A stretch of 64,000 bases of DNA from a virus: positions 56,748-120,747 of IMG/VR virus record IMGVR_UViG_3300030047_000014; one strand, written 5' to 3'. Each line of letters opens with the position of its first letter. Within the stretch, counting starts at the first letter, position 1. Both the position numbers and the translations under genes were made by a program. The notes beneath the pieces are model-generated. The model saw only the letters and a program-made list of their open reading frames with translations. It was not told where the DNA came from and searched no databases. Below, in pieces: positions 1 through 64,000 of the stretch.

Positions 1-299
1 AACCTTCTTTTGAATATCAGGAGACTTTTAATTATATTTCTTCAGATGAAATATCTATCTTTACAGATGGAACATTTACACCACTAAATTTATATTTATC
101 CTATATAAGATATCCTAAGTATATTGATAAAGAGGGTTATATAAAATTAAATGGTGTTGCTTCTCTTAATCAGGATTGTGAACTAAAGAATTATTTGGAA
201 GATGAATTAGTTGATCTTGCTGTTCAGAATATAGCAATGTATACTGAAAATTCTTCTGCAGTTCAAAATGCTAGATTAAGAATACTAACGAATGAATAA
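1..299 (+). CDS. C-terminal part of a neck/ring-type structural protein (5' truncated)
   Basis: An open frame enters from the left edge (first full codon at base 3) and stops with TAA at 297-299, giving about 98 residues. The end of the protein has an acidic helix (YLEDELVDLAVQNIA) followed by a short basic tail. Similar ELxDELVDLAV-type ends occur in neck/ring proteins of crAss-like phages. In crAss001 a ring protein gene precedes the other ring genes and the muzzle, and here the ring-type genes start at 4632 after a block of inserted small fibre genes. The ring assignment is synteny-based inference; only the C-terminus of a real gene is seen. Confidence 0.6.
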   Translation, partial: PSFEYQETFNYISSDEISIFTDGTFTPLNLYLSYIRYPKYIDKEGYIKLNGVASLNQDCELKNYLEDELVDLAVQNIAMYTENSSAVQNARLRILTNE

Positions 300-330
300 T
301 TTTTATATATAAATTTAATAAATAAACAAA

Positions 331-1470
331 ATGGCTGATTACTCGTTGACTACGCTATTTGTAGTTCCAGTAGGGCAAACCGCACTCCCTAGCTCTGGTT
401 CTACACAAGATTTGGCTGCAGGCAATGTAGGTCTTTTTAGAAATGACTACAGTGTCGCTACTTCAGCAAATATTGCTGCTGCACCTTATTTCTATGTTGC
501 TCAGGGAAGAGCTAATACTTACCTTCAAGGTAGTAAAAAATCTGACAAAATTAAGAGCACGAATGTTATTGATTGGTACAAAGTAAATGGTTGTGCTACT
601 TCTCGTAACCAAATTATGGAAATAAGTGGTTGGAATGTAAAATGTGGTGAGGATGTAACTTTAACTTTACGTGCTCATTCTAGTTACATTGGAACTCTTT
701 ATTACAATGGTTTAACTCGTTCTGTAACTGTAAAGGCTCCTTGTTGCGATTGTGCAGGTGATCCTTGTGTTAATGTTGATGTTCCTGCATTAATTGATGC
801 TTTCATTGTTAAGCTTACTACTCAGGCTCCTGGTGCTAATCCAGATAATATCTTCCTGACTAAGTTCTTTAATTTTGAACGTATTGGTACTGGTACTACA
901 GCTATTCTTCGTATTCATGGTAAGGCTTTAACATCTTATGGTGTTCCTTGTGATGTCTCTGCATTCCCATACGAATATGATAGAATGTGGTTCAATACAT
1001 TCGTATATTCAGGTCCTCCTACTACTGTTGACTTCATTGTAAATGATTCTTGCAATATTGTAGCAAGTTCTGCCACTACACAGACTTCTACCTATCCTGT
1101 AGGAACTTCTGCAGAAGTAAAACAGTTGGAGAAAAACTTCCACAGCTATCAAGCTGCTTATCTTAAACATCTGTATAAGTTAGCAGGTTACAATGGTAAC
1201 TTTGAAAGCCAGGTAACTGATGGTACAGTGTATGACCTGTATTATATCAAATTTCTTGAATATGATAGGTCTGCTCATAATTGGGGAGATTATGTACCTA
1301 TTGATAGTACTGTTGTTATTGCCGCCACTACTGGAGGTGCATATGCATCAGCTCTTGAAACTGCTTTAGTTGCTGCTCTTGGTGCAGTTGTTAGTAACAA
1401 TACTTGTATTACTACTACGACAACCACTACTGTTGCTCCTACAACTACCACTACTACTTCACACGCATAG
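331..1470 (+). CDS. Abundant virion structural protein with poly-Thr C-terminus
   Basis: 379 residues. Codon choice is visibly richer in GGT, GCT, CGT and ACT than in the neighbours, which suggests high expression, as for a major or decoration capsid protein. The body looks beta-rich, with a Cys cluster near residue 150 (CCDCAGDPC). The last 20 or so residues are a threonine tract (bases 1408-1461) of the kind found in other virion genes of this window. The gene ends with three tandem TAG codons and then a terminator hairpin, so it is probably the end of a transcription unit. I do not recognise the family. Major capsid, auxiliary capsid or tail protein are all possible. Confidence 0.7.
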   Translation: MADYSLTTLFVVPVGQTALPSSGSTQDLAAGNVGLFRNDYSVATSANIAAAPYFYVAQGRANTYLQGSKKSDKIKSTNVIDWYKVNGCATSRNQIMEISGWNVKCGEDVTLTLRAHSSYIGTLYYNGLTRSVTVKAPCCDCAGDPCVNVDVPALIDAFIVKLTTQAPGANPDNIFLTKFFNFERIGTGTTAILRIHGKALTSYGVPCDVSAFPYEYDRMWFNTFVYSGPPTTVDFIVNDSCNIVASSATTQTSTYPVGTSAEVKQLEKNFHSYQAAYLKHLYKLAGYNGNFESQVTDGTVYDLYYIKFLEYDRSAHNWGDYVPIDSTVVIAATTGGAYASALETALVAALGAVVSNNTCITTTTTTTVAPTTTTTTSHA

Positions 1471-1493
1471 TAGTAGGCATTGTAATATAAACC

Positions 1494-1533
1494 TATGCCA
1501 GAGGTGAGAGGATCATCCTCTGGCATATTTATT
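1494..1533 (+). terminator. Hairpin terminator after the abundant structural gene
   Basis: A perfect 11-bp stem (1494-1504 with 1517-1527, arm TATGCCAGAGG) encloses a 12-nt loop. It is followed by TTTATTT rather than a pure T run. The position, 24 bases after the stop of a probably highly expressed gene, fits a terminator or a 3'-end stabilising hairpin. Confidence 0.7.
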
Positions 1534-1541
1534 TAAAATAT

Positions 1542-2123
1542 ATGACAGATCTAAAATTAGATATATTAGTAGTTCCTACATATAATACTAAGACTATGGG
1601 TATTGCAGATGCTTCTCGTTACCCTAATGATATGTCAGGTATTATGTCTCCGACTATTGAAATAACAATTCCTGGTTTTGGTAGAAAGATATTTCCTTTT
1701 AGTATTGATAACTTCACTATCTATTCATCTAGTACACTAGAACTTACAGAAGTAGGTGATGAAGATGTACCATTACCTGATGGTGTTTACTTCTTAAAAT
1801 ATTCAATTGCTCCTGCTTACATTAACTATGTAGAGAAATCTATAATGAGAGTAGATGTACTTCAGGAGAAGTTTGATGAAGCTTTTATGCATTTAGATTT
1901 TATGGATAGTAATCGTTCTATCAAGATGCAAACTAAAGTAGATCTAGACACTGTATATTACTTTATCCAGGGAGCTATTGCTGCAGCAAATAATGGTGCA
2001 GTAGATGAAGCTAGTAAGCTTTATACACAAGCAGATAAGATGCTTACTAGTATTATAGGTAACAATTGTGGATATTCTGAGAATAATTATATAACAAATT
2101 TTGGTATAAATGGCAACATGTGA
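1542..2123 (+). CDS. Probable virion protein, unknown function
   Basis: 193 residues. The N-terminal half (about 1-105) is beta-rich, with a pattern like IADASxYP and PTIEITIPGF that recurs in structural proteins of Bacteroidetes phages. The C-terminal half (about 110-180) is helical and carries an AAANNGAVDEASKLYTQADK segment resembling a short helical repeat. It stands between the abundant structural protein and the tail-fibre genes, which suggests a tail or baseplate adaptor role. That role is inference from context. There are no catalytic motifs. Confidence 0.6.
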   Translation: MTDLKLDILVVPTYNTKTMGIADASRYPNDMSGIMSPTIEITIPGFGRKIFPFSIDNFTIYSSSTLELTEVGDEDVPLPDGVYFLKYSIAPAYINYVEKSIMRVDVLQEKFDEAFMHLDFMDSNRSIKMQTKVDLDTVYYFIQGAIAAANNGAVDEASKLYTQADKMLTSIIGNNCGYSENNYITNFGINGNM

Positions 2124-2197
2124 TGCAGGAATTTATAGAATAGTTAATATCAAGCTCACACTAAAAATTATCATTTTAAATTTAAAGAAAAATAAAT

Positions 2198-2296
2198 ATG
2201 AGTGCAACATGTAAAAAATGTGGAGCTAATGTTGGATGTGGCTGTCAATTAGTTAATGGTCTATGTCCTGCATGTGCTGCTTTAGAAAAGAAATAG
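2198..2296 (+). CDS. Cys-rich mini-protein (zinc-ribbon-like)
   Basis: 32 residues with six cysteines in CxxC, CxC and CxxC spacing (CKKCGANVGCGC and CPAC). It starts at ATG 2198 after an A-rich leader (AAAGAAAAATAAAT) typical of Bacteroidetes start sites and stops with TAG. The pairs could bind one Zn ion. Similar tiny zinc-ribbon proteins sit beside fibre genes in Bacteroidetes phages. The role is unknown; a fibre chaperone or a DNA/RNA-binding protein are both possible. Confidence 0.6.
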   Translation: MSATCKKCGANVGCGCQLVNGLCPACAALEKK

Positions 2297-2313
2297 ATTT
2301 AAACTAAAAAGTC

Positions 2314-2580
2314 ATGATAACTCCAAGACTTATAAATGGTTCAGAACATATTGAGATTATAGATTTATTGAATGATATTGATTGTAAAATTGCTATATTA
2401 GCAAAAGATTTCTACAATAATATTATATTCGCTTTGAATAGACCTGTATCACGTAATACTATGCGTGATCTTCTTCATTATAAAAGGATTTTAATATACA
2501 AATCATGTAATCGTCATTATGCTAGTCACTATACAGTGAAAATGATTGCAAGTAAAGTTAAACTTTTAAAATTTAGATAA
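2314..2580 (+). CDS. Small basic hypothetical protein
   Basis: 88 residues, helical and Lys/Arg/Ile-rich, with no recognised motif and no signal peptide. It is spaced tightly between the Cys-rich mini-gene and the tail-fibre gene (stop at 2580, next ATG at 2583), so it is probably co-transcribed. A real gene is likely from the spacing alone. Confidence 0.5.
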   Translation: MITPRLINGSEHIEIIDLLNDIDCKIAILAKDFYNNIIFALNRPVSRNTMRDLLHYKRILIYKSCNRHYASHYTVKMIASKVKLLKFR

Positions 2581-2582
2581 TA

Positions 2583-3704
2583 ATGTCAGACTGCAATAAT
2601 TGCTATAATGGATGTCCTGATATAAAATCAGATCAGTGTATTAGATACACAGGAATTGACATTCCTATTCTAGGGATAGAATCTGGTGACTCTCTCTCAT
2701 ATGTTGAGCAAACACTAATTCAGTATCTGCTGTCTACATTAGATGGAACAGGTATAAAACCAGATATTGATCCTGCACAACTTGGAACATTAGTAACAAG
2801 TTTTTTACTTGAGTGTAAAGATGTGTCAATTGTAGATTTATCTATAGCATTAGCAAAAGCTATAGTAAGTCTTGAAACTGATATTGATGGTCTTACATCA
2901 ACTGTAAATAGTATAAATGCTTCCTTTACTGTTTCATGCCTTTCAGATGTAACTGCAGAGTCTCATATTCATGAGGTTGTACAGTCAATAATTAATTCTC
3001 TTTGTACACTTAAAACTAATTTAGAGAACCTGGCTCATGATGTTGATGTTAACTACGTCAAACTTGATGAACTTAGCTCATTAATAGATGAACATATAGG
3101 CACTGGATCAACATTAATTAAGGATAAGATGGTTCCCTATGTTGCAGTAGAATACTATGGTCCACTTTCTAATTTTGATATATCAGGCGCAGGAACAGGA
3201 AATTGGATAGATATTTATCTATGTAATGGAAATCATAATACACCTGATAAAAGAGGAAGAATTCCAGTTGGTGCTACAACAGGTATGGGAGGTGGAACAT
3301 TTGATACCACAACAGATCCTGCAGTAGCTGGAAACCCCACCTATGTTCTTCTATCCAAAGGAGGAAGTAATAATATTACTCTTTCTGGCTCTCAATTACC
3401 TAGTCATACTCATTTAGCATCAGTAAAAGTAACTGAGGATGGTCACTACCATTATAGTTTTAATACAAGTACATTAAATGGAACTAATCTTAGTGCTTCT
3501 AATTTCCCTTTAAAAGGTTTTTCAACTGGTGGTAATATGGGTTATGAAATAGTAGCAGATAATGCTACTCCTACTATTGGTAAAACTAATTCTACAGTTA
3601 CAGGAGTTAAAGTAGCTGTAGACAATTCTACTGTAGGAGAGAATAAATCACATTCAAATATTCCTCCTGTATTAGCTTGTTATTATATAATTTACATCCC
3701 TTAA
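2583..3704 (+). CDS. Tail fibre with phage tail-collar (T4 gp12-like) tip
   Basis: 373 residues. The N-terminus has a Cys-rich docking segment (CNNCYNGCPDI, then CIRYTGIDIPILGIESGDSL) that matches the N-termini of the genes at 3716, 41475, 41656 and 43123. A helical, coiled region (about 60-170) leads to a C-terminal collar-type domain with TPDKRGRIPVGA, LPSHTHLA and an ending NIPPVLACYYIIYIP. The HTH and HYH histidines fit the metal-binding tip of short tail fibres. The likely role is host-surface binding. The collar domain is a confident call; the receptor is unknown. Confidence 0.8.
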   Translation: MSDCNNCYNGCPDIKSDQCIRYTGIDIPILGIESGDSLSYVEQTLIQYLLSTLDGTGIKPDIDPAQLGTLVTSFLLECKDVSIVDLSIALAKAIVSLETDIDGLTSTVNSINASFTVSCLSDVTAESHIHEVVQSIINSLCTLKTNLENLAHDVDVNYVKLDELSSLIDEHIGTGSTLIKDKMVPYVAVEYYGPLSNFDISGAGTGNWIDIYLCNGNHNTPDKRGRIPVGATTGMGGGTFDTTTDPAVAGNPTYVLLSKGGSNNITLSGSQLPSHTHLASVKVTEDGHYHYSFNTSTLNGTNLSASNFPLKGFSTGGNMGYEIVADNATPTIGKTNSTVTGVKVAVDNSTVGENKSHSNIPPVLACYYIIYIP

Positions 3705-3715
3705 AAATCATTGTT

Positions 3716-3967
3716 ATGTCTGGATGCAATAGTGGAAGAAGTTATCAGAAAGTACTAGGTTCTGCCATAAGTAAAAGAGGTGGATGTGGTTGTAATGAGG
3801 ATCCATGTAAAGATACTTACCAGGGACCAAATCTACCCTGTACAGGCATAGAAACTTACACTTCTATGGAGGTAGTTATTCAGATGATTGATCAGAAGAT
3901 ATGTGAATTAACTGAATTGTTAAACACAATAACAACTACATCAACAACAACAACATTACCATTATGA
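3716..3967 (+). CDS. Small fibre-docking protein with Thr-rich tail
   Basis: 83 residues from ATG 3716. An open frame exists upstream but overlaps the previous gene, and MSGCNSGR is the natural start after its stop. It contains the docking segment (DTYQGPNLPCTGIETYTSMEVVIQMIDQ) that starts the longer fibre proteins, then ends in a short Thr tract (TITTTSTTTTLPL). It overlaps the next gene by 4 bases (ATGA), suggesting translational coupling. It looks like a docking module without a fibre shaft. Confidence 0.65.
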   Translation: MSGCNSGRSYQKVLGSAISKRGGCGCNEDPCKDTYQGPNLPCTGIETYTSMEVVIQMIDQKICELTELLNTITTTSTTTTLPL

Positions 3968-4449
3968 GTGTTAAAATAACTCTTACAAATGTAGGTTCAA
4001 ATATAAGTCCTACTTTAGATATTTACTCTAATGCAACAGGTACTTGGGTATTCTTTAAAAATGTATCTGTTACAGATTTACTTGGAGGATATGTATTTAC
4101 TCCTCCTTTGAATGCAACTGGGTATCAAGTTAGAGATACAGGTGCGTGTGGAACTATTCTTGAATTATATTGTGAATATATTACAACCACTACCACTTAT
4201 AATCCTTCTTATACCACAACTACTACAACTACAGCAGCTCCTGTTTATTGGTATATTCTTAGTAAATGTATTCCTAATGGAACTGATTATTATGCAGGAC
4301 CATTTTATACTAACATGTACTCTATGGGGGATAGAGTAGAAGGTGCTACATCAACCTATTATGTTGTAATTGGTTCTTATACAACAGAGCCTGTTAATAG
4401 GGAGAAATTATCTGGAATTACTGGAACAGGCTATAGAGGCTGTCCATAA
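3964..4449 (+). CDS. Two-domain beta-rich surface protein with Thr linker
   Basis: 161 residues: a beta-sandwich-like domain (about 1-72, ending CGTILELYCEY), a threonine linker (bases 4182-4235, about 74-92) and a second small domain (about 93-161) with C103 and C160. The build, folded domain then poly-Thr then folded domain, repeats in the muzzle protein and in the gene at 12260. It is the last gene before a clear terminator. The function is unrecognised; a virion decoration protein is inferred. Confidence 0.6.
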   Translation: MSVKITLTNVGSNISPTLDIYSNATGTWVFFKNVSVTDLLGGYVFTPPLNATGYQVRDTGACGTILELYCEYITTTTTYNPSYTTTTTTTAAPVYWYILSKCIPNGTDYYAGPFYTNMYSMGDRVEGATSTYYVVIGSYTTEPVNREKLSGITGTGYRGCP

Positions 4450-4494
4450 CTAAAATAATCTTGGTAATTTTGTTGGTTTTATTATCAGGATGAG

Positions 4495-4526
4495 GCTCTC
4501 AGTATTTATTACTGGGAGCTTTTTTT
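4495..4526 (+). terminator. Rho-independent terminator
   Basis: A 10-bp stem (GCTCTCAGTA at 4495-4504 with TACTGGGAGC at 4510-4519, one T-G wobble) and a 5-nt loop are followed directly by seven T. It closes the 331-4449 gene block and sits just before the palindrome and promoter that start the next block. Confidence 0.85.
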
Positions 4527-4530
4527 AAAT

Positions 4531-4552
4531 TATAACTTATTTAGTTATAGTA
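4531..4552 (+). promoter_or_regulatory. Palindromic operator-like element, copy 1
   Basis: The 22-nt TATAACTTATTTAGTTATAGTA differs at one position from 20448-20469. The dyad arms are TATAACT and AGTTATA. In both places the element ends exactly 48 bases before the first base of a TAnnTTT -7 box. A binding site for a phage or host regulator is inferred. Confidence 0.6.
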
Positions 4553-4576
4553 TATAATCTAGATAATTAAAAAAGT

Positions 4577-4607
4577 TTTGAAAATATAAAAAGATGGTAT
4601 ATCTTTA
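4577..4607 (+). promoter_or_regulatory. Bacteroidetes-type promoter for ring/muzzle genes
   Basis: TTTG at 4577-4580, a 19-nt spacer, then TATCTTTA at 4600-4607, one base off the TAnnTTTG consensus. The start codon at 4632 lies 25 bases downstream. It follows a terminator, as expected for the start of a new transcription unit. Confidence 0.65.
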
Positions 4608-4631
4608 CCTGTAATTTAATTCTTCTTATTA

Positions 4632-5396
4632 ATGGCAACTCTCAGATATTTAGTTTCTTCTGTAAGATCAATGCATAAACTCTTATCCACAGATGCTACA
4701 ATAACGGATAGAGTAATAGCTGCTGAAATTAAAAGTAATGCTCGTTTACTTATAAAGAGAGATACAAATCTTAGGAAACTTTGGGCTACAGATACTATAT
4801 TTACAACAATCCCTTGTTTAGAAATGGAAGAAGTTCCTATTACAGAATGTTGTGATTATATAGATACTTGTACAATAGCTAGGACTAAGTATAAACTCCC
4901 ACGTATTTCTGAAGGTAATTATCAGTACATTATCCAAGGTGTCTATAGTATTAATGCTATGGGTGGTAAAGGAAAGAAGATAAAAGAGATATCTATTAAT
5001 AGGTATCTGAATCTTCTAAAACTTCCTATTATAAAGAAGGAAGCATACTTTTGGATATCTAATGATTACCTTTACGTAACTAATTCATCTATCCAGGCAA
5101 TAAGAGTAGCAGCTCTATTTGAAGAGGATATTCCTAATTTTATAATGTATTCTCCATGTGCATGTAAGACTACCAAGGTTACAGATGAGGATTGGTGTAG
5201 GAATCCATTAGATAAGGAATTTGCTTTGCCAGGATACCTAGAGAAACAAGTACTGGAATTGGCTTCACAAAAATTACTTAGTACCTATTTTAAAATTAAA
5301 TCTGATAATACACAGAATAGTGTGGATGATCAGTCTGCTATCCAACCTTCCAGATATTCACAACCTCAATCTTCAGGTAATGAGAGTCAAAGTTGA
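4632..5396 (+). CDS. crAss-like ring protein (neck/tail), gp40-like by order
   Basis: 254 residues. The N-terminal MATLRYLVSSVRSMHK and RDTNLRKLWATDTIFTTIPCLEM are characteristic of a conserved crAss-like virion protein next to the muzzle. There are cysteines at CCDYIDTC and CACK and a polar, probably disordered C-terminus (about 225-254). By gene order (two genes before the ring/adaptor and muzzle) it matches the crAss001 tail-ring proteins gp40/gp41. It would form part of the ring stack below the portal. Family membership is moderately sure; the exact ring number is inference. Confidence 0.7.
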   Translation: MATLRYLVSSVRSMHKLLSTDATITDRVIAAEIKSNARLLIKRDTNLRKLWATDTIFTTIPCLEMEEVPITECCDYIDTCTIARTKYKLPRISEGNYQYIIQGVYSINAMGGKGKKIKEISINRYLNLLKLPIIKKEAYFWISNDYLYVTNSSIQAIRVAALFEEDIPNFIMYSPCACKTTKVTDEDWCRNPLDKEFALPGYLEKQVLELASQKLLSTYFKIKSDNTQNSVDDQSAIQPSRYSQPQSSGNESQS

Positions 5397-5862
5397 TTGG
5401 AGAAGTGCTAGTAAAGAAAACTACAAAGATTTCTGCCATAGATATAGTAGTATAAATATATCCTTTGACACATGGCAAAACATACTATACTCTTATAATG
5501 ATCAGTTTAAGGAGTATATTCTTGAAACAGGAGAAAAAGCAAAACTTCCATTAGGACTTGGAGAGTTTTCAATTAATAAGAAGAAGAGAAAAAGAATAAA
5601 GGTAGATGTCAGACACAACAGAGAATTTATTAATCTACCAATTGATTGGCAAAAAACTAAAGCAAAAGGAAAAATAATCTATAATTTTAATTTCCATACA
5701 GAAGGTTTCTCTTTTAACTGGATTTGGTTTAAATCAAGTGCAATGTTTAAGCAATCTGATTTATGGAGATTTAAAGCAAGTAGAGTTACTTCCAGATTAT
5801 TAACTCATTATCTTAAGTCTGATAATAAATATCAGCATCTATATAGAGAATGGCAACACTAA
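5380..5862 (+). CDS. crAss-like ring protein, gp41-like by order
   Basis: 160 residues from ATG 5380 (MRVKVDWRSAS), overlapping the previous gene by 17 bases. An earlier ATG at 5320 would overlap by 77 bases and adds a sequence unlike the rest, so the later start is preferred. The protein is basic in the middle (NKKKRKRIKVDVRHN) and has an aromatic-rich central stretch (FNFHTEGFSFNWIWFKS). Its position between the 254-residue protein and the adaptor fits the crAss001 ring gene gp41. Confidence 0.6.
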   Translation: MRVKVDWRSASKENYKDFCHRYSSINISFDTWQNILYSYNDQFKEYILETGEKAKLPLGLGEFSINKKKRKRIKVDVRHNREFINLPIDWQKTKAKGKIIYNFNFHTEGFSFNWIWFKSSAMFKQSDLWRFKASRVTSRLLTHYLKSDNKYQHLYREWQH

Positions 5863-5880
5863 TTATATAAATTAATTGAG

Positions 5881-6825
5881 ATGTCTTACTATTACAAATA
5901 TAATTTTACCAGTCCAGAACTGGTATACTCTGTAGTTAAGGAGGAACTTAAGAGTTACTTTGATACAGGTGCTGTAGATGATTTACTATTTCCTACCTAT
6001 GTTGATAAATGTCTTCGTAAGTTAGGGAGATCTTCCTATGTAATTAGTGAAGAGATGATGACAATAGAAGATTTTGAATCAAGATTACCTGATAACTTCT
6101 ATGCTGTTAGAGAAGCTTGGTTATGCTCTGAAGTAAAAGGACCTATTACACAAGTACCTAGTGCTTATTATTCCCAATCTGATACTCAGGATACAACATT
6201 AATTGGTCCAATAACTACGGACGAAGTTGAGGATGAACATTGTTGCCACCATCATGATGATGAGGAATTACTTACCTACAAAACTAATTATCAGGAGTCA
6301 AAATCATACAAAAGACAATATCTTCTTAAACCAGGGAATATTTCTGCTAATAAGAATTGTGATGTGAATTACTCTAATGAATGGTCTTTCTTCTCTGAAA
6401 ATCCTTCTGGTTATGCTCCTGGCAATGCTGATTATGATTCATTTGATATTAGAGATAATAAATTCATTACCAATTTTAGAACTGCAGTAGTTTATTTAGT
6501 ATTCTATGCTACAGCATATGATGAATCAGAAAATCAATTAATACCTGATAATTACCGTATTAGGGAATATATTGAGAGTTTTATAAAATATAAAGTATTT
6601 GAGACTTTGTATAATCAGGTTAATGATGAAACATATAATCAGATAGAAAAAAAGATGATGCTTTATAAACAAGCTTCAGATGAAGCATTTATACTTGCAG
6701 ATATAGAGGTAAAGAAACAAACAGTATATCAGAAACAAAGAAGTATAAAGAATAATCTGAATAGGTTTCAGATGTATGAGTTACCCACACGAATCAGTAG
6801 AAATAGTTTAAGCAGAAATAGATAA
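5881..6825 (+). CDS. crAss-like ring/adaptor protein before the muzzle (gp43-like)
   Basis: 314 residues, mainly helical, starting MSYYYKYNFTSPELVYSVVKEE with a YVDKCLRKLGRSSY segment. It immediately precedes the muzzle gene (3-base gap), as the P22 gp4-like adaptor/ring 1 gene does in crAss-like phages. A His/Cys/Asp cluster (EHCCHHHDDEE, about residues 119-129) could bind metal and is unusual for this family. The C-terminus is basic. The expected role is bridging the portal to the tail muzzle. Confidence 0.65.
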   Translation: MSYYYKYNFTSPELVYSVVKEELKSYFDTGAVDDLLFPTYVDKCLRKLGRSSYVISEEMMTIEDFESRLPDNFYAVREAWLCSEVKGPITQVPSAYYSQSDTQDTTLIGPITTDEVEDEHCCHHHDDEELLTYKTNYQESKSYKRQYLLKPGNISANKNCDVNYSNEWSFFSENPSGYAPGNADYDSFDIRDNKFITNFRTAVVYLVFYATAYDESENQLIPDNYRIREYIESFIKYKVFETLYNQVNDETYNQIEKKMMLYKQASDEAFILADIEVKKQTVYQKQRSIKNNLNRFQMYELPTRISRNSLSRNR

Positions 6826-6827
6826 TT

Positions 6828-9800
6828 ATGGCTACTTCAGAACAAGATAGTAATATCAAACAAGAGTTTAATACAGCTTCAGTTGGGTTAAACCAAGACC
6901 AATCTGCTAATCAGGTTAAAAAAGGTGCATTAACTTACGCCTTGAATGCTACTATTGAGAACTTTGATGCTAATTCTGTGTCTTATCAGAATGAGGGAGG
7001 TAATGAATTCTGCCTTAATTTCCCTGCTGATTTTGTTCTTATAGGCAAACATTTCATTCCTGAGAGAAATAAACATATATTCATGTTAGTTAATCCTGAA
7101 ACAGAAGAGAGTCAGATAGGATATATGGATAATACTGATTGTGTATATAGAACTTATGCAACTGGTGGGTGTTTGAATTTTAATGTAAACTATCCTATTC
7201 ACAAGATAGTTCATAAGATAACTAATTGCTCTACAGAGATTTACTGGGCAGACAGAAATGGTAGAAGATATATGGATCTTGATAATATTCCATATCTTCT
7301 TCAATCAGGGAGTACTTTATGTGATCCTAAATATGGTAAGGAATTAGATTGTAATCAACTTAAGTTACAGTCAAATTTCTCTATTCCTACTCTTGAGATT
7401 AAGGATGTTGTAAGTGGTGGAAATCTTATAGCAGGTACTGTTCAGTTTGGAATTCAATATTCTGATGCTAATGGTAATCCATATACATCTTATTATTCAA
7501 TTACTAATCCAACTTCTATTTCTGATCCTACCATAACAAGTATGAATTTTAATTATCCTGTTGGTAAATCAGTTATCGTTAATATATCTAATCTTGATTC
7601 AACTGGTCATTTTCAATACTTTAATCTTGTTGTTATTAAGACTATCAATGCTATAAGTACTCCAGAATTAGTTGGTACTTATTACATTGATAATACTCAA
7701 AAACAAGTAATTTATACTGGTCAGAATGTAGAAGCTATCAAACTCTCTATGGAAGAAGTATTTGAGAAATTTCCTACTTATGATATAGCTGAGGATGTAA
7801 CTACTGTCCAGGATGTTATTATATGGAGTGGTCTTACTTCTATTGATAGAATCAACTATCAGAGTATTGCTAATAAAATAAAGCTCTATTGGGAAACTTG
7901 GAGAATACCTTCTACTGAAAATTATGCTACAGAGTTAAATACTACTAATTTTAGATCCTATTTAAGAGATGAAGTATACCCATTTGAAGTAGTATTTCTA
8001 CTTGCTAATGGAAAACAGACAGATAGATTTCATATACCAGGCAGAGCATTAACTCCTGATGAAATTAATAAACCTGAGATATCTACTTTAAATGCTGATT
8101 TTGTAGGAACCCCTACATATTATGTAGATGATATTGGATTTTCTCCTTATTGGAAGATTTATAATACTTCTTCTGTATTAGGAACTTCTGAACAATTTAG
8201 TTCAGATCCAAAATATAAAGGATCTTATCAGTATGGTGAATTTGCTTATTGGGAATCAACTGAAGAGTATCCTTGTGATAAAGTTTTGTGGGGAGAGCTT
8301 GCAGGTAAAAAGATAAGACATCATAAGTTTCCAGATGTATCTGTATCTCCTATATTTGAATCAAAGACATTTACTAATGTAAATTCTATGGTAATGGGAA
8401 ATGATGCTATATTTCCTATTGGTGTAAAGATTGATGTTCAATATTTAAAATCCCTTATAAATAGTTCAGATCTAACAGATAGTCAGAAAAGTGACATAGT
8501 TGGATTTAAGATTGTGAGGGGAGACAGAAGCACAAATAAATCTGTAATAGCAAAAGGTATCTTAAGAAATGTAGGCATTTATGAGAGAGAAGATCAGAAA
8601 TTCTATTATCCTAACTATCCCTACAATGATCTAAATCAGGATCCATTTTTAACAAGTACTAATAATGCATTCTCACAGACATGTAATACCTACAATATAA
8701 ATATAAATCATCTTGAGCGTGATTCTTCTGGTGGTGCAGATTTTGCGGACATTCAGTATACTGATTGTAATACAAATAAACAGGCAGTAAAAAGATTCTA
8801 TTCAACTGATACATTTGAACTATGCTCAATTTCAAAACCCATCTTTTTGAATTCATCAGCAGGAGTAGTTAGTATAGCTACCTATGAAGAATGGAGAATT
8901 CAGATTAAGTTTGGTATAGGAACTGTTGGATGGGTAGATCCTGTCGATGGTTATAAAGAAATTCCTTTTGGTCCTGGTTATTCTTACTTGAATGTTGTAG
9001 TAGGAACAGGTGCACCTAAAGGTATCTCTGGTGCAGAAATATCTACTTTATATCTTGGTTTACATGCACCTTCCAGTATATGTAATAAGTATTCTGAGTT
9101 ACCTGCAATAAAGGATAATGAAACTCTTAAATATAGACAAGTATTTAATTCTCCAGAGACTTCTTTTGGTCAGCCTTTTCTTGGTGATACTCTTAAGTTA
9201 GAGAGTGTAATATTTGGAACAGGAAAAGCTCATTTTGTAGAGGTTAAGAATAATGCTAAGTATAAATTAATTACAGAACAAGCTCAAAGAAAAGCTCTGG
9301 ATAGCTCTAATAAACTGGGAGCTATTACTAGTGATTTCAATGCATCAGCAATGTTTGCAGCTTATCAGGCTTATCTTACTATTTATATAAATGGTATAAC
9401 AAGAAAGAACTTTGCTTACTCTTTTAATTCTATAGCAGATTATAATTATATGACAACTATTCCTAATGAATTAGGAATTAAACAAAGGAAATTAGATATT
9501 AAACGTTATCTAATACCTGGAGTACAATCTGTTAATGATGAGTTTACTATTAATAACTATGAGAGGGAATCTTCCATATATCTAAGAACAGATTTGGATA
9601 AGACTCCTTTACCTCATCCAGATAAAACACCTAATATGTTATTTGGTGATATAAGTCTGGTTTCGGATAAATCCAGATTTACTGTATCTGGAATAGGTAA
9701 TTGTAATAAACCAGGGAAGGAAGAACCAATTCAAGTTGTTTCCTATTATGCATCTCTTAAGAATGATATATTAAATCAGTGGGGACAGATATATTCTTAT

Positions 9801-12257
9801 GAGGCAATTGATACAGGGTTTCAAAGGATATTTAATAATCCTACTGATCAACCTGATGTTATATTTGGTGGGGATACATTTATTAATAGATTTGCTTTTA
9901 AAACTAAGTTACCATTCTTTATTGATAATAGAGTAGGAGCTCCTGATGATAGTGATATATTTTATGATGAAATAGGTAATATAGCTTATCCTAAATATTG
10001 GCACTCAGCTAGATCTATTCTGAAGGATTATATGTCTTCTGGAGGTTTATTATCTAATATTATCTCTTATAAAGCACATAATTTTGATTGTCCTAATGAT
10101 GTTGTTAATACTGTTATTGAAGCTATTCCTATTGGTTCAGAGACTTCTATTACAACAACAACTACAACAACTACATTAAAACCAGATGTTCCTGTTGATT
10201 CAGAGTTGACTTACTATGATGGGTATTTCTATTTATTTGCTTATGGTACACCTAATTTCTATTGTGAGAGTTCATATAATTTAGATCTTAGACAAGCTTT
10301 TAATAATAAAGAAGGTGATTTTTATCCTCATGTAAGTACTGGAATTCCTGATGAATGGGTACAGGAATCTTTTGTGTCTATTGCTATGGATAACACATAC
10401 TATTATAATACTACTTATTCTAAGCAAAACAAAGAGAATACTTTTACTAGTCTTCCTCCAGATTGGGAGGAAAAGTTGTGCTATACTCATTTTCCTTTTA
10501 GAAGTATATATTCTAATAAACAGGATACAAATGCAACTACTCATGTAAATAATTGGCTTGTATATTCTCCATTATCATATTTTGATTTTCCTCAGACTAA
10601 TGGTAAATTAATATCTTTAGATGGTATTCAGAATAAAGCTATATTAGCCAGGTTTGAGAATAAGAGTTTATTATATAATAATCTCTTAACTGTAAATACA
10701 AGTAATCCTCAAGCTGCCTATTTTGGTAATCCTGATATGTTTAAAGGTGCACCTCCTATTGATTTTGCAGAAACGGATCTTGGATATGTAGGAAGTCAGC
10801 ATAAGATGTTATTAAAGATACCTCAGGGTCAAGTAACTATAGATGCAAAAAGAGGTCAGATATTTCTAATTGAAGGAACTCAGATTTCTGAATTATCTAC
10901 ATTTGGCTCTGGAATGAATAGATTCTTTACAGATCATTTAGCATTTGAGATTCTAAGATATTATCCTGATGTAGATATAGATAATGCCTATAATTCTATA
11001 GGATTACATGGTGTATATGATTCTAAATTTGATAGACTTATAATTACTAAATTAGACTATATTCCTCTTAATAAAGAAATTAAGTATGATAGTTCTACTT
11101 TTAAATTTTATATAAATAAAAAGATAGGAAATGAGACTATAAAAGAGACAGTATTATTAACAGATACCGATTATTTCTGTAATAAATCCTGGACTTTATC
11201 CTATAACATGAATACTAGATCCTGGATTAGTTTTCATAGTTATATCCCTAATTTCTATATTGCAGAGAATAACTTCTTTTATTCAGGTATAAAAGGATGT
11301 TGTGATGAATTTGATGCTGTAGCAGTAGTTTCTGTTCCAGAACCAAGTACTTCAACAACTACTTCTACAACTACTATTGTATGTTCTTTGAATGCTGAAG
11401 TTATACCTATTACAACTACAACAACATCAAGTACTTCTACCACAACAACTACTAGTACAACTGCTTATATTACAACTACAACTACAACTACAGCACACCT
11501 ATGTTGGACTTGCCCAGAAGGTTATGTACCAATAATTAATGGATGTTATACAGAGGAAAGTATAACTCCTAATCCTCCTTCTGCAGCAGAAATCTTAGCT
11601 AATAAGACTTATGGTGGTTATGGAAAATCTGGAGGTAAATTCTATAGATTAGAAGGTGCTGACTATATTGAAGATGATACTATTCCTATTCTTACTACAG
11701 ATGTAGTATGGAAGAATACATCAGAGAATCTTACTGATGGGGTATTAAATAGATGTGGTGTCTGGTCTGCATTAGATGCTACTCCAGGACAATACATAGG
11801 TTTTGGTAGAGAAGTAGTAGCTCCAGTTGGTAAGATTTACTATGTAGGACTTGGTGCAGATAATTATATGTCTCTGGAAATTAATAACATATTAGTTAAG
11901 CAATTCCCATCTGGAGATACTATAAATGATCATTATGAGAGTTGGCATTTATTCCCTGTATATTTAAATGCAGGATCCAATCTTATTCATATGATTGGTT
12001 ATAATGATCTTGCCTTAGCTTGTATGGGAGCTGAAATTTATGATGCAACTCTATCTCAATTACAGAATGTTACTTCTGTAGCTGAATTGGATGCTCTAAC
12101 TATATTCTCTACTAAATCTTTAATAGGATCTTATGTAGAAGAAGGAAACTTTGGAACTGGATTTACATGTCCAGATGGCTATACTCTAGTTAATAGAGAT
12201 GGTGTTCTTACATGTGATAGGACAATTTATACAGATTGTGACGGAAATACTATATAA
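6828..12257 (+). CDS. Tail muzzle (nozzle) protein, core plus lectin-like extension
   Basis: 1809 residues. Residues 1 to about 1490 read as a crAss-like muzzle/stabilisation protein: an early VGLNQDQSANQVKKGALTYALNA, and near 1450-1475 the block FCNKSWTLSYNMNTRSWISF followed by HSYIPNFYI. This forms the DNA exit channel at the tail tip. A Thr tract is inserted at about 1108. After about 1500 the canonical muzzle is broken off: three Thr/Ser tracts (bases 11350-11493) lead to an extra beta-sandwich, probably carbohydrate-binding, domain (about 1562-1809) framed by CPEGY and CPDGY. The missing muzzle C-terminus is encoded at 14389. The next gene starts 2 bases after the stop. Confidence 0.8.
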   Translation: MATSEQDSNIKQEFNTASVGLNQDQSANQVKKGALTYALNATIENFDANSVSYQNEGGNEFCLNFPADFVLIGKHFIPERNKHIFMLVNPETEESQIGYMDNTDCVYRTYATGGCLNFNVNYPIHKIVHKITNCSTEIYWADRNGRRYMDLDNIPYLLQSGSTLCDPKYGKELDCNQLKLQSNFSIPTLEIKDVVSGGNLIAGTVQFGIQYSDANGNPYTSYYSITNPTSISDPTITSMNFNYPVGKSVIVNISNLDSTGHFQYFNLVVIKTINAISTPELVGTYYIDNTQKQVIYTGQNVEAIKLSMEEVFEKFPTYDIAEDVTTVQDVIIWSGLTSIDRINYQSIANKIKLYWETWRIPSTENYATELNTTNFRSYLRDEVYPFEVVFLLANGKQTDRFHIPGRALTPDEINKPEISTLNADFVGTPTYYVDDIGFSPYWKIYNTSSVLGTSEQFSSDPKYKGSYQYGEFAYWESTEEYPCDKVLWGELAGKKIRHHKFPDVSVSPIFESKTFTNVNSMVMGNDAIFPIGVKIDVQYLKSLINSSDLTDSQKSDIVGFKIVRGDRSTNKSVIAKGILRNVGIYEREDQKFYYPNYPYNDLNQDPFLTSTNNAFSQTCNTYNININHLERDSSGGADFADIQYTDCNTNKQAVKRFYSTDTFELCSISKPIFLNSSAGVVSIATYEEWRIQIKFGIGTVGWVDPVDGYKEIPFGPGYSYLNVVVGTGAPKGISGAEISTLYLGLHAPSSICNKYSELPAIKDNETLKYRQVFNSPETSFGQPFLGDTLKLESVIFGTGKAHFVEVKNNAKYKLITEQAQRKALDSSNKLGAITSDFNASAMFAAYQAYLTIYINGITRKNFAYSFNSIADYNYMTTIPNELGIKQRKLDIKRYLIPGVQSVNDEFTINNYERESSIYLRTDLDKTPLPHPDKTPNMLFGDISLVSDKSRFTVSGIGNCNKPGKEEPIQVVSYYASLKNDILNQWGQIYSYEAIDTGFQRIFNNPTDQPDVIFGGDTFINRFAFKTKLPFFIDNRVGAPDDSDIFYDEIGNIAYPKYWHSARSILKDYMSSGGLLSNIISYKAHNFDCPNDVVNTVIEAIPIGSETSITTTTTTTTLKPDVPVDSELTYYDGYFYLFAYGTPNFYCESSYNLDLRQAFNNKEGDFYPHVSTGIPDEWVQESFVSIAMDNTYYYNTTYSKQNKENTFTSLPPDWEEKLCYTHFPFRSIYSNKQDTNATTHVNNWLVYSPLSYFDFPQTNGKLISLDGIQNKAILARFENKSLLYNNLLTVNTSNPQAAYFGNPDMFKGAPPIDFAETDLGYVGSQHKMLLKIPQGQVTIDAKRGQIFLIEGTQISELSTFGSGMNRFFTDHLAFEILRYYPDVDIDNAYNSIGLHGVYDSKFDRLIITKLDYIPLNKEIKYDSSTFKFYINKKIGNETIKETVLLTDTDYFCNKSWTLSYNMNTRSWISFHSYIPNFYIAENNFFYSGIKGCCDEFDAVAVVSVPEPSTSTTTSTTTIVCSLNAEVIPITTTTTSSTSTTTTTSTTAYITTTTTTTAHLCWTCPEGYVPIINGCYTEESITPNPPSAAEILANKTYGGYGKSGGKFYRLEGADYIEDDTIPILTTDVVWKNTSENLTDGVLNRCGVWSALDATPGQYIGFGREVVAPVGKIYYVGLGADNYMSLEINNILVKQFPSGDTINDHYESWHLFPVYLNAGSNLIHMIGYNDLALACMGAEIYDATLSQLQNVTSVAELDALTIFSTKSLIGSYVEEGNFGTGFTCPDGYTLVNRDGVLTCDRTIYTDCDGNTI

Positions 12258-12259
12258 TC

Positions 12260-14377
12260 ATGGGTCAAGTAAAATATCAAATAATAAGTGGGGCTCCTAA
12301 TTTTACTGTTAGTCTATCTCCTAAGCTTGTACCAGATCAGGTACAAAGTTCTCCAGGTATATACTTATTTGAGGATGTACCTATGGGAACTTATATTCTG
12401 ACTATTGTAGATGCTAATCTTTGTAAGTTTACTGCATCTGTAGATGTAGATATTTATCCTTGTATTCTTGAAGGTAAAATATTCTGCGGTGATGATTGTA
12501 CTATTACAGGGATTATAGATTGTAACTTTATTATTGATACAACTACCACAACTACAACATATTCGGGTCTATGCACTACTTGTCCTGAGGGTTATACTGC
12601 TACAGTAGATTCTTGTTATATTGAAGATATAATTTCTCCTTATAGTCCAACTAATCCTCAAACTCTCTTTGTAAAAAGTAATAAGAGATATGGTACAACT
12701 GGTACAATAGTATTTCAACCTGGATGGAATTATGATGGAAGTGGTAGTACATATAATGCTTATACAACAGGTAATTTCTGGATTAATCCTATGGTTGATT
12801 CTATTGGTGGTACAAATACAGATGGTATTATGAATAAGAATGCTGTTTGGTCTGGAGTTACTTTAGATGGACAAACAGTAGGATTTCCTATATGTATTGA
12901 TATCGCTCAGGAGAAAACTTATTTAGTAGGACTTGGATGTGATAATTATGCAGAAATAAAAATTGATGGGGTTTCTGTATTAATGCAGGACTATAATGCA
13001 TTATATACTATCTATGCTGATAATGGTTGGGATATTCCTTCCACTAAAGAAAGTACATTTAGACTTTGGTTTATATATCCTATTACACTTACTGCAGGAA
13101 AGCATATAATTGAACTTATAGGGCATAATGATACTAATGTTGCAGCAGTTGGACTAGATATATATGATATGTCTGAGAGTGCTTTAATGGCTTGTAATAG
13201 CTATGATGATATGGGTTCTGGATTATTATTTAGTACAAAAGACGAAGTTGGTAAACTAGTTAAGATAGGTAATGAAGGTCAAGGATATAGTTGTCCAGAA
13301 GGTTATGTTTTAGGATATTGTGATGATTATCCTATGTGTTATAAAATTGAGTATATACCTTGTAGTAGTCAGCCTCTTACTACTTCAACAACTACTACAG
13401 ATTGTATGCGTCCTACAGGATTATCCTCTGATGCTTTGCAATATAGAATAATGAATGATAGTGGTATAACTTATGATTGTTATGCTACACTTGATCTTGC
13501 AAATCAGGGTATAACAGATTTTATTATAACTGAAGAAAATACAACACAAATAATAGAATATACAAGTATAGCAGTGGGAGAGAAACTATATTATGATTTT
13601 GGAACAAATTGTGATGTAATGTTTGATGGATACTTTGCAGTTGTTAATACTCTATATGATACTACACCACAAATAGTTCATGTGATTAATGGAATAATTA
13701 CAGAGATATTTGATTATGCTCCTATTATTCAAAAATGCTATGGACTACTATATAATTGGTGGGTTGCTTCTTATAATACAGGTGGTGCTTCAATAGCTCC
13801 TATTGGATGGCATATTCCTACAGATACTGAGTGGAATACACTAGCAACTACTCTTGGAGGATTATCTATAGCGGGTGCTTCTATGAAAGAAGCAGGAACA
13901 GTTAATTGGGTAGCTCCTAATACTGGTGCAACTAATAGTAGTGGATTTACAGCATTACCAATTGGAGATAGAGACTGGATGGGAGGATTTGGTAATCAAG
14001 GATATTATGCAACTTGGTGGTCTTCCGCAGAAGCTTCTCCAGGAAATGGTAAAGACTATCATGTTGAGTTAAATTATAACTATCTTGGGTGGACAGGTCA
14101 AACTCCTAATATGGGTGCAGGTCTTAGGGCTATTAAAAATGATAATGTTATGTCTTCTGTAGAAGTAGTTGATTATGATGGTAATGTATATACACCAATT
14201 CAGATAGGATCTCAGATATGGACTCTTGAGAATCTTGTAGCTACACATTTTAGTAATGGTGTTGCTATTCCTAATTTATCAGATAGTACAGCTTGGAGTA
14301 CAACTACTGCTTTTGCATTATCTGCATATGATAATAACTGGATTGGTAATGCTTGTATTCCTGAACCACCTATTTAA
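12260..14377 (+). CDS. Lectin-like virion protein with FISUMP domain, inserted in muzzle locus
   Basis: 705 residues. In order: a small beta domain (1-95), a Thr linker (about 94-101), a second copy of the CPEGY-framed galactose-binding-like domain (about 107-370), a short Thr linker, a linker domain (about 385-490), and a FISUMP domain (about 493-700; YGLLYNWW, GWHIPTDTEWNTL, PNTGATNSSGF, WWSSAEAS). The DYDGNVYTPIQIGSQIWTLENL block that begins canonical FISUMP domains comes last here. All parts suggest glycan or surface binding at the tail tip. It separates the two halves of the muzzle. No enzyme motif is seen. Confidence 0.75.
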   Translation: MGQVKYQIISGAPNFTVSLSPKLVPDQVQSSPGIYLFEDVPMGTYILTIVDANLCKFTASVDVDIYPCILEGKIFCGDDCTITGIIDCNFIIDTTTTTTTYSGLCTTCPEGYTATVDSCYIEDIISPYSPTNPQTLFVKSNKRYGTTGTIVFQPGWNYDGSGSTYNAYTTGNFWINPMVDSIGGTNTDGIMNKNAVWSGVTLDGQTVGFPICIDIAQEKTYLVGLGCDNYAEIKIDGVSVLMQDYNALYTIYADNGWDIPSTKESTFRLWFIYPITLTAGKHIIELIGHNDTNVAAVGLDIYDMSESALMACNSYDDMGSGLLFSTKDEVGKLVKIGNEGQGYSCPEGYVLGYCDDYPMCYKIEYIPCSSQPLTTSTTTTDCMRPTGLSSDALQYRIMNDSGITYDCYATLDLANQGITDFIITEENTTQIIEYTSIAVGEKLYYDFGTNCDVMFDGYFAVVNTLYDTTPQIVHVINGIITEIFDYAPIIQKCYGLLYNWWVASYNTGGASIAPIGWHIPTDTEWNTLATTLGGLSIAGASMKEAGTVNWVAPNTGATNSSGFTALPIGDRDWMGGFGNQGYYATWWSSAEASPGNGKDYHVELNYNYLGWTGQTPNMGAGLRAIKNDNVMSSVEVVDYDGNVYTPIQIGSQIWTLENLVATHFSNGVAIPNLSDSTAWSTTTAFALSAYDNNWIGNACIPEPPI

Positions 14378-14388
14378 ATTTAAAAGCT

Positions 14389-15252
14389 ATGTCAAAAATT
14401 GTTCTTATAAAATTAACAAAAGCAAGTCCTAGAGTAGGACCATTCATACTTCTTAATCAGGTAGGAGAAACTATTGCTGAGAATTTATCCAGAGGAGCAT
14501 TGATTAGAGGAATCAATTTAAATCTGGAAGACAATATAACCTCTATCTTGATTAAGTCTATAGGAGATTGTGAGTACTCTAAAAGGGTACACATTGGTAC
14601 TGCTACACCTTCTCAACTTAAGAATATAAAATTTAAGGAGATTAATACAGCTTGTTTATGGAGACATCTTACAAATGCAAATGTCTATAATAACTTCTAT
14701 GGAAGAATTCATCCATATGTTATTGAATATGTATTCTCATATCAATATCAGGATCAAATACTACAGAATATTCAGGATTATACAAAGACTTATAAATATA
14801 GTTTAGATGATACTGGAGTATTTAGTTACAATAATAGAGTAGAAGTAGATGCCTTCTTTAATAAATCTGTTATTTATAATGGTCAGCAATCCTCTGGTAA
14901 TCTTGTATTAGTTCCAAAACCTAAGAACAATATGCAAGCTTACCTTAAATATCCTATATATGAAACTAATAGTAAGCAGATAATGGTTACTAAGAGTGAT
15001 AACTTTTATCAATATAATACTTTCTGGTCTATTGTTAAAGATAGTTCTCAACCTTTATTTATAACTCCATGTGATTCATTATCAGTACCTAAACAAGTAA
15101 ATGATGCTAATATGGATTATGGAATGAGATCCTTTAAGAAAGAACCTTTTAAAGCTAAGGAATTAAGAATTAGGCATACTCTGGATAATAGAGATGATAT
15201 TCATCTTGTTTCTCAATTCATTGTCATACCTACACAAATATCTTATAAGTAA
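14389..15252 (+). CDS. Detached C-terminal domain of the tail muzzle
   Basis: 287 residues. The segment CLWRHLTNANVYNNFYGRIHPYVIEY, the block AFFNKSVIYNGQQSSGNL and the end KAKELRIRHTLDN correspond to the C-terminal part of crAss-like muzzle proteins, which normally follows the SYIPNFYI block within one polypeptide. Here it has its own ATG after an A/T-rich leader and a new N-terminal beta domain (1-80, with KVLIKLTKASPRVGPF-like strands). It overlaps the next start by one base (TAATG). It probably reassembles non-covalently with the 6828 product. Confidence 0.7.
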   Translation: MSKIVLIKLTKASPRVGPFILLNQVGETIAENLSRGALIRGINLNLEDNITSILIKSIGDCEYSKRVHIGTATPSQLKNIKFKEINTACLWRHLTNANVYNNFYGRIHPYVIEYVFSYQYQDQILQNIQDYTKTYKYSLDDTGVFSYNNRVEVDAFFNKSVIYNGQQSSGNLVLVPKPKNNMQAYLKYPIYETNSKQIMVTKSDNFYQYNTFWSIVKDSSQPLFITPCDSLSVPKQVNDANMDYGMRSFKKEPFKAKELRIRHTLDNRDDIHLVSQFIVIPTQISYK

Positions 15253-17507
15253 TGGCAAAGAAACAGACAAATTGGTTAGAAAAGTATCTTCCATCTAAAG
15301 AAGAAGATCCTGAGATGTTATATAAGGACAGGTATAATACTCCCCTTAGTGAGAAAGAACAACCTCTTTTTAATCAGTGGGTGTCTGAAGAGTCTAAAAA
15401 GAGAAGAAGAGATATCTTAATGGATAAAGGTACTTATGATCTTCAAGGGTTTTGGAAGAATGACAGAACTATGGATTCAGATAGTCATGGTTCTGATAAA
15501 TGGAAAAAGCCCAATCATCCTACCTTTAGCATTGAGTCTATTTATAATGGTATGAATGGTAATCAGGCAGGTTCTTGGGGAGAGGATGGAAGTTACTACC
15601 CTTCAAGACAGACAAGAGATTTGTACAAAGAAGAGTACTATAAACAAATGTTTAACAGAGAACCAAACAGACCTGAGCATTTAAACCTGAATAAAAGCAC
15701 AAATTTATCTCCAAGTATATATGATGATGGTGGAAATATTACTCCTGCAAGAAAATGGTTAGAGGAAGATGATAGTCTAACTCCCCAGGAAAAAGTACTT
15801 AGGGCACATGCAAATGAACCTAATTTTGGACAACGTATGTCTGATGAAGCTTGGAGCACTATTAATACTATTGGTAGTCTTACTCCTGCATGGTCTTTGT
15901 TTGCTGCTAATCAGGCAGGTAGAAATATAGATAAAGGTAAATATATGGATGCAGCCATTGATGCTGCTATGATTACTGCTCCTTTAGCTATTAGTAAAGG
16001 AATTAAGTCTATCATTCCATATTTTAAAGATCCTAGTAAGATTAATCCATTAGCTTTTAAACCCTCTGAAGATATGATGTATAGAGGTATTGGAGAAGAA
16101 GGATATAAAGATGCTGTTAATTCTGGCGTATTTAGACCTCATCAGAATCCAGTAAAGAATGATATTAAGACTCCATCAGGTCGTACATTTACATTAGGAA
16201 AAACTTTTGATAAAACATACTATACAGATAAAGATCACTTTCATGTATTAAAGGATTATAATCCCTCTTATATAGCTGAGGTCCCTAGAAATGCTGCTGA
16301 ATTTAGAGCAAGATATGGGAGAAGAAATGACTGGTCTTGGCTTACAGAAGAACAGATTTCTGTTACTCAGGGTAAGATATATAAAAAGAATTGGTTACAG
16401 GGATACAAAGAAGTAACTCCTAAACTTGCTGATGGTGGAAATCTAACTGCCAAACAAGATGTTACAAGAGTAGTTGTACCTCATACTCAGAGATTTAATC
16501 AAGAGGAATATGATTACTATCATCCTGTTAAAGAGAAAGGAATTACCTCTGGAGATTGGAAACAGGATTTGTTATATAACAATCAATGGCTTATTAATGC
16601 TCCTGTTGTTGGAGATCAAGTTAAAAAGAAAGCAGAAGAAGTATCTAGAATTAGTGAGGGAAACTCTCAAGTAGTAAATATTACTAAAAATGATTCTCTT
16701 TATAAAGCAGGTGCATTAGAACCTTATACAGGAACAAGTGGAGGATATGGTGAAAAAAGATCTATAGATTTAGTTGATCAGTATTTTAATGAGAATAATT
16801 TGGAAAAATCTAAATATACCCCTAAATCAAATTATCTTCCTTTTCTTCCTTCTTATTCTATAAAGGGAAATGAGAATTTTAAGAATACTATTCCTGATGT
16901 GTTACATGATATTATATCAAATTCTCATAATAACACTGTTGTATCTGATTCCGCTTTTAATGCTACTTATAACAAATTTTTAGAAGATAAAAATCCTATT
17001 TATAGTCAACGTGATTATAGTTCTGAACTAATGCATTTAACAGGAACTAATCTTGGGGGTCATAAAACAGGATTAGCTTGGGATAAATCAGTAGACTTGC
17101 CTTATGCTTCTATATCAGATGCTTGGGATTTTGAACCAAATCATTATACAAAAAAATGGGCTTATGGAGATAATCCTAATAATTCTCCTGAAGTAAGAGA
17201 AGAAGCAGAAAGATTTAGACAACTTGCTAAGATACAATCTACTCTAATGCATAAAGCAGGAAAACCATTTAAGATTTATGATAGATTTTACTTTGATCCA
17301 AAGACTAAAGAATATATTCCTGATGATAGTATTCAGTCTATAAAGAAGAAAAAAGGTATAACTCCTTTACAAGATGAAATAATGAATAAAGACTACGATA
17401 AATATTTTAGTTTAGAGAATGGAGGACAGTTGACAAAGTTAGATCAACTTACTAATTTTTCATCATATGACAAATCTGTTAAAGGTGGATGGTTAGATAA
17501 GTATTAA
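15252..17507 (+). CDS. Probable injected cargo protein with ART-like segment
   Basis: 751 residues, hydrophilic. The N-terminal third is Trp/Lys/Asp-rich. There are three LxDGG-type motifs (YDDGGNI about 159, LADGGNL about 395, LENGGQL about 729), also seen in the next cargo gene. A region at about 275-390 starts with MMYRGIGEEGYKDAVNSGVF and ends LTEEQISVTQGKIYK; the YRG arginine, the strand pattern and the EEQ turn resemble the ADP-ribosyltransferase fold, but the similarity is weak. The position after the muzzle genes and before the cargo/RNAP genes fits a protein packaged in the capsid. Confidence 0.6.
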   Translation: MAKKQTNWLEKYLPSKEEDPEMLYKDRYNTPLSEKEQPLFNQWVSEESKKRRRDILMDKGTYDLQGFWKNDRTMDSDSHGSDKWKKPNHPTFSIESIYNGMNGNQAGSWGEDGSYYPSRQTRDLYKEEYYKQMFNREPNRPEHLNLNKSTNLSPSIYDDGGNITPARKWLEEDDSLTPQEKVLRAHANEPNFGQRMSDEAWSTINTIGSLTPAWSLFAANQAGRNIDKGKYMDAAIDAAMITAPLAISKGIKSIIPYFKDPSKINPLAFKPSEDMMYRGIGEEGYKDAVNSGVFRPHQNPVKNDIKTPSGRTFTLGKTFDKTYYTDKDHFHVLKDYNPSYIAEVPRNAAEFRARYGRRNDWSWLTEEQISVTQGKIYKKNWLQGYKEVTPKLADGGNLTAKQDVTRVVVPHTQRFNQEEYDYYHPVKEKGITSGDWKQDLLYNNQWLINAPVVGDQVKKKAEEVSRISEGNSQVVNITKNDSLYKAGALEPYTGTSGGYGEKRSIDLVDQYFNENNLEKSKYTPKSNYLPFLPSYSIKGNENFKNTIPDVLHDIISNSHNNTVVSDSAFNATYNKFLEDKNPIYSQRDYSSELMHLTGTNLGGHKTGLAWDKSVDLPYASISDAWDFEPNHYTKKWAYGDNPNNSPEVREEAERFRQLAKIQSTLMHKAGKPFKIYDRFYFDPKTKEYIPDDSIQSIKKKKGITPLQDEIMNKDYDKYFSLENGGQLTKLDQLTNFSSYDKSVKGGWLDKY

Positions 17508-17526
17508 ATTTTATAAAAAAAATTTC

Positions 17527-18177
17527 ATGTTAGTATTAAGTCAAATATGTAAGATATGTAAGAAAGAATTACCTTTGAGTTCAGATTATTTTTGGGTAAG
17601 AAATGATTATAAGACAGGATTCTATAGCACATGTAAACAGTGTGTGTCTAATAAAGATAATATAAATGCACAAAAAACTCAGGACTTAAAAGATAATAAA
17701 TGGACTTGCACATCATGTAATAAAACATTAGATTTAAACTCTAAGAATTTTTATAAGAGAAATGATTCTTTTACAGGGTATCAATTTAGATGTAAGAGTT
17801 GTTTACGAAAAGATCCTAATAGATATGACAGATTAGTAAAGAAGGATGATTTACTTTATTTTCTAAAAGATTGTCTTAATGGGGCTAAGCATAGATCTTT
17901 ATATAAGAATATTGAGTTTGATCTAACTCTGGAATTCTTACAAGAGTTATGGAATAAACAAAATGGTCTGTGTGCTCTTACTAAAATTAATATGACACAT
18001 ACTATTTTAGAAGGAAAATTAAATACAAATTTGAGTATTGATAAAATAATACCTAAATTAGGATATATCAAAACTAATGTACAACTAGTTTGTATGTGTG
18101 TTAATAGAATGAAGAGTGATTTATCTATTGAGGAATTAAAATATTTTTGTAATTTAATACTACAAAACAATGACTAA
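17527..18177 (+). CDS. HNH-family homing endonuclease with two zinc ribbons
   Basis: 216 residues. Two treble-cysteine ribbons at the N-terminus (C8/C11/C36/C39 and C61/C64/C89/C92) precede an HNH-like core: NGLCALT near 146, SIDKIIPKLGYIKTNVQLV near 170 and VNRMKSDLS near 192. This is the free-standing phage HNH type. It sits between two cargo genes with 19 bases upstream and an 8-base overlap with the next start, as expected of a homing gene that inserted without breaking its neighbours. The first His of the classical HNH is not obvious. Confidence 0.75.
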   Translation: MLVLSQICKICKKELPLSSDYFWVRNDYKTGFYSTCKQCVSNKDNINAQKTQDLKDNKWTCTSCNKTLDLNSKNFYKRNDSFTGYQFRCKSCLRKDPNRYDRLVKKDDLLYFLKDCLNGAKHRSLYKNIEFDLTLEFLQELWNKQNGLCALTKINMTHTILEGKLNTNLSIDKIIPKLGYIKTNVQLVCMCVNRMKSDLSIEELKYFCNLILQNND

Positions 18178-20452
18178 AGATCTATTCTTAAAAATATCCA
18201 AGATTAAGGATATAAATGAATTTTACTCTAAATTTCCTTCTGAAGAAGCATTCATGAAGGTGCATGGAAAAGCATTTAAGAAAGCCTTACTAGGAGCTAG
18301 TATAGACTCTGCTGAAAATGGTATAAACTATAAGTTTGGTCAGTATAGTAATACTCCTGGACAACTTGGATATAATCTATCTGGAGATGAGAATGGACAA
18401 CAGTTTAATCTGGAAGGACAACCAATGTCTAATAATTCTGTACAACAGTCAGTTGCAGGTAAATCAGATCCTACTATTATGGGAGATAGTAAACTTCAAA
18501 GTAATGTAATGCAAGGTGTAAATGCTGCAGGTGAACTTGTAGGAGGTATACGAGCATTATCAGGAGAGAAGAAGAAACTAAGAGGAGCTAAACAAATGCA
18601 GCAATTAAGTGATGTTGAACTCCTTGCTTCAAGAACTAGACCAGAAGAAGTTAGAAGAAGGTATGTTCGTCCTGAAGATATGATAACTTCAGGAGAAGAA
18701 TTATATCCTGCATATGGTACAGGTACTAATGTTCTTGGTAAAGATGGAGTTACTATTAGAAAAGCTGAGAATGGTTTTACTAATTTTATGAATTCAGGTG
18801 GAGAAGGATTTGCTAATAATATGGTAAAGAGTGCTTTCAATAATAATGCAGGGAGTCAGATTGGTGGAGCTGTTGGAGATGCAATTAAAATAATTCCTGG
18901 AGTTGGACCAATTATCAGTACTGTTGCTAAACCTATTCTTAGTGCTATAGGTGGTTTGATAGATAACAATGGTAGAAAGATAAAGAGAGCTCAGCAGGCT
19001 ACGGATAAGAATATTAGTAACATGAGTGTTAATAATAACATTCAAGATACGCAATATCAGAATTCTTCATATATGGAAGATGGAGGTAATATGAATGGAG
19101 ATCTTCAAACATATAAAGGTGGTTATGCAGAACCAATATCATATAATCCTTTCCTACCTGATAATGGTGAAACAGTAATGTTCAGAGGAGCTTCTCACGA
19201 TGATGGTGGAATAGAAGCTTCTTATGGAAATAATTCTGTAGAGGTAGAAGGTGGTGAACCTGCTACTAAATTAGAAGATGGTGGAGGAATGAATAACATG
19301 GTAGTATTTGGTAATCTACCTATCAGTAAAACTTTTGCAGATGCTTTAGGGGATCCTAGTGCAAAGAATAAAAAATTTAAAAACTATGTAGCTGATTTAT
19401 CTAAGACAGAAAGTAGACAGAATAATATAGTTGAAAATTCTGTTGATAAATTAGATGGTTTAGAACTATCAACACCATTTAGTAAACTGGAACTTAATGC
19501 CCATAAAGCAAATATATTAGGAGCTAATATGAAATTAAAGGAAATTGCTGAAAAGAAAAATAGAGCTTCTGCTCTACAAGAAGCTATAAATAGTGTTGCT
19601 GAAGAGCATGGTATTATAGCTGAAGATTTTGCTAAAGGTAAAATTACTAAAGCTAAAAAAGGAGCTACAATTCCTACAGGTGATAGTAATTCAAAGTTTC
19701 CCTGGATGGAAGCTATTAATGCTACTGTACCTTATTTTAGACCAAGTAATGCAGAACCATTAGATGCTAATCAATTAACAGGAGAAATGTTTGCTCTTAG
19801 TAATAATCAACTGGAACCAGTGCAGGCTCAGACATATACTCCTCAATTAGATACTCCTTATGATGTATCTTATCAAGATATTCGTAATAATAATCAAGCT
19901 GATTATAATGCCTCAAAAAGAATAGTAGGAAACAATCCTGAAGCTATTTCTATTTTAAATGCTCAGAAATATAATGCTAATGAGAAAGTTGGTGCAGAAG
20001 AGTTTAGAGCTAATCAAGAAATGAGAAATAAAGTGTATGCTGGTAACAGAGCTACTATGAATGATGCACGACTTAAGAATCTTGGTATCTATGACCAACA
20101 GTATACAAGACAAGCAAATGCTCAAACCAATACAAAGAATGTAGCCCAGGTTGCTATTAGTTCTATTTCTGATAAACAGGCAAAGAATAAACTGGAGAAC
20201 AAAACTCTTCAGACTTATGAGAATCTATATAACTATAGGTATGATAATCAGGGTAGAGCTATTAATATGAATCCTCTGGCTACTTTTAATACCTCAGGAA
20301 CTAATTTGACAGGTAATAATCTCAATCTACCAGAGGGTTATGAGTATACTTACAGAACTGTTAATGGAAAATTAGTACCTGATGATATTAAGAAGAAGGT
20401 TAAAGATAAAAGTAGAAATGGTGCTATTGTTAATGCCATTAAGAATCTATAA
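18170..20452 (+). CDS. crAss-like internal cargo protein
   Basis: 760 residues. The N-terminus (KDINEFYSKFPSEEAFMKVHGKAFKKALLGA) matches the start of crAss-like cargo proteins. A Gly/Ala/Ile-rich hydrophobic stretch lies at about 220-265 (GGAVGDAIKIIPGVGPI). LEDGG/MEDGG motifs occur at about 302 and 363, with HDDGG near 343. The C-terminal half is Asn/Gln-rich and helical. Such proteins are held in the capsid and ejected with the DNA. The palindrome at 20448 overlaps its stop codon. Confidence 0.65.
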   Translation: MTKDLFLKISKIKDINEFYSKFPSEEAFMKVHGKAFKKALLGASIDSAENGINYKFGQYSNTPGQLGYNLSGDENGQQFNLEGQPMSNNSVQQSVAGKSDPTIMGDSKLQSNVMQGVNAAGELVGGIRALSGEKKKLRGAKQMQQLSDVELLASRTRPEEVRRRYVRPEDMITSGEELYPAYGTGTNVLGKDGVTIRKAENGFTNFMNSGGEGFANNMVKSAFNNNAGSQIGGAVGDAIKIIPGVGPIISTVAKPILSAIGGLIDNNGRKIKRAQQATDKNISNMSVNNNIQDTQYQNSSYMEDGGNMNGDLQTYKGGYAEPISYNPFLPDNGETVMFRGASHDDGGIEASYGNNSVEVEGGEPATKLEDGGGMNNMVVFGNLPISKTFADALGDPSAKNKKFKNYVADLSKTESRQNNIVENSVDKLDGLELSTPFSKLELNAHKANILGANMKLKEIAEKKNRASALQEAINSVAEEHGIIAEDFAKGKITKAKKGATIPTGDSNSKFPWMEAINATVPYFRPSNAEPLDANQLTGEMFALSNNQLEPVQAQTYTPQLDTPYDVSYQDIRNNNQADYNASKRIVGNNPEAISILNAQKYNANEKVGAEEFRANQEMRNKVYAGNRATMNDARLKNLGIYDQQYTRQANAQTNTKNVAQVAISSISDKQAKNKLENKTLQTYENLYNYRYDNQGRAINMNPLATFNTSGTNLTGNNLNLPEGYEYTYRTVNGKLVPDDIKKKVKDKSRNGAIVNAIKNL

Positions 20453-20469
20453 CTAATTTAGTTATAGTA
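20448..20469 (+). promoter_or_regulatory. Palindromic operator-like element, copy 2
   Basis: TATAACTAATTTAGTTATAGTA is identical in 21 of 22 positions to 4531-4552 and is here an almost perfect dyad (CTATAACTAA and TTAGTTATAG around one base). Its end is 48 bases before the -7 box at 20517, the same spacing as copy 1. Confidence 0.6.
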
Positions 20470-20492
20470 ATTACTTAAATTTATTATTCTCT

Positions 20493-20524
20493 GTTGGAAT
20501 ATATAATATTTCCTATTACATTTG
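20493..20524 (+). promoter_or_regulatory. Bacteroidetes-type promoter for cargo/RNAP genes
   Basis: GTTG at 20493-20496 (3 of 4 for the -33 TTTG), a 20-nt spacer and a perfect TAnnTTTG box, TACATTTG, at 20517-20524. The next start codon is at 20541, so the leader is very short. Confidence 0.55.
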
Positions 20525-20540
20525 AAAATTAAACAACGCT

Positions 20541-23108
20541 ATGGCTAATTGGACAGATAATAGACCCCCAGTGTTTAATCCCTACGTACAGCAATTGCCT
20601 GTTGAGGCAATGACTCAAGTTGGTGTGGAAAAACAGAAACGCTATGATGAGGGTGTTCAGAAAATTCAGACTGAAGTTGATAATATTGCAGGACTTGACA
20701 TCATAAGAGATGTGGATAAGAACTATCTGCAATCTAAACTAAATCAGTTAGGTACTAATCTTAAATCAGTTACTGCAGCAGATTTTTCTAACTTCCAATT
20801 AGTTAACTCTGTAGGAGGAATGGCTAATCAGATAGCAAAGGATAGAAATATTCTAAATGCTGTTAGCTCAACTGCTAGATTTAGAAAAGAACAAGCCTTT
20901 GGTGAAACTCTAAAGAAAGAAGGTAAATCCTCAGTTAATAGAGAATATGATTTCAATAAGTCTGTTAATGACTGGTTGAATAATACTGATCTAAATGCTT
21001 CTTTTAATGGACAATATAAAGAGCATATTGATGTCAATAAAAAAGTGCTTGAGATAATTGGAAAAATTAATCCAAACGCTAAACAAGAGGATCTTGTTAA
21101 TGCTGTAAGATCTGATGGTACAATTAATTATAAACAGATGGCTGATGTAATGCAACGTAGAGGTATTACAGAAGTTAGTGAAGGTCAGATTAAAACAGCA
21201 GTTAATTCAATGTTGGATGCTAATGACATGGATGAGTTATATAGCCAGGGAAGATATGCATATAAAGATTATACGCCTGCAGCATTACAAGCTGAGAGTA
21301 CCAGAACGTATGAACTTGGTAAAAGAAGTTATCAAAGTAAGCTTGAAGAGTTACAGAGACAACTCCTTGTAACTACAGATATTACACAACAGCATGACAT
21401 TAATGATACAATTGAATATTACAAAACCTTATTAGGAGACTCAAAAAATAATATCCCTAGTCTTCTTGAAAAGACTCATAATTCTATACTAGAAAATATA
21501 ATGACTAATCCTGATGAAGCAAGATCTTCCTTATATACAAGAAATTGGTTGGATGAAATTGCTAATGGATTTGCTCATAGAGAAATTAAAGATGAGGTAC
21601 TTGCTTCTCCATATAAGGAAAATGAATGGAAGCGTCTTGCTTATAATTTAGATTTATTACAAGAAAGTCATTTACAATCATATAGAAATGCTCAATTAGA
21701 AATTGACAAAGAGAGATTAGGAATTGATAGAGATAAACTTGCACTTGAAAGAGAAAAACTTTCTCCTGGTATACCTTATTACAAAAGAACTGGTGATGCA
21801 TCTACACAAGAGCAAGAATCTTTAAAAAACTTTGCTAATTATAATAATGAATTAAAGACAAGGAATGAGACTATTCTTAATGAGTATGCTGATAGTCGAT
21901 CAAGTATGGATACTAAGGTTAAACCTTCTGATATTCTTAGAAATATAGAATTGTATAAGAGTAACAAATATACTCCTAAAACAAAAGATGAGGAAGTTGA
22001 TTTTAATGAATACATTAAAAATAGTAATCTTCTGGCTACACAATCCAGAATTTTAGCAAAAAAAACTGATGAAGCTTACAGAGAAGTAACAGGAGGTATT
22101 GCTCAAAGAGATCTATTGTCTTCTCAGTTAAAAGGTAAAGCAGATATTGATATTGTTAAAGATGGTATTAATTATCATTTTACTCCTAAAGAAATCTATG
22201 ATTATATCTCTAAAGAAGAAAAATATACAAAAAGTTACAACATGTATGGAGGTGGATATTCAATGTCACCTGGATCAAAGCTCTCAGATAAAGAAAGAGT
22301 ACTAGCAAATGAAATTGAAGGAAGATATAGTGGTTCTACTAAAGCTATTAATACACAGTTAAATGAGTATTTAAACAGTTATTCCTCTATTGCGAAACAG
22401 ACAAGAGATATTGATCTTCAAGTAACAAAACGTGTTTCTGAAAAAATGAAAGACATCACAGGTATATTTGCTACAGAGCAAGCTGCTGTTCATTTTAAAG
22501 ATACTGACGAAGAAAAGAACTTCATTAGAGATCTAACTACTATAGTACAGGCAGATATGGGAGCTAAATCAGGAGCATTAGGATATGATACTGAAAAATC
22601 TTTAGATTTTCTAACTAAAACTGGAGGCACAGATGTTGAAGCACAGCATGTTAGACAAGGTGATAAGAATTTCATCCAACTTACTAATAAGAAAAGTAAG
22701 AAAACAGAACTTATTCCTGTTACTCCAGAATTTGTTTTAAGAAATAAAAATCTAGGAGAAAAGTATTTAAATAAGAACTTAGATTTTGCAATGGTGTTAT
22801 TGACAAATAACGGATCTACAAATATTTTTAAAGACTATGATAATGCATATTATAACTCTGGATTATTTGGAGGATATGATGTAAAAGGAAAGAGAACAGT
22901 TAAAATGCCAATAGTAGCTGATTTAGAGAGAGGTAGGAGTGGTGCATTCTATCCTGTTCTTAAAAGAAAAACAAAAGACGGAAAGATAGAAGTGTTACCT
23001 TACCCACATGCAACAACTAAAGAAGAGTTTGAAGCTTGGCTTCCTACTCTTACTGATGAAAAAATAGAGATGTTATTTAATGATAATAAAAAGAATACAA
23101 ACCAGTAA
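20541..23108 (+). CDS. crAss-like helical cargo protein
   Basis: 855 residues. The opening FNPYVQQLPVEAMTQVGVEKQ and the repeated KIQTEVDNIAGLDI and DFSNFQLVNSVGGMA segments are typical of the large helical cargo protein encoded just before the RNA polymerase in crAss-like phages. Long amphipathic helices dominate, with an extended coil near 385-415 (LEIDKERLGIDRDKLALE). It is expected to be packaged and ejected, possibly to form part of the trans-envelope conduit. It is the first gene after the promoter at 20493 and lies 14 bases before the giant gene. Confidence 0.7.
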   Translation: MANWTDNRPPVFNPYVQQLPVEAMTQVGVEKQKRYDEGVQKIQTEVDNIAGLDIIRDVDKNYLQSKLNQLGTNLKSVTAADFSNFQLVNSVGGMANQIAKDRNILNAVSSTARFRKEQAFGETLKKEGKSSVNREYDFNKSVNDWLNNTDLNASFNGQYKEHIDVNKKVLEIIGKINPNAKQEDLVNAVRSDGTINYKQMADVMQRRGITEVSEGQIKTAVNSMLDANDMDELYSQGRYAYKDYTPAALQAESTRTYELGKRSYQSKLEELQRQLLVTTDITQQHDINDTIEYYKTLLGDSKNNIPSLLEKTHNSILENIMTNPDEARSSLYTRNWLDEIANGFAHREIKDEVLASPYKENEWKRLAYNLDLLQESHLQSYRNAQLEIDKERLGIDRDKLALEREKLSPGIPYYKRTGDASTQEQESLKNFANYNNELKTRNETILNEYADSRSSMDTKVKPSDILRNIELYKSNKYTPKTKDEEVDFNEYIKNSNLLATQSRILAKKTDEAYREVTGGIAQRDLLSSQLKGKADIDIVKDGINYHFTPKEIYDYISKEEKYTKSYNMYGGGYSMSPGSKLSDKERVLANEIEGRYSGSTKAINTQLNEYLNSYSSIAKQTRDIDLQVTKRVSEKMKDITGIFATEQAAVHFKDTDEEKNFIRDLTTIVQADMGAKSGALGYDTEKSLDFLTKTGGTDVEAQHVRQGDKNFIQLTNKKSKKTELIPVTPEFVLRNKNLGEKYLNKNLDFAMVLLTNNGSTNIFKDYDNAYYNSGLFGGYDVKGKRTVKMPIVADLERGRSGAFYPVLKRKTKDGKIEVLPYPHATTKEEFEAWLPTLTDEKIEMLFNDNKKNTNQ

Positions 23109-23122
23109 TATCCCAATAAGAC

Positions 23123-26100
23123 ATGCCTATAAATGATTTAAGTCCTTTGACTGAAAACATACTACCAACAAGTAGACCTCAATCTGTAGGTAACTCAATT
23201 CCTAATCCATATATGGAAGGTAGTGGTAATGGTGATAGTGGAAGTAAACGTCCTGATTACTTACCTCCTCTTGCTTCAGGAAAGGATGAGATGCCTATTA
23301 CAGCAACCTCTGGACAGTTGCATGATGCAAGAAAGTTTTCTGTCTTTGATCCTACAAAGACAGAGAATGAGTTTGCTTATGGACAAGGATTTGTTTCTAA
23401 GATGGTTAGTGGTGTTGGTAAGGGATTATTACTTACAGGTACTACATTTCTACAGACTACTGCAGGATTAATAAATGGTTTATATCAATGGAATAAAACA
23501 GGGAAAGCATCTTCTTTCTATGATAATCCTCTTAATAAATGGGTAGATGATGTAAATGCAGAAGCTGAGAACAGATTACCTAATCTTTACACAAATATTG
23601 AGAAAGATGCTAATTGGTATTCTCCTAAATATTTATTAACAGGTAATTTCTTATGGGATGGTATTGTAAAGAATCTTGGATTCTCTGCAGGTGCTGCATT
23701 GTCAGGAATGGCATTTGCAGGAGCTTTAAGAGCTCTTCCTCTTACATCTAAGTTATTCTCTATTGGTAAAGGAGCTGAAGCTCTTGCAGCCACAGAAGAA
23801 GGAGTATCAGCATCTACAGCAGCAGGTAATGCTGCAGAAACTTATGGAAAGATCAAAGAGCAATCTGATAAATTCTTAGGATCATTTAAATTACTAAATC
23901 CTGGTGGTAGAGCTTTAATAGCAGGTTTATCTACTTCTGGAGAAGCTAGTTTTGAGTCATATCAGAATCTTAATCAATTCAGGAATGATGAAATAAAGAA
24001 ATATCAAGATACACATGATGGAGAGAAACCTACTGGAGAGGATCTTAAGAAGATTAATGATAATGCAGAACATGTTGGAAATGTGTCCTATCTGTCTAAT
24101 GTGGCTCTTCTTAGTGTTACTAATTATATACAGTTTCCTAAAATATTAGGATCTTCTTATAAAGCTGAGAAGGGAATGATTAATTCCTTAACCAAAGAAA
24201 CAGGAGATATAATTGGAACAGAAGGAAAATATCTTGTAAAGCCTGCAGGAAATAAGATTCTCTCAACTCTAAATAAGATTAGACCCTATACATTCTCTAC
24301 TTCAGAAGGATTTGAAGAGGGTGCACAGTATGTAATTCAGGAAGGTACTCAGAACTACTATGATAAAAAGTATAATAATACTCCAACTGATTTTCTAACC
24401 AGTCTTTTAGAAGGAGTTAAAAAGACTGTTGGTACTAATGAAGGTATGAAGAATATCTTAATTGGTGGATTATCAGGATCTATAATGATGGGTAGAGGAA
24501 GGTTCAGAGAAAATAGTGAGAAAGATAGAAATACTCAGGAAGCTGTTACAGCATTCAATAAAACTAAATTTTCTGATTTTACTCAGGAAACATTAGATGC
24601 TGTTAATAGAGGAACAACTCTTCAGGAAGAGAGAGAAGCTGCTCTAAAGAGTGGTGATATACTAAATAGTAAAGATAAAGAAGCTGATTATATAATCAAC
24701 TATCTTACACCACGTATTAAATATGGGAGGTTTGATTTAATTAAATCAGATATATCTGATTATAAACAACTTGCAAGCACTGATGAAGGTTTTGCTCAAT
24801 TACAATCTGAAGGTAAAGCCTTAACAACAGATACTAAGGAAGCTTATATTCAGAGATTATCTGCATTAGAAGCTACTGCTGAGAATGTAAAATCATTATA
24901 TCAATCTCTTAATCTTCGATATGGTGCACAAATAGATGAAAAAGGTAAACCTATCTACTCTCCTGCAGTTATGGACAAGATGGTTTATGCAGCATCTAAA
25001 GTAGCTGACTATGATAAACGAATTCCAGAATTAACTAATACATTAATACAAAGTAATATTGATGTTAATGCTGTAGTTAAAGATGTACTATTGGGTAAAT
25101 CAGACAGTTTTAATGAAGCTATGGATTCTATCAGCAAGATGGATATCTTAGATGAAGAAAAAACTTCTCTTAGTGAAGCTTTGGAAGATATAAGTGAACT
25201 TAGTCTTCGTAGAAATAAATTTCTAAAAGAATATACTGAGATAAAGAACAATCCTAAAAAATATCAGGAACAAAAAGCAGAAGATATCCAACCTCCTGTT
25301 GGTGAAGAGAATAGGATAATTGCTATTAAAACTAAGACAGGAGATAAGGAATTAACTATTGGTAAGGAGTACTTTATAGGTAAGGGATTTGACTATGATA
25401 AAGATGGTCTGGAGACTCCTGTTACTATTTCTAAACTTACTATTCTTAGTGAGAATGAGGATGGTACAATCAAAGTAAAAGGAAATAATGGTAAAGTAAT
25501 GGATATATCTAAGGATCAATTACTTGACTATAAAGTTACACCTGCTGAACAATTAAAAGCTAATAAGACTGCTAATTATTTCTTTAATCATAGGAATGAG
25601 TTGTTTGAGATTAATTTGGGTAAGAAATATGGTGGAAAGAAAACTGGTAGAATTGAATTCAAAGAAGGCAAACTCTTTATTGTATATAAAGGAGTTAATG
25701 GCAAACTTATTCACAAAGAGATAAATAATAGTTTCTTTGTTCCTCAAAAGGAATATAATGAACCAAGAATCAGAATTACAGGTAAAATTGAAACTGCAGA
25801 ACAGAAAGTAGCCAGGGAAGAATTCACTTCAGCAAAAGAATTAGAGGCACAGAAACAAACTGCTTCTCAGAATAGAGATACACGTATTGAAATTCTGACA
25901 CAGTTGTTTGATGATATCTCTACTAAGCAGGAAGATACCAATAAGTTACTGACTCAGAAGAAATCTGAATTAACAAATATTAAAGAGGAATTATCTAAAC
26001 TTGAGGAGAATATCCTTAATACTCAGAATGATGTAGATAAGAGATTTAAAAAAGTAACTTTCAGAGCTACTACCAGAAAAGCATTAGCTACTGCTTCTCG

Positions 26101-29100
26101 TTTGTCCAGAATGCAAGATCAGTTAGAAAAAGAGATAAAAGATCTTGAGACTCAGAGAGAAGAGTTAGATATTGATTTGTCTTATATTTCTGATATGGCT
26201 CAGAATATTGATGAGCTTCCTACAGATAGTAAGGAGTTTCTTAATGAGCTGAAATCTCATAAAGCATTATTGGAAGATATGCTTCTTAATACAGAAATTC
26301 AAATTGAGGAGACTAACAACATTATTAGCAAGGTAAAGGCAGCTTTAGATTCAGCTATGGATTTCTTATCAGATGTGATAGGTAAGTTTCAGCAGAAGTT
26401 TCCTAAAGTTCCGCTTGCTCTTGGTAGTGAATGGATTGAGTTTCTAAAAAATAATCCTAACTTTCTTAAGCGTAAACCTAACTATAAGGAAGAATTACAA
26501 CAGCTTGATGATTTAGTAGCTCAAGTTGAGGATATGGATATTATTCCTGGGGAGCGTACTATAAAAGAATTAAATGAGAAACTTGCAGAATTACAGGAAG
26601 CCTTATCTCCACTAGAAAGAGAATTAAAAGCAAGTAATGTTATATTGGATAGGTTTAGGGAAATTGCTAAAAAATCCAGGGAAGTAAAAGCTGAAGAGAA
26701 AGCTATGTCTGTAAAGGATGAGTTTTTAAAAAAGGCTCTTGGTACAGATAAGAGTGGTATCCAGAACAGAGAATTTGATAAGGATTATGAGCCTGAGGCT
26801 AAGAAGCCTACAGAGTTCATATGGAGAAGTACTATCACAACAGGAGATAAACCTCATGCCATTAGATCTAATAAATTTGGAGCTAATCTGAATTCATTTC
26901 CTAATAGAGATAAAATACGTGGGGTATATATAACTTTTAAAAATGAAGATCAGATACTACCAGGATTAATTGATCATTTAAGGACAGATGAAAATGGTAA
27001 TGTAGACAACTCTATAAATAGAGAGGATGTCATTGTATTAGTAATGACTGATGAGGATGGTAATCTGATTGATGAAAATGGTAAACTTGTACAGAATAAT
27101 GCTGACAAATTAAATACAGCTATATATCAAGTATTTCCAGAAGCTAAATTAGCTTGGAGTGAAAAGTATGGTAATGCATCAATGTTTAGGAAAGATACTC
27201 CTCAAGATGTAGTGGACTCTGTTAAGAAACAGTATGCTGATTGGAGAAAAGATATTTTAGAGAACACAACTGATTTAAGTAATAGTCATACTATTGATGC
27301 CTCTTTTGGATTTCCTGAGTATGAAACTGAACTGGATGAAAATCAAGTACCACAGAGGATTTATTCTACTAAGACATCTGTACAAGAAGCAGGTTTGGTT
27401 ACTGAAGATGAATTAGAAGCTTCTCCAGTAATTACTATTCCTACAACCAATAGTATTGTTGGTAAGGGCACTGTTTCCTTTACTAATGCTATTGGTAAAG
27501 TATTTCTTGAATTAAAGAATGGTCTGATACCACTACAGAATAGAAAACATACTAGTGAAGAGGCAGAGTTAATATATCAGTCTATCTATCACTTAGCTAA
27601 GAATATGCTTAAAGGTGAACTTAAGTCTGATGCTTCTGAGAACTTATTTAATTATCTTCGATCAGTAGTCTATTGGGGAATTCCTACAGATCAACAAGGT
27701 AATAGAAAAGAGACTAAAGGATATAATAGTATCTTCTGGGAGAAAGATCCTGTATCTGGAAAGTTCATGTTATCAATGTCAGGAAAAGGAATGAACTTTG
27801 TATTCACTCCTTCTGCACTGGAACAATATAAAGCAGATATAATTGCTATGTTAGAGGGGATGTATAATAACATTAACTCCTCTATGATTAAAGGTAATAA
27901 TGCTATTAATGAGAAATATCATGAACCATTATCTATAAATGCTGATGGTACTTTCAATACAAGAGAATGGAATAACTACCAGACTTATTTGTTATCAAGT
28001 ACAACTCCTGATGGTAAACCACGTAAAAACATTCCTCTTACTACATTAATGAAACCTCTTGCTAATAAGGAAGATGTAAATAGAAAAGGAATATATTTTT
28101 ATACTACTGATACAGCAGATGATATTGTTCTTCCTACTAAAAAACCTTTAGCAGCATCTAAAATGCTTCCAGGTAAATTACAGGAAGCTCTACAGAAAAC
28201 ACAAAAGTTTGTATTAGGTAGAAATAATTTAAATATATTTACTACAGATGCAGGAAAACAATTAAAGTTTATAGTTAGTGAGAAAGTTAATGCTAATAAC
28301 TTTATGCAGGAGATTAGTATTCTTCAAGGCGGTGATCTTGTAGAATTAATGGATATTATTAAAAAAGCAGGATTAGATCCTGCAAAGGTTCTTAAAAGAC
28401 GTATATTTAAAGCACTTGAGCCTCAATTAAATGATACAAATACTGAAGAGAAAGAAGATATCTTTAGAGTTCCTGATGATGAGGATGATACTAAAATACC
28501 TACACAGAAAGATAATAGAAAAACATCTAATGAAGATGATGAAGAGATGGAAGTCTTTCATGTTCCAGATGATATAGATGAGGATATTAAGAAGGCTTTA
28601 AATCGTGTGTCTAATGATTCTGATTTAGCAGCAACTCGTCTTGTTTTAAAACAGATGTTAGATGATTATAAAGAAGAGGACTGGACTAAAATAGAACAAT
28701 GGTTAAGAAATAATTTTCCTAACTTTCCTTTCTATAGGGTAAAGAATGTAATCCAGGTTACTAATGGAAGACAAGCTTGGGGTATGTTCAAACAGGCTGC
28801 TTTGTATGTATATCAACATGCAGAATCAGGTACATCATATCATGAGGTCTTTCATGCAGTATGGAGGATGTTCGTAGGTCCAGATGAACAATCTGCTATT
28901 GAAGATGAATTCACTTCCAGAAAAGGTAGTTTTATTGATAGAGCTACACAGAAGACAATAAAATACTCAGATGCTAATGCTAAAGAAATAGATGAGAAAT
29001 TAGCAGAAGAATTTAGAAATTATATTCAGGAAGGTAAAATCCCTGGTAAACCAGAGAAAGGAAGACCATTTATTCTTAAAATGTTTATAGACTTGGTAAA

Positions 29101-32100
29101 GTTTATTAAAACCTTCTTTGTTGGAAATGAAGGTATTAGTAATACAGAAAATCTATTTAAGCATATAAATGAGGGATACTATAAAAAAGTAATTCCTTAC
29201 ACAGCAAGTTTATCCTTGGCTAATAAAGGTATAATAAATATTAATAATGCAATTGCTACTACAGAAGACAATCTCAGTGTAGTATCTATCACAGATAAAC
29301 AACGTAGTGATATTATTCAGGAAATGACTTATCAAACTCTCAAGGAATTGATAGAGTCTGATAAGAGTTTATTTACTGTTCCTAATTTAAAGAAATCAGA
29401 ATTATATAGTAGACTGAAATCCAAGTTACTAGATACTCTTAGTAGAGATATAAAGAATTCTAAGAAACTAATTGCTAAAGGAGAATTTACAGAGAATCAA
29501 TTAGCTCCTTTAATGTATGAACGTCTTTCATTAATGCAAAATGTTGCTACACAATGGGATGCTATAGTTGCTAAGCATCAGGAGTATCTTAGGGGATATT
29601 CTATTGAGTTTGATGATAATGATAGTCTTCAGATAAATGATGAGGATAAGATCAAAAATAGTGATTTTGTAGATGCTACTAAAATAGATAGCTTTAAGAA
29701 AGCTAATAGTGCTATTAAACTACTCCTGGCAACTTTACCAAAGGTAGATGGAAATAATAGATTAATACCATCTTCTATTGGTGGAGCACAATTACTCCCT
29801 ATAAGTCAGACCTATATTAGTCTGATGAATAGGTTATATAACTCTAAGAGTATTGAAGATATGATGTCCAGACTTAAGGATATGGCTACTAATGATGTAA
29901 ATTACAGAACATTATACAAACGTCTTACTAAATCAGACTGGAAAACTAAAGGAATAGATATTAGTAAGATCAATACTACTTATGGTGCACAACTCCTTGG
30001 TTCTTTCTGGAAGACATTCAAGAAACAAAATCCAGATGTAAAGAATGTATTTATATTTGAGAATGGTGAGATAGTTATAGGAGATAGTAATTTATCGAGT
30101 GTAGCTAGTCAACTTAGAAATGAATATATTAATGACATTATCCTAACAGCAAAGAAGGATAATAGTTATTTTAAATATGATGAAAAGGAAAAAGTATTCA
30201 GAGGAGATGCTGTTGCTATCAAAAATGTAAAACTAGATACATTAACATCCTACTCAGAATTTCTTAATAAACTTGGTATTGTATTTACTGTACCTCAGAT
30301 CCAGAAATTAGGTTCTCATCTAAAAGATTTCAAGGAGACTGTTTCAGGTATACGAGCTAGTATTGCTGCAAATGAAAAAATTGCAACATTTTCTGGTAAG
30401 GTTTTAAATATTAATGGTCGTCTGCTTGAACTTGGTATTGCTAAAGCAGTTATTGATAATCCTGAATTTGATAGTACTTTCTTTAATGTTACTGGTGAAC
30501 GTACTCAATCATTTATTGGTGTTAATCCTGCTGATGCCTTATATAACTTTCTCTCTTCAATTGAGAAATTTGATGATGCTAATGTTCTTGACAGCGAATA
30601 TAGATATCTTAAAACAGATGCTTTCGCAAAAGGTTCCAATATTCTACAAAGAATGTTTACTTCTGAAGGTACACGTAAACATGGTTCTGAGGATCTTATG
30701 AAAGTAGGGTATGTTAGTGGTACTATTGATGAGAAGAAAGGTAAACAGAAAGCATCTGCCAGATTAAACTATAAAGAAAGACTTATTCAGGAGATCAATC
30801 TTAATCTAAAAGGATGGTATCTTAATTTAGTTCCTGCTGATGCAACTATGGAGTGGATGCTTAATACTGGGAATGCTATATCAGTAGCCTCTATATCTAA
30901 AGGACTTTCTGATGTAAATGCTATCTTTAAGAATTACTTCATCTCCGAGATGGATCTTGTTAAGGATAATAGGAAGATCAATAGCCATAGAGATGCTAAG
31001 GAAGCAAAAGAAATGAGGTTCTTTAAATCTATTCTTGGAGAAGAACTACATAATAAGATAGTTAAAGATAAAAGAGACTCTGAAGAAATATATGCTGATT
31101 ATGAATCTAAGATAAACTCTGCCCTGGAGAAATATATTAATAATGAAACTTCTAAGTTTCAGAAGAATTTAACTACTTGGGGAGTATTAACTGAGGATGA
31201 TCTTGGTCATACCTTGGAGAATATTAATCTTCCAGAGAATATGTCTATGGAAGAATTAGTTAGACAATTGAAAGCTCTTACAATTAATTTTATGATTTCT
31301 AATATTGAAATGCATAAACTACTGTATGCAGATCCTTATCAATACTATCAGGAATTAAAACGTATTAAGAACTTCAATTCACCTAGGCAGACTCTTATTA
31401 ATAACTCTCCTCAGATGAATGCAGTATTTAATTCTGTTTGGAATGAGAATTATAAAAAAGGAGATATTGGATATACTAACTTTCGTCAAGATTACTTTAG
31501 ATCAGCTACTCATAAAGATACCTTTGGGGTAATTGATTTACTTGGATATACAGATTTTGAAGAGACGGATGGTGCAGGTATTATTGGAATGAGAGCATAT
31601 CGCCAGTTTAGAATTAGAAGTGGAGATTGGAACGATAATGAAGAAAGTCAATATAGGTATGATATAGCCTGGGAGAAGAGAGATAAAGATTTTTCATTGT
31701 CTGCCAGTGAGGTAGCATTATTAGAAAAAGGAAATCCTGCTATTCAAAGTGCATATGTTAATATTAAACCTATTGTAGCAGGTAATAGACTGAATAGTAA
31801 GGGAAATGCAAATGATATCAATGATGTCTTATTGGATAAGTTTGCTCTATATCCTCTATCATATCGTATTATGAAAGAGATAAATCCTAATGCAAATGCT
31901 ATAAAGCTTTATGATAAAATGCAGAAGGAAGATATTGATTATATGGTATTTGAGAAAAGTAGAGTAGTAGGTGCAAGAGATCCTCATGATACATATAATG
32001 CTGATGGTTCTTTTAATACTAAGCCATATTCCGGGGAGAATGTGATCAATGTACCTTTTAGTATCATGAGTGTACAATCTGAAGTACCATCAAAAGAGAA

Positions 32101-35100
32101 AGCTCTTACTACACGTGGATCCCAGATTACAAAACTTGTAACTATGGACTTTATGGAAGCAGGTGTTCCACTTGATTTTGATAAAGAAAGTAGTTTCTTA
32201 AATAGATATAAGGCTTGGTATAAACTATCTGAAGATCAGAAATTAGCAACTTCTCCTTTATATAAAGATATAATGAATAATCAGGATCTCCTTGAGTTAA
32301 TGATGGAGCATGGTTATCAAACTCTTCTTAATAGGTTGGGTATCAAGGAAAGTAATGGTAAATTTAGTATTGAAGATTTATCCGATGCTGTTTCTACTCT
32401 TAGGGAGGAAGTATTAAAAAGAGAAGTAAATGACAACATTAGTGATGCTCTTACAGGTTTCTTGGAGGGTCAGTCTATTCTTGAGGCTACTCCTGCGTAT
32501 CAGCAGATAAGGAATATTCTTTATTCAATTGCTGATAAAGAGATTATATCCCCTAAAATTAGTGGAGGTATGAAAGTACAAATTCCTTCTACAATGATGG
32601 AATCTGTTAGAGCAGAAGAAACTACTATTAATGGTAAGAGAGGATTTACCTCTGACTTCCTAAACTTCTATAAAGATGAAGATGGAAAGAGAGTATGTGA
32701 AATAATGATAGGTAGATGGTTTAAGAGTAGTATGTCTGATGCTGAGTTACTTGACTATTTGAATAACTCAGAAGAAGGTAAATCTATTCTATCTGGTTTA
32801 GGATTTCGTATTCCTACCCAGAAACAGAACTCAATCGATAATTTTGTTATTAAACAATTCCTTCCTAAAGAGTTTGGTGATTCTGTTGTTATACCTGCAG
32901 CACTTGTACAGAAAGCAGGATCTGACTTTGACATTGATAAATTATCAGTCTACTTAAAAAACATCTTCAAAGATGTCAATGGAGACATTAGATTAGTTTC
33001 ATACAAAGGATCTGAGAAAGCTACTAAGGATTATTATAGTGAAGTATTCTCGGATAAAATTGAGAAACAAATAGAAAACCTTGAGAAACAGGATGATAAG
33101 AATGACATGATAATGGATGTCATGAGTAAGCTAGAAACTCTTCCAGATATCACTATATCTTCAGCTAAAGCTGTATTGGGTAAAGAGGAATATCATTTCT
33201 ATGCTAATAACTTAGATCTACTTTATGATATACTTGAAAGAGCTGATGAACAGGAGATTTCTGGTACTGAGTATATTCAGGGCAGATTAAATGAGTCTGG
33301 TGAGAAGAAAGCAGAATTATTTACAAAACTATTACTTGAGGATTTAAGAAAAGGGTACATAGATAGGATGTATAAAAAATCCTTAGAGAATGCTTATATT
33401 CAATCCTCTCAGAATCTCGTATCTCATAAGCTTAATTTTGACAAGCTTATTAAACCTAACTCTGCAGACCAAATGAAGAAATTATCAGCAGAGATTGCAA
33501 AGAAGACTCTAGGTTCTACTTTTGATTATAATGATGTAGGTAATATGCTAGATAGGGGATTTATGTCCAGACTTAGACATGCTTTTGTATCTGGTAAGTA
33601 TGCTATTGGTATAGCCGCTGTAAATCAGACTAATCATTCCCTGAATCAAAGACAACCTATCTACATTGATAAAAATAGATTCAATAAGCTTAGTGAGGAA
33701 GATAAGTACTGGTTAGTAGATGGTGAAGTAAGATTTGATAAATTTAATAGAATTGAAGTTAATGGTAAGATAGTACCTACATTATCTATGATTAAGAATG
33801 TAGATGGTCAGTATATATCTGATATCATCTCTCAGTTTATTGATGGATATGTGGATATTGCTAAAGGTCCTTGGATTATGGAATTAGGAGCTACACCTAA
33901 TGTTGCTTCAACCTTTATGTTCCTGGCTAAATTAGGAGTTCCTATTGATACTGTATCTTATTTTATGAATCAACCTATTATTCGTGATTATCTATCTAAG
34001 ATTAGTAATGCAGGGTACTCATGGTTATTCATTGATAATTTCGTTGAGGAGTTAAAACAAGATGCTAAATGGTCTGTTGATGATCGTAAGGAAGCTGATT
34101 TAGAAACAGTTGGATTTAAAGGGATGGGTTTAAATCAAATTCCTAGTAAATCTACATTAAAAAATAATATTGGGAAAGAGGATTTTAATGCACAGGAGAG
34201 ATTAGAACAACGCTTTATTCTTCAGGAATTTCTAAAGTATGCTAAGATGGCTGAGCATATGTTCTTGGTTACACAGGGATCTAATTTTGATACTGCTAAC
34301 TTCAACGATCCATATCTTGTATTTAAGAAATTTAAACAGTTAGAGAAGGCTCAGAATACAATCATTAGTGATGTGAATACTCTTTTGAATAACTCTTTCG
34401 TAGGACAGCTTAGTGAGACTATTAAGAAAACAAGAAATGCTTTGGCTACTATTCTTAAATCAGATCAGGATAATGTTAGAAGAGTTATTCAGAAAGTATT
34501 GGAGCCTTATGTCAATATGAACAATAATGACTTTGTTAAACTTGCTCAGAAGGCTGTTAATGATTTATTTGACTGGGCTGTTCAAACAGGAGATGAGAAG
34601 TTAAATGCTGATATTCGTAATGTATTGATTACTAATGGTGGTGTGGGTGCAGAAGTTATGGAGTTTGTAAATAGTATTAAAGTTAATTCTTCTCATCCTC
34701 TGCATGATAATCATGTCATTAATATTATACAGGCAATACCATCACCAAGGGCAGAACAAGGAGGAGTTAATAATCTGAAAGTAAAAGGTACAGACAATAA
34801 GGTTTATGACCAGAATAATATTATATATGGGTTTAGAGAGATAAGAGAGTATTTAAAAGACAAAAATAGTAAGTTATATGATAGGATTAAATTACTTGCT
34901 GTATTACAGAGTGGTTTGTCTAATTCAGCTATTTCCTTTACCTCACTTCTACCATATGAAGATTTTGCAGAATTATATAATAAAACTTTGTCTAGTTTAG
35001 AGAAACTTCCTAATTTAGAGGAGTTTTTCAAGCTTGGTGTGTTTGAGAGAAATAATTGGAATAATGATGATATAATCCCATATACTAAAGCCAGAATAAT

Positions 35101-35809
35101 TAAAACAGCAAGTAGATCCTATTATAATCCTGCGATGGAATTTCTGGATAAAAATGTAAAAGAAGCTGTAAGGAATAAAAAAATTCCTCCAGTAATGACT
35201 TTATCTACTCGTAATAGGGAAGCTAATTCTGATCATATAGTATTTACATGGGAGAAACAAGAAGACTTACTAACTGAAGCTGAAAAGTCAGAAGCTAATA
35301 AGAATAGAACTTCTTTCTATAAAGCTGTACAACAGAAGAAATTAAATATGAGGAAGATAGGAGATTACTCTTTTATACAGAAGGGCTTATTCAAGAAAAT
35401 ATATGATAACTTTGGAACTGCTCTTCAGACTACAGATAAAAAAGGTACTCCTTATTTTGTATACAAGGCTATTAATGCCTGGGGAGATAGTTATAGAGCT
35501 AATGAATTCTATACAACTGATCATCATTCTGTAATTGAGAATGGTTTTATTAAGGTGGAAGATGTTGATAATAATAGGATTATAGATTTATTTAATAAAG
35601 AAGAAAAAACAACTGCAGTATCTTCTTTAAAAAGAAATGAGTTATTAGAAGATTATTCTCAGAAAACAGGAGAGATTCTTGGAGTAGTACCTATAAAAAC
35701 TCTTAAAGATGGTAAAACATATACGTTTGCTCAAATAAATAGTAAGATGCTTGAGGAGATGAAATATACTCCTAATCAAATAGGTGAAATTTTAAAATCA
35801 ATCTGTTAA
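23123..35809 (+). CDS. Giant virion protein: zinc metalloprotease fused to crAss-type RNA polymerase
   Basis: 4228 residues. In order: a polar N-terminus; a hydrophobic helix near 190; an SH3-like barrel near 730-875; coiled coil at about 915-1195; an acidic linker at about 1780-1825 with two xVPDD motifs; a zincin motif H1907-E-V-F-H1911 in GTSYHEVFHAVW; and a long C-terminal region with D3268-F-D-I-D3272 (AGSDFDIDKLSVY), the metal-binding DxDxD of YonO/crAss single-chain RNA polymerases such as phi14:2 gp66. Those enzymes are packaged and transcribe early genes after injection. The protease may cut the precursor or act on host or capsid proteins. It is preceded by cargo and followed by a GIY-YIG gene. 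Confidence 0.85.
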   Translation: MPINDLSPLTENILPTSRPQSVGNSIPNPYMEGSGNGDSGSKRPDYLPPLASGKDEMPITATSGQLHDARKFSVFDPTKTENEFAYGQGFVSKMVSGVGKGLLLTGTTFLQTTAGLINGLYQWNKTGKASSFYDNPLNKWVDDVNAEAENRLPNLYTNIEKDANWYSPKYLLTGNFLWDGIVKNLGFSAGAALSGMAFAGALRALPLTSKLFSIGKGAEALAATEEGVSASTAAGNAAETYGKIKEQSDKFLGSFKLLNPGGRALIAGLSTSGEASFESYQNLNQFRNDEIKKYQDTHDGEKPTGEDLKKINDNAEHVGNVSYLSNVALLSVTNYIQFPKILGSSYKAEKGMINSLTKETGDIIGTEGKYLVKPAGNKILSTLNKIRPYTFSTSEGFEEGAQYVIQEGTQNYYDKKYNNTPTDFLTSLLEGVKKTVGTNEGMKNILIGGLSGSIMMGRGRFRENSEKDRNTQEAVTAFNKTKFSDFTQETLDAVNRGTTLQEEREAALKSGDILNSKDKEADYIINYLTPRIKYGRFDLIKSDISDYKQLASTDEGFAQLQSEGKALTTDTKEAYIQRLSALEATAENVKSLYQSLNLRYGAQIDEKGKPIYSPAVMDKMVYAASKVADYDKRIPELTNTLIQSNIDVNAVVKDVLLGKSDSFNEAMDSISKMDILDEEKTSLSEALEDISELSLRRNKFLKEYTEIKNNPKKYQEQKAEDIQPPVGEENRIIAIKTKTGDKELTIGKEYFIGKGFDYDKDGLETPVTISKLTILSENEDGTIKVKGNNGKVMDISKDQLLDYKVTPAEQLKANKTANYFFNHRNELFEINLGKKYGGKKTGRIEFKEGKLFIVYKGVNGKLIHKEINNSFFVPQKEYNEPRIRITGKIETAEQKVAREEFTSAKELEAQKQTASQNRDTRIEILTQLFDDISTKQEDTNKLLTQKKSELTNIKEELSKLEENILNTQNDVDKRFKKVTFRATTRKALATASRLSRMQDQLEKEIKDLETQREELDIDLSYISDMAQNIDELPTDSKEFLNELKSHKALLEDMLLNTEIQIEETNNIISKVKAALDSAMDFLSDVIGKFQQKFPKVPLALGSEWIEFLKNNPNFLKRKPNYKEELQQLDDLVAQVEDMDIIPGERTIKELNEKLAELQEALSPLERELKASNVILDRFREIAKKSREVKAEEKAMSVKDEFLKKALGTDKSGIQNREFDKDYEPEAKKPTEFIWRSTITTGDKPHAIRSNKFGANLNSFPNRDKIRGVYITFKNEDQILPGLIDHLRTDENGNVDNSINREDVIVLVMTDEDGNLIDENGKLVQNNADKLNTAIYQVFPEAKLAWSEKYGNASMFRKDTPQDVVDSVKKQYADWRKDILENTTDLSNSHTIDASFGFPEYETELDENQVPQRIYSTKTSVQEAGLVTEDELEASPVITIPTTNSIVGKGTVSFTNAIGKVFLELKNGLIPLQNRKHTSEEAELIYQSIYHLAKNMLKGELKSDASENLFNYLRSVVYWGIPTDQQGNRKETKGYNSIFWEKDPVSGKFMLSMSGKGMNFVFTPSALEQYKADIIAMLEGMYNNINSSMIKGNNAINEKYHEPLSINADGTFNTREWNNYQTYLLSSTTPDGKPRKNIPLTTLMKPLANKEDVNRKGIYFYTTDTADDIVLPTKKPLAASKMLPGKLQEALQKTQKFVLGRNNLNIFTTDAGKQLKFIVSEKVNANNFMQEISILQGGDLVELMDIIKKAGLDPAKVLKRRIFKALEPQLNDTNTEEKEDIFRVPDDEDDTKIPTQKDNRKTSNEDDEEMEVFHVPDDIDEDIKKALNRVSNDSDLAATRLVLKQMLDDYKEEDWTKIEQWLRNNFPNFPFYRVKNVIQVTNGRQAWGMFKQAALYVYQHAESGTSYHEVFHAVWRMFVGPDEQSAIEDEFTSRKGSFIDRATQKTIKYSDANAKEIDEKLAEEFRNYIQEGKIPGKPEKGRPFILKMFIDLVKFIKTFFVGNEGISNTENLFKHINEGYYKKVIPYTASLSLANKGIININNAIATTEDNLSVVSITDKQRSDIIQEMTYQTLKELIESDKSLFTVPNLKKSELYSRLKSKLLDTLSRDIKNSKKLIAKGEFTENQLAPLMYERLSLMQNVATQWDAIVAKHQEYLRGYSIEFDDNDSLQINDEDKIKNSDFVDATKIDSFKKANSAIKLLLATLPKVDGNNRLIPSSIGGAQLLPISQTYISLMNRLYNSKSIEDMMSRLKDMATNDVNYRTLYKRLTKSDWKTKGIDISKINTTYGAQLLGSFWKTFKKQNPDVKNVFIFENGEIVIGDSNLSSVASQLRNEYINDIILTAKKDNSYFKYDEKEKVFRGDAVAIKNVKLDTLTSYSEFLNKLGIVFTVPQIQKLGSHLKDFKETVSGIRASIAANEKIATFSGKVLNINGRLLELGIAKAVIDNPEFDSTFFNVTGERTQSFIGVNPADALYNFLSSIEKFDDANVLDSEYRYLKTDAFAKGSNILQRMFTSEGTRKHGSEDLMKVGYVSGTIDEKKGKQKASARLNYKERLIQEINLNLKGWYLNLVPADATMEWMLNTGNAISVASISKGLSDVNAIFKNYFISEMDLVKDNRKINSHRDAKEAKEMRFFKSILGEELHNKIVKDKRDSEEIYADYESKINSALEKYINNETSKFQKNLTTWGVLTEDDLGHTLENINLPENMSMEELVRQLKALTINFMISNIEMHKLLYADPYQYYQELKRIKNFNSPRQTLINNSPQMNAVFNSVWNENYKKGDIGYTNFRQDYFRSATHKDTFGVIDLLGYTDFEETDGAGIIGMRAYRQFRIRSGDWNDNEESQYRYDIAWEKRDKDFSLSASEVALLEKGNPAIQSAYVNIKPIVAGNRLNSKGNANDINDVLLDKFALYPLSYRIMKEINPNANAIKLYDKMQKEDIDYMVFEKSRVVGARDPHDTYNADGSFNTKPYSGENVINVPFSIMSVQSEVPSKEKALTTRGSQITKLVTMDFMEAGVPLDFDKESSFLNRYKAWYKLSEDQKLATSPLYKDIMNNQDLLELMMEHGYQTLLNRLGIKESNGKFSIEDLSDAVSTLREEVLKREVNDNISDALTGFLEGQSILEATPAYQQIRNILYSIADKEIISPKISGGMKVQIPSTMMESVRAEETTINGKRGFTSDFLNFYKDEDGKRVCEIMIGRWFKSSMSDAELLDYLNNSEEGKSILSGLGFRIPTQKQNSIDNFVIKQFLPKEFGDSVVIPAALVQKAGSDFDIDKLSVYLKNIFKDVNGDIRLVSYKGSEKATKDYYSEVFSDKIEKQIENLEKQDDKNDMIMDVMSKLETLPDITISSAKAVLGKEEYHFYANNLDLLYDILERADEQEISGTEYIQGRLNESGEKKAELFTKLLLEDLRKGYIDRMYKKSLENAYIQSSQNLVSHKLNFDKLIKPNSADQMKKLSAEIAKKTLGSTFDYNDVGNMLDRGFMSRLRHAFVSGKYAIGIAAVNQTNHSLNQRQPIYIDKNRFNKLSEEDKYWLVDGEVRFDKFNRIEVNGKIVPTLSMIKNVDGQYISDIISQFIDGYVDIAKGPWIMELGATPNVASTFMFLAKLGVPIDTVSYFMNQPIIRDYLSKISNAGYSWLFIDNFVEELKQDAKWSVDDRKEADLETVGFKGMGLNQIPSKSTLKNNIGKEDFNAQERLEQRFILQEFLKYAKMAEHMFLVTQGSNFDTANFNDPYLVFKKFKQLEKAQNTIISDVNTLLNNSFVGQLSETIKKTRNALATILKSDQDNVRRVIQKVLEPYVNMNNNDFVKLAQKAVNDLFDWAVQTGDEKLNADIRNVLITNGGVGAEVMEFVNSIKVNSSHPLHDNHVINIIQAIPSPRAEQGGVNNLKVKGTDNKVYDQNNIIYGFREIREYLKDKNSKLYDRIKLLAVLQSGLSNSAISFTSLLPYEDFAELYNKTLSSLEKLPNLEEFFKLGVFERNNWNNDDIIPYTKARIIKTASRSYYNPAMEFLDKNVKEAVRNKKIPPVMTLSTRNREANSDHIVFTWEKQEDLLTEAEKSEANKNRTSFYKAVQQKKLNMRKIGDYSFIQKGLFKKIYDNFGTALQTTDKKGTPYFVYKAINAWGDSYRANEFYTTDHHSVIENGFIKVEDVDNNRIIDLFNKEEKTTAVSSLKRNELLEDYSQKTGEILGVVPIKTLKDGKTYTFAQINSKMLEEMKYTPNQIGEILKSIC

Positions 35810-35811
35810 TC

Positions 35812-36531
35812 ATGGAAATCTGTAGAGAAATAAAGATTTATTCCTTATCTGATCCAGATACTAAAAAAATTAGATATGTTGGAAAGACTATTAGAAGTCT
35901 AGGAGTTAGATATTCTCAACATTTAAGTCAAGCTAAATACACTATTAAAAAGGATTATGCACATTGTTGGATAAAATCTTTATTAAATAAAAATAAAAAA
36001 CCTATTATAAATCTAATAGAGCTTTGTAAAGATATAAATAGAGAAGAATATTGGATAAACTACTATAGAAAACAAGATAAGATTTTAACTAACATTAATA
36101 GGGGAGGAGAACAAGATGGATCAGGAACAACAAGAACTGAAGAACAAAGAAGAAATATATCTGATGGAAAATTATCCTCTAGAAAATTTGAGATTTATGA
36201 ACTAGATGATCAAAAAAATATTATCAGGACTTGGTATAATTATCAACCTCTTAGTAAATATTTAGATTGCTCTTTAGCTCAAGTACACACTGCAATAAAA
36301 AGAAAAGTTAAAATATATAATAAATTTTTTCTTTTGAAAACAGATTATGAAAAGATTATTCCATTATTTATAGTACAAGATGTTTTAGAAAATCAAGTAC
36401 TTAAATTTTATAATTGGAAAGATATAATGAATTTTTTTAATCTAAATAGTCCTGGTACTATTGGAAAGAATTCAAATAAGAATAAAATATATAGAGACAG
36501 ATATATAATTACTCATAATAAAAAAATATAA
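35812..36531 (+). CDS. GIY-YIG homing endonuclease
   Basis: 239 residues. The GIY element is KIYSL (Y10), the YIG element is RYVGKT (22-26), a basic R33 lies in GVRYSQHL, and an acidic REEYWINYY near 77-85 and LTNINRGG near 92 complete the catalytic domain. The C-terminal half (about 125-235) has NUMOD-like DNA-binding repeats with helix-turn-helix features (PLSKYLDCSLAQVHTAIKRK). It fills the gap between the giant RNAP gene (2 bases) and the next giant gene (1 base), so it is probably a mobile insertion at a conserved site. Confidence 0.85.
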   Translation: MEICREIKIYSLSDPDTKKIRYVGKTIRSLGVRYSQHLSQAKYTIKKDYAHCWIKSLLNKNKKPIINLIELCKDINREEYWINYYRKQDKILTNINRGGEQDGSGTTRTEEQRRNISDGKLSSRKFEIYELDDQKNIIRTWYNYQPLSKYLDCSLAQVHTAIKRKVKIYNKFFLLKTDYEKIIPLFIVQDVLENQVLKFYNWKDIMNFFNLNSPGTIGKNSNKNKIYRDRYIITHNKKI

Positions 36532-36532
36532 A

Positions 36533-39500
36533 ATGGCTACTTGTCCTAACATCAATCATCCTGACTGGCAGAAACTTGTAGATATACATGGGACTAATCT
36601 TTCTTATTATCTTTGGGATAAACATGAAGGAGAAGTTCCAGAACAGGAATTCAGACCTTCTAAGTCTTCTCCAGAAACTCTTAACAAAGTAAAAGAAGTT
36701 GCTAAGAAAATGGGTGTGGATATTCAGAAGTTAACTGATTATGCTAAAAAAACAGGAGTGAGTCTTACATCTAATGATGTAAATGGTGTAGCTAATCTTG
36801 CTCTTGGAGTAATTGCTATTGCTGAGGGTAGAGAAGATATTGCTCTTACAGAGGAGGTTGTTCATATTGCTACTGCAATACTAGAACAAACCAATCCTAC
36901 TATGGTAACAGAAATGATATCCAAGATAGATAGGTTTGCTATATATAAACAAACTCTAAATGCTTATAAGGATGATAAAGACTATCAATTAGAAAATGGT
37001 AAGCCTAATATTCGACTTATAAAAAAAGAAGCTGTTGATAAACTTATTGCTGAACTTATTGTGAATCAATCAGAAGGATCAACTGAGTTTCCTGAGTTAA
37101 TGCAGGAGGTTAACAGATCTGTTATTAGAACATGGTGGAATGCTATCTTAGATACTATACGTGGTATTTATAAAAAAGCTAACATAGATATATTTGGACA
37201 AGTTGCTAATAAAATTCTATCTAATAATGTAGAAGGTAATATAGAAGATCTAAATTCTGATAATGTATTATATCAATTATCTAAACCTCAATTAGATATA
37301 CAAGCAAAACTTCAAAATACTAAGAATACTATAAGAAAAGTAGAATCTACTGAATCTGTAGATCCTATGTTCATGGATACAGAGGAAGCTAATAACTGGT
37401 ATGAAATACAGCAACCAGATGGAACATGGGAAAGAATTAAGAAACGTGTAACAGATAGAGTTAAGGCTTGGTATAAACAAAGATTTCCTGGGAAGACATT
37501 TACTCCTGAAGAAAAAGCATTTAATGAGTTTAAAAGACAATTAGGTGTACAAGGTCATGCTTACTTTGAAGAGATACATAGTAGATACTTTAATGATGAT
37601 GGTACTAGAAAAGTTACTATACAACCACGCTCTGTAAAGTTATCTCCTTCTGATGAAGACATCTATGATAAATTGGAAGCCTATTACTCAGATTTAATTA
37701 ATAAGTATTCTAAAGATGGTAAGACTCCTTTAGTATTCTCTGAAGTAAAGGTATATGATCCTAAGGAAAAGGAAGCAGGAACCATAGATTTACTTATTAT
37801 AGAGGAATCAGGTAAAGCTCATATTATAGACTGGAAATTTATGAGTATTGGTAATGATGCTAAAGATATTGCCTGGTACAAACAGGGTGCTTATAATATT
37901 CAGTTAGGAAGATACAAGGATATTCTTATACAACGTTATGGTATAAAGGAGATTGGTATGAATAGAGCTATTCCTATCCTTATGGATTTGAAGAAGGAAA
38001 ATCCTAAAGACTTGAAATCTCATAAAATGGTATTGAAAGGAATAGCTATTGGTACTGTTGATACATCTAAGATTGAGGATATAAGATTGATGCCAGTATC
38101 AGAGCAAATAGAAACTACAGGTGAAAAAGCTCTTGATAAGCTTCTTGTAAAACTTAATTCTGTTTACAAACAGATTAATAAGAAGACAGCCACTAGTGAT
38201 GAGGAAAGAGAATTTAAATCTGAACGTCTGAATATAATTAAGAGAACCATTCGTTTAGCTCAAGGTAGTCAGAATATTGCTCCCTTGGTAGAAGTTATTC
38301 ATAGTATGAGACAAGAAGGTCAAATGATTATGGATGATTATAACACTATATATAAGAATGCATCTGATATTGGTTCTTTCTCTGAAAGACAATTATCAGA
38401 TTTTGCTGAAGAGATTAGGGAGTATCTTGCAGTAGCAGAGGTATTTGGAGAAGTTCCAGATACAATAGGGAAGTTAGTTTATGATCCTAAGATGGAGAAT
38501 GATGCTACTACTGAAGAAGAAGTAGAAGAGCTTGCAGGGCGTAAGTTGGTTCTTAATAATATTAAGGATGAAGCAGAAATGATCAGAGCTTCCAGAAGAG
38601 AATTAGATGAAGCTTCAAAGGAATTTGCTGATAAGTTTATAGGAGAACGTAATTTAGTGACAGGTCTTCTTAATTCAGAAGCTGTTATAAAAGGGCTTGC
38701 TGCTACATTCAGAGGTATATCAGAATTACCTTCTGCTTCTTTGAAAGTACTATTTAAGATAGTAGAAAATGCAAAATCAATTGCTTCACAAACTGCTCTA
38801 AAAGAAGTTGATGAACTTCTTGAGATAAGAAAAAGATTATCAGATAGAGGAGGAGATTTAAGAAAGATAGTCCAACAGATCTATCAAAAAGATGATAAAG
38901 ATAAGATAACCAATAAGTTAATCTATAAATATAGCAAGGATTTCTTTACTACTATTGATGAGAATGCTAAATCAGATACTCCTAGTATGCAGATATTAAG
39001 GGATAGCATTGATGTTGAGGCTTATAAAGCAGAAGCTATTAAGCATATGGAGGAGAGAATTGCTTACGTAGAGAAAAAACATAGCGAAGATGATGAAACC
39101 TTAGATAGACTTATTGCTGAGGAAAGACATAAATGGGATATAGATAATAAGGCTTTTAATGGTTGGAATAACTATATTCTTAAAAGACACCCAAAAGAAG
39201 CATGGTTATCTAAAGAGTACAAAGAATTATCAAAAGATAAGGATCTTCTAGAGTTATATAATTTTATTTCTGGAGTAAATAAGAAAGCTACAGAAGCGGG
39301 TTATTTACAAAACAAAGGAGCATCTACCTTTCTTCCATTTGTAAGAAAGAGTATGGCAGAGAGTATTGCCTGGGATTTTAGTCTTACTACCATTAAGAAT
39401 TGGGGAGATAGTTTTAAAGGTAGAGCTGATGATGTAGGTTATGGTTCTATAAATGAACTCACTGGAGAAATGGAACATTCTATTCCTAAATATTATACAT

Positions 39501-41404
39501 CTGATTTTTCTACAAAAGAAGATGGAACTCATGATTATAGTGATGTAAGTGAGGACCTCTTTAAGAATATGATTCTATACATTAACCACGTAGAGAAATA
39601 TAAACATCTATCTGATGTTGAAGGTCAGTTACAATTGGTTAAAACTATTGAAACTTTTAAAGGTCATTTAAATACAAGTAGAAATGGTGATGTAATATTT
39701 GAAGATAACAATCCAAAAGAGTTCATTGGTAATGAAGAGAATGCAAAATTATTTGATGATTTCTTAAGAGCCTTATTATATGAGCAGAAATATCCTTTAT
39801 CAAGTAGTGATATTCCTTTAGGTGTTGGAAAGGTTATGAACTTTATGAAACAAGCTGTTAACAATGTAGCTGGTTCAGAAGTTTTTACAATTAATGATAA
39901 TCCTTCAGCATTATCTCTTGTTAAGACAATGGATAGTGCAAATAGATGGTTTCAGGTTAAAACACTAGGATTTGAATTTATATCAGGAGCTGTAAATATA
40001 TTTGGAGGAAACATTCAGGTAGCTACACAAGCAGGTAATTATTTTAAAACTAGAGAATTCTTGGCAAATGAGTCTAAACTAATTGGTAATAGCTTTAGAA
40101 ATGATGATGAGAGAAAGATGTTCATGCAACTCGTAGATAAATTCATGCCTTTAAAAGATGATCCTACCTATGAAAAAATAAATAAAGCAGGAATGTCTGT
40201 ACTTACTCAGCATAATTTCGTAGACTGGCTAATGGTTGCTATGAGAAAACCTGAAGAACATCTTGAGAAATCTGTATTTCTAACTCTTCTTGATAATACT
40301 ATGGTTGAGGATGGAAGACTTATAAGTATTAGAGAATATGTCAAAAGTAAACACCCTGAGAGATTCACATCCGCTACTGTATATAAAGGAACTTCTATTG
40401 AGATGAATAATGAAATAGAGGAACTAAAGAAAACAAGGTCTATTAGTGCTATTAAGAAGATGGAAGAGGGTAAATTAGTAATACCTGGATTTGATCTGGA
40501 CAATACAAAAGAGACTCAACGACTTACTAATCTTACCAGAATGATATCAAGAAATGCAACAGGTGCATTGTCTAATTCTGATCTTAATAGAATGGGAATG
40601 AATATCTGGACTAAGAGTATGATGGTATTCAAAAATTGGATACCTAAACTTGTTGATACTCGTTTCTCTGAGTTTAGAAAAATTAGTGATGATTTCTCTG
40701 TAGTTATTGGAGAAAATGGTTTAACAACAGGTGAAAAATATGATATAGGAAGAATTCGACTATGGGGATATGTAATAGGTACATCTATAAGAGATAAAAC
40801 TTCTAATCTATATAATATTATTAGTCTGAATGACAAGGGGTTACTAGCATTAGATAAAATGTATGAGGATTTTGGTGAGAAGTATAAATTAAGAACTGGA
40901 CAAGAATTAAATATGTCTAAAGAAGATTTTATAGATCTCATCAGAACTAATTTACAGAATCAGGTAAAGGAATTAGCAATGCTTCTTTCTTTATTTGGTG
41001 CAATGATGGCTTTAGGCTTAATGGTTCCTGATGATGATGATGATAAGGCTATTAAGAATTTCTATCGTTATTCTCAAAGAGTAGTAGATAAATTCATTAC
41101 TGAGCTCTCATTCTTCTATAATCCTGCAGAGTTCCAAAGAATACTAAGTGGTAGTGTATTTCCTGCTATTGGTATCTTTACAGATGTTGAGAAATTCATA
41201 TCTAATTTTATGATGGAAACAACAGGAATGGATATTACTAACTCTGCACTGACACCTGAAGAAGTAATGAAGAAAGCACAACCAGTTAAGTACCTTGCTA
41301 AGATGTTTCCTATAACTAAATCAGTTATTACATATATGTCTTTGTTTGATTCTGATTTTGCTAAGGAATATAATATTACAGTACAGAAACAGATTAATAG
41401 ATAA
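36533..41404 (+). CDS. Giant cargo protein with PD-(D/E)XK nuclease domain
   Basis: 1623 residues. The start MATCPNINHPDWQKLVD is typical of large phage virion proteins linked to RNAP in Bacteroidetes phages. An EEVVH segment near 103 resembles a degenerate zincin helix. A PD-(D/E)XK nuclease fold reads at about 395-470: SEVKVYD, GTID (D419), IIDWK (D433, K435), and the helical Q457-x3-Y461. Long helical regions follow. Near 1490 there is a hydrophobic helix (LAMLLSLFGAMMALGLMV) followed by five Asp. It is probably packaged and injected. The nuclease could act on host DNA or on entering DNA; that is unresolved. Confidence 0.7.
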   Translation: MATCPNINHPDWQKLVDIHGTNLSYYLWDKHEGEVPEQEFRPSKSSPETLNKVKEVAKKMGVDIQKLTDYAKKTGVSLTSNDVNGVANLALGVIAIAEGREDIALTEEVVHIATAILEQTNPTMVTEMISKIDRFAIYKQTLNAYKDDKDYQLENGKPNIRLIKKEAVDKLIAELIVNQSEGSTEFPELMQEVNRSVIRTWWNAILDTIRGIYKKANIDIFGQVANKILSNNVEGNIEDLNSDNVLYQLSKPQLDIQAKLQNTKNTIRKVESTESVDPMFMDTEEANNWYEIQQPDGTWERIKKRVTDRVKAWYKQRFPGKTFTPEEKAFNEFKRQLGVQGHAYFEEIHSRYFNDDGTRKVTIQPRSVKLSPSDEDIYDKLEAYYSDLINKYSKDGKTPLVFSEVKVYDPKEKEAGTIDLLIIEESGKAHIIDWKFMSIGNDAKDIAWYKQGAYNIQLGRYKDILIQRYGIKEIGMNRAIPILMDLKKENPKDLKSHKMVLKGIAIGTVDTSKIEDIRLMPVSEQIETTGEKALDKLLVKLNSVYKQINKKTATSDEEREFKSERLNIIKRTIRLAQGSQNIAPLVEVIHSMRQEGQMIMDDYNTIYKNASDIGSFSERQLSDFAEEIREYLAVAEVFGEVPDTIGKLVYDPKMENDATTEEEVEELAGRKLVLNNIKDEAEMIRASRRELDEASKEFADKFIGERNLVTGLLNSEAVIKGLAATFRGISELPSASLKVLFKIVENAKSIASQTALKEVDELLEIRKRLSDRGGDLRKIVQQIYQKDDKDKITNKLIYKYSKDFFTTIDENAKSDTPSMQILRDSIDVEAYKAEAIKHMEERIAYVEKKHSEDDETLDRLIAEERHKWDIDNKAFNGWNNYILKRHPKEAWLSKEYKELSKDKDLLELYNFISGVNKKATEAGYLQNKGASTFLPFVRKSMAESIAWDFSLTTIKNWGDSFKGRADDVGYGSINELTGEMEHSIPKYYTSDFSTKEDGTHDYSDVSEDLFKNMILYINHVEKYKHLSDVEGQLQLVKTIETFKGHLNTSRNGDVIFEDNNPKEFIGNEENAKLFDDFLRALLYEQKYPLSSSDIPLGVGKVMNFMKQAVNNVAGSEVFTINDNPSALSLVKTMDSANRWFQVKTLGFEFISGAVNIFGGNIQVATQAGNYFKTREFLANESKLIGNSFRNDDERKMFMQLVDKFMPLKDDPTYEKINKAGMSVLTQHNFVDWLMVAMRKPEEHLEKSVFLTLLDNTMVEDGRLISIREYVKSKHPERFTSATVYKGTSIEMNNEIEELKKTRSISAIKKMEEGKLVIPGFDLDNTKETQRLTNLTRMISRNATGALSNSDLNRMGMNIWTKSMMVFKNWIPKLVDTRFSEFRKISDDFSVVIGENGLTTGEKYDIGRIRLWGYVIGTSIRDKTSNLYNIISLNDKGLLALDKMYEDFGEKYKLRTGQELNMSKEDFIDLIRTNLQNQVKELAMLLSLFGAMMALGLMVPDDDDDKAIKNFYRYSQRVVDKFITELSFFYNPAEFQRILSGSVFPAIGIFTDVEKFISNFMMETTGMDITNSALTPEEVMKKAQPVKYLAKMFPITKSVITYMSLFDSDFAKEYNITVQKQINR

Positions 41405-41474
41405 TTGCTATATTATGGCATTTATTTTATCTTTTTTTTCTTACAATAGTGTTTAATAATTAAATTTGTATATT

Positions 41475-41645
41475 ATGAGAACAGCTAGAATTTGCCCAAC
41501 ATGCCCAGAATATCTGAATGCTAAATGCAGTCTCTATAATGGCGAATATTTATCTGCATTAGATGTACATCCTGGCGAATCAATAGAGGATATACTTGTT
41601 AAAATAAATGCATTAATAGCTACATTACTTCCACCTACTACATAA
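41475..41645 (+). CDS. Mini fibre-docking protein
   Basis: 56 residues from ATG 41475 to [44 protein letters not shown] is the same docking pattern that begins the two collagen-like fibres directly downstream (C, Y, G, then an acidic GxSIEDIL helix). It ends in LLPPTT. A TAAATTTG box at 41461-41468 is positioned almost on the start codon, so it may be chance. The function is inferred: an attachment point or cap without a shaft. Confidence 0.6.
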
Positions 41646-41655
41646 TATTATCATC

Positions 41656-43113
41656 ATGAGCTCATGTCGTAAAGTAAAATGTCGTATTAATTTAGATTCT
41701 GCATGTGTATTCTATGAAGGTCCTAATATGCCTTTCTCTGGAGTAAATACTAATGATACATTAGAAGTTGCTTTAGAAAAATTTGATAAACTAGGAGCAG
41801 AAATTCATGGTACATCAGGAACCTCTGGTACTTCTGGCAAAACAGGTACTAGTGGTTTAGCAGGTACATCAGGAACTAGTGGTATATCCTCAACTAGTGG
41901 AACATCAGGCACTTCTACATTTAGTACTAGTGGAACATCTGGAACATCAGGTTTAACAGGAACTAGTGGAGTTAATGGTACTTCAGGAGTAAATGGTAGC
42001 TCTGGTATGTCAGGAAGTTCTGGAAGTAGTGGTACAAGAGGAACCTCAGGAACCTCTGGGAGTTCTGGTCTTACAAGTACATCAGGTGTGTCAGGAACAA
42101 GTGGAATAAGTGGAAGTTCAGGTACATCTGCTACTAGTGGTACTAGTGGCTTAACTGGATCAAGTGGTACTTCTGGAGTTAATGGAACTTCAGGTACAAG
42201 TGGTACTTCAGGTTATAATGGTGATAGATTTAGAACTACTTCAACCACATCTATTGCTACAGGAACAGGTAGTAAAACATTAACTGTTGATCTGAATTTA
42301 TCCTACTCAGCAGGACAATCATTAGTAATAGCTAATGGTAGTTTGTCTAAGATGGAAGGAACAGTTGTATCTTATGTACCTGGTACTGGTGTATTAGTAG
42401 GGATGATTACTACAGTAACAGGTGGAGGTAGTTACTCAACATGGGATGTTAACTTAGGAGGTGCTGTAGGTGCTAATGGTACAAATGGTACTTCTGGTAC
42501 TTCTGGAACCTCTGGATTTAATGGTAGTAGTGGAACTAGTGGTATTGCAGGTACACATGGTACTAGTGGAACTTCTGCCATTAATGGCACATCAGGATTT
42601 ACTGGAACAAGTGGTACTAGTGGATATACAGGAACTTCTGGTACTAGTGGTATTAGTGGTGGAGATACTTCTTTATATGCTATTTCAACAACTCCAAGTT
42701 ATATAACATCCAATACTTTTGTAGATGTTCCTGAATTATCTATTGCTCTTATGACTAATTCTATTTATGAAGTATATTTTCAATTACTTGTAGGAATAGA
42801 AGATGATGCTGATGGTATGGGGGTTGGATTAAATCTTACCAATCTTGTAGGAGCTTCTATGGGTGGTCTAATTCAAGGTACTCAATCTTATGGTTTAACT
42901 GCAACTTCTGCTATATTTGTATTTGATGGTCCTTCTGGTGGTTTTTTAGAAGGTGCTCCCTCATATGGGGCTATTTCATTTAGAGGAGTTGTATATGCAG
43001 GATCAAATCCTTCTACATTATCTGTTAGAGTATTAAAAGCTACAGCAGGAACAATTGTAATATATAGTCCTTCATTACTTGAAGTGAAAAGAATAGGTGA
43101 TCATTATTCATAA
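41656..43113 (+). CDS. Collagen-like tail fibre (GTS triplets)
   Basis: 485 residues. A docking domain (1-48; [21 protein letters not shown]) is followed by Gly-X-Y triplets dominated by GTS (about 50-195), a folded interruption (about 197-275; [21 protein letters not shown] to [13 protein letters not shown]) also present in the next gene, a second GTS run (about 276-335), and a beta-rich tip (about 336-485) resembling trimeric fibre heads. A trimeric collagen-like fibre without proline is inferred. Thr and Ser at the X and Y positions are possible glycosylation sites. Confidence 0.8.
41800..42660 (+). repeat. GTS-coding triplet repeats in collagen-like fibre
   Basis: Degenerate 9-base repeats encode Gly-Thr-Ser with freely varied synonymous codons (GGT/GGA, ACA/ACT/ACC, TCA/TCT/AGT). 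They are interrupted by the folded domain at about 42240-42470. The DNA is repetitive enough to promote recombination with the run at 43273-44650. Confidence 0.85.
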
Positions 43114-43122
43114 ATATATATC

Positions 43123-45588
43123 ATGAAAATACGTGATGATTCTTTTTGTGCTTGTCCAATACTATTAAGTAGTACTTGTGTTTATTATGAAGGAGAAAAT
43201 CTAGTGTATTCTGGTATTAATACCAATGATACAATAGAAGTTGTTGTTCAGAAATTAGATGCATGGTTACATAAAGGAACTAGTGGTACTTCTGGAACAA
43301 GTGGCACATCTGCTATTAATGGAACCTCTGGAACAAGTGGTATATCAGGTACATCTGGTACTACTGGCTCAAGTGGTACATCAGGTATTACTGTTAGTGG
43401 AACATCAGGAACTACAGGTACATCTGGTAGTAGTGGTGTAAATGGCACAAGTGGAAGCTCAGGTATTAGTAGTACTCATGGCACAAGTGGATCTAGCGGA
43501 ACATCCTCTACTTCAGGTAGTTCAGGTACTTCAGGATTAACTGGTACAAGCGGTATTGATGGAACATCAGGGAGTAGTGGAATTAGTAGTACCAACGGTA
43601 CTTCAGGTATTAACGGAACTCATGGTACGAGTGGTACAAGTGGAAGTTCAGGTGTTAGTGGAACTTCAGGAAATACAGGAAGTAGTGGAGTTTCTGGAAC
43701 TAGTGGTAGTTCTGGTACTAGTGGAATTACTATAAGTGGTACTTCAGGATCAAGTGGAATCACTGTAAGTGGAACTAGTGGTACATCAGGTACATCGGGT
43801 ACATCTGGTGTTTCAGGTAGTTCAGGTGTTAGTGGGTCTAGTGGTACTTCAGGAACAACAGGAACTTCAGGAACTTCTGCTACAAGTGGAACTTCAGGAA
43901 CAAATGGTGCTGCAGGAGATAAATATAAAACAACTTCAACTACCTCTTTAGCAATAGGTACAGGATCAAAGAGTTTAACTGTAGGTTCAGGATTATCATA
44001 TACTCCAGGGCAATCTTTAATTATTGCTAATAGTGGTACAAATTATATGACAGGTACAGTTACCTCATATAGTGGAACTTCTTTAGTAGGAAATATTACT
44101 GCTGTTGTAGGTTCTGGAACATATACAGCCTGGGATGTTAATCTTGGTGGAGCTATTGGTGCAAATGGTACTAATGGTACATCTGGAACTTCAGGTACTT
44201 CAGGCACTACAGGAACCAGTGGGACTAGTGGATTAACAGGTACTAGTGGAACATCAGCTACTAGTGGAACTTCTGGGATTACTGTAAGTGGTACATCTGG
44301 AGTAAGTGGTACTAGTGGCACTAGTGGACAGACTATTAATGGTACAAGTGGTGTTAGTGGTACAAGTGGTATATCAGGAACCAGTGGTTATAGTGGAAGT
44401 TCAGGAACTTCTGGAACATCAGGTTATAGTGGGAGTTCAGGCTATAGTGGTACTAGTGGTTATAGTGGAACAAGTGGAGTTAGTGGAACCAGTGGAACTT
44501 CAGGATATAATGGTACATCAGGAGTTAATGGTACTAGTGGGTATAGTGGTACATCTGGTTATAGTGGTACATCAGGGGTTAGTGGAAGTAGTGGAGTATC
44601 AGGTACTTCTGGATACAGTGGTACATCGGGTGTGAGTGGTACATCAGGAAGAGATGGATTAACTACTTCTGTAAATTGGGTTTATCAGATCGGTGGTAAT
44701 GTTACTCTAACAAAAGCTGATATAGGTCTTCCATATGCAGAAAATACATATGATAGGGATAAAAATGTTGCTACAGCAGTAGCTCTTTCTACAACTAGGC
44801 TTACATATAGAGGAGTTACTGATGGAAATGTTGTAGGTCAATTAATGTGGAAGAATTATGGTAATGGTCATACAATATTTGATGTTTCTAATGGTACAGC
44901 TCCAGACGGTTCTACACGTAGTAATTCTATTCCTGAAGTAGCATGGTCTCCAACTTATCCTACATTAATGGGTTGGAATGGTTCTAATACCTATGGTGTA
45001 AAGGTTAATAAATCAGATAATGCAGATCTGGCTATTACAGCTAATAACTCCTATTATCTAAATAATAGGAATGACTATTATCATCCAGGGAACGCTAATA
45101 ATCCTTCTGTTGACTGGACAGGTAATGCTTTTAATGTAAAGGCTCTTGCATTTTATAATGATGGGCCTCATTATTTGAAATCTAATACTTCTAATGTTCT
45201 AATATTTAGAAATGGTTCTAATGGAGATGTAGCATCTATAAATACTGCAGATGGTGTTATTAGTGCTATAGGAAATATGTATGCCCCTAATTTTGTTCTT
45301 TCCTCTGATAGAAGACAGAAAAGAGCTATAAAAGATATACAGAACTTATCTAAAGTTGATGATATAAAATTTAAACAGGCTATATTTAAGAATGATAAGG
45401 AAAATAGAGTTAGATATGTTGTTATAGCTCAGGATGTTGAAGAGAGTATGCCTGAATTGGTATATACTAATGCTAAGGGTTCCAAATCTGTAGCATATAC
45501 TGATTTACTTGTTGCAAAAATGGCTAGAATGGAAGAAATAATTAGTAAGATAGAAGATAGAATTAAAAAATTAGAAGATGGCAACTAG
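43123..45588 (+). CDS. Collagen-like tail fibre with S74 intramolecular chaperone
   Basis: 821 residues: docking domain (1-48; CVYYEGENLVYSGINTNDTIE), a long GTS-rich Gly-X-Y shaft (about 50-515) split near 265-350 by the same folded domain as in the previous gene, a receptor-type domain (about 520-715), and a C-terminal S74 endosialidase-type chaperone (about 718-821). The chaperone has the Ser-Lys dyad S728/K733 in SSDRRQK, then RYVVIAQDVEESMPELV and SVAYTDLLVAKMARMEE. The chaperone trimerises the fibre and cleaves itself off. The gene stops with TAG and overlaps the next by 11 bases. Confidence 0.88.
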   Translation: MKIRDDSFCACPILLSSTCVYYEGENLVYSGINTNDTIEVVVQKLDAWLHKGTSGTSGTSGTSAINGTSGTSGISGTSGTTGSSGTSGITVSGTSGTTGTSGSSGVNGTSGSSGISSTHGTSGSSGTSSTSGSSGTSGLTGTSGIDGTSGSSGISSTNGTSGINGTHGTSGTSGSSGVSGTSGNTGSSGVSGTSGSSGTSGITISGTSGSSGITVSGTSGTSGTSGTSGVSGSSGVSGSSGTSGTTGTSGTSATSGTSGTNGAAGDKYKTTSTTSLAIGTGSKSLTVGSGLSYTPGQSLIIANSGTNYMTGTVTSYSGTSLVGNITAVVGSGTYTAWDVNLGGAIGANGTNGTSGTSGTSGTTGTSGTSGLTGTSGTSATSGTSGITVSGTSGVSGTSGTSGQTINGTSGVSGTSGISGTSGYSGSSGTSGTSGYSGSSGYSGTSGYSGTSGVSGTSGTSGYNGTSGVNGTSGYSGTSGYSGTSGVSGSSGVSGTSGYSGTSGVSGTSGRDGLTTSVNWVYQIGGNVTLTKADIGLPYAENTYDRDKNVATAVALSTTRLTYRGVTDGNVVGQLMWKNYGNGHTIFDVSNGTAPDGSTRSNSIPEVAWSPTYPTLMGWNGSNTYGVKVNKSDNADLAITANNSYYLNNRNDYYHPGNANNPSVDWTGNAFNVKALAFYNDGPHYLKSNTSNVLIFRNGSNGDVASINTADGVISAIGNMYAPNFVLSSDRRQKRAIKDIQNLSKVDDIKFKQAIFKNDKENRVRYVVIAQDVEESMPELVYTNAKGSKSVAYTDLLVAKMARMEEIISKIEDRIKKLEDGN
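43273..44650 (+). repeat. GTS-coding triplet repeats in S74 fibre
   Basis: Long runs encode GTSG, GSSG, GYSG and GVSG with mixed synonymous codons. The part at about 44370-44640 is rich in GYSGTSG units, which suggests recent local duplication. A folded domain interrupts the run at about 43915-44165. Confidence 0.85.
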
Positions 45589-46537
45589 TGTACCAGATAC
45601 TAATACTTTTTCTTTACAAAATGTAGTTGCTGTTGTAGGTGGCTCAGATCTTATAACTGCCTATGCTAATTCAATAGATAGTTATTTTGATCCTGTTTAT
45701 AAGGGTAGTAAGAATAGTCTCTATAATTTTAGAAATTATCAAATACCTGCAGAATGTCATAGACCGGGTGGTTTAACCACAACAACAATATACTACAATG
45801 TAGGATCAGCAACTTTAGAAGATCAAGCAAGAGGTTTATTTTATTATGTAACAGGTGCTCCTTTCTCATCAATGTCTTCTATTAATGGTCAAATGGCTGA
45901 TCACAACGTAGGAACTATTGTATATGCAGGAACAGGAACAGATTGTACAGTTATAGCTGATGGATATTACGTTATTGAAAGATCTTCTTTAAATGATCTT
46001 ATCTATCACATTGTTGGAGGAGTAATAGTTTCTAAATCATCTATTCTTATTATAGGGTATCATTTAGGTGGTGGAGTATTAGCCTATGTTTTACAGTATG
46101 GAGATCCTGGATATGACGCTTATAGTCCACATGGTCTTATTATACCAGAGTCTGATCAGTCTTCAGGTATATTCTGGCATAGTACAAATGCTCTTATTTA
46201 TTCTGCTTACTTAAATGGAATAGGTGCAGGTACAGCAAATACAAACGATATTATTGCTGCTTATGGCACAGAGAGTAATGCTGCAAGACTTTGTTATGAT
46301 TTAAGTTCTGGAGGATATACAGATTGGATTTTACCAAGTTGGCAAGATTTGATAGCAATACATCTTAATATAGATTTACTTCCTAATTTTGCCTATAACC
46401 AATATTATTGGAGTTCAAATGCAGAAATCCCTTATTCAGGTCAAGGTGCTGTTACAGTAAAAATGTTTCCTTATGATCCAGGTCAGGCATTAGTAAAAAC
46501 CTCATCTGCCAGAGTAAGAGCAGCTAGATATTTTTAA
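45578..46537 (+). CDS. Tail-tip lectin-like protein (DUF1566/Lcl-type C-terminus)
   Basis: 319 residues. The N-terminus (MATSVPDTNTFSLQNVV, then SIDSYFDPVYKGSKNSLYNFRNY) is an attachment domain common on minor tail proteins of Flavobacteriia/Bacteroidetes phages. After a short LTTTTIYY segment and a DUF5977-like part (about 65-125), the C-terminus carries a DUF1566/C-type-lectin-like domain: AARLCYDLSSGGYTDWILPS, YYWSSNAE and ARVRAARYF. A surface or glycan-binding role is likely. Its start overlaps the S74 fibre gene by 11 bases, indicating co-translation. Confidence 0.75.
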   Translation: MATSVPDTNTFSLQNVVAVVGGSDLITAYANSIDSYFDPVYKGSKNSLYNFRNYQIPAECHRPGGLTTTTIYYNVGSATLEDQARGLFYYVTGAPFSSMSSINGQMADHNVGTIVYAGTGTDCTVIADGYYVIERSSLNDLIYHIVGGVIVSKSSILIIGYHLGGGVLAYVLQYGDPGYDAYSPHGLIIPESDQSSGIFWHSTNALIYSAYLNGIGAGTANTNDIIAAYGTESNAARLCYDLSSGGYTDWILPSWQDLIAIHLNIDLLPNFAYNQYYWSSNAEIPYSGQGAVTVKMFPYDPGQALVKTSSARVRAARYF

Positions 46538-46555
46538 CTTTTAAATATACATGTT

Positions 46556-48709
46556 ATGAGTACTTATTATGTGTCTACAACTGGAAGTGATAGTAACCCA
46601 GGATCTTTAGGATATCCCTGGGCTTCATTCTCACATGCAAATGCTCAAGTAGCTCCTGGTGATACAGTTATATTTGAAGATGGTGTATATACTGCAGGTG
46701 TTGATTATTTTGCTTTATTAAATGTAAGTGGGACAGCAGGTGCTTACATTACTTATAAAGCAAGAAATATTGGTGGTGCAATATTGGATGGTCAGAGTAA
46801 TTATACTAATATGGGTTTAAGTATATGGGCTAATTATCTTAATATAGAAGGATTTGAAATTAGAAACTTAGCAGGTACAGCAATAGCAACAGGTGAAGCA
46901 CATAATCATGTAAATTTTAGATATTTATGGATACACCATATTGGTAGAATTTGTACTACTACCTCATTTGGATTAGATGGAGTTTATTTACATCAAGCAT
47001 CTTATTTCTTTTTTGATAGATGTAAATTTAATGATATAGGTAGACTTAGAGTAGCTGATGGTTGTCCTAGTGATACTGGAACTGGGTTAGATCAAGGATT
47101 ATATTTAGATGGATGCTCTTATATTACTGCTCAAAATTGTATATTTTATCATATTGGAAATGGTTTTGCTCTTCAAATTTATTCAAGTGGTAGTCTTACA
47201 TCAGATCATATTTCTTTTATAAATAATACATGTAACAATAATAACTTTGCACATTATGCAGGGCATATAATTTTATGGAGTAATATGAATAATGTCCTTA
47301 TTGTGAATAATATATTAAAAGGACATGGACAATATGCTATGCAGATCTATCAAGGAGAAGGATATGTTTATAGTGCTAATATAATTGCCAACAATATATA
47401 CTATGGAGGAAATAATATCTTCTATGTTGGAACAACAACAGGTATTACTTTATCAAGTAACACAAATCAAGATCCTAGATTTGTTAATGAGGCTTCTTAT
47501 AATTATAATCTATTATCAGCATCTCCTGCAAGAGATGCAGGATATGCAACAGGTCTTACATATGACTATGCTAATAATCCCAGAGTAGGTACAATGGATA
47601 TTGGTGCTTATGAGTATGTTTCTGGTGTTACAACTACAACTACTACAACTACTACACCAACTACAACCACCACAACTACACATCCTACCACTACAACAAC
47701 AACCACACATGCCACAACTACGACTACTACCACCAGACCTATAACCACCACAACTACTTCTACTACAGTAGCTCTAACAACTACGACTACTTCTACTACT
47801 CGTACAACTACTACAACCACTACTCAACCACCTACTACTACGACTACTACTACTCGTCCTATTACAACAACAACTACTAGTACTACTGTAGCCCCAACAA
47901 CCACTACAACAACTACCAAACCTATTACAACTACTACGACTACTACAACAGTAGCCCCTACCACTACTACGACTACAACTCATTCAACTACTACAACTAC
48001 AACTACACATCCTCCAACAACTACTACTACCACTACTACTCAACCACCAACGACTACTAGTACAACTACTACGGTTGCACCTACTATAACTACTACTTCT
48101 ACAAGTACTACACAACCTCCTACAACCACTACATCAACTACCACTGTAGCCCCAACAACCACTACATCGACTTCTAGTACAACTACTAGTACTACTACTA
48201 CTATTCCTCCTACAACAACTACCTCTACCACTAGGAGAATAACTACTACCACTACTACAAGTACAACAGTATATCAATCAACATATTGGAATGTAGAACT
48301 TAGTGAGGATGTATATAAGAATAATTGTCCTGTACACTTTAAATCAACAATGGAAACTTATACTGTTCATGCTCATACATATAGTTCTAATAGAAGTCAG
48401 GAGGATGCAGATAATAAAGCATTAAAAGAAATTGCAAGGAATAAACAAGCCTATGCAAATAAAAATTGCAGTTGTATTCCTAAACCGTTGTATTATAATT
48501 TTAGAGTACAGGATAGTGCAGTAAAAACAGATTGTCCTGAAGGTTATATTGGATCAACAGTATTATATGTTGTTCCTGCAGGAAAATATAGTTCTACAAT
48601 TAGCCAGGCTGAAGTTGATACTGAGGCAATAAATGACCTCAATACCAACAAACAGACCTATGCTAAAAACTGTGGAAAGTGTAGAAAGCCAAGGGTAAAG
48701 AAATGTTAG
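46556..48709 (+). CDS. Beta-helix surface protein with mucin-like poly-Thr tract
   Basis: 717 residues. Residues 1-355 form a right-handed parallel beta-helix (pectate-lyase/DUF1565 type; STTGSDSNPGSLGYPW start, DIGAYEYV end). Residues about 357-572 are almost only Thr, broken by short PTT, HPTT, RPI, KPI and VAP units. The C-terminus holds two DUF5977-like domains (about 575-645 and 650-705; HTYSSNRSQEDADNKAL and GKYSSTISQAEVDTEAI). The tract would be an extended, glycosylatable stalk. The gene meets the minus-strand glycosyltransferase tail to tail with a 4-base overlap. No pectate-lyase active site is claimed. Confidence 0.8.
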   Translation: MSTYYVSTTGSDSNPGSLGYPWASFSHANAQVAPGDTVIFEDGVYTAGVDYFALLNVSGTAGAYITYKARNIGGAILDGQSNYTNMGLSIWANYLNIEGFEIRNLAGTAIATGEAHNHVNFRYLWIHHIGRICTTTSFGLDGVYLHQASYFFFDRCKFNDIGRLRVADGCPSDTGTGLDQGLYLDGCSYITAQNCIFYHIGNGFALQIYSSGSLTSDHISFINNTCNNNNFAHYAGHIILWSNMNNVLIVNNILKGHGQYAMQIYQGEGYVYSANIIANNIYYGGNNIFYVGTTTGITLSSNTNQDPRFVNEASYNYNLLSASPARDAGYATGLTYDYANNPRVGTMDIGAYEYVSGVTTTTTTTTTPTTTTTTTHPTTTTTTTHATTTTTTTRPITTTTTSTTVALTTTTTSTTRTTTTTTTQPPTTTTTTTRPITTTTTSTTVAPTTTTTTTKPITTTTTTTTVAPTTTTTTTHSTTTTTTTHPPTTTTTTTTQPPTTTSTTTTVAPTITTTSTSTTQPPTTTTSTTTVAPTTTTSTSSTTTSTTTTIPPTTTTSTTRRITTTTTTSTTVYQSTYWNVELSEDVYKNNCPVHFKSTMETYTVHAHTYSSNRSQEDADNKALKEIARNKQAYANKNCSCIPKPLYYNFRVQDSAVKTDCPEGYIGSTVLYVVPAGKYSSTISQAEVDTEAINDLNTNKQTYAKNCGKCRKPRVKKC
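47631..48272 (+). repeat. Mucin-like threonine-coding tract
   Basis: About 640 bases of ACN codons encode roughly 214 residues, mostly Thr, in runs of 5-8 separated by P, HP, RPI, KPI, QPP and VAP. All four Thr codons are mixed, including ACG, which is rare in the neighbouring genes. This argues against simple replication slippage of one codon. The minus strand shows poly-Val open frames that are shadows. Confidence 0.9.
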
Positions 48710-51690
48710 ATACCAAATATTTTTATCTGTTCTATAACCATTTCTGCTGTGATTGATTTTTGACATTCAAATTGTCTTGGTGTATCTTTATAAATGGGAC
48801 ACCAATTCCAATCTCCTTTGTCAAATTTGAAGTTACGATTGTTCCAACAACCATGACATACATTCTTATTAGAAATCCTAATACAATTAGACTGGAACTC
48901 ATGAAGTGTTTCTGTAAAATTAGCTATCATTACAACTGAAGTATCTAATGCCCAGGCTAACCAACTAAGACCACTTGATAAACCAATAAAATAGTCACTA
49001 TGATTTATTACTCTTATAGTATTCTCTAAAGAATTATCAGATAATTGATCTACATTATTTAATGTGTTCTCTTCTTTAGAAACATTAATTACTACATACT
49101 CCATTTCTATCAGATAATCAACCAATTTCTGCCATTCTTCCTGTCTCCAATATTTACATCCTGCTGTAGAATCTGGAGCTATAGTAATGTATTTCTTATT
49201 GCAAGGAGAACTACTTATTTCAAAATGAATTCTTGGTACTATCTCTTCATATTTTAGTCCTAGAATATTAGTTGCAGTCTTTTGAAGAGGAATTGTATTA
49301 GGAATTTCTGGTTCCTTGTCTTTATCATAGAACCAACCTAGTCTATATAAAGCATATAAATCATATACAACAGTACCTGGTTCTACAAACTGTAGTTCTG
49401 GATATGCTTTTTGAAATAAGAAATTCTTAAATGTAGATACTACTACCTGACATTTATGTTTTTCCTGAAATTTTAATACATAAGGCATCCAGGCTATTGT
49501 ATCTCCTAGAGATGAGCTCTCAAATACTATGAATACTTTTCTATTCTTTAAAGAGAATATATTCTCATAGATAAGATTTTTATCTTGAAACACCTGTGTT
49601 GTCCAAGATGTAAAGTAACTACGACTAAGTTTTATCCAGTGATTTGTTCCTATAGTCTCTTCATATTGACAGATTCCTTTCTCATCAAGAAATTTTACTA
49701 GAAAATTAGCTTCTTCATTACCGGTTATTTCTATAAAAGGTTGATCTACAAAATGTTGTGTTATTTGTACATTCTTTTTAACTTTTTTTTGTGGTTTAAT
49801 TTCTTTATTCATAATTTCATTATAAAAGTTTAAATGTTTTTCTGCAAATTCTTTAGAAGTATTATTTGTAGGAATCTCATAAAATGCTTTAACATATCTT
49901 ATATCAGTAGAAGCTAAGTCATAGATATAAGAGTTAAACATTCCTTCATACTGTAACAGATTTCTAGCCATAATAGGAAGACCATAAGAGATAGCCTCTC
50001 TTAGCACAATAGGATTACATTCATTTTTAGAATTAAACATGAAGATATCACATGCAACAAAGAATCTATCAGTATCGTTTCTTTCTCCCCACACGGTAAC
50101 ATTAGGAGGAAGATCTTGCATAAGAGGTTCCCAATATTCTTTAAAGTTAGGAGCTTGATTTCCTACAAAATGAAAACGCATATCTGGATGATTTTTAGCT
50201 ATTAATATTCCCTCTGCTTGATTCTTTCCTGGAGTCCATAAACCTACATTAAGAACGTGGATTCTCTGTTGTTCCATTCCAAGGGAATTTCTAATATATC
50301 TCTTAGACCATTCCTTAACTGAAGGAATCCACTTATCAATAGGATACTCTATTGACTCTTTATATGAAGGAAGATCTTTAAACGTTCTTAAATGATATGG
50401 AGTACAGAAAGCATAAGCATCTGGATGAAATACTTTAGTTTTAGGATCAAAACTTATATCATGACAGATCTCTACAATTCTATAAGATCTATCATTAGAA
50501 TATAACTGATTGATCATTTCTCTATCTAATCTCTCAGACATTTCATCTATATGAATTATATCTGGTTTATTATCTTTAATAATTCCAAATAGGTCAAGTT
50601 TATTTTCTCCTAAAGTATAAAACTTATCCACAATTTTCTTTATTTTATCTCTTTGTACCACATAATCAAGACTATAGTTTTGATACTCTACTACAGATAT
50701 TTCTACTTTTGTAAAGTTTTGTAAACATTCTATTCTTTTTAATAAGAATTGAGGCATACCTCCAGTTGATAAATGAGGAGCCAAAAACATTATTTTTAAC
50801 TTTTTTTGTTTTAAATACTCAATCATTTTTTCCATTATTATAGGATCTTTCTCTCCGTGTATAAATAACAATTCTTGTGATGATTTAGGAATCTTAAACC
50901 AGGGTCTAATTTCTTTACCCCAATTATCTTGTTCATAAATTTCAGGAAGATCTTTTAAACTAGCATTTGTATAAATATAAGGAAGTCCACAGAAAAATTC
51001 ATACTTCCATAATAATACATTAGCAATAGTCTCCTCATGGTAAGGAGCATATAAAGTATGATTCTCTATTACTTTAGGGTTAGAACACATATTATACCAT
51101 GTATTTAAGAATGGTATTGTCTCTTGTCCTGCTACAAAGAAACCTGTTTGTCTATATGTTTGTCTAACATATTGATTTACATTAAATAAATCACATGCAG
51201 GAGCTTCTAATGTGGTTGACATATCTTCCCTGGTATCTGCACCACCTCTTCCATCAATATGAAGGTAGTCATAAATACCCTCTACAAAATGAGGAATTCT
51301 ACTCCACTCAGAATAATAATCAAATATATTATCCACATATTGAGTAGCAACACAATCTGCATCTATAAAAGCAACTGTTTCTGCATAATTCTCTAGACAG
51401 TCCTTTACAATTAAAGGACGTTGAATCATCATCTTATAAATATCTGGATCCGCTCTATCAATAAACTTCTCTTGTTTTTTTATATTAGGAGCATCACATT
51501 CCCAGCCAAAAGTAGTTGCTCCTAACATAGGAATATGACAATTAATCATATATACATAGATGGGAAGTTTGCTAAAGGTTCTTAGAGAATTTACACAAGC
51601 CTGAACTGTTTCATGATAACTTGCTGTTGCATAAAGGATGTAAGCTCTTTTATCTTTTTCAATTGATGGTAATAAAGTATCTGTCTGCAT
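48706..51690 (-). CDS. Three-domain glycosyltransferase: GT-A, GT4-like GT-B and O-heptosyltransferase-like (BAHT) domains
   Basis: 994 residues. Domain 1 (about 15-285): GT-A fold with D110-A-D112 in FIDADC. Domain 2 (about 298-630): GT-B, GT4-like, with FLAPHLSTGGMPQFLL and an E-x7-E motif (E557, E565). Domain 3 (about 640-994): strand-loop-strand O-heptosyltransferase/GT9-like, with SSSLGDTIAWMPYV near 725, IAPDSTAGCKYWRQEEW near 837 and a four-cysteine motif C945-x2-C948-x15-C964-x11-C976 (VCHGCW, WCP, RQFEC) like the iron-binding finger of TibC/AAH enzymes. Known BAHT enzymes add heptose to Ser of beta-helical autotransporters. Here virion fibres are the inferred acceptors. It lies alone on the minus strand among fibre genes. 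Confidence 0.85.
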   Translation of the reverse strand: MQTDTLLPSIEKDKRAYILYATASYHETVQACVNSLRTFSKLPIYVYMINCHIPMLGATTFGWECDAPNIKKQEKFIDRADPDIYKMMIQRPLIVKDCLENYAETVAFIDADCVATQYVDNIFDYYSEWSRIPHFVEGIYDYLHIDGRGGADTREDMSTTLEAPACDLFNVNQYVRQTYRQTGFFVAGQETIPFLNTWYNMCSNPKVIENHTLYAPYHEETIANVLLWKYEFFCGLPYIYTNASLKDLPEIYEQDNWGKEIRPWFKIPKSSQELLFIHGEKDPIIMEKMIEYLKQKKLKIMFLAPHLSTGGMPQFLLKRIECLQNFTKVEISVVEYQNYSLDYVVQRDKIKKIVDKFYTLGENKLDLFGIIKDNKPDIIHIDEMSERLDREMINQLYSNDRSYRIVEICHDISFDPKTKVFHPDAYAFCTPYHLRTFKDLPSYKESIEYPIDKWIPSVKEWSKRYIRNSLGMEQQRIHVLNVGLWTPGKNQAEGILIAKNHPDMRFHFVGNQAPNFKEYWEPLMQDLPPNVTVWGERNDTDRFFVACDIFMFNSKNECNPIVLREAISYGLPIMARNLLQYEGMFNSYIYDLASTDIRYVKAFYEIPTNNTSKEFAEKHLNFYNEIMNKEIKPQKKVKKNVQITQHFVDQPFIEITGNEEANFLVKFLDEKGICQYEETIGTNHWIKLSRSYFTSWTTQVFQDKNLIYENIFSLKNRKVFIVFESSSLGDTIAWMPYVLKFQEKHKCQVVVSTFKNFLFQKAYPELQFVEPGTVVYDLYALYRLGWFYDKDKEPEIPNTIPLQKTATNILGLKYEEIVPRIHFEISSSPCNKKYITIAPDSTAGCKYWRQEEWQKLVDYLIEMEYVVINVSKEENTLNNVDQLSDNSLENTIRVINHSDYFIGLSSGLSWLAWALDTSVVMIANFTETLHEFQSNCIRISNKNVCHGCWNNRNFKFDKGDWNWCPIYKDTPRQFECQKSITAEMVIEQIKIFGI

Positions 51691-51725
51691 ATTTATTTGG
51701 TTTATGAGATAAAAATAATAAAAAA

Positions 51726-51757
51726 TTTGGAAGTAATAAAATTAATTTATAGTTTTG
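51726..51757 (+). promoter_or_regulatory. Bacteroidetes-type promoter for lysis genes
   Basis: TTTG at 51726-51729, a 20-nt spacer and a perfect TAnnTTTG box, TAGTTTTG, at 51750-51757. It lies in the 205-base divergent gap 51691-51895 between the minus-strand glycosyltransferase and the plus-strand lysis genes. No other signal was recognised in that gap. Confidence 0.7.
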
Positions 51758-51895
51758 GTAGCGAAATATATTTTTTCTACCACTCCTATAAAAACTCCAT
51801 TATTAAAAGTAATTTTAGTCTTTACAGGTAGGTTATATGTGTATTTTATTTATTTAGGAGTGATACTATAACAGATTTTAAATACTAATAAATAA

Positions 51896-52129
51896 ATGAT
51901 AAACGCAATGGTTGATAAAATTAAGTCCACAATTGAAGTACCAGTATGGGTACTGATGCTCTTAGTTCCTATATTAGTAACTATTTGCATAACACTAATT
52001 ACTATTACCATGTCACAAAGTAATACTATTACTAAGTTACAGGTAGAGAGTGAAACTACAAAATCTAATGTAGAGATGTTAAAGAATACTAAAGTTGATA
52101 TTCAGGTATTTAGCTTGATGCTTATATGA
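51896..52129 (+). CDS. Small membrane protein, one TM helix plus coil (holin/spanin-like)
   Basis: 77 residues. One strong transmembrane helix (about 16-39; VPVWVLMLLVPILVTICITLITI) is followed by a polar coiled segment (SNTITKLQVESETTKSNVEML). It is the first gene of a likely lysis cassette with a second membrane protein, a holin-like protein and an M15 peptidase. An antiholin, spanin or regulator role is inferred. The C-terminal LMLI is odd: the alternative frame just downstream reads DAYMNKPNP before a stop, so a small frameshift near base 52113 is possible. Confidence 0.6.
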   Translation: MINAMVDKIKSTIEVPVWVLMLLVPILVTICITLITITMSQSNTITKLQVESETTKSNVEMLKNTKVDIQVFSLMLI

Positions 52130-52149
52130 ATAAGCCAAATCCTTAAAAA

Positions 52150-52755
52150 ATGGAATTTATAAAAAAGTATTTCTTATTTCTAGTAATAGCTATTCTAGTG
52201 TTACTACTTTTCTTAGGACGCTGTAGTAAAAAAGTGATCTCTGAAGCTCCTATTATCAAACATGATACTGTTTGGGTTAAACATGATAGTATTATTACAA
52301 GTAAACCTTTGATTATTTATACAAAACCTCCTCCTCCAGAAGTTATTAAAGAGTATCTTCCTGATACAAATTACAATAAATTAGTAATTCAATACAATAA
52401 TCTATTAACTTTGTATCTTAATAAAAATACAGAGAAAGATAGTCTTAAATTAGATAGTTTAGGGTATGTATATGTTACAGATATTGTATATAAGAACTTG
52501 ATAGATAGTAGATCTTATCATTACAATATTAAATATCCTAAAATAACAACAACAATTACATTACCTGCTCCTAAGAAGAACCAGATATATATTGGAGGTG
52601 CATTAGAAGGTAATACTTCCAGTATAGTTAATCAATTAAATGCAGGGTTTCTTTTAAAGAACAGAAAGGATCAGATTTATGGAGTATATAGTGGTATAAA
52701 TAAAGATGGTCAGTTACAATTTGGTATTCAGTCATATTGGAAAATAAGTTTTTAA
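52150..52755 (+). CDS. Membrane-anchored lysis-region protein (spanin candidate)
   Basis: 201 residues. The N-terminal helix (about 5-23; YFLFLVIAILVLLLFLG) is followed by RCSKK. The Arg before Cys makes a lipobox unlikely, so a membrane anchor is preferred. The periplasmic part contains a Pro-rich stretch (TKPPPPEV), a helical region, and a C-terminal part with alternating Gly and aromatic strands (IYIGGALEGN, QIYGVYSGI, LQFGIQSYWKISF) resembling outer-membrane strands. Anchoring at one membrane and contact with the other would fit a unimolecular spanin. The assignment is inference. Its stop overlaps the next start (TAATG). Confidence 0.55.
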   Translation: MEFIKKYFLFLVIAILVLLLFLGRCSKKVISEAPIIKHDTVWVKHDSIITSKPLIIYTKPPPPEVIKEYLPDTNYNKLVIQYNNLLTLYLNKNTEKDSLKLDSLGYVYVTDIVYKNLIDSRSYHYNIKYPKITTTITLPAPKKNQIYIGGALEGNTSSIVNQLNAGFLLKNRKDQIYGVYSGINKDGQLQFGIQSYWKISF

Positions 52756-53066
52756 TGATTTTAAAGATATTTAAATATGTTGAACCTATTTGGTTAGATG
52801 ATACTACTAATAGATTATCTATTAGAAGGATATTAGCTTTAATATTTTCTATTGATTTTGTACGAAACACATCTTTTGTAGTTCGTATTTGGGAATTAGG
52901 TAAATCTTATTCAGATGCAGCTATTTTATTAGGTGTTGAAGCAGGTTTAATTACAGCACTTCTTTCACTAACAACATATTCTAATATCATAAAAGCTAAA
53001 ATAGATGCAGGTCCTAATAATGGAGCAAATCAAGCTCCTCCTATTCCTCCTCAACCCTTAAATTAA
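52755..53066 (+). CDS. Holin-like small membrane protein
   Basis: 103 residues from ATG 52755, which overlaps the previous TAA by one base; an upstream ATG in frame lies inside the previous gene. Two hydrophobic segments (about 25-45, RRILALIFSIDFV; about 55-80, DAAILLGVEAGLITALLSL) and a polar Pro-rich tail (APPIPPQP) fit a holin. The endolysin-like gene starts 4 bases downstream. Confidence 0.6.
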   Translation: MILKIFKYVEPIWLDDTTNRLSIRRILALIFSIDFVRNTSFVVRIWELGKSYSDAAILLGVEAGLITALLSLTTYSNIIKAKIDAGPNNGANQAPPIPPQPLN

Positions 53067-53070
53067 TAAC

Positions 53071-53535
53071 ATGACTACTCAAGAAATCATAGAAAAATAT
53101 GGATATCCTAATGAAACAGGTAAGGGATATTTAGTTCCTATTACATTACCTTATTCTATGAGAATAGCCTGGGATCTTACTCATAGTATCAACTCTTTTA
53201 GCTGTCATAAATTAGTTGCTAATAATTTCAAATTAATATTCTCTGATATTCTTGATTACTATGGAATAGATAAACTAAGAGAATCAGGAATAGATCTATA
53301 TGGAGGATGTTTTAACTTTAGAAAGATGAGAGGTGGAGATTTCTGGAGTATGCATTCATGGGGAATAGCAGTTGATTTAGATCCTTCAAGAAATCTTTTA
53401 AGTGAGAATTCTTCTACAGCAAGATTTGCAAGACCCGAATACAAAGCTATGATAGATATATTCTATTCTTATAATTTTGAGAGTTTAGGCAGAGAGAAGA
53501 ATTATGACTGGATGCACTTTCAAGTAAGAGATTAA
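53071..53535 (+). CDS. M15 peptidase endolysin (VanY/L-Ala-D-Glu peptidase-like)
   Basis: 154 residues. Zinc ligands read as H95 in SMHSWGIAVDLD, D102, and H149 in WMHF, with the SxHxxGxAxD spacing of M15 enzymes; GGCFNFRKMRGG lies just upstream. It should cleave peptide stems in peptidoglycan during lysis. There is no signal peptide, so release by the holin-like neighbour is expected. The size is typical of a single catalytic domain without a wall-binding domain. Confidence 0.85.
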   Translation: MTTQEIIEKYGYPNETGKGYLVPITLPYSMRIAWDLTHSINSFSCHKLVANNFKLIFSDILDYYGIDKLRESGIDLYGGCFNFRKMRGGDFWSMHSWGIAVDLDPSRNLLSENSSTARFARPEYKAMIDIFYSYNFESLGREKNYDWMHFQVRD

Positions 53536-53554
53536 TAATTAAATATATAATGTC

Positions 53555-53746
53555 ATGAAAATAGAAGAGATCAGAACTGGATGGTTCAAGCAAAAATGGT
53601 CTTTTAGAATTAAGGCCAGTAATGGAAAAGTTATAGCTACCTCTGAGAAGTACTATAATTATAAAGACATGAAAGATACTATTTGTCTCTTACAAAAAGA
53701 TTTACCTACTGCAGAATTAATAAAAGTTAATAAAATTAAACCCTAA
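53555..53746 (+). CDS. YegP-like (DUF1508) small protein
   Basis: 63 residues with the DUF1508 signature FRIKASNGKVIATSEKYYNYKDMKDTI. The family is common in bacteria and phages and its function is not settled. It is translationally coupled to the next gene (TAATG). It probably belongs to the lysis-region transcript. Confidence 0.75.
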   Translation: MKIEEIRTGWFKQKWSFRIKASNGKVIATSEKYYNYKDMKDTICLLQKDLPTAELIKVNKIKP

Positions 53747-53859
53747 TGGCAAACACAGCTTTTACTGATAAAAAAATTAAAGTACCTCATAAAAAGACAT
53801 CTAAGACTCCTGGTCCAAAAGAGAAAAAGGTTTCTGTTTATAGGGGACAAGGAAAATAA
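53746..53859 (+). CDS. Very short Lys-rich protein
   Basis: 37 residues, strongly basic (KKIKVPHKKTSK and GPKEKKVS). The ATG overlaps the previous stop by one base, which is the best evidence that it is real. It could bind nucleic acid or cell wall. No family was recognised. Confidence 0.5.
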   Translation: MANTAFTDKKIKVPHKKTSKTPGPKEKKVSVYRGQGK

Positions 53860-53901
53860 GATTAGTTTTTTAAATTTAATAATATTTTAAAAATTACTAT
53901 T

Positions 53902-54225
53902 ATGAATAAACAGATAGGGCAAAGTCAGGAAGCTAATCTACTGTATGAGATAATACAAAGATTAGACAGATTAATCAAACTAAGTGGTAATTCTGTTAAT
54001 GGAGTATATGGCAATTCTGTTATAGCAACATTGTCTGATAGTACTGATTTAGTTAATCCAGGTTATATACAGCCTAGATTATTAGCAGGAAATATAAAAG
54101 TAACAGATATGGGTGGTAATATTAGTACACTTGCTTTTGATCAAAAAGAAGTATCTCTCTTTAAGGTCAAACGAGTTTGGTCTACAGGAACAACTGCAAA
54201 TATGGGAATTGTAGTTTTATATTAA
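53902..54225 (+). CDS. Small hypothetical virion-type protein
   Basis: 107 residues. A helical N-terminus (about 8-30; QEANLLYEIIQRLDRLIKL) is followed by a beta-rich Gly/Asn part (about 35-107). This is the build of small trimeric phage proteins with a coiled-coil start. No motif was recognised. It is preceded by a clean A/T-rich leader. Confidence 0.5.
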   Translation: MNKQIGQSQEANLLYEIIQRLDRLIKLSGNSVNGVYGNSVIATLSDSTDLVNPGYIQPRLLAGNIKVTDMGGNISTLAFDQKEVSLFKVKRVWSTGTTANMGIVVLY

Positions 54226-54236
54226 AAATTACAATC

Positions 54237-54308
54237 ATGCTAACAAGATCATTAGGATTAGGAATACAAAATAGAGTTCAGCAAGGGTCATTTTTGAATA
54301 TTTTTTAA
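54237..54308 (+). CDS. Tiny ORF, possible remnant of a fibre N-terminus
   Basis: 23 residues (GLGIQNRVQQGSFLNIF at the end). The pattern GSFLN resembles the GSLLN at residues 18-22 of the tail-spike gene at 57434, so it may be a left-over anchor of a replaced fibre. The similarity is short and could be chance. Confidence 0.25.
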   Translation: MLTRSLGLGIQNRVQQGSFLNIF

Positions 54309-54332
54309 TTATATATTTATATAGAAATTAAT

Positions 54333-54340
54333 TATCTTTG
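54333..54340 (+). promoter_or_regulatory. Possible -7 box upstream of glycosyltransferase
   Basis: TATCTTTG matches TAnnTTTG exactly and lies 20 bases before the ATG at 54361, in an AT-rich gap. No TTTG stands at the right distance upstream, so the promoter call is weak. Confidence 0.35.
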
Positions 54341-54360
54341 TTTTATAAAACCAATTACAT

Positions 54361-55377
54361 ATGAAGGAATTAAAATTTATTTGCGCCCAACCTGATAATG
54401 CCTATTATACCTGGCAAGTTAATCTATGGTTGGAAAGTTTAAAAGCAATAGGTCATTCAGATAAAGCTATTGTTTTAGTATTTACTCCAATGGGAAGAGA
54501 ACAGAATAAGAATTGGAAGCAAGTAATGGATTTGTACCCAGAAACAGAATTTAATTTTATCATTGATGAGGATGAAGTAAGCTTACTATTAGGAATATAT
54601 ATTCCTCTAATAAGACCCTATAGTTTGTGGAGATATTTCAGAGATCATCCTGATATGAAAGATAAAGGAGTATTCTATTGTGATTCAGATATTTTATTTA
54701 TGCCTGGGTTTAATGTTGATCAGTATCTTCAGGATGATGTTTGTTATTTATCTGATACTAATGGTTATATAAATGCTACTTACTTTGATAGTAAGATTAA
54801 GGATGTAATACCTGATAGATTGGAAGAGTATAAGAAGAGAGATATCCTACAAGAGCTATCAAATCTTATTGGAATAAATAGAGAAATTTGTGAAGCAAAT
54901 AATTTACATTCTGGAGGAGCTCAGTATTTTTTAAAGAATATTGATGCTTCTTTTTGGAGTAAAGTACAAGGAGATTGTCTTATTATACGTACCTTCTTAG
55001 GTAGAGTTAATTCAGAGTTCTTTGAAGATGAAAGTAAAGGATTTCAGTCTTGGTGTGCAGATATGTGGGCTATTTTATGGAATTTATGGTTAAGAAATCA
55101 AGAGACAAAATGTATTCCTGAGATGGAATTTGCCTGGGCAACAGATCCTATTGTAAAATTAGATACTCTTAAGATATTTCATAATGCAGGAGTAGCTGAG
55201 ACAGTACAGAATGGAATTCCCTTCTTTTATAAGGGTAAGTATCATACAGGAGATGATCCCACAAAAGATCCTTTTCTAGATGATATTTTAAATCATGAGG
55301 AAAGTAAAAAATTCTGTACATGGTATTATACAGCAAAGATTAAAGAATTGAGTAACAAGTATAAACTTAATTATTAA
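54361..55377 (+). CDS. GT-A-type glycosyltransferase
   Basis: 338 residues. D108-S-D110 in FYCDSDILFM is the metal/nucleotide-sugar motif. The opening ICAQPDNAYYTWQVNLWLESL and the late FHNAGVAE recall GT-A enzymes of the peptidyl-Ser/hydroxyproline glycosyltransferase type, but that link is only suggestive. No membrane helix is present, so it acts in the cytoplasm. It lies between the lysis cassette and the fibre module, and the next gene starts at its stop (TAATGA). A role in virion or host-envelope glycosylation is inferred. Confidence 0.7.
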   Translation: MKELKFICAQPDNAYYTWQVNLWLESLKAIGHSDKAIVLVFTPMGREQNKNWKQVMDLYPETEFNFIIDEDEVSLLLGIYIPLIRPYSLWRYFRDHPDMKDKGVFYCDSDILFMPGFNVDQYLQDDVCYLSDTNGYINATYFDSKIKDVIPDRLEEYKKRDILQELSNLIGINREICEANNLHSGGAQYFLKNIDASFWSKVQGDCLIIRTFLGRVNSEFFEDESKGFQSWCADMWAILWNLWLRNQETKCIPEMEFAWATDPIVKLDTLKIFHNAGVAETVQNGIPFFYKGKYHTGDDPTKDPFLDDILNHEESKKFCTWYYTAKIKELSNKYKLNY

Positions 55378-56087
55378 TGAAAGAATATAATGGTATAATT
55401 AATATTAGTAAGTTAGATGATGATTATATTATATATAAAATGTATTCTTCAAATCAGAATGATAAATCAATTTATATAGGGGTTACTTCAAACTATAAAG
55501 AAAGGATTTATAAACATTCTATGAATAGATATTATAAACGATATAGTAATAAACCTTTATACATTTGGATAAATAATGTATTAGATAAACAAAAAGAAAA
55601 AGTTATCTTTGAGATTATAAAGAAAGAATTAAGTGAAGAAATAGCTTTTAATAAAGAAGTGGAGTATATTCAAAAATATAAAGATTTAGATTATTTAGTA
55701 TTAAATATTTCAGAAGGAGGAAGAGGAAATACAGGAAGTATTCCTTGGAATAAAGGAAAAATAATGAATAATGAATGGATTAAAATGATGTCTACGGCTC
55801 ATATAGGATCATTTGGAGATATGACAGATAAACATCATACACAAGAAACTAAAGATATCATTTCTTTAAAAAGTCACAAAAGAAAAGAAAGAGGATGGAG
55901 AAATCCAAGAAAAAATAAAGTTTATAAATATACTTTAGATGGTAAACTTATTATAGTTTACTCATGTTTGGAAGAAGCTGCATTTAAGGAAAATACTAAT
56001 TCTACAAGTATTGGAGAATGGTGTAGAGGAACAAAGAAACCAAGAAATAATTTTACTTGGTCTTATAAAGAGATTATAAACAATTAA
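55377..56087 (+). CDS. GIY-YIG homing endonuclease with NUMOD repeats
   Basis: 236 residues. IIYKMY (about 18-23) and IYIGVT (32-37) form the GIY-YIG pair, with R43 in KERIYKH and E76/E77 as catalytic candidates. NUMOD3-like segments (GNTGSIPWNKGK, HHTQETKDIISLKSHK) and a NUMOD1-like C-terminus (VYKYTLDGKLIIVYSCLEEA) bind DNA. It begins at the stop of the glycosyltransferase gene, consistent with homing into the end of a coding sequence. Confidence 0.85.
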   Translation: MKEYNGIINISKLDDDYIIYKMYSSNQNDKSIYIGVTSNYKERIYKHSMNRYYKRYSNKPLYIWINNVLDKQKEKVIFEIIKKELSEEIAFNKEVEYIQKYKDLDYLVLNISEGGRGNTGSIPWNKGKIMNNEWIKMMSTAHIGSFGDMTDKHHTQETKDIISLKSHKRKERGWRNPRKNKVYKYTLDGKLIIVYSCLEEAAFKENTNSTSIGEWCRGTKKPRNNFTWSYKEIINN

Positions 56088-56098
56088 ATTTAAACAAA

Positions 56099-56278
56099 AT
56101 GACAACTATTAAAAAAAGAGATTTAAAAGGCTTTGTTCGTTTTGACGCACAAGGAAGACTTATTGCAGGCAGCCTAATTATGAGGAGAAAAGCTCCTAAA
56201 GTTGGTAAGTGGCAGGAAATAACAGCATATCGTTGCTGTAACTTTACTACTACAACTACCACAACTACAGCACATTAA
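56099..56278 (+). CDS. Small basic protein ending in poly-Thr
   Basis: 59 residues. A basic body (KKRDLKGFVRFDAQGRL, MRRKAPKVGKW) ends with CCNF and eight threonines before AH. The same Thr-AH/SHA ending occurs in the 331 gene. Its place before the fibre module and its Thr tail suggest a virion or glycosylation-acceptor peptide. The function is unknown. Confidence 0.55.
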   Translation: MTTIKKRDLKGFVRFDAQGRLIAGSLIMRRKAPKVGKWQEITAYRCCNFTTTTTTTTAH

Positions 56279-56289
56279 ATCTATATATC

Positions 56290-56703
56290 ATGAATTTGTT
56301 TCCTGAAAATATGCTTAATAGTTCTGGAGAGGTTCTCTCTCTGGATACAATAAAGGCTAAACTCTCCTATTTTGAGTTACAACTGCATGAATTACATTGG
56401 CAGACTACCTCATTAGCAGAGCATTTAGCTCTTGGTGATGCATATGACCTTATCTTTAAACTAAAAGACGAGATTGTAGAGAAGATAATGGGATATACAG
56501 GAGTAAGAACAAAGGCTATGCCTGTAGATACCATTAAGAATTATGCTCCAGGTGTACCTGATATAACAATAAGAGAAATCTTAATGTTTGCAAAGCAATT
56601 AGAGAGTTTTGGTAGTATTAATAATATGCCAGATATTGAGAATATTGCTCAGAGTTTATCAGGAGATATATCACAAATTAAATACAGATTAACTCTTTCG
56701 TAA
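56290..56703 (+). CDS. Dps/ferritin-like helical phage protein (DUF5856-like)
   Basis: 137 residues, helical. LSYFELQLHELHWQTTSLAEHLALGDAYDLI (about 25-55) has the H33, H36, H45, D50 pattern of the small Dps-like phage family DUF5856. Whether it binds iron is not known. It stands next to minor virion genes in many phages, so a virion assembly role is equally possible. It overlaps the next start (TAATG). Confidence 0.65.
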   Translation: MNLFPENMLNSSGEVLSLDTIKAKLSYFELQLHELHWQTTSLAEHLALGDAYDLIFKLKDEIVEKIMGYTGVRTKAMPVDTIKNYAPGVPDITIREILMFAKQLESFGSINNMPDIENIAQSLSGDISQIKYRLTLS

Positions 56704-56990
56704 TGCAGATCAATAAAAGATTCTTTCCAGAAGTAATGTTAGACAATGAGATGCTTTATTTTGCATATCTGGAAGGAGTCTTAAGCTCTGTTGATGAACT
56801 ATCAAGTCTTGAGATTGTAAAATCTATAAATGCTTATCATTTTAGATTAGCTCCTAGTACTCCTAAATATGGTAAGATACTATTTCAGGAGATATTAAAA
56901 ATGCATAACTTCTTCAGTATAAAATTAGATCTCTCTAAATCTATCAAGACTTCAGGAACAATTACATTTAGTATTGAATTAAACAATTAA
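56703..56990 (+). CDS. Small hypothetical protein coupled to Dps-like gene
   Basis: 95 residues. The first half is helical and the second half beta-rich (SIKTSGTITFSIELNN). The start overlaps the upstream stop by one base, suggesting that the two products work together. No family was recognised. Confidence 0.5.
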   Translation: MQINKRFFPEVMLDNEMLYFAYLEGVLSSVDELSSLEIVKSINAYHFRLAPSTPKYGKILFQEILKMHNFFSIKLDLSKSIKTSGTITFSIELNN

Positions 56991-57002
56991 AATATACATG
57001 TC

Positions 57003-57434
57003 ATGCCTACATTTATAAAAACAGGATTATGGGAGAAAGCATCAAAGAGTTTTAAAGGTTGGTTGAATCTAGATCAACTAATCCAGGATAATGTATCCTC
57101 TAATAAGAATAAAAAGATATATACTGCTATAATCTCTCAAACAGGAACTTCAGCACCAGTTGTTAATACTTTATTAGAAGATGGTATTTCATCTCCTGTA
57201 TGGAGTTATTCTGCTGTTGGTACATTTCTATTAACCAAAACAGGAGCATTTACAGTGAATAAGACTGTTCCTTCTAAAATTGATGCTGGATATGATGCTT
57301 CAGGTAATCTATTTACACTTGAAAGAACAAGTGTGGATGTAATGACTCTTAAAACATATGCAGCAGTAGATACTTCTACTCTTGCTAATGGTGTATTAGT
57401 AAATCAATTCATCAATATAGAAATCTATATATAA
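57003..57434 (+). CDS. Small trimeric-type tail/structural protein
   Basis: 143 residues. IYTAIISQTGTSAPVVNTLLEDG followed by WSYSAVGTFLLTKTGAF is a pattern common in small proteins next to fibre genes of Bacteroidetes phages. It is probably beta-rich. Its stop overlaps the tail-spike start (TAATG), so it may be a spike adaptor. The role is inferred from context. Confidence 0.55.
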   Translation: MPTFIKTGLWEKASKSFKGWLNLDQLIQDNVSSNKNKKIYTAIISQTGTSAPVVNTLLEDGISSPVWSYSAVGTFLLTKTGAFTVNKTVPSKIDAGYDASGNLFTLERTSVDVMTLKTYAAVDTSTLANGVLVNQFINIEIYI

Positions 57435-59713
57435 TGGGAACATTTAGTAAAACATTTAGTAAAACATTTGGAGTAGTTCACAGTGGGTCATTGTTGAACC
57501 AAATACCATTCAAGTCAGACGCTCTTGTTTGGTTGGATGGAACAATTTCAGGCAACAACTTTGTCGATAAAATAAGCGGTAAATTATTTCCCATCACAGG
57601 CAAAGATTTTGACGCAAATTGGACAAAGGGATTTCCTTATAAATCAGCCGCAACCATTTCCGCACCTGTTGGGGATGCCACTTTAATCGCTGCCGATTTG
57701 AATAGTTATTGGTACACCGCCGGTACACCTAACCAAATACCTGTTGTTAGCTTGTTTCAAGACGTTGACTACGAGCATAAATTCTTTTGCAGGCATTCGC
57801 CTCAGGTAACTGATTCAAATGGAGTGGAAACATTCGAACCGCGTGTTTCTGATATTGTGATTTATAGTACAGTAAAAACAAGCACTGATTTAGTTAAGTG
57901 TCAAACTTATTTTGGTGTTCCGACTGAAGATTTAACTGCGTTGTGGGTTGCATCTGGTGGATCAGACGCAACAGGGACAGGAACTAAGGCTAAGCCCTAT
58001 CAAACAATACAGGCAGGGAATAATGTCGGAACAAGCGGGAAAACTGTTTACGTAAAAGGTAATGGAACATTCAGGGAGCAACAAAATGGAGCATCCTTGT
58101 ATCTGTTTTTATCAAAATCAATTACGTTCATATCGCTTGGTCATAATACCATTGTTGCCAATAGCGCGATCAGAAAAGTATATGTAAATAGTGGAGATAA
58201 TATATTAAAAGGGTTTGTTTTAGATGGAGAAAATACAGCAGGCGATTTATTCAACTTCGCTGCGGCAAATATCAAAACAACAACATTAGATAAGTGCCTC
58301 TTAAAAAATGTTCCTACGCAATATCTATACTCAACCGGAGCAAACGATAATATAATTCTCAAAAATTGTGTAATAGCCGCAAATTCAGCAGGCACGCAAA
58401 TCAACAGTATGTCGTGTTCTTTGATTGATACCTGTTATTTATTGAATATTTCAACGTACTTAAATACAATTGATTGTATTTTTATAAATAACAAAGTACC
58501 AACGTGCAACAAAACAAACATATTACTATTATATGGAGTTGGGCTAAATGCTTATGGAAATGACCTTAATTACAAAACCAATAGCCTATCTCAGTTGGCT
58601 AATTACACCGTAGCAAAGACTATAACAATAAAGTATAATAAATTTCATCAAAGTGACACGGCAACCGCAGGAGGGACGGGAGTGTATTTTACTGGCACGA
58701 TTACATTTAAGTGCTCAAACAACAAATTTGAATCTACAATAACTTCCGCATTGTCTTCTATATCATACTTTATTCGTTCAACTTCAAATGGACAAGAAAT
58801 AAAGAATAATTCTTTTTTAAGTAAAACACAATCTGAGTTTCAACACATCAATGCAGTTGGAGCAGCTTCATTGATTCAAAATAATTGGAGCAAGTCAAAT
58901 TCTATTATTGGAATACAGCTCGGTCTTGGTGCGGAAGTGGCAAGCGCAGGGTTAAACGATAATTCAATTGTTATAAATAATCGTTTAATTGGTTATAAAG
59001 TTGACTATCCAGATGTTGTGGGTGCAACTATTCATCAGATGTTTGTTTCATCAGGCATAAACATTAAGATTGCATATAATCACAACTCGCATTCTTGCAT
59101 TGGACTGGTTGTAAAAACCGATTCTACATCAAGAACTTATACGTCGGAAGGTGTATATTATAATCTTTTTGAGGAATGCAGAAACGGAATTGGGATAGGT
59201 GGTGTTGTTGGAATAAACATTTTTAATAATGTAATAAAACGATCATCCTACGCCTATTCAGAGCCGATTGTTGGGCAGATTATGGCAATAGAGAATACCG
59301 CAATTGTTGGTAATCAATATTGCTCTAATATTGTAATAAAAAACAATATCATAATATCGCAACTCGCAAATGATAAGTTGCTTTATTTTGAAACCGGATC
59401 AGAATCAGGATGTATTGCACAAAACAATGTTCTTATTGGAACGATACTATTAACGGCTGGACTGACAAATTACACCGATTTAGCAACTGCGCAAGCAGCC
59501 GGAAAACTATTGGGTTGTATTGTTTCTGATCCGCTTTTGGATGCAAACTTAATCCCTTCATCTCCGATTGTAATAGGTGAAAACTTAGGGGTGAATTACA
59601 AAGATGCTTTAGATATTACAACGACATGGGGAAGCGAAACAACAACTCCGGGGATTGTAACTAAAAAGCAACCAGCAGCTGGAAATTGGCAAGTTGGGGC
59701 GTATGTAGTTTAG
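57434..59713 (+). CDS. Tail spike with parallel beta-helix, foreign composition
   Basis: 759 residues. The first 13 or so residues repeat FSKTFSKTF. Residues about 20-165 look like a head or concanavalin-like domain. Residues about 170-740 form a right-handed beta-helix (WVASGGSDATGTGTKAKPYQTIQAG start, many NNxI turns). It probably binds or depolymerises surface polysaccharide; no catalytic residues are identified. From about base 57475 codon use shifts to GCC, CCG, CGC and AAC, unlike every neighbour, and returns to phage style after the stop. This points to recent acquisition of the whole receptor-binding part. Confidence 0.75.
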   Translation: MGTFSKTFSKTFGVVHSGSLLNQIPFKSDALVWLDGTISGNNFVDKISGKLFPITGKDFDANWTKGFPYKSAATISAPVGDATLIAADLNSYWYTAGTPNQIPVVSLFQDVDYEHKFFCRHSPQVTDSNGVETFEPRVSDIVIYSTVKTSTDLVKCQTYFGVPTEDLTALWVASGGSDATGTGTKAKPYQTIQAGNNVGTSGKTVYVKGNGTFREQQNGASLYLFLSKSITFISLGHNTIVANSAIRKVYVNSGDNILKGFVLDGENTAGDLFNFAAANIKTTTLDKCLLKNVPTQYLYSTGANDNIILKNCVIAANSAGTQINSMSCSLIDTCYLLNISTYLNTIDCIFINNKVPTCNKTNILLLYGVGLNAYGNDLNYKTNSLSQLANYTVAKTITIKYNKFHQSDTATAGGTGVYFTGTITFKCSNNKFESTITSALSSISYFIRSTSNGQEIKNNSFLSKTQSEFQHINAVGAASLIQNNWSKSNSIIGIQLGLGAEVASAGLNDNSIVINNRLIGYKVDYPDVVGATIHQMFVSSGINIKIAYNHNSHSCIGLVVKTDSTSRTYTSEGVYYNLFEECRNGIGIGGVVGINIFNNVIKRSSYAYSEPIVGQIMAIENTAIVGNQYCSNIVIKNNIIISQLANDKLLYFETGSESGCIAQNNVLIGTILLTAGLTNYTDLATAQAAGKLLGCIVSDPLLDANLIPSSPIVIGENLGVNYKDALDITTTWGSETTTPGIVTKKQPAAGNWQVGAYVV

Positions 59714-59748
59714 TTCACATAGAGAAGCAATTTGAAATCTTAAATAAA

Positions 59749-59780
59749 TTTGGAGAAATCATTAGATTTTTATATTTTTG
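59749..59780 (+). promoter_or_regulatory. Bacteroidetes-type promoter
   Basis: TTTG at 59749-59752, a 20-nt spacer and TATTTTTG at 59773-59780, a perfect TAnnTTTG. The start codon at 59808 is 27 bases downstream. The spacing is the same as in the 51726 promoter. Confidence 0.65.
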
Positions 59781-59807
59781 ATGAGTTAAACCAATAAATT
59801 TATTGCT

Positions 59808-60077
59808 ATGATGAAGATTGTTAAGGATGATGATAATGAGGACAATGTTGTAAAAAAAGAAGTTGTTAATAAGTATGATAGAAGTAAACGTTATACCTGG
59901 ACTCCTGAGGATAAATTTGAATTATCAGGTGAGCAATTTGGTTCTGTTATTAATGCTCTTAGAGCTATAGCCCAGATCTTTCCTATGGAACTTATACAGA
60001 TGGCTAATGCAGGAATTGAGCAGGTAATGATGGATAGTGTAAATAAAGACATTATAAAAGAAGTAATAGAAGAATAA
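59808..60077 (+). CDS. Small acidic hypothetical protein
   Basis: 89 residues from the first of two adjacent ATG codons. An acidic N-terminus (DDDNEDN) is followed by a helical body (YTWTPEDKFELSGEQFGSVINALRAIA). It is the first gene after the promoter at 59749. Similar small proteins stand beside fibre genes in Bacteroidetes phages. The function is unknown. Confidence 0.55.
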   Translation: MMKIVKDDDNEDNVVKKEVVNKYDRSKRYTWTPEDKFELSGEQFGSVINALRAIAQIFPMELIQMANAGIEQVMMDSVNKDIIKEVIEE

Positions 60078-60081
60078 GATC

Positions 60082-60231
60082 ATGTCAGACAAAAAATGGA
60101 TACAGAAAGCTTTTGCTTCCATAAAAAAGTAGAGGTACAGCAGGTAAATGTACACCAATAACAAAGCCAGGATGTACTGGAGAGCTAAAGCATTAGCTCA
60201 GACATTCAAGAAAATGAGTAAAAATAAATAG
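60082..60231 (+). pseudogene. Conserved basic mini-protein broken by two compensating frameshifts
   Basis: The frame from ATG 60082 reads MSDKKWIQKAFASI and stops at TAG 60130-60132. The +1 frame then reads SRGTAGKCTPITKPGCTG, and the original frame resumes with RAKALAQTFKKMSKNK and stops at 60229-60231. Joined, these give the familiar basic phage mini-protein of about 48 residues. The breaks fall at an A6 run (60123-60128) and at GGAGAG (about 60179-60184). One extra A and one missing base would explain both. It is a true pseudogene, recoding, or an assembly error. Confidence 0.55.
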
Positions 60232-60234
60232 ATT

Positions 60235-60303
60235 ATGACAAACACTAAGAAAAAACCTACTATGACAAAATGTTGTGGAGGTGGTAAAATCAAAAAGAAA
60301 TGA
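60235..60303 (+). CDS. Tiny Lys/Cys-rich peptide
   Basis: 22 residues (MTKCCGGGKIKKK at the end). The CCGGGK-type ending with flanking lysines and the 4-base ATGA overlap with the next gene support translation, but the evidence is thin. Confidence 0.35.
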   Translation: MTNTKKKPTMTKCCGGGKIKKK

Positions 60304-60434
60304 AACAAGGGAAACCTCAGAAAGCACCAAAGGTTCCTATACTTGATCCTAAAAAGAATCATATGAGGGAAACTGATGTTATTAAAAAGAATAAGTCTCC
60401 GATGTCTCCGTTAACTAGAAAACGATTGTCTTAG
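60300..60434 (+). CDS. Small basic hypothetical protein
   Basis: 44 residues, rich in Lys and Pro (GKPQKAPKVPILDPKKN). It is coupled to the previous ORF by ATGA and is followed by a strong terminator 9 bases after its stop, which supports it as the last gene of the unit. Confidence 0.45.
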   Translation: MKQGKPQKAPKVPILDPKKNHMRETDVIKKNKSPMSPLTRKRLS

Positions 60435-60442
60435 TAAAAGTA

Positions 60443-60477
60443 AGAACCTCTCCTTAAGCAAGAGAGGTTCTTTTTTT
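60443..60477. terminator. Bidirectional terminator between convergent gene blocks
   Basis: A perfect 10-bp stem (AGAACCTCTC at 60443-60452 with GAGAGGTTCT at 60462-60471) is followed by a T run to 60477. It closes the plus-strand unit. The minus-strand glycosyltransferase ends at 60476, and the A-rich side (AAAAGTAAG) gives a weaker tract on the other strand. Confidence 0.85.
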
Positions 60478-61138
60478 ATAGTCCTAAGAAGTTTTTATAA
60501 GAAGAAGAACTTGAGGCATGTTCAATATAGTATTTAAACTCCTCATTTTTTAAATATTCTTCTTTTGTTAATTCCCAGGGATAATGTCTGGCTACATATG
60601 GAAATGTTGCAGAGGATCCTCCAATAAAATAATCTCTTCTTTTATATAGAGCAAATGTAGTATCAATTGGTACTTCTGTATATACATCTATCTTTACGTC
60701 AGAGTTAACCCATCTGCTCTTCTCATACCCTTGCATATGATCATAGTAGGGGGATTCAGGAGTAACTCTCTGCCAGTCTAAGCCAAGTCCTATTTTAGAG
60801 ATATGCCATTGTCCTAAAGCAACTATTCTATTAAAAAGGTAATCTAATGTATCAGAAGGAGTATTCTCTAATCCTAGATCAGAATCAGATGTTACATAGT
60901 AATCTGATTTTAAAGCTTCCACACATCCAGAATCCCAAGGTGCTGTATGACCCATATTCTTATTTAGTTTTAATACTGTACAAGGATTTGTTTCATACCA
61001 CTCCAGAAGAGGTTCATATGTGGAATCATTATCTAATATAATGATTTCTCCTACATTATTATATGTCTTAATCTTCTCTATCATAGCTTTAGTCCAGGTA
61101 AGAAGATCTCTATTATTAATGATTACAGGTATTTTCAT
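60476..61138 (-). CDS. GT2-like glycosyltransferase
   Basis: 220 residues. The opening IPVIINNRDLLTWTKAMIEKI and IIILDNDST (about 32-40) form the nucleotide-binding part, and D85-S-D87 in YVTSDSDLGL the metal site. It is the last gene of a minus-strand cluster with two further GT2-like genes and a sugar methyltransferase. It overlaps the methyltransferase gene by 4 bases (ATGA). It probably adds a sugar to a glycan built by this cluster; donor and acceptor are unknown. Confidence 0.75.
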   Translation of the reverse strand: MKIPVIINNRDLLTWTKAMIEKIKTYNNVGEIIILDNDSTYEPLLEWYETNPCTVLKLNKNMGHTAPWDSGCVEALKSDYYVTSDSDLGLENTPSDTLDYLFNRIVALGQWHISKIGLGLDWQRVTPESPYYDHMQGYEKSRWVNSDVKIDVYTEVPIDTTFALYKRRDYFIGGSSATFPYVARHYPWELTKEEYLKNEEFKYYIEHASSSSSYKNFLGL

Positions 61139-61701
61139 TTCTGAATGATTAAAAGTTTATCATCACAAAGGATTTGATACTTTTTAAAATAAGACATTGC
61201 ACCTTCTGCAGTAATTCCTTGATGGATATAAAACATTTCTCTGAATAACTTGCCTATTTGTGCTTGTGGGGCGTGAAGATCCTCTATGAAGTAATATCCC
61301 CCTTCTTTTAATAAAGGATAAAGAGCTTTAAAAGAAGCTACAATATCATCATAGTTATGACTTCCATCATCTACAATAAAATCATATCTGAAATCTCTGA
61401 ATTCTGCATTTATATATGCAGGATCTGCAGCATTCCCAATATTAACTCTTAGGTTCTTATTCTCCCAGGTAACAAAGTTTAATACTCCTGCATCAATATC
61501 AATACCAGTAATATCTAATTCAGGATTATATTCATACCACATTCTAAGAGAATCTCCATGCCATATCCCTATTTCAAAAAGATCATATTTACCTGTCTCA
61601 GGAATAATCTTTCCATATTCTTCTGTATAACCATGAGCTTCATAAGCTAATGTGCCTTTGTCACAGTTATATTTATTTGCTAATTCTGTAAGTCTATTCA
61701 T
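61135..61701 (-). CDS. SAM-dependent sugar O-methyltransferase-like protein
   Basis: 188 residues. CDKGTLAYEAHGYTEEYGKII followed by FEIGIWHGDSLRMW (about 42-55), ITGIDID (about 65-71) and DFIVDDGSHNYDDI (about 108-121) matches class I SAM enzymes of the macrocin/MycE sugar O-methyltransferase or Methyltransf_24 type. GGYYFIEDLHAP follows. It lies between glycosyltransferases and overlaps both neighbours by 4 bases, so methylation of a sugar in the same glycan is a fair inference. Confidence 0.75.
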   Translation of the reverse strand: MNRLTELANKYNCDKGTLAYEAHGYTEEYGKIIPETGKYDLFEIGIWHGDSLRMWYEYNPELDITGIDIDAGVLNFVTWENKNLRVNIGNAADPAYINAEFRDFRYDFIVDDGSHNYDDIVASFKALYPLLKEGGYYFIEDLHAPQAQIGKLFREMFYIHQGITAEGAMSYFKKYQILCDDKLLIIQK

Positions 61702-61880
61702 CTACTGTAATTATCATCAATTATTTTTCTAATCTCTGTAATTCCTTCAATAATTTTTTTGAAATAAGCATCTAAGATTCTAGGATCATCATAGAATATA
61801 TGTCCATAATCCTGAATAAAATAATAGAAATCTATTATTTCTCCCATTTCTTGTTTTTTTATTTCATTTATATCAGCCAT
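61698..61880 (-). CDS. Short helical protein in glycosylation cluster
   Basis: 60 residues, helical and charged (KKIIEGITEIRKIIDD). Its stop overlaps the methyltransferase start (ATGA), and it starts one base after the next glycosyltransferase's stop region. It may be a partner subunit; no family was recognised. Confidence 0.5.
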   Translation of the reverse strand: MADINEIKKQEMGEIIDFYYFIQDYGHIFYDDPRILDAYFKKIIEGITEIRKIIDDNYSR

Positions 61881-61881
61881 A

Positions 61882-62463
61882 TTAATTGTGTATAAAAAGT
61901 ACCTTGTTAATTTTTACTATTCTCTCATTAGGAAACTTAGTTTTAAAAGCTTCCACAAATAAACCATCAGCAGCATATTGTACTCCTAAAGGAATTTGTT
62001 GTGCTAAATCTCTACGTGTAGCAAAAGCTCCCATATCAATCTGATTGAATCCTGGCTCACATTTGAAATATTGATAGTCATAATGACTATGTACCATATC
62101 CCAATAGATCATTCCTGGAGCTCCTTTATTAGCAGCTTTAATTAACTCTTCTACAAAATTGGGAGTATAATAGTTATCATCTCCTGTCATTATAATATAG
62201 TCTGCAGTAGATAATTGTTTTCCTATTTCTCTTGGTGTATGTCCCCAGTCATTATAGCTGTGTTCTGTAAACTCAGCATAAATACGAGAATCATCTTGAG
62301 TAACTATAGTTTCCCATATTTTATTATCCCATCTATCCTCAAAACATCCATCCACAACTACCATAGCACTCCAATCTGAATTACCTTGAGCTAATAGAGA
62401 GGATAACATACATCTTAATAAATCTACTCTATCATATGTAGGTATTATGAATTCAACTTTCAT
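61882..62463 (-). CDS. GT2-family glycosyltransferase
   Basis: 193 residues. MKVEFIIPTYDRVDLLRCMLSSLLAQ and VVVDGC form the classical GT2 start, and MTGDDNYYTPNF (D95-D96) the metal site. QIDMGAFATRRDLAQQI and ADGLFVEAF fit the acceptor side. It is short for the family but complete in its catalytic part. It overlaps the upstream small gene by 11 bases. A cytoplasmic enzyme is expected. Confidence 0.85.
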   Translation of the reverse strand: MKVEFIIPTYDRVDLLRCMLSSLLAQGNSDWSAMVVVDGCFEDRWDNKIWETIVTQDDSRIYAEFTEHSYNDWGHTPREIGKQLSTADYIIMTGDDNYYTPNFVEELIKAANKGAPGMIYWDMVHSHYDYQYFKCEPGFNQIDMGAFATRRDLAQQIPLGVQYAADGLFVEAFKTKFPNERIVKINKVLFIHN

Positions 62464-62677
62464 ATTTTATCATTTTAAGAGTTTCCTTAAGTATTTCTAC
62501 TTTCCTATATATAAGATTAAAATAAGCAACATTATTAAATTCTCTTTCTTCAGCTATCTTATTTATATCTTCTAACATTTTAATTTCATCCTCCATCATT
62601 CTTTCTTTAATTTTCTTTGAAGCATCTATAGGATCTTTACTATGTACATTAATGTCCATAATTTCGTGTAGTGTCAT
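62453..62677 (-). CDS. Coiled-coil small protein in glycosylation cluster
   Basis: 74 residues, almost wholly helical with heptad-like charge (KKIKERMMEDEIKMLEDINKIAEE). It overlaps the genes on both sides, which supports translation. A scaffold or partner for the glycosyltransferases is possible but speculative. Confidence 0.5.
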   Translation of the reverse strand: MTLHEIMDINVHSKDPIDASKKIKERMMEDEIKMLEDINKIAEEREFNNVAYFNLIYRKVEILKETLKMIKYES

Positions 62678-63417
62678 TTTAAAAAATCTTTTAGTTTCTG
62701 AATATAATCATATTTCCAATGTGGATTTAAATGAATATCTCCAGTAGGAATATTTCCTATCACTCTTTGATATTCAATATGTGCACTATGTCTTTGGATA
62801 ACATTAGGTCTTGTTCCATCATCCGTTCCCATTCCTGACATATGATACCCACGATTTCCCCAAACATATATCCAACTAACATTTTCATCAGTAGGATCTG
62901 CAAATACAATGTTCCTGGATGTCTCCTTTATCTTTATAACAAAGCTCATATCATATCCTGCATTCTCAAGAGGATATCCACCTATTTTTTCCCAGATCTT
63001 CCTACTAAATACAATACCTGAATTACCTACACCTGTTATAGCTTGAATATCTGGGGCATTCATAAGAATAGCCCTATGCCAGTGTAAAAGATCTGAATCA
63101 GGGATAAAATACTTAGATATATTACTAAGATGGTTAGGCAAAGCCAAATCATCATCATCCCACTGAGCAATAATATCCCCTTTACAACAACTGACTGCAA
63201 AATTTTCTTTCTCTCCAATAGTAGTGAATGTTTCATCTAAATTAATTATTCGTACATTAGGATGATCATATATTAATTTCTGAAGAGGATAATCATTCAC
63301 TATTACTAGTTCTCTTCCTCCAGGATAATCTTGCTGAAGAAAAGACTGAATAGACTCTTCAAGAAACTCTACTCTGCCATATGTTATACATTTGCAGCTA
63401 ATAAAAGGATATTCCAT
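62674..63417 (-). CDS. GT2-family glycosyltransferase
   Basis: 247 residues. ISCKCITYGRVEFLEESIQSFLQQDYPG and LVIVNDYP are a GT2 N-terminus, with D87-D88-D89-D90 in AQWDDDDLALPNHL as the metal site. GVGNSGIVFSRKIWEKIGGY is the typical acceptor-side block. It is one of three GT2-like genes in the minus-strand cluster and overlaps the small coiled-coil gene by 4 bases (ATGA). Confidence 0.88.
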   Translation of the reverse strand: MEYPFISCKCITYGRVEFLEESIQSFLQQDYPGGRELVIVNDYPLQKLIYDHPNVRIINLDETFTTIGEKENFAVSCCKGDIIAQWDDDDLALPNHLSNISKYFIPDSDLLHWHRAILMNAPDIQAITGVGNSGIVFSRKIWEKIGGYPLENAGYDMSFVIKIKETSRNIVFADPTDENVSWIYVWGNRGYHMSGMGTDDGTRPNVIQRHSAHIEYQRVIGNIPTGDIHLNPHWKYDYIQKLKDFLK

Positions 63418-63419
63418 AA

Positions 63420-63614
63420 TTATTTACGCTCTATATAAATTACAGATGTATCATCTGTTCTTAGAGGACCATAACAGAATCCTGCTATATCTCCTAGTTT
63501 ATGACATCTAGGAATAGAGGCTCCTTTATAAATACATCCTGAACAATCTTCACCAGGTACTACTACTAGATTTCTTCCATTATCAAGGAAGGTTTCATTA
63601 ACTTTCTTTTCCAT
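63420..63614 (-). CDS. Small Cys-containing hypothetical protein
   Basis: 64 residues with four cysteines in CSGCIYKGASIPRC and FCYGPLR, a pattern that could bind zinc or a cluster. The start touches the stop of the upstream HNH-like gene. Such short proteins recur in Bacteroidetes phages without a known role. Confidence 0.5.
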   Translation of the reverse strand: MEKKVNETFLDNGRNLVVVPGEDCSGCIYKGASIPRCHKLGDIAGFCYGPLRTDDTSVIYIERK

Positions 63615-64000
63615 TATAAATTGTATTTGATTTTTAAGTATTCTCTGCGTTTATTAATCTCTGGATATCTATATATATCATTTCCTACATTAGTATGCTC
63701 ATCAAGAGTAAGAAGAATGATATTCTCTTCATTAAGTTTAGCTTCTTCATGTTTTTCTTTCTCTAGAATGTGGTGAAAGAAGACTGTTAAAGGTTCTCTT
63801 CCTAAATATGTACCTGAGATTTCTGATTCATGTTTTCTTTTATTCCAAATAGAAAGAAAAAAAGCTCTCATCTCAAGTACATCATCAAATATCTTAGACA
63901 TTTCTTCCTTTGAAGGAACTTTAGAATAGATTCTCTTTCGTGGTATGTGATTTTTACACAGACCATTTGACCATATATTATTATTACAATTCTCTATTTT
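63614..64000 (-). CDS. NinG-like HNH protein, 5' end beyond window
   Basis: The reverse frame is open from 64000 to the stop at 63614 with no break, so the internal Met at 63901 is not the true start. The reading shows ENCNNNIWSNGLCKNHIPRKRI, then FFLSIWNKRKHESEISGTYLG, FFHHILEKEKHEEA and DIYRYPEINKRREYLK. This matches the NinG/Rap-like HNH nucleases of Bacteroidetes phages (HH in FFHHIL, Asn in EENIILLT). A recombination-junction or homing nuclease role is expected. Confidence 0.7.
   Translation of the reverse strand, partial: KIENCNNNIWSNGLCKNHIPRKRIYSKVPSKEEMSKIFDDVLEMRAFFLSIWNKRKHESEISGTYLGREPLTVFFHHILEKEKHEEAKLNEENIILLTLDEHTNVGNDIYRYPEINKRREYLKIKYNL

Follow-up and report, generated by a model that had tools for sequence, protein, structure and literature searches.

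The window, a 64,000-nucleotide stretch running from base 56748 to the final base, 120747, of a virus record (IMGVR_UViG_3300030047_000014), contains one open reading frame encoding a protein of 4228 amino acids (Table 1). An earlier note on this DNA had placed a HEVFH and a DFDID motif in this single frame, and both the coordinates and the motifs are as claimed there. Given its composition, a protein of such make-up is expected to contain 0.026 HExxH and 0.06 DFDxD occurrences by chance. Judging from its gene content, the source phage is of Crassvirales type, since the virus record that holds the fused gene also holds tblastn matches to the phi14:2 portal (E 4e-40) and TerL (E 2e-15), along with a gene for the IHF-like hallmark protein. 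Megablast against phages returned no match, and genome searches with the crAss001 major capsid protein and tblastn gave no match for a major capsid protein. A search of the genome for PF03237 was empty; TerL and portal were later recovered with the phi14:2 proteins. Elsewhere in the window, an Endonuclease VII/HNH-type gene lies amid structural genes (17527-18177; PHROG E 1e-25), a 1623-aa protein occupies the position of phi14:2 gp65 (36533-41404) with a weak PHROG exonuclease match at its residues 378-473 (E 2.9e-4), and a 994-aa ORF on the opposite strand adjoins the tail-fibre genes (48706-51690, minus strand; no PHROG match).

Table 1. Features of the fused cargo gene and its genomic setting, in window coordinates
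Feature	Position	Strand	Basis or remark
IHF-like gene, Crassvirales hallmark	5422..5808	+	tblastn of phi14:2 gp73, E 1.5e-7
4228-aa fused cargo protein (gp47/gp67-like part, zincin-like domain, gp66/gp50-type RNA polymerase)	23123..35809	+	ATG start, without internal stop
Residues 68-718, homologous to crAss001 gp47 residues 85-825	23324..25276	+	hhalign E 8.4e-35
Acidic, indel-rich, poorly conserved linker (residues ~1740-1850) upstream of the zincin-like domain, candidate hinge	28340..28672	+	
First FxVPDD copy (FRVPDD, from residue 1781)	28463..28480	+	
Second FxVPDD copy (FHVPDD, from residue 1812)	28556..28573	+	
Zincin-like domain (residues ~1855-2034), homologous to the crAss001 gp47 C-terminal domain	28685..29224	+	hhalign, AlphaFold2
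HEVFH (residues 1907-1911), in model helix 60-73	28841..28855	+	HExxE in most relatives
D1957-E1958, switch position and, next to it, the invariant Glu (putative third zinc ligand)	28991..28996	+	Glu/Asp in HExxH, Lys/Arg in HExxE forms
E1962, second Glu on the ligand helix, almost invariant	29006..29008	+	conservation in relatives
Residues ~2080-2100, site corresponding to the gene boundary in relatives with separate genes (end of crAss001 gp47; Dulem virus 41)	29360..29422	+	conservation dip after, 2101-2150
RNA polymerase part, residues 2547-3995	30761..35107	+	hhalign, tblastn
DFDID (residues 3268-3272), polymerase catalytic motif	32924..32938	+	aligned to phi14:2 gp66 DFDID

By homology, the 4228-aa protein joins two virion cargo proteins which occur as separate proteins in other phages, because profile comparison maps its halves to gp47 and gp66. 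In addition to the crAss001 gp47 match, window residues 68-466 match phi14:2 gp67 50-410 (hhalign, E 7.9e-10). On the polymerase side, residues 2547-3623 match phi14:2 gp66 632-1657 (hhalign, E 5e-26; tblastn E 3e-19), and residues 2659-3995 match the separate RNA polymerase (RNAP) gene of Dulem virus 41 (hhalign, E 1.1e-20). The DFDID motif is kept in all relatives gathered by the RNAP part, and the homology to gp66 around the DxDxD motif identifies a Crassvirales virion RNA polymerase of the gp66/gp50 type, that is, a relative of the two-barrel crassvirus enzyme rather than an N4-type (T7-like) polymerase. Searches with the whole protein against PHROGs, Pfam and PDB sequences gave no matches. 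Homology thus assigns residues 1 to ~2090 to a gp47-like protein with a terminal zincin-like domain, and ~2100 onward to a gp66/gp50-type polymerase. The earlier note was right that the length far exceeds that of phi14:2 gp66-type polymerases (2180 aa for gp66). The unusual length of this polymerase protein is due to the fusion, and we rejected the idea that it marks a new polymerase type. Calling the product a virion protein, as the note did, is for the window phage a deduction from homologues: the phi14:2 gp66 and gp67 records carry MS/MS-based annotation, and crAss001 gp47, gp49 and gp50 were found in virions by mass spectrometry (PMC10172136).

The HEVFH motif falls in a domain whose surroundings (window residues 1844-2078) match crAss001 gp47 2087-2317 (hhalign, E 3.2e-12). 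An AlphaFold2 model of residues 1845-2034, based on 73 homologues, reached a mean pLDDT of 81.6, with about 85-96 in the core and the highest values around HEVFH and the Glu helix. Its predicted order of elements is helix, strands, HExxH helix, helix, hairpin and Glu helix, in agreement with the core of polyvalent-protein metallopeptidases (N-terminal helix, three-stranded sheet, HExxH helix, Glu helix), the topology that we used for comparison (PMC5512222). Similarly, the window has the HExxH plus a Glu on a following conserved helix (H1907, E1908, H1911, E1958). Foldseek searches of BFVD recovered crassvirus giant proteins with E-values down to 2.4e-9, as well as a protein named “Large polyvalent protein associated domain-containing” (E 1.2e-3).

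Could HEVFH be a chance motif in a region that is not a zincin? The domain matched no Pfam family, and Foldseek against PDB yielded no significant match (best E 0.28), with some zincin-type proteins low in the lists; with a first, low-confidence model, Foldseek likewise gave no significant matches. A PDB profile search with the domain produced a sole, weak match to a designed helical protein, which we discarded as implausible. Nevertheless, we regard a chance motif as very improbable, given the low number expected from composition, the zincin-like order of the predicted elements, and the conservation of H1907, E1908, E1958 and their neighbours across distant crassviruses. A zincin fold is likely according to the model. 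Since solved zincins gave no significant sequence or fold match, the putative peptidase assignment is based on the motif, the predicted topology and the relatives; on the point raised by the earlier note, whether HEVFH sits in a zincin fold, the core topology fits and we lean in favour. The domain of the window phage, which has HExxH, is probably a metallopeptidase, as predicted, able to process cargo, its own chain possibly included.

Comparison with relatives revealed both fused and split arrangements. Every complete ORF of the window’s clade is fused, as is cr118_1, whereas the genes are split in crAss001, phi14:2, Dulem virus 41 and cr112_1. Among the matches listed, at least 56 of 81 more distant motif-carrying loci also have the fusion, a lower bound that misses divergent polymerase motifs and polymerases past the locus end and that includes some near-identical loci. 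In crAss001, cr112_1 and Dulem virus 41, the first-part gene stops shortly past the HExxH domain, so that the zincin-like domain forms the C-terminus of the gp47-like protein, and the polymerase is a separate gene. The crAss001 gp47 shares with the window protein the homologous N-terminal region and a C-terminal HEAFH domain, and gp50 shares the polymerase motif, there DFDVD, but the two are unfused genes on opposite strands. In phi14:2, gp66 has the homologous polymerase part with DFDID and its gene adjoins the gp67-like cargo gene, yet it is a separate protein, while the window polymerase continues in frame from the gp67/gp47-like protein; its gp67 has no HExxH. The 4946-aa protein of cr118_1 (Suoliviridae) joins HEAFH and DFDID in one chain and in the same order as in the window, although its sequence is distant and it is annotated as exonuclease V or DNA helicase.

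Other arrangements were seen at individual loci of the wider set. At L191, L195 and L201 the polymerase motif is on the opposite strand, as in crAss001, and at L198 it is apparently in the overlapping next frame. At L190 the zincin ORF is split, and no polymerase motif was found within reach. The annotated giant CDSs of cr4_1 and cr130_1 (L036 and L041) are not fully open under table 11, which suggests a reassigned stop codon.

The earlier note proposed that the protease may liberate the polymerase. Its premise holds to the extent that a gp66-type RNAP and a zincin-like domain share one chain, that the domain is located at the junction of the cargo modules, and that a cut there, at ~2080-2100, would recreate the two proteins that crAss001 and Dulem virus 41 encode separately. 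Release as the reason for the domain’s presence is unsupported, and several observations argue against it. The domain stays on the gp47-like protein where the polymerase gene is already separate (crAss001, cr112_1 and Dulem virus 41), the second His is missing (HExxE) in most fused close relatives, which keep the fusion, phi14:2 combines a gp67 devoid of HExxH with a separate gp66, and the N4 virion RNAP is packaged unprocessed (PMC5512222). Self-cleavage of the chain, in the virion or post-ejection, that frees the RNA polymerase by cuts at 1740-1850 or ~2080-2150 faces the same objections, and we consider it unlikely. In its favour, beyond the location of the domain, are the variable acidic linker upstream of it, the autoprocessing proposed for polyvalent-protein metallopeptidase domains (PMC5512222), and the self-cleavage of CLCA-family HEXXE zincins (PMC6851300). 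Linker residues 1751-1850 have a conservation of 0.27-0.30, an acid fraction of 0.26-0.30 and insertions, and pLDDT is below 50 in the modelled portion. A repeated cleavage motif speaks against self-cleavage by its absence from the other cargo proteins: a search for a shared motif in the other larger or cargo proteins of the window found FxVPDD only twice, both times in the linker of the 4228-aa protein.

We examined the loss of the second His in relatives gathered by the RNAP part alone, a set that is unbiased for the zincin-like domain. In these 29 clade sequences, position 1911 is E in 19 and H in 10, and H1907, E1908, E1958 and E1962 are invariant (29/29). In the wider sampling, position 1911 was always H or E among the matches listed. 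The residue at 1957, immediately before the invariant E1958, follows this switch: among the matches listed, it is Lys or Arg in 73 of 73 distinct HExxE domains versus 3 of 62 HExxH domains, the latter having Glu/Asp in 56, Lys in 3, Asn in 2 and Leu in 1. The pattern-based scans favour GTxYHExF sequences, so that H/E frequencies among the matches listed are not population estimates; both the link to 1957 and the constancy of the other residues were examined in the RNAP-found set as well. K1915 was considered as a second switch residue and dropped as a firm claim, as it holds in 12 of 24 of a pattern-found HExxE sample. To our knowledge, the covarying H/E switch has not been described previously.

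The switch appears to have occurred repeatedly. Mapping the H/E states called for 8 changes on the tree of the RNAP part, of which supported branches force 6; for 9 on the tree of the N-terminal part (8 forced); and for 7 on the domain’s own tree with the trait columns removed (2 forced). In six supported independent pairs, the charge at position 1957 changed the same way in five, the opposite way in none, and showed no difference in one (p 0.06). FastTree flagged several long-branch meetings, and recombination of the domain could be the source of some apparent switches. Decay of the HExxE domains is unlikely, judged from sequence conservation, because, at equal polymerase identity, the domains of HExxE pairs resemble each other as closely as those of HExxH pairs, or more closely. 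With no relaxation at matched RNAP identity, we rejected the view of HExxE forms as decaying domains; they also keep every other active-site residue.

What the HExxE domains do instead may be answered in two ways, namely an altered enzyme or a scaffold held by the Glu-Lys/Arg pair, so that the conserved role would be either proteolysis via an altered site or a structural or assembly role. A metal-free scaffold, with the Glu 1911 and Lys/Arg 1957 charge pair in the place of zinc and with a live enzyme kept in HExxH lineages, is possible, though we would not expect it. The near-perfect charge swap and the undiminished conservation point towards it; on the other hand, H1907 and the would-be catalytic E1908 are invariant in 19/19 RNAP-found HExxE sequences, which a scaffold does not obviously need, and the 1911-1957 contact is a proposal from sequence. 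An altered enzyme has a precedent in CLCA proteins, which are active HEXXE zincins with self-cleavage (PMC6851300) and share with the window’s relatives the Glu that replaces the second His of HExxH; they differ in being eukaryotic secreted or membrane proteins, and their likeness to the window domain is at the level of the motif. Should the HExxE site support catalysis, as it does in CLCA proteins, the case against a protease that generally releases the polymerase would be weaker.

Taken together, we find it fairly probable that a Crassvirales-type virion RNA polymerase has been fused behind a gp47/gp67-like cargo protein, that the zincin-like domain has long belonged to the gp47-like protein, was not added to free the polymerase and does not serve mainly for its release, and that HExxH chemistry is not generally needed in the fused protein, the HExxE form being a working variant or a metal-free scaffold. 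The function of the domain would extend beyond polymerase release because it persists in phages whose polymerase has its own gene, and HExxH chemistry would be dispensable because HExxE is recurrent, no less conserved, and accompanied by the remaining active-site residues. Since HExxE relatives retain the fusion, we take the polymerase to work without HExxH proteolysis, at least in HExxE phages. Under this fusion model, the chain would be packaged with the genome and ejected, probably partly unfolded, and would then refold in the host and transcribe early genes, in line with a published model of cargo ejection with DNA and refolding (PMC10172136). In HExxH phages, including that of the window, the domain may in addition cut its own chain, the linker and the junction at 2080-2150 being the candidate sites. 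The domain might also act in trans, as a peptidase on ejection or cargo proteins, on the cell envelope, or on host proteins after injection. Its retention on gp47 in split-gene phages would agree with this, as would the effector role also proposed for polyvalent-protein metallopeptidases (PMC5512222), but no target candidate was found and the HExxE variant puts activity in question, and we hold action in trans to be improbable. A bolder and rather unlikely reading is that a virion zincin has gone back and forth several times between a metal site (HExxH, with Glu/Asp preceding the ligand Glu) and an alternative one where a Glu-Lys/Arg pair takes over from the metal, with its constraint kept, such that delivery of the fused polymerase would alternate between processed and unprocessed (or differently processed) forms among close relatives.

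The polymerase of N4 belongs to the T7-like single-subunit class, and the RNAP-metallopeptidase layout that it shares with the window protein is therefore convergent. N4-like phages also combine an injected RNAP with a metallopeptidase domain within a single giant virion protein, and this joining, with the idea of autoprocessing, has been published for them and for polyvalent proteins (PMC5512222). For crassviruses, the phi14:2 gp66 virion RNA polymerase has been solved (PDB 6VR4), and fusions of virion RNAPs to large proteins are mentioned (PMC10770324). A protease or zincin is not mentioned in the crassvirus papers that we searched. Metallopeptidase domains are frequent in giant injected phage proteins, where they may cut their own chain. 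This family offers a natural experiment on whether processing depends on the metal site, as close relatives with the same fusion differ in one metal ligand and, in step with it, in a residue of the ligand helix. These results also hint at the function of proteins currently annotated as RNA polymerase subunit, DNA helicase or exonuclease V.

Two further HExxH motifs were observed in the split-gene phages. The gp47-like protein of Dulem virus 41 (L039:2098-9522) has, besides its C-terminal HEAFH, a second one, VHELNH, near the N-terminus (open-frame residue ~143), and phi14:2 gp65 (L034:15411-19676) has a zincin-like HEIMH of its own at ORF residue ~247, followed by NVHEFISEVI.
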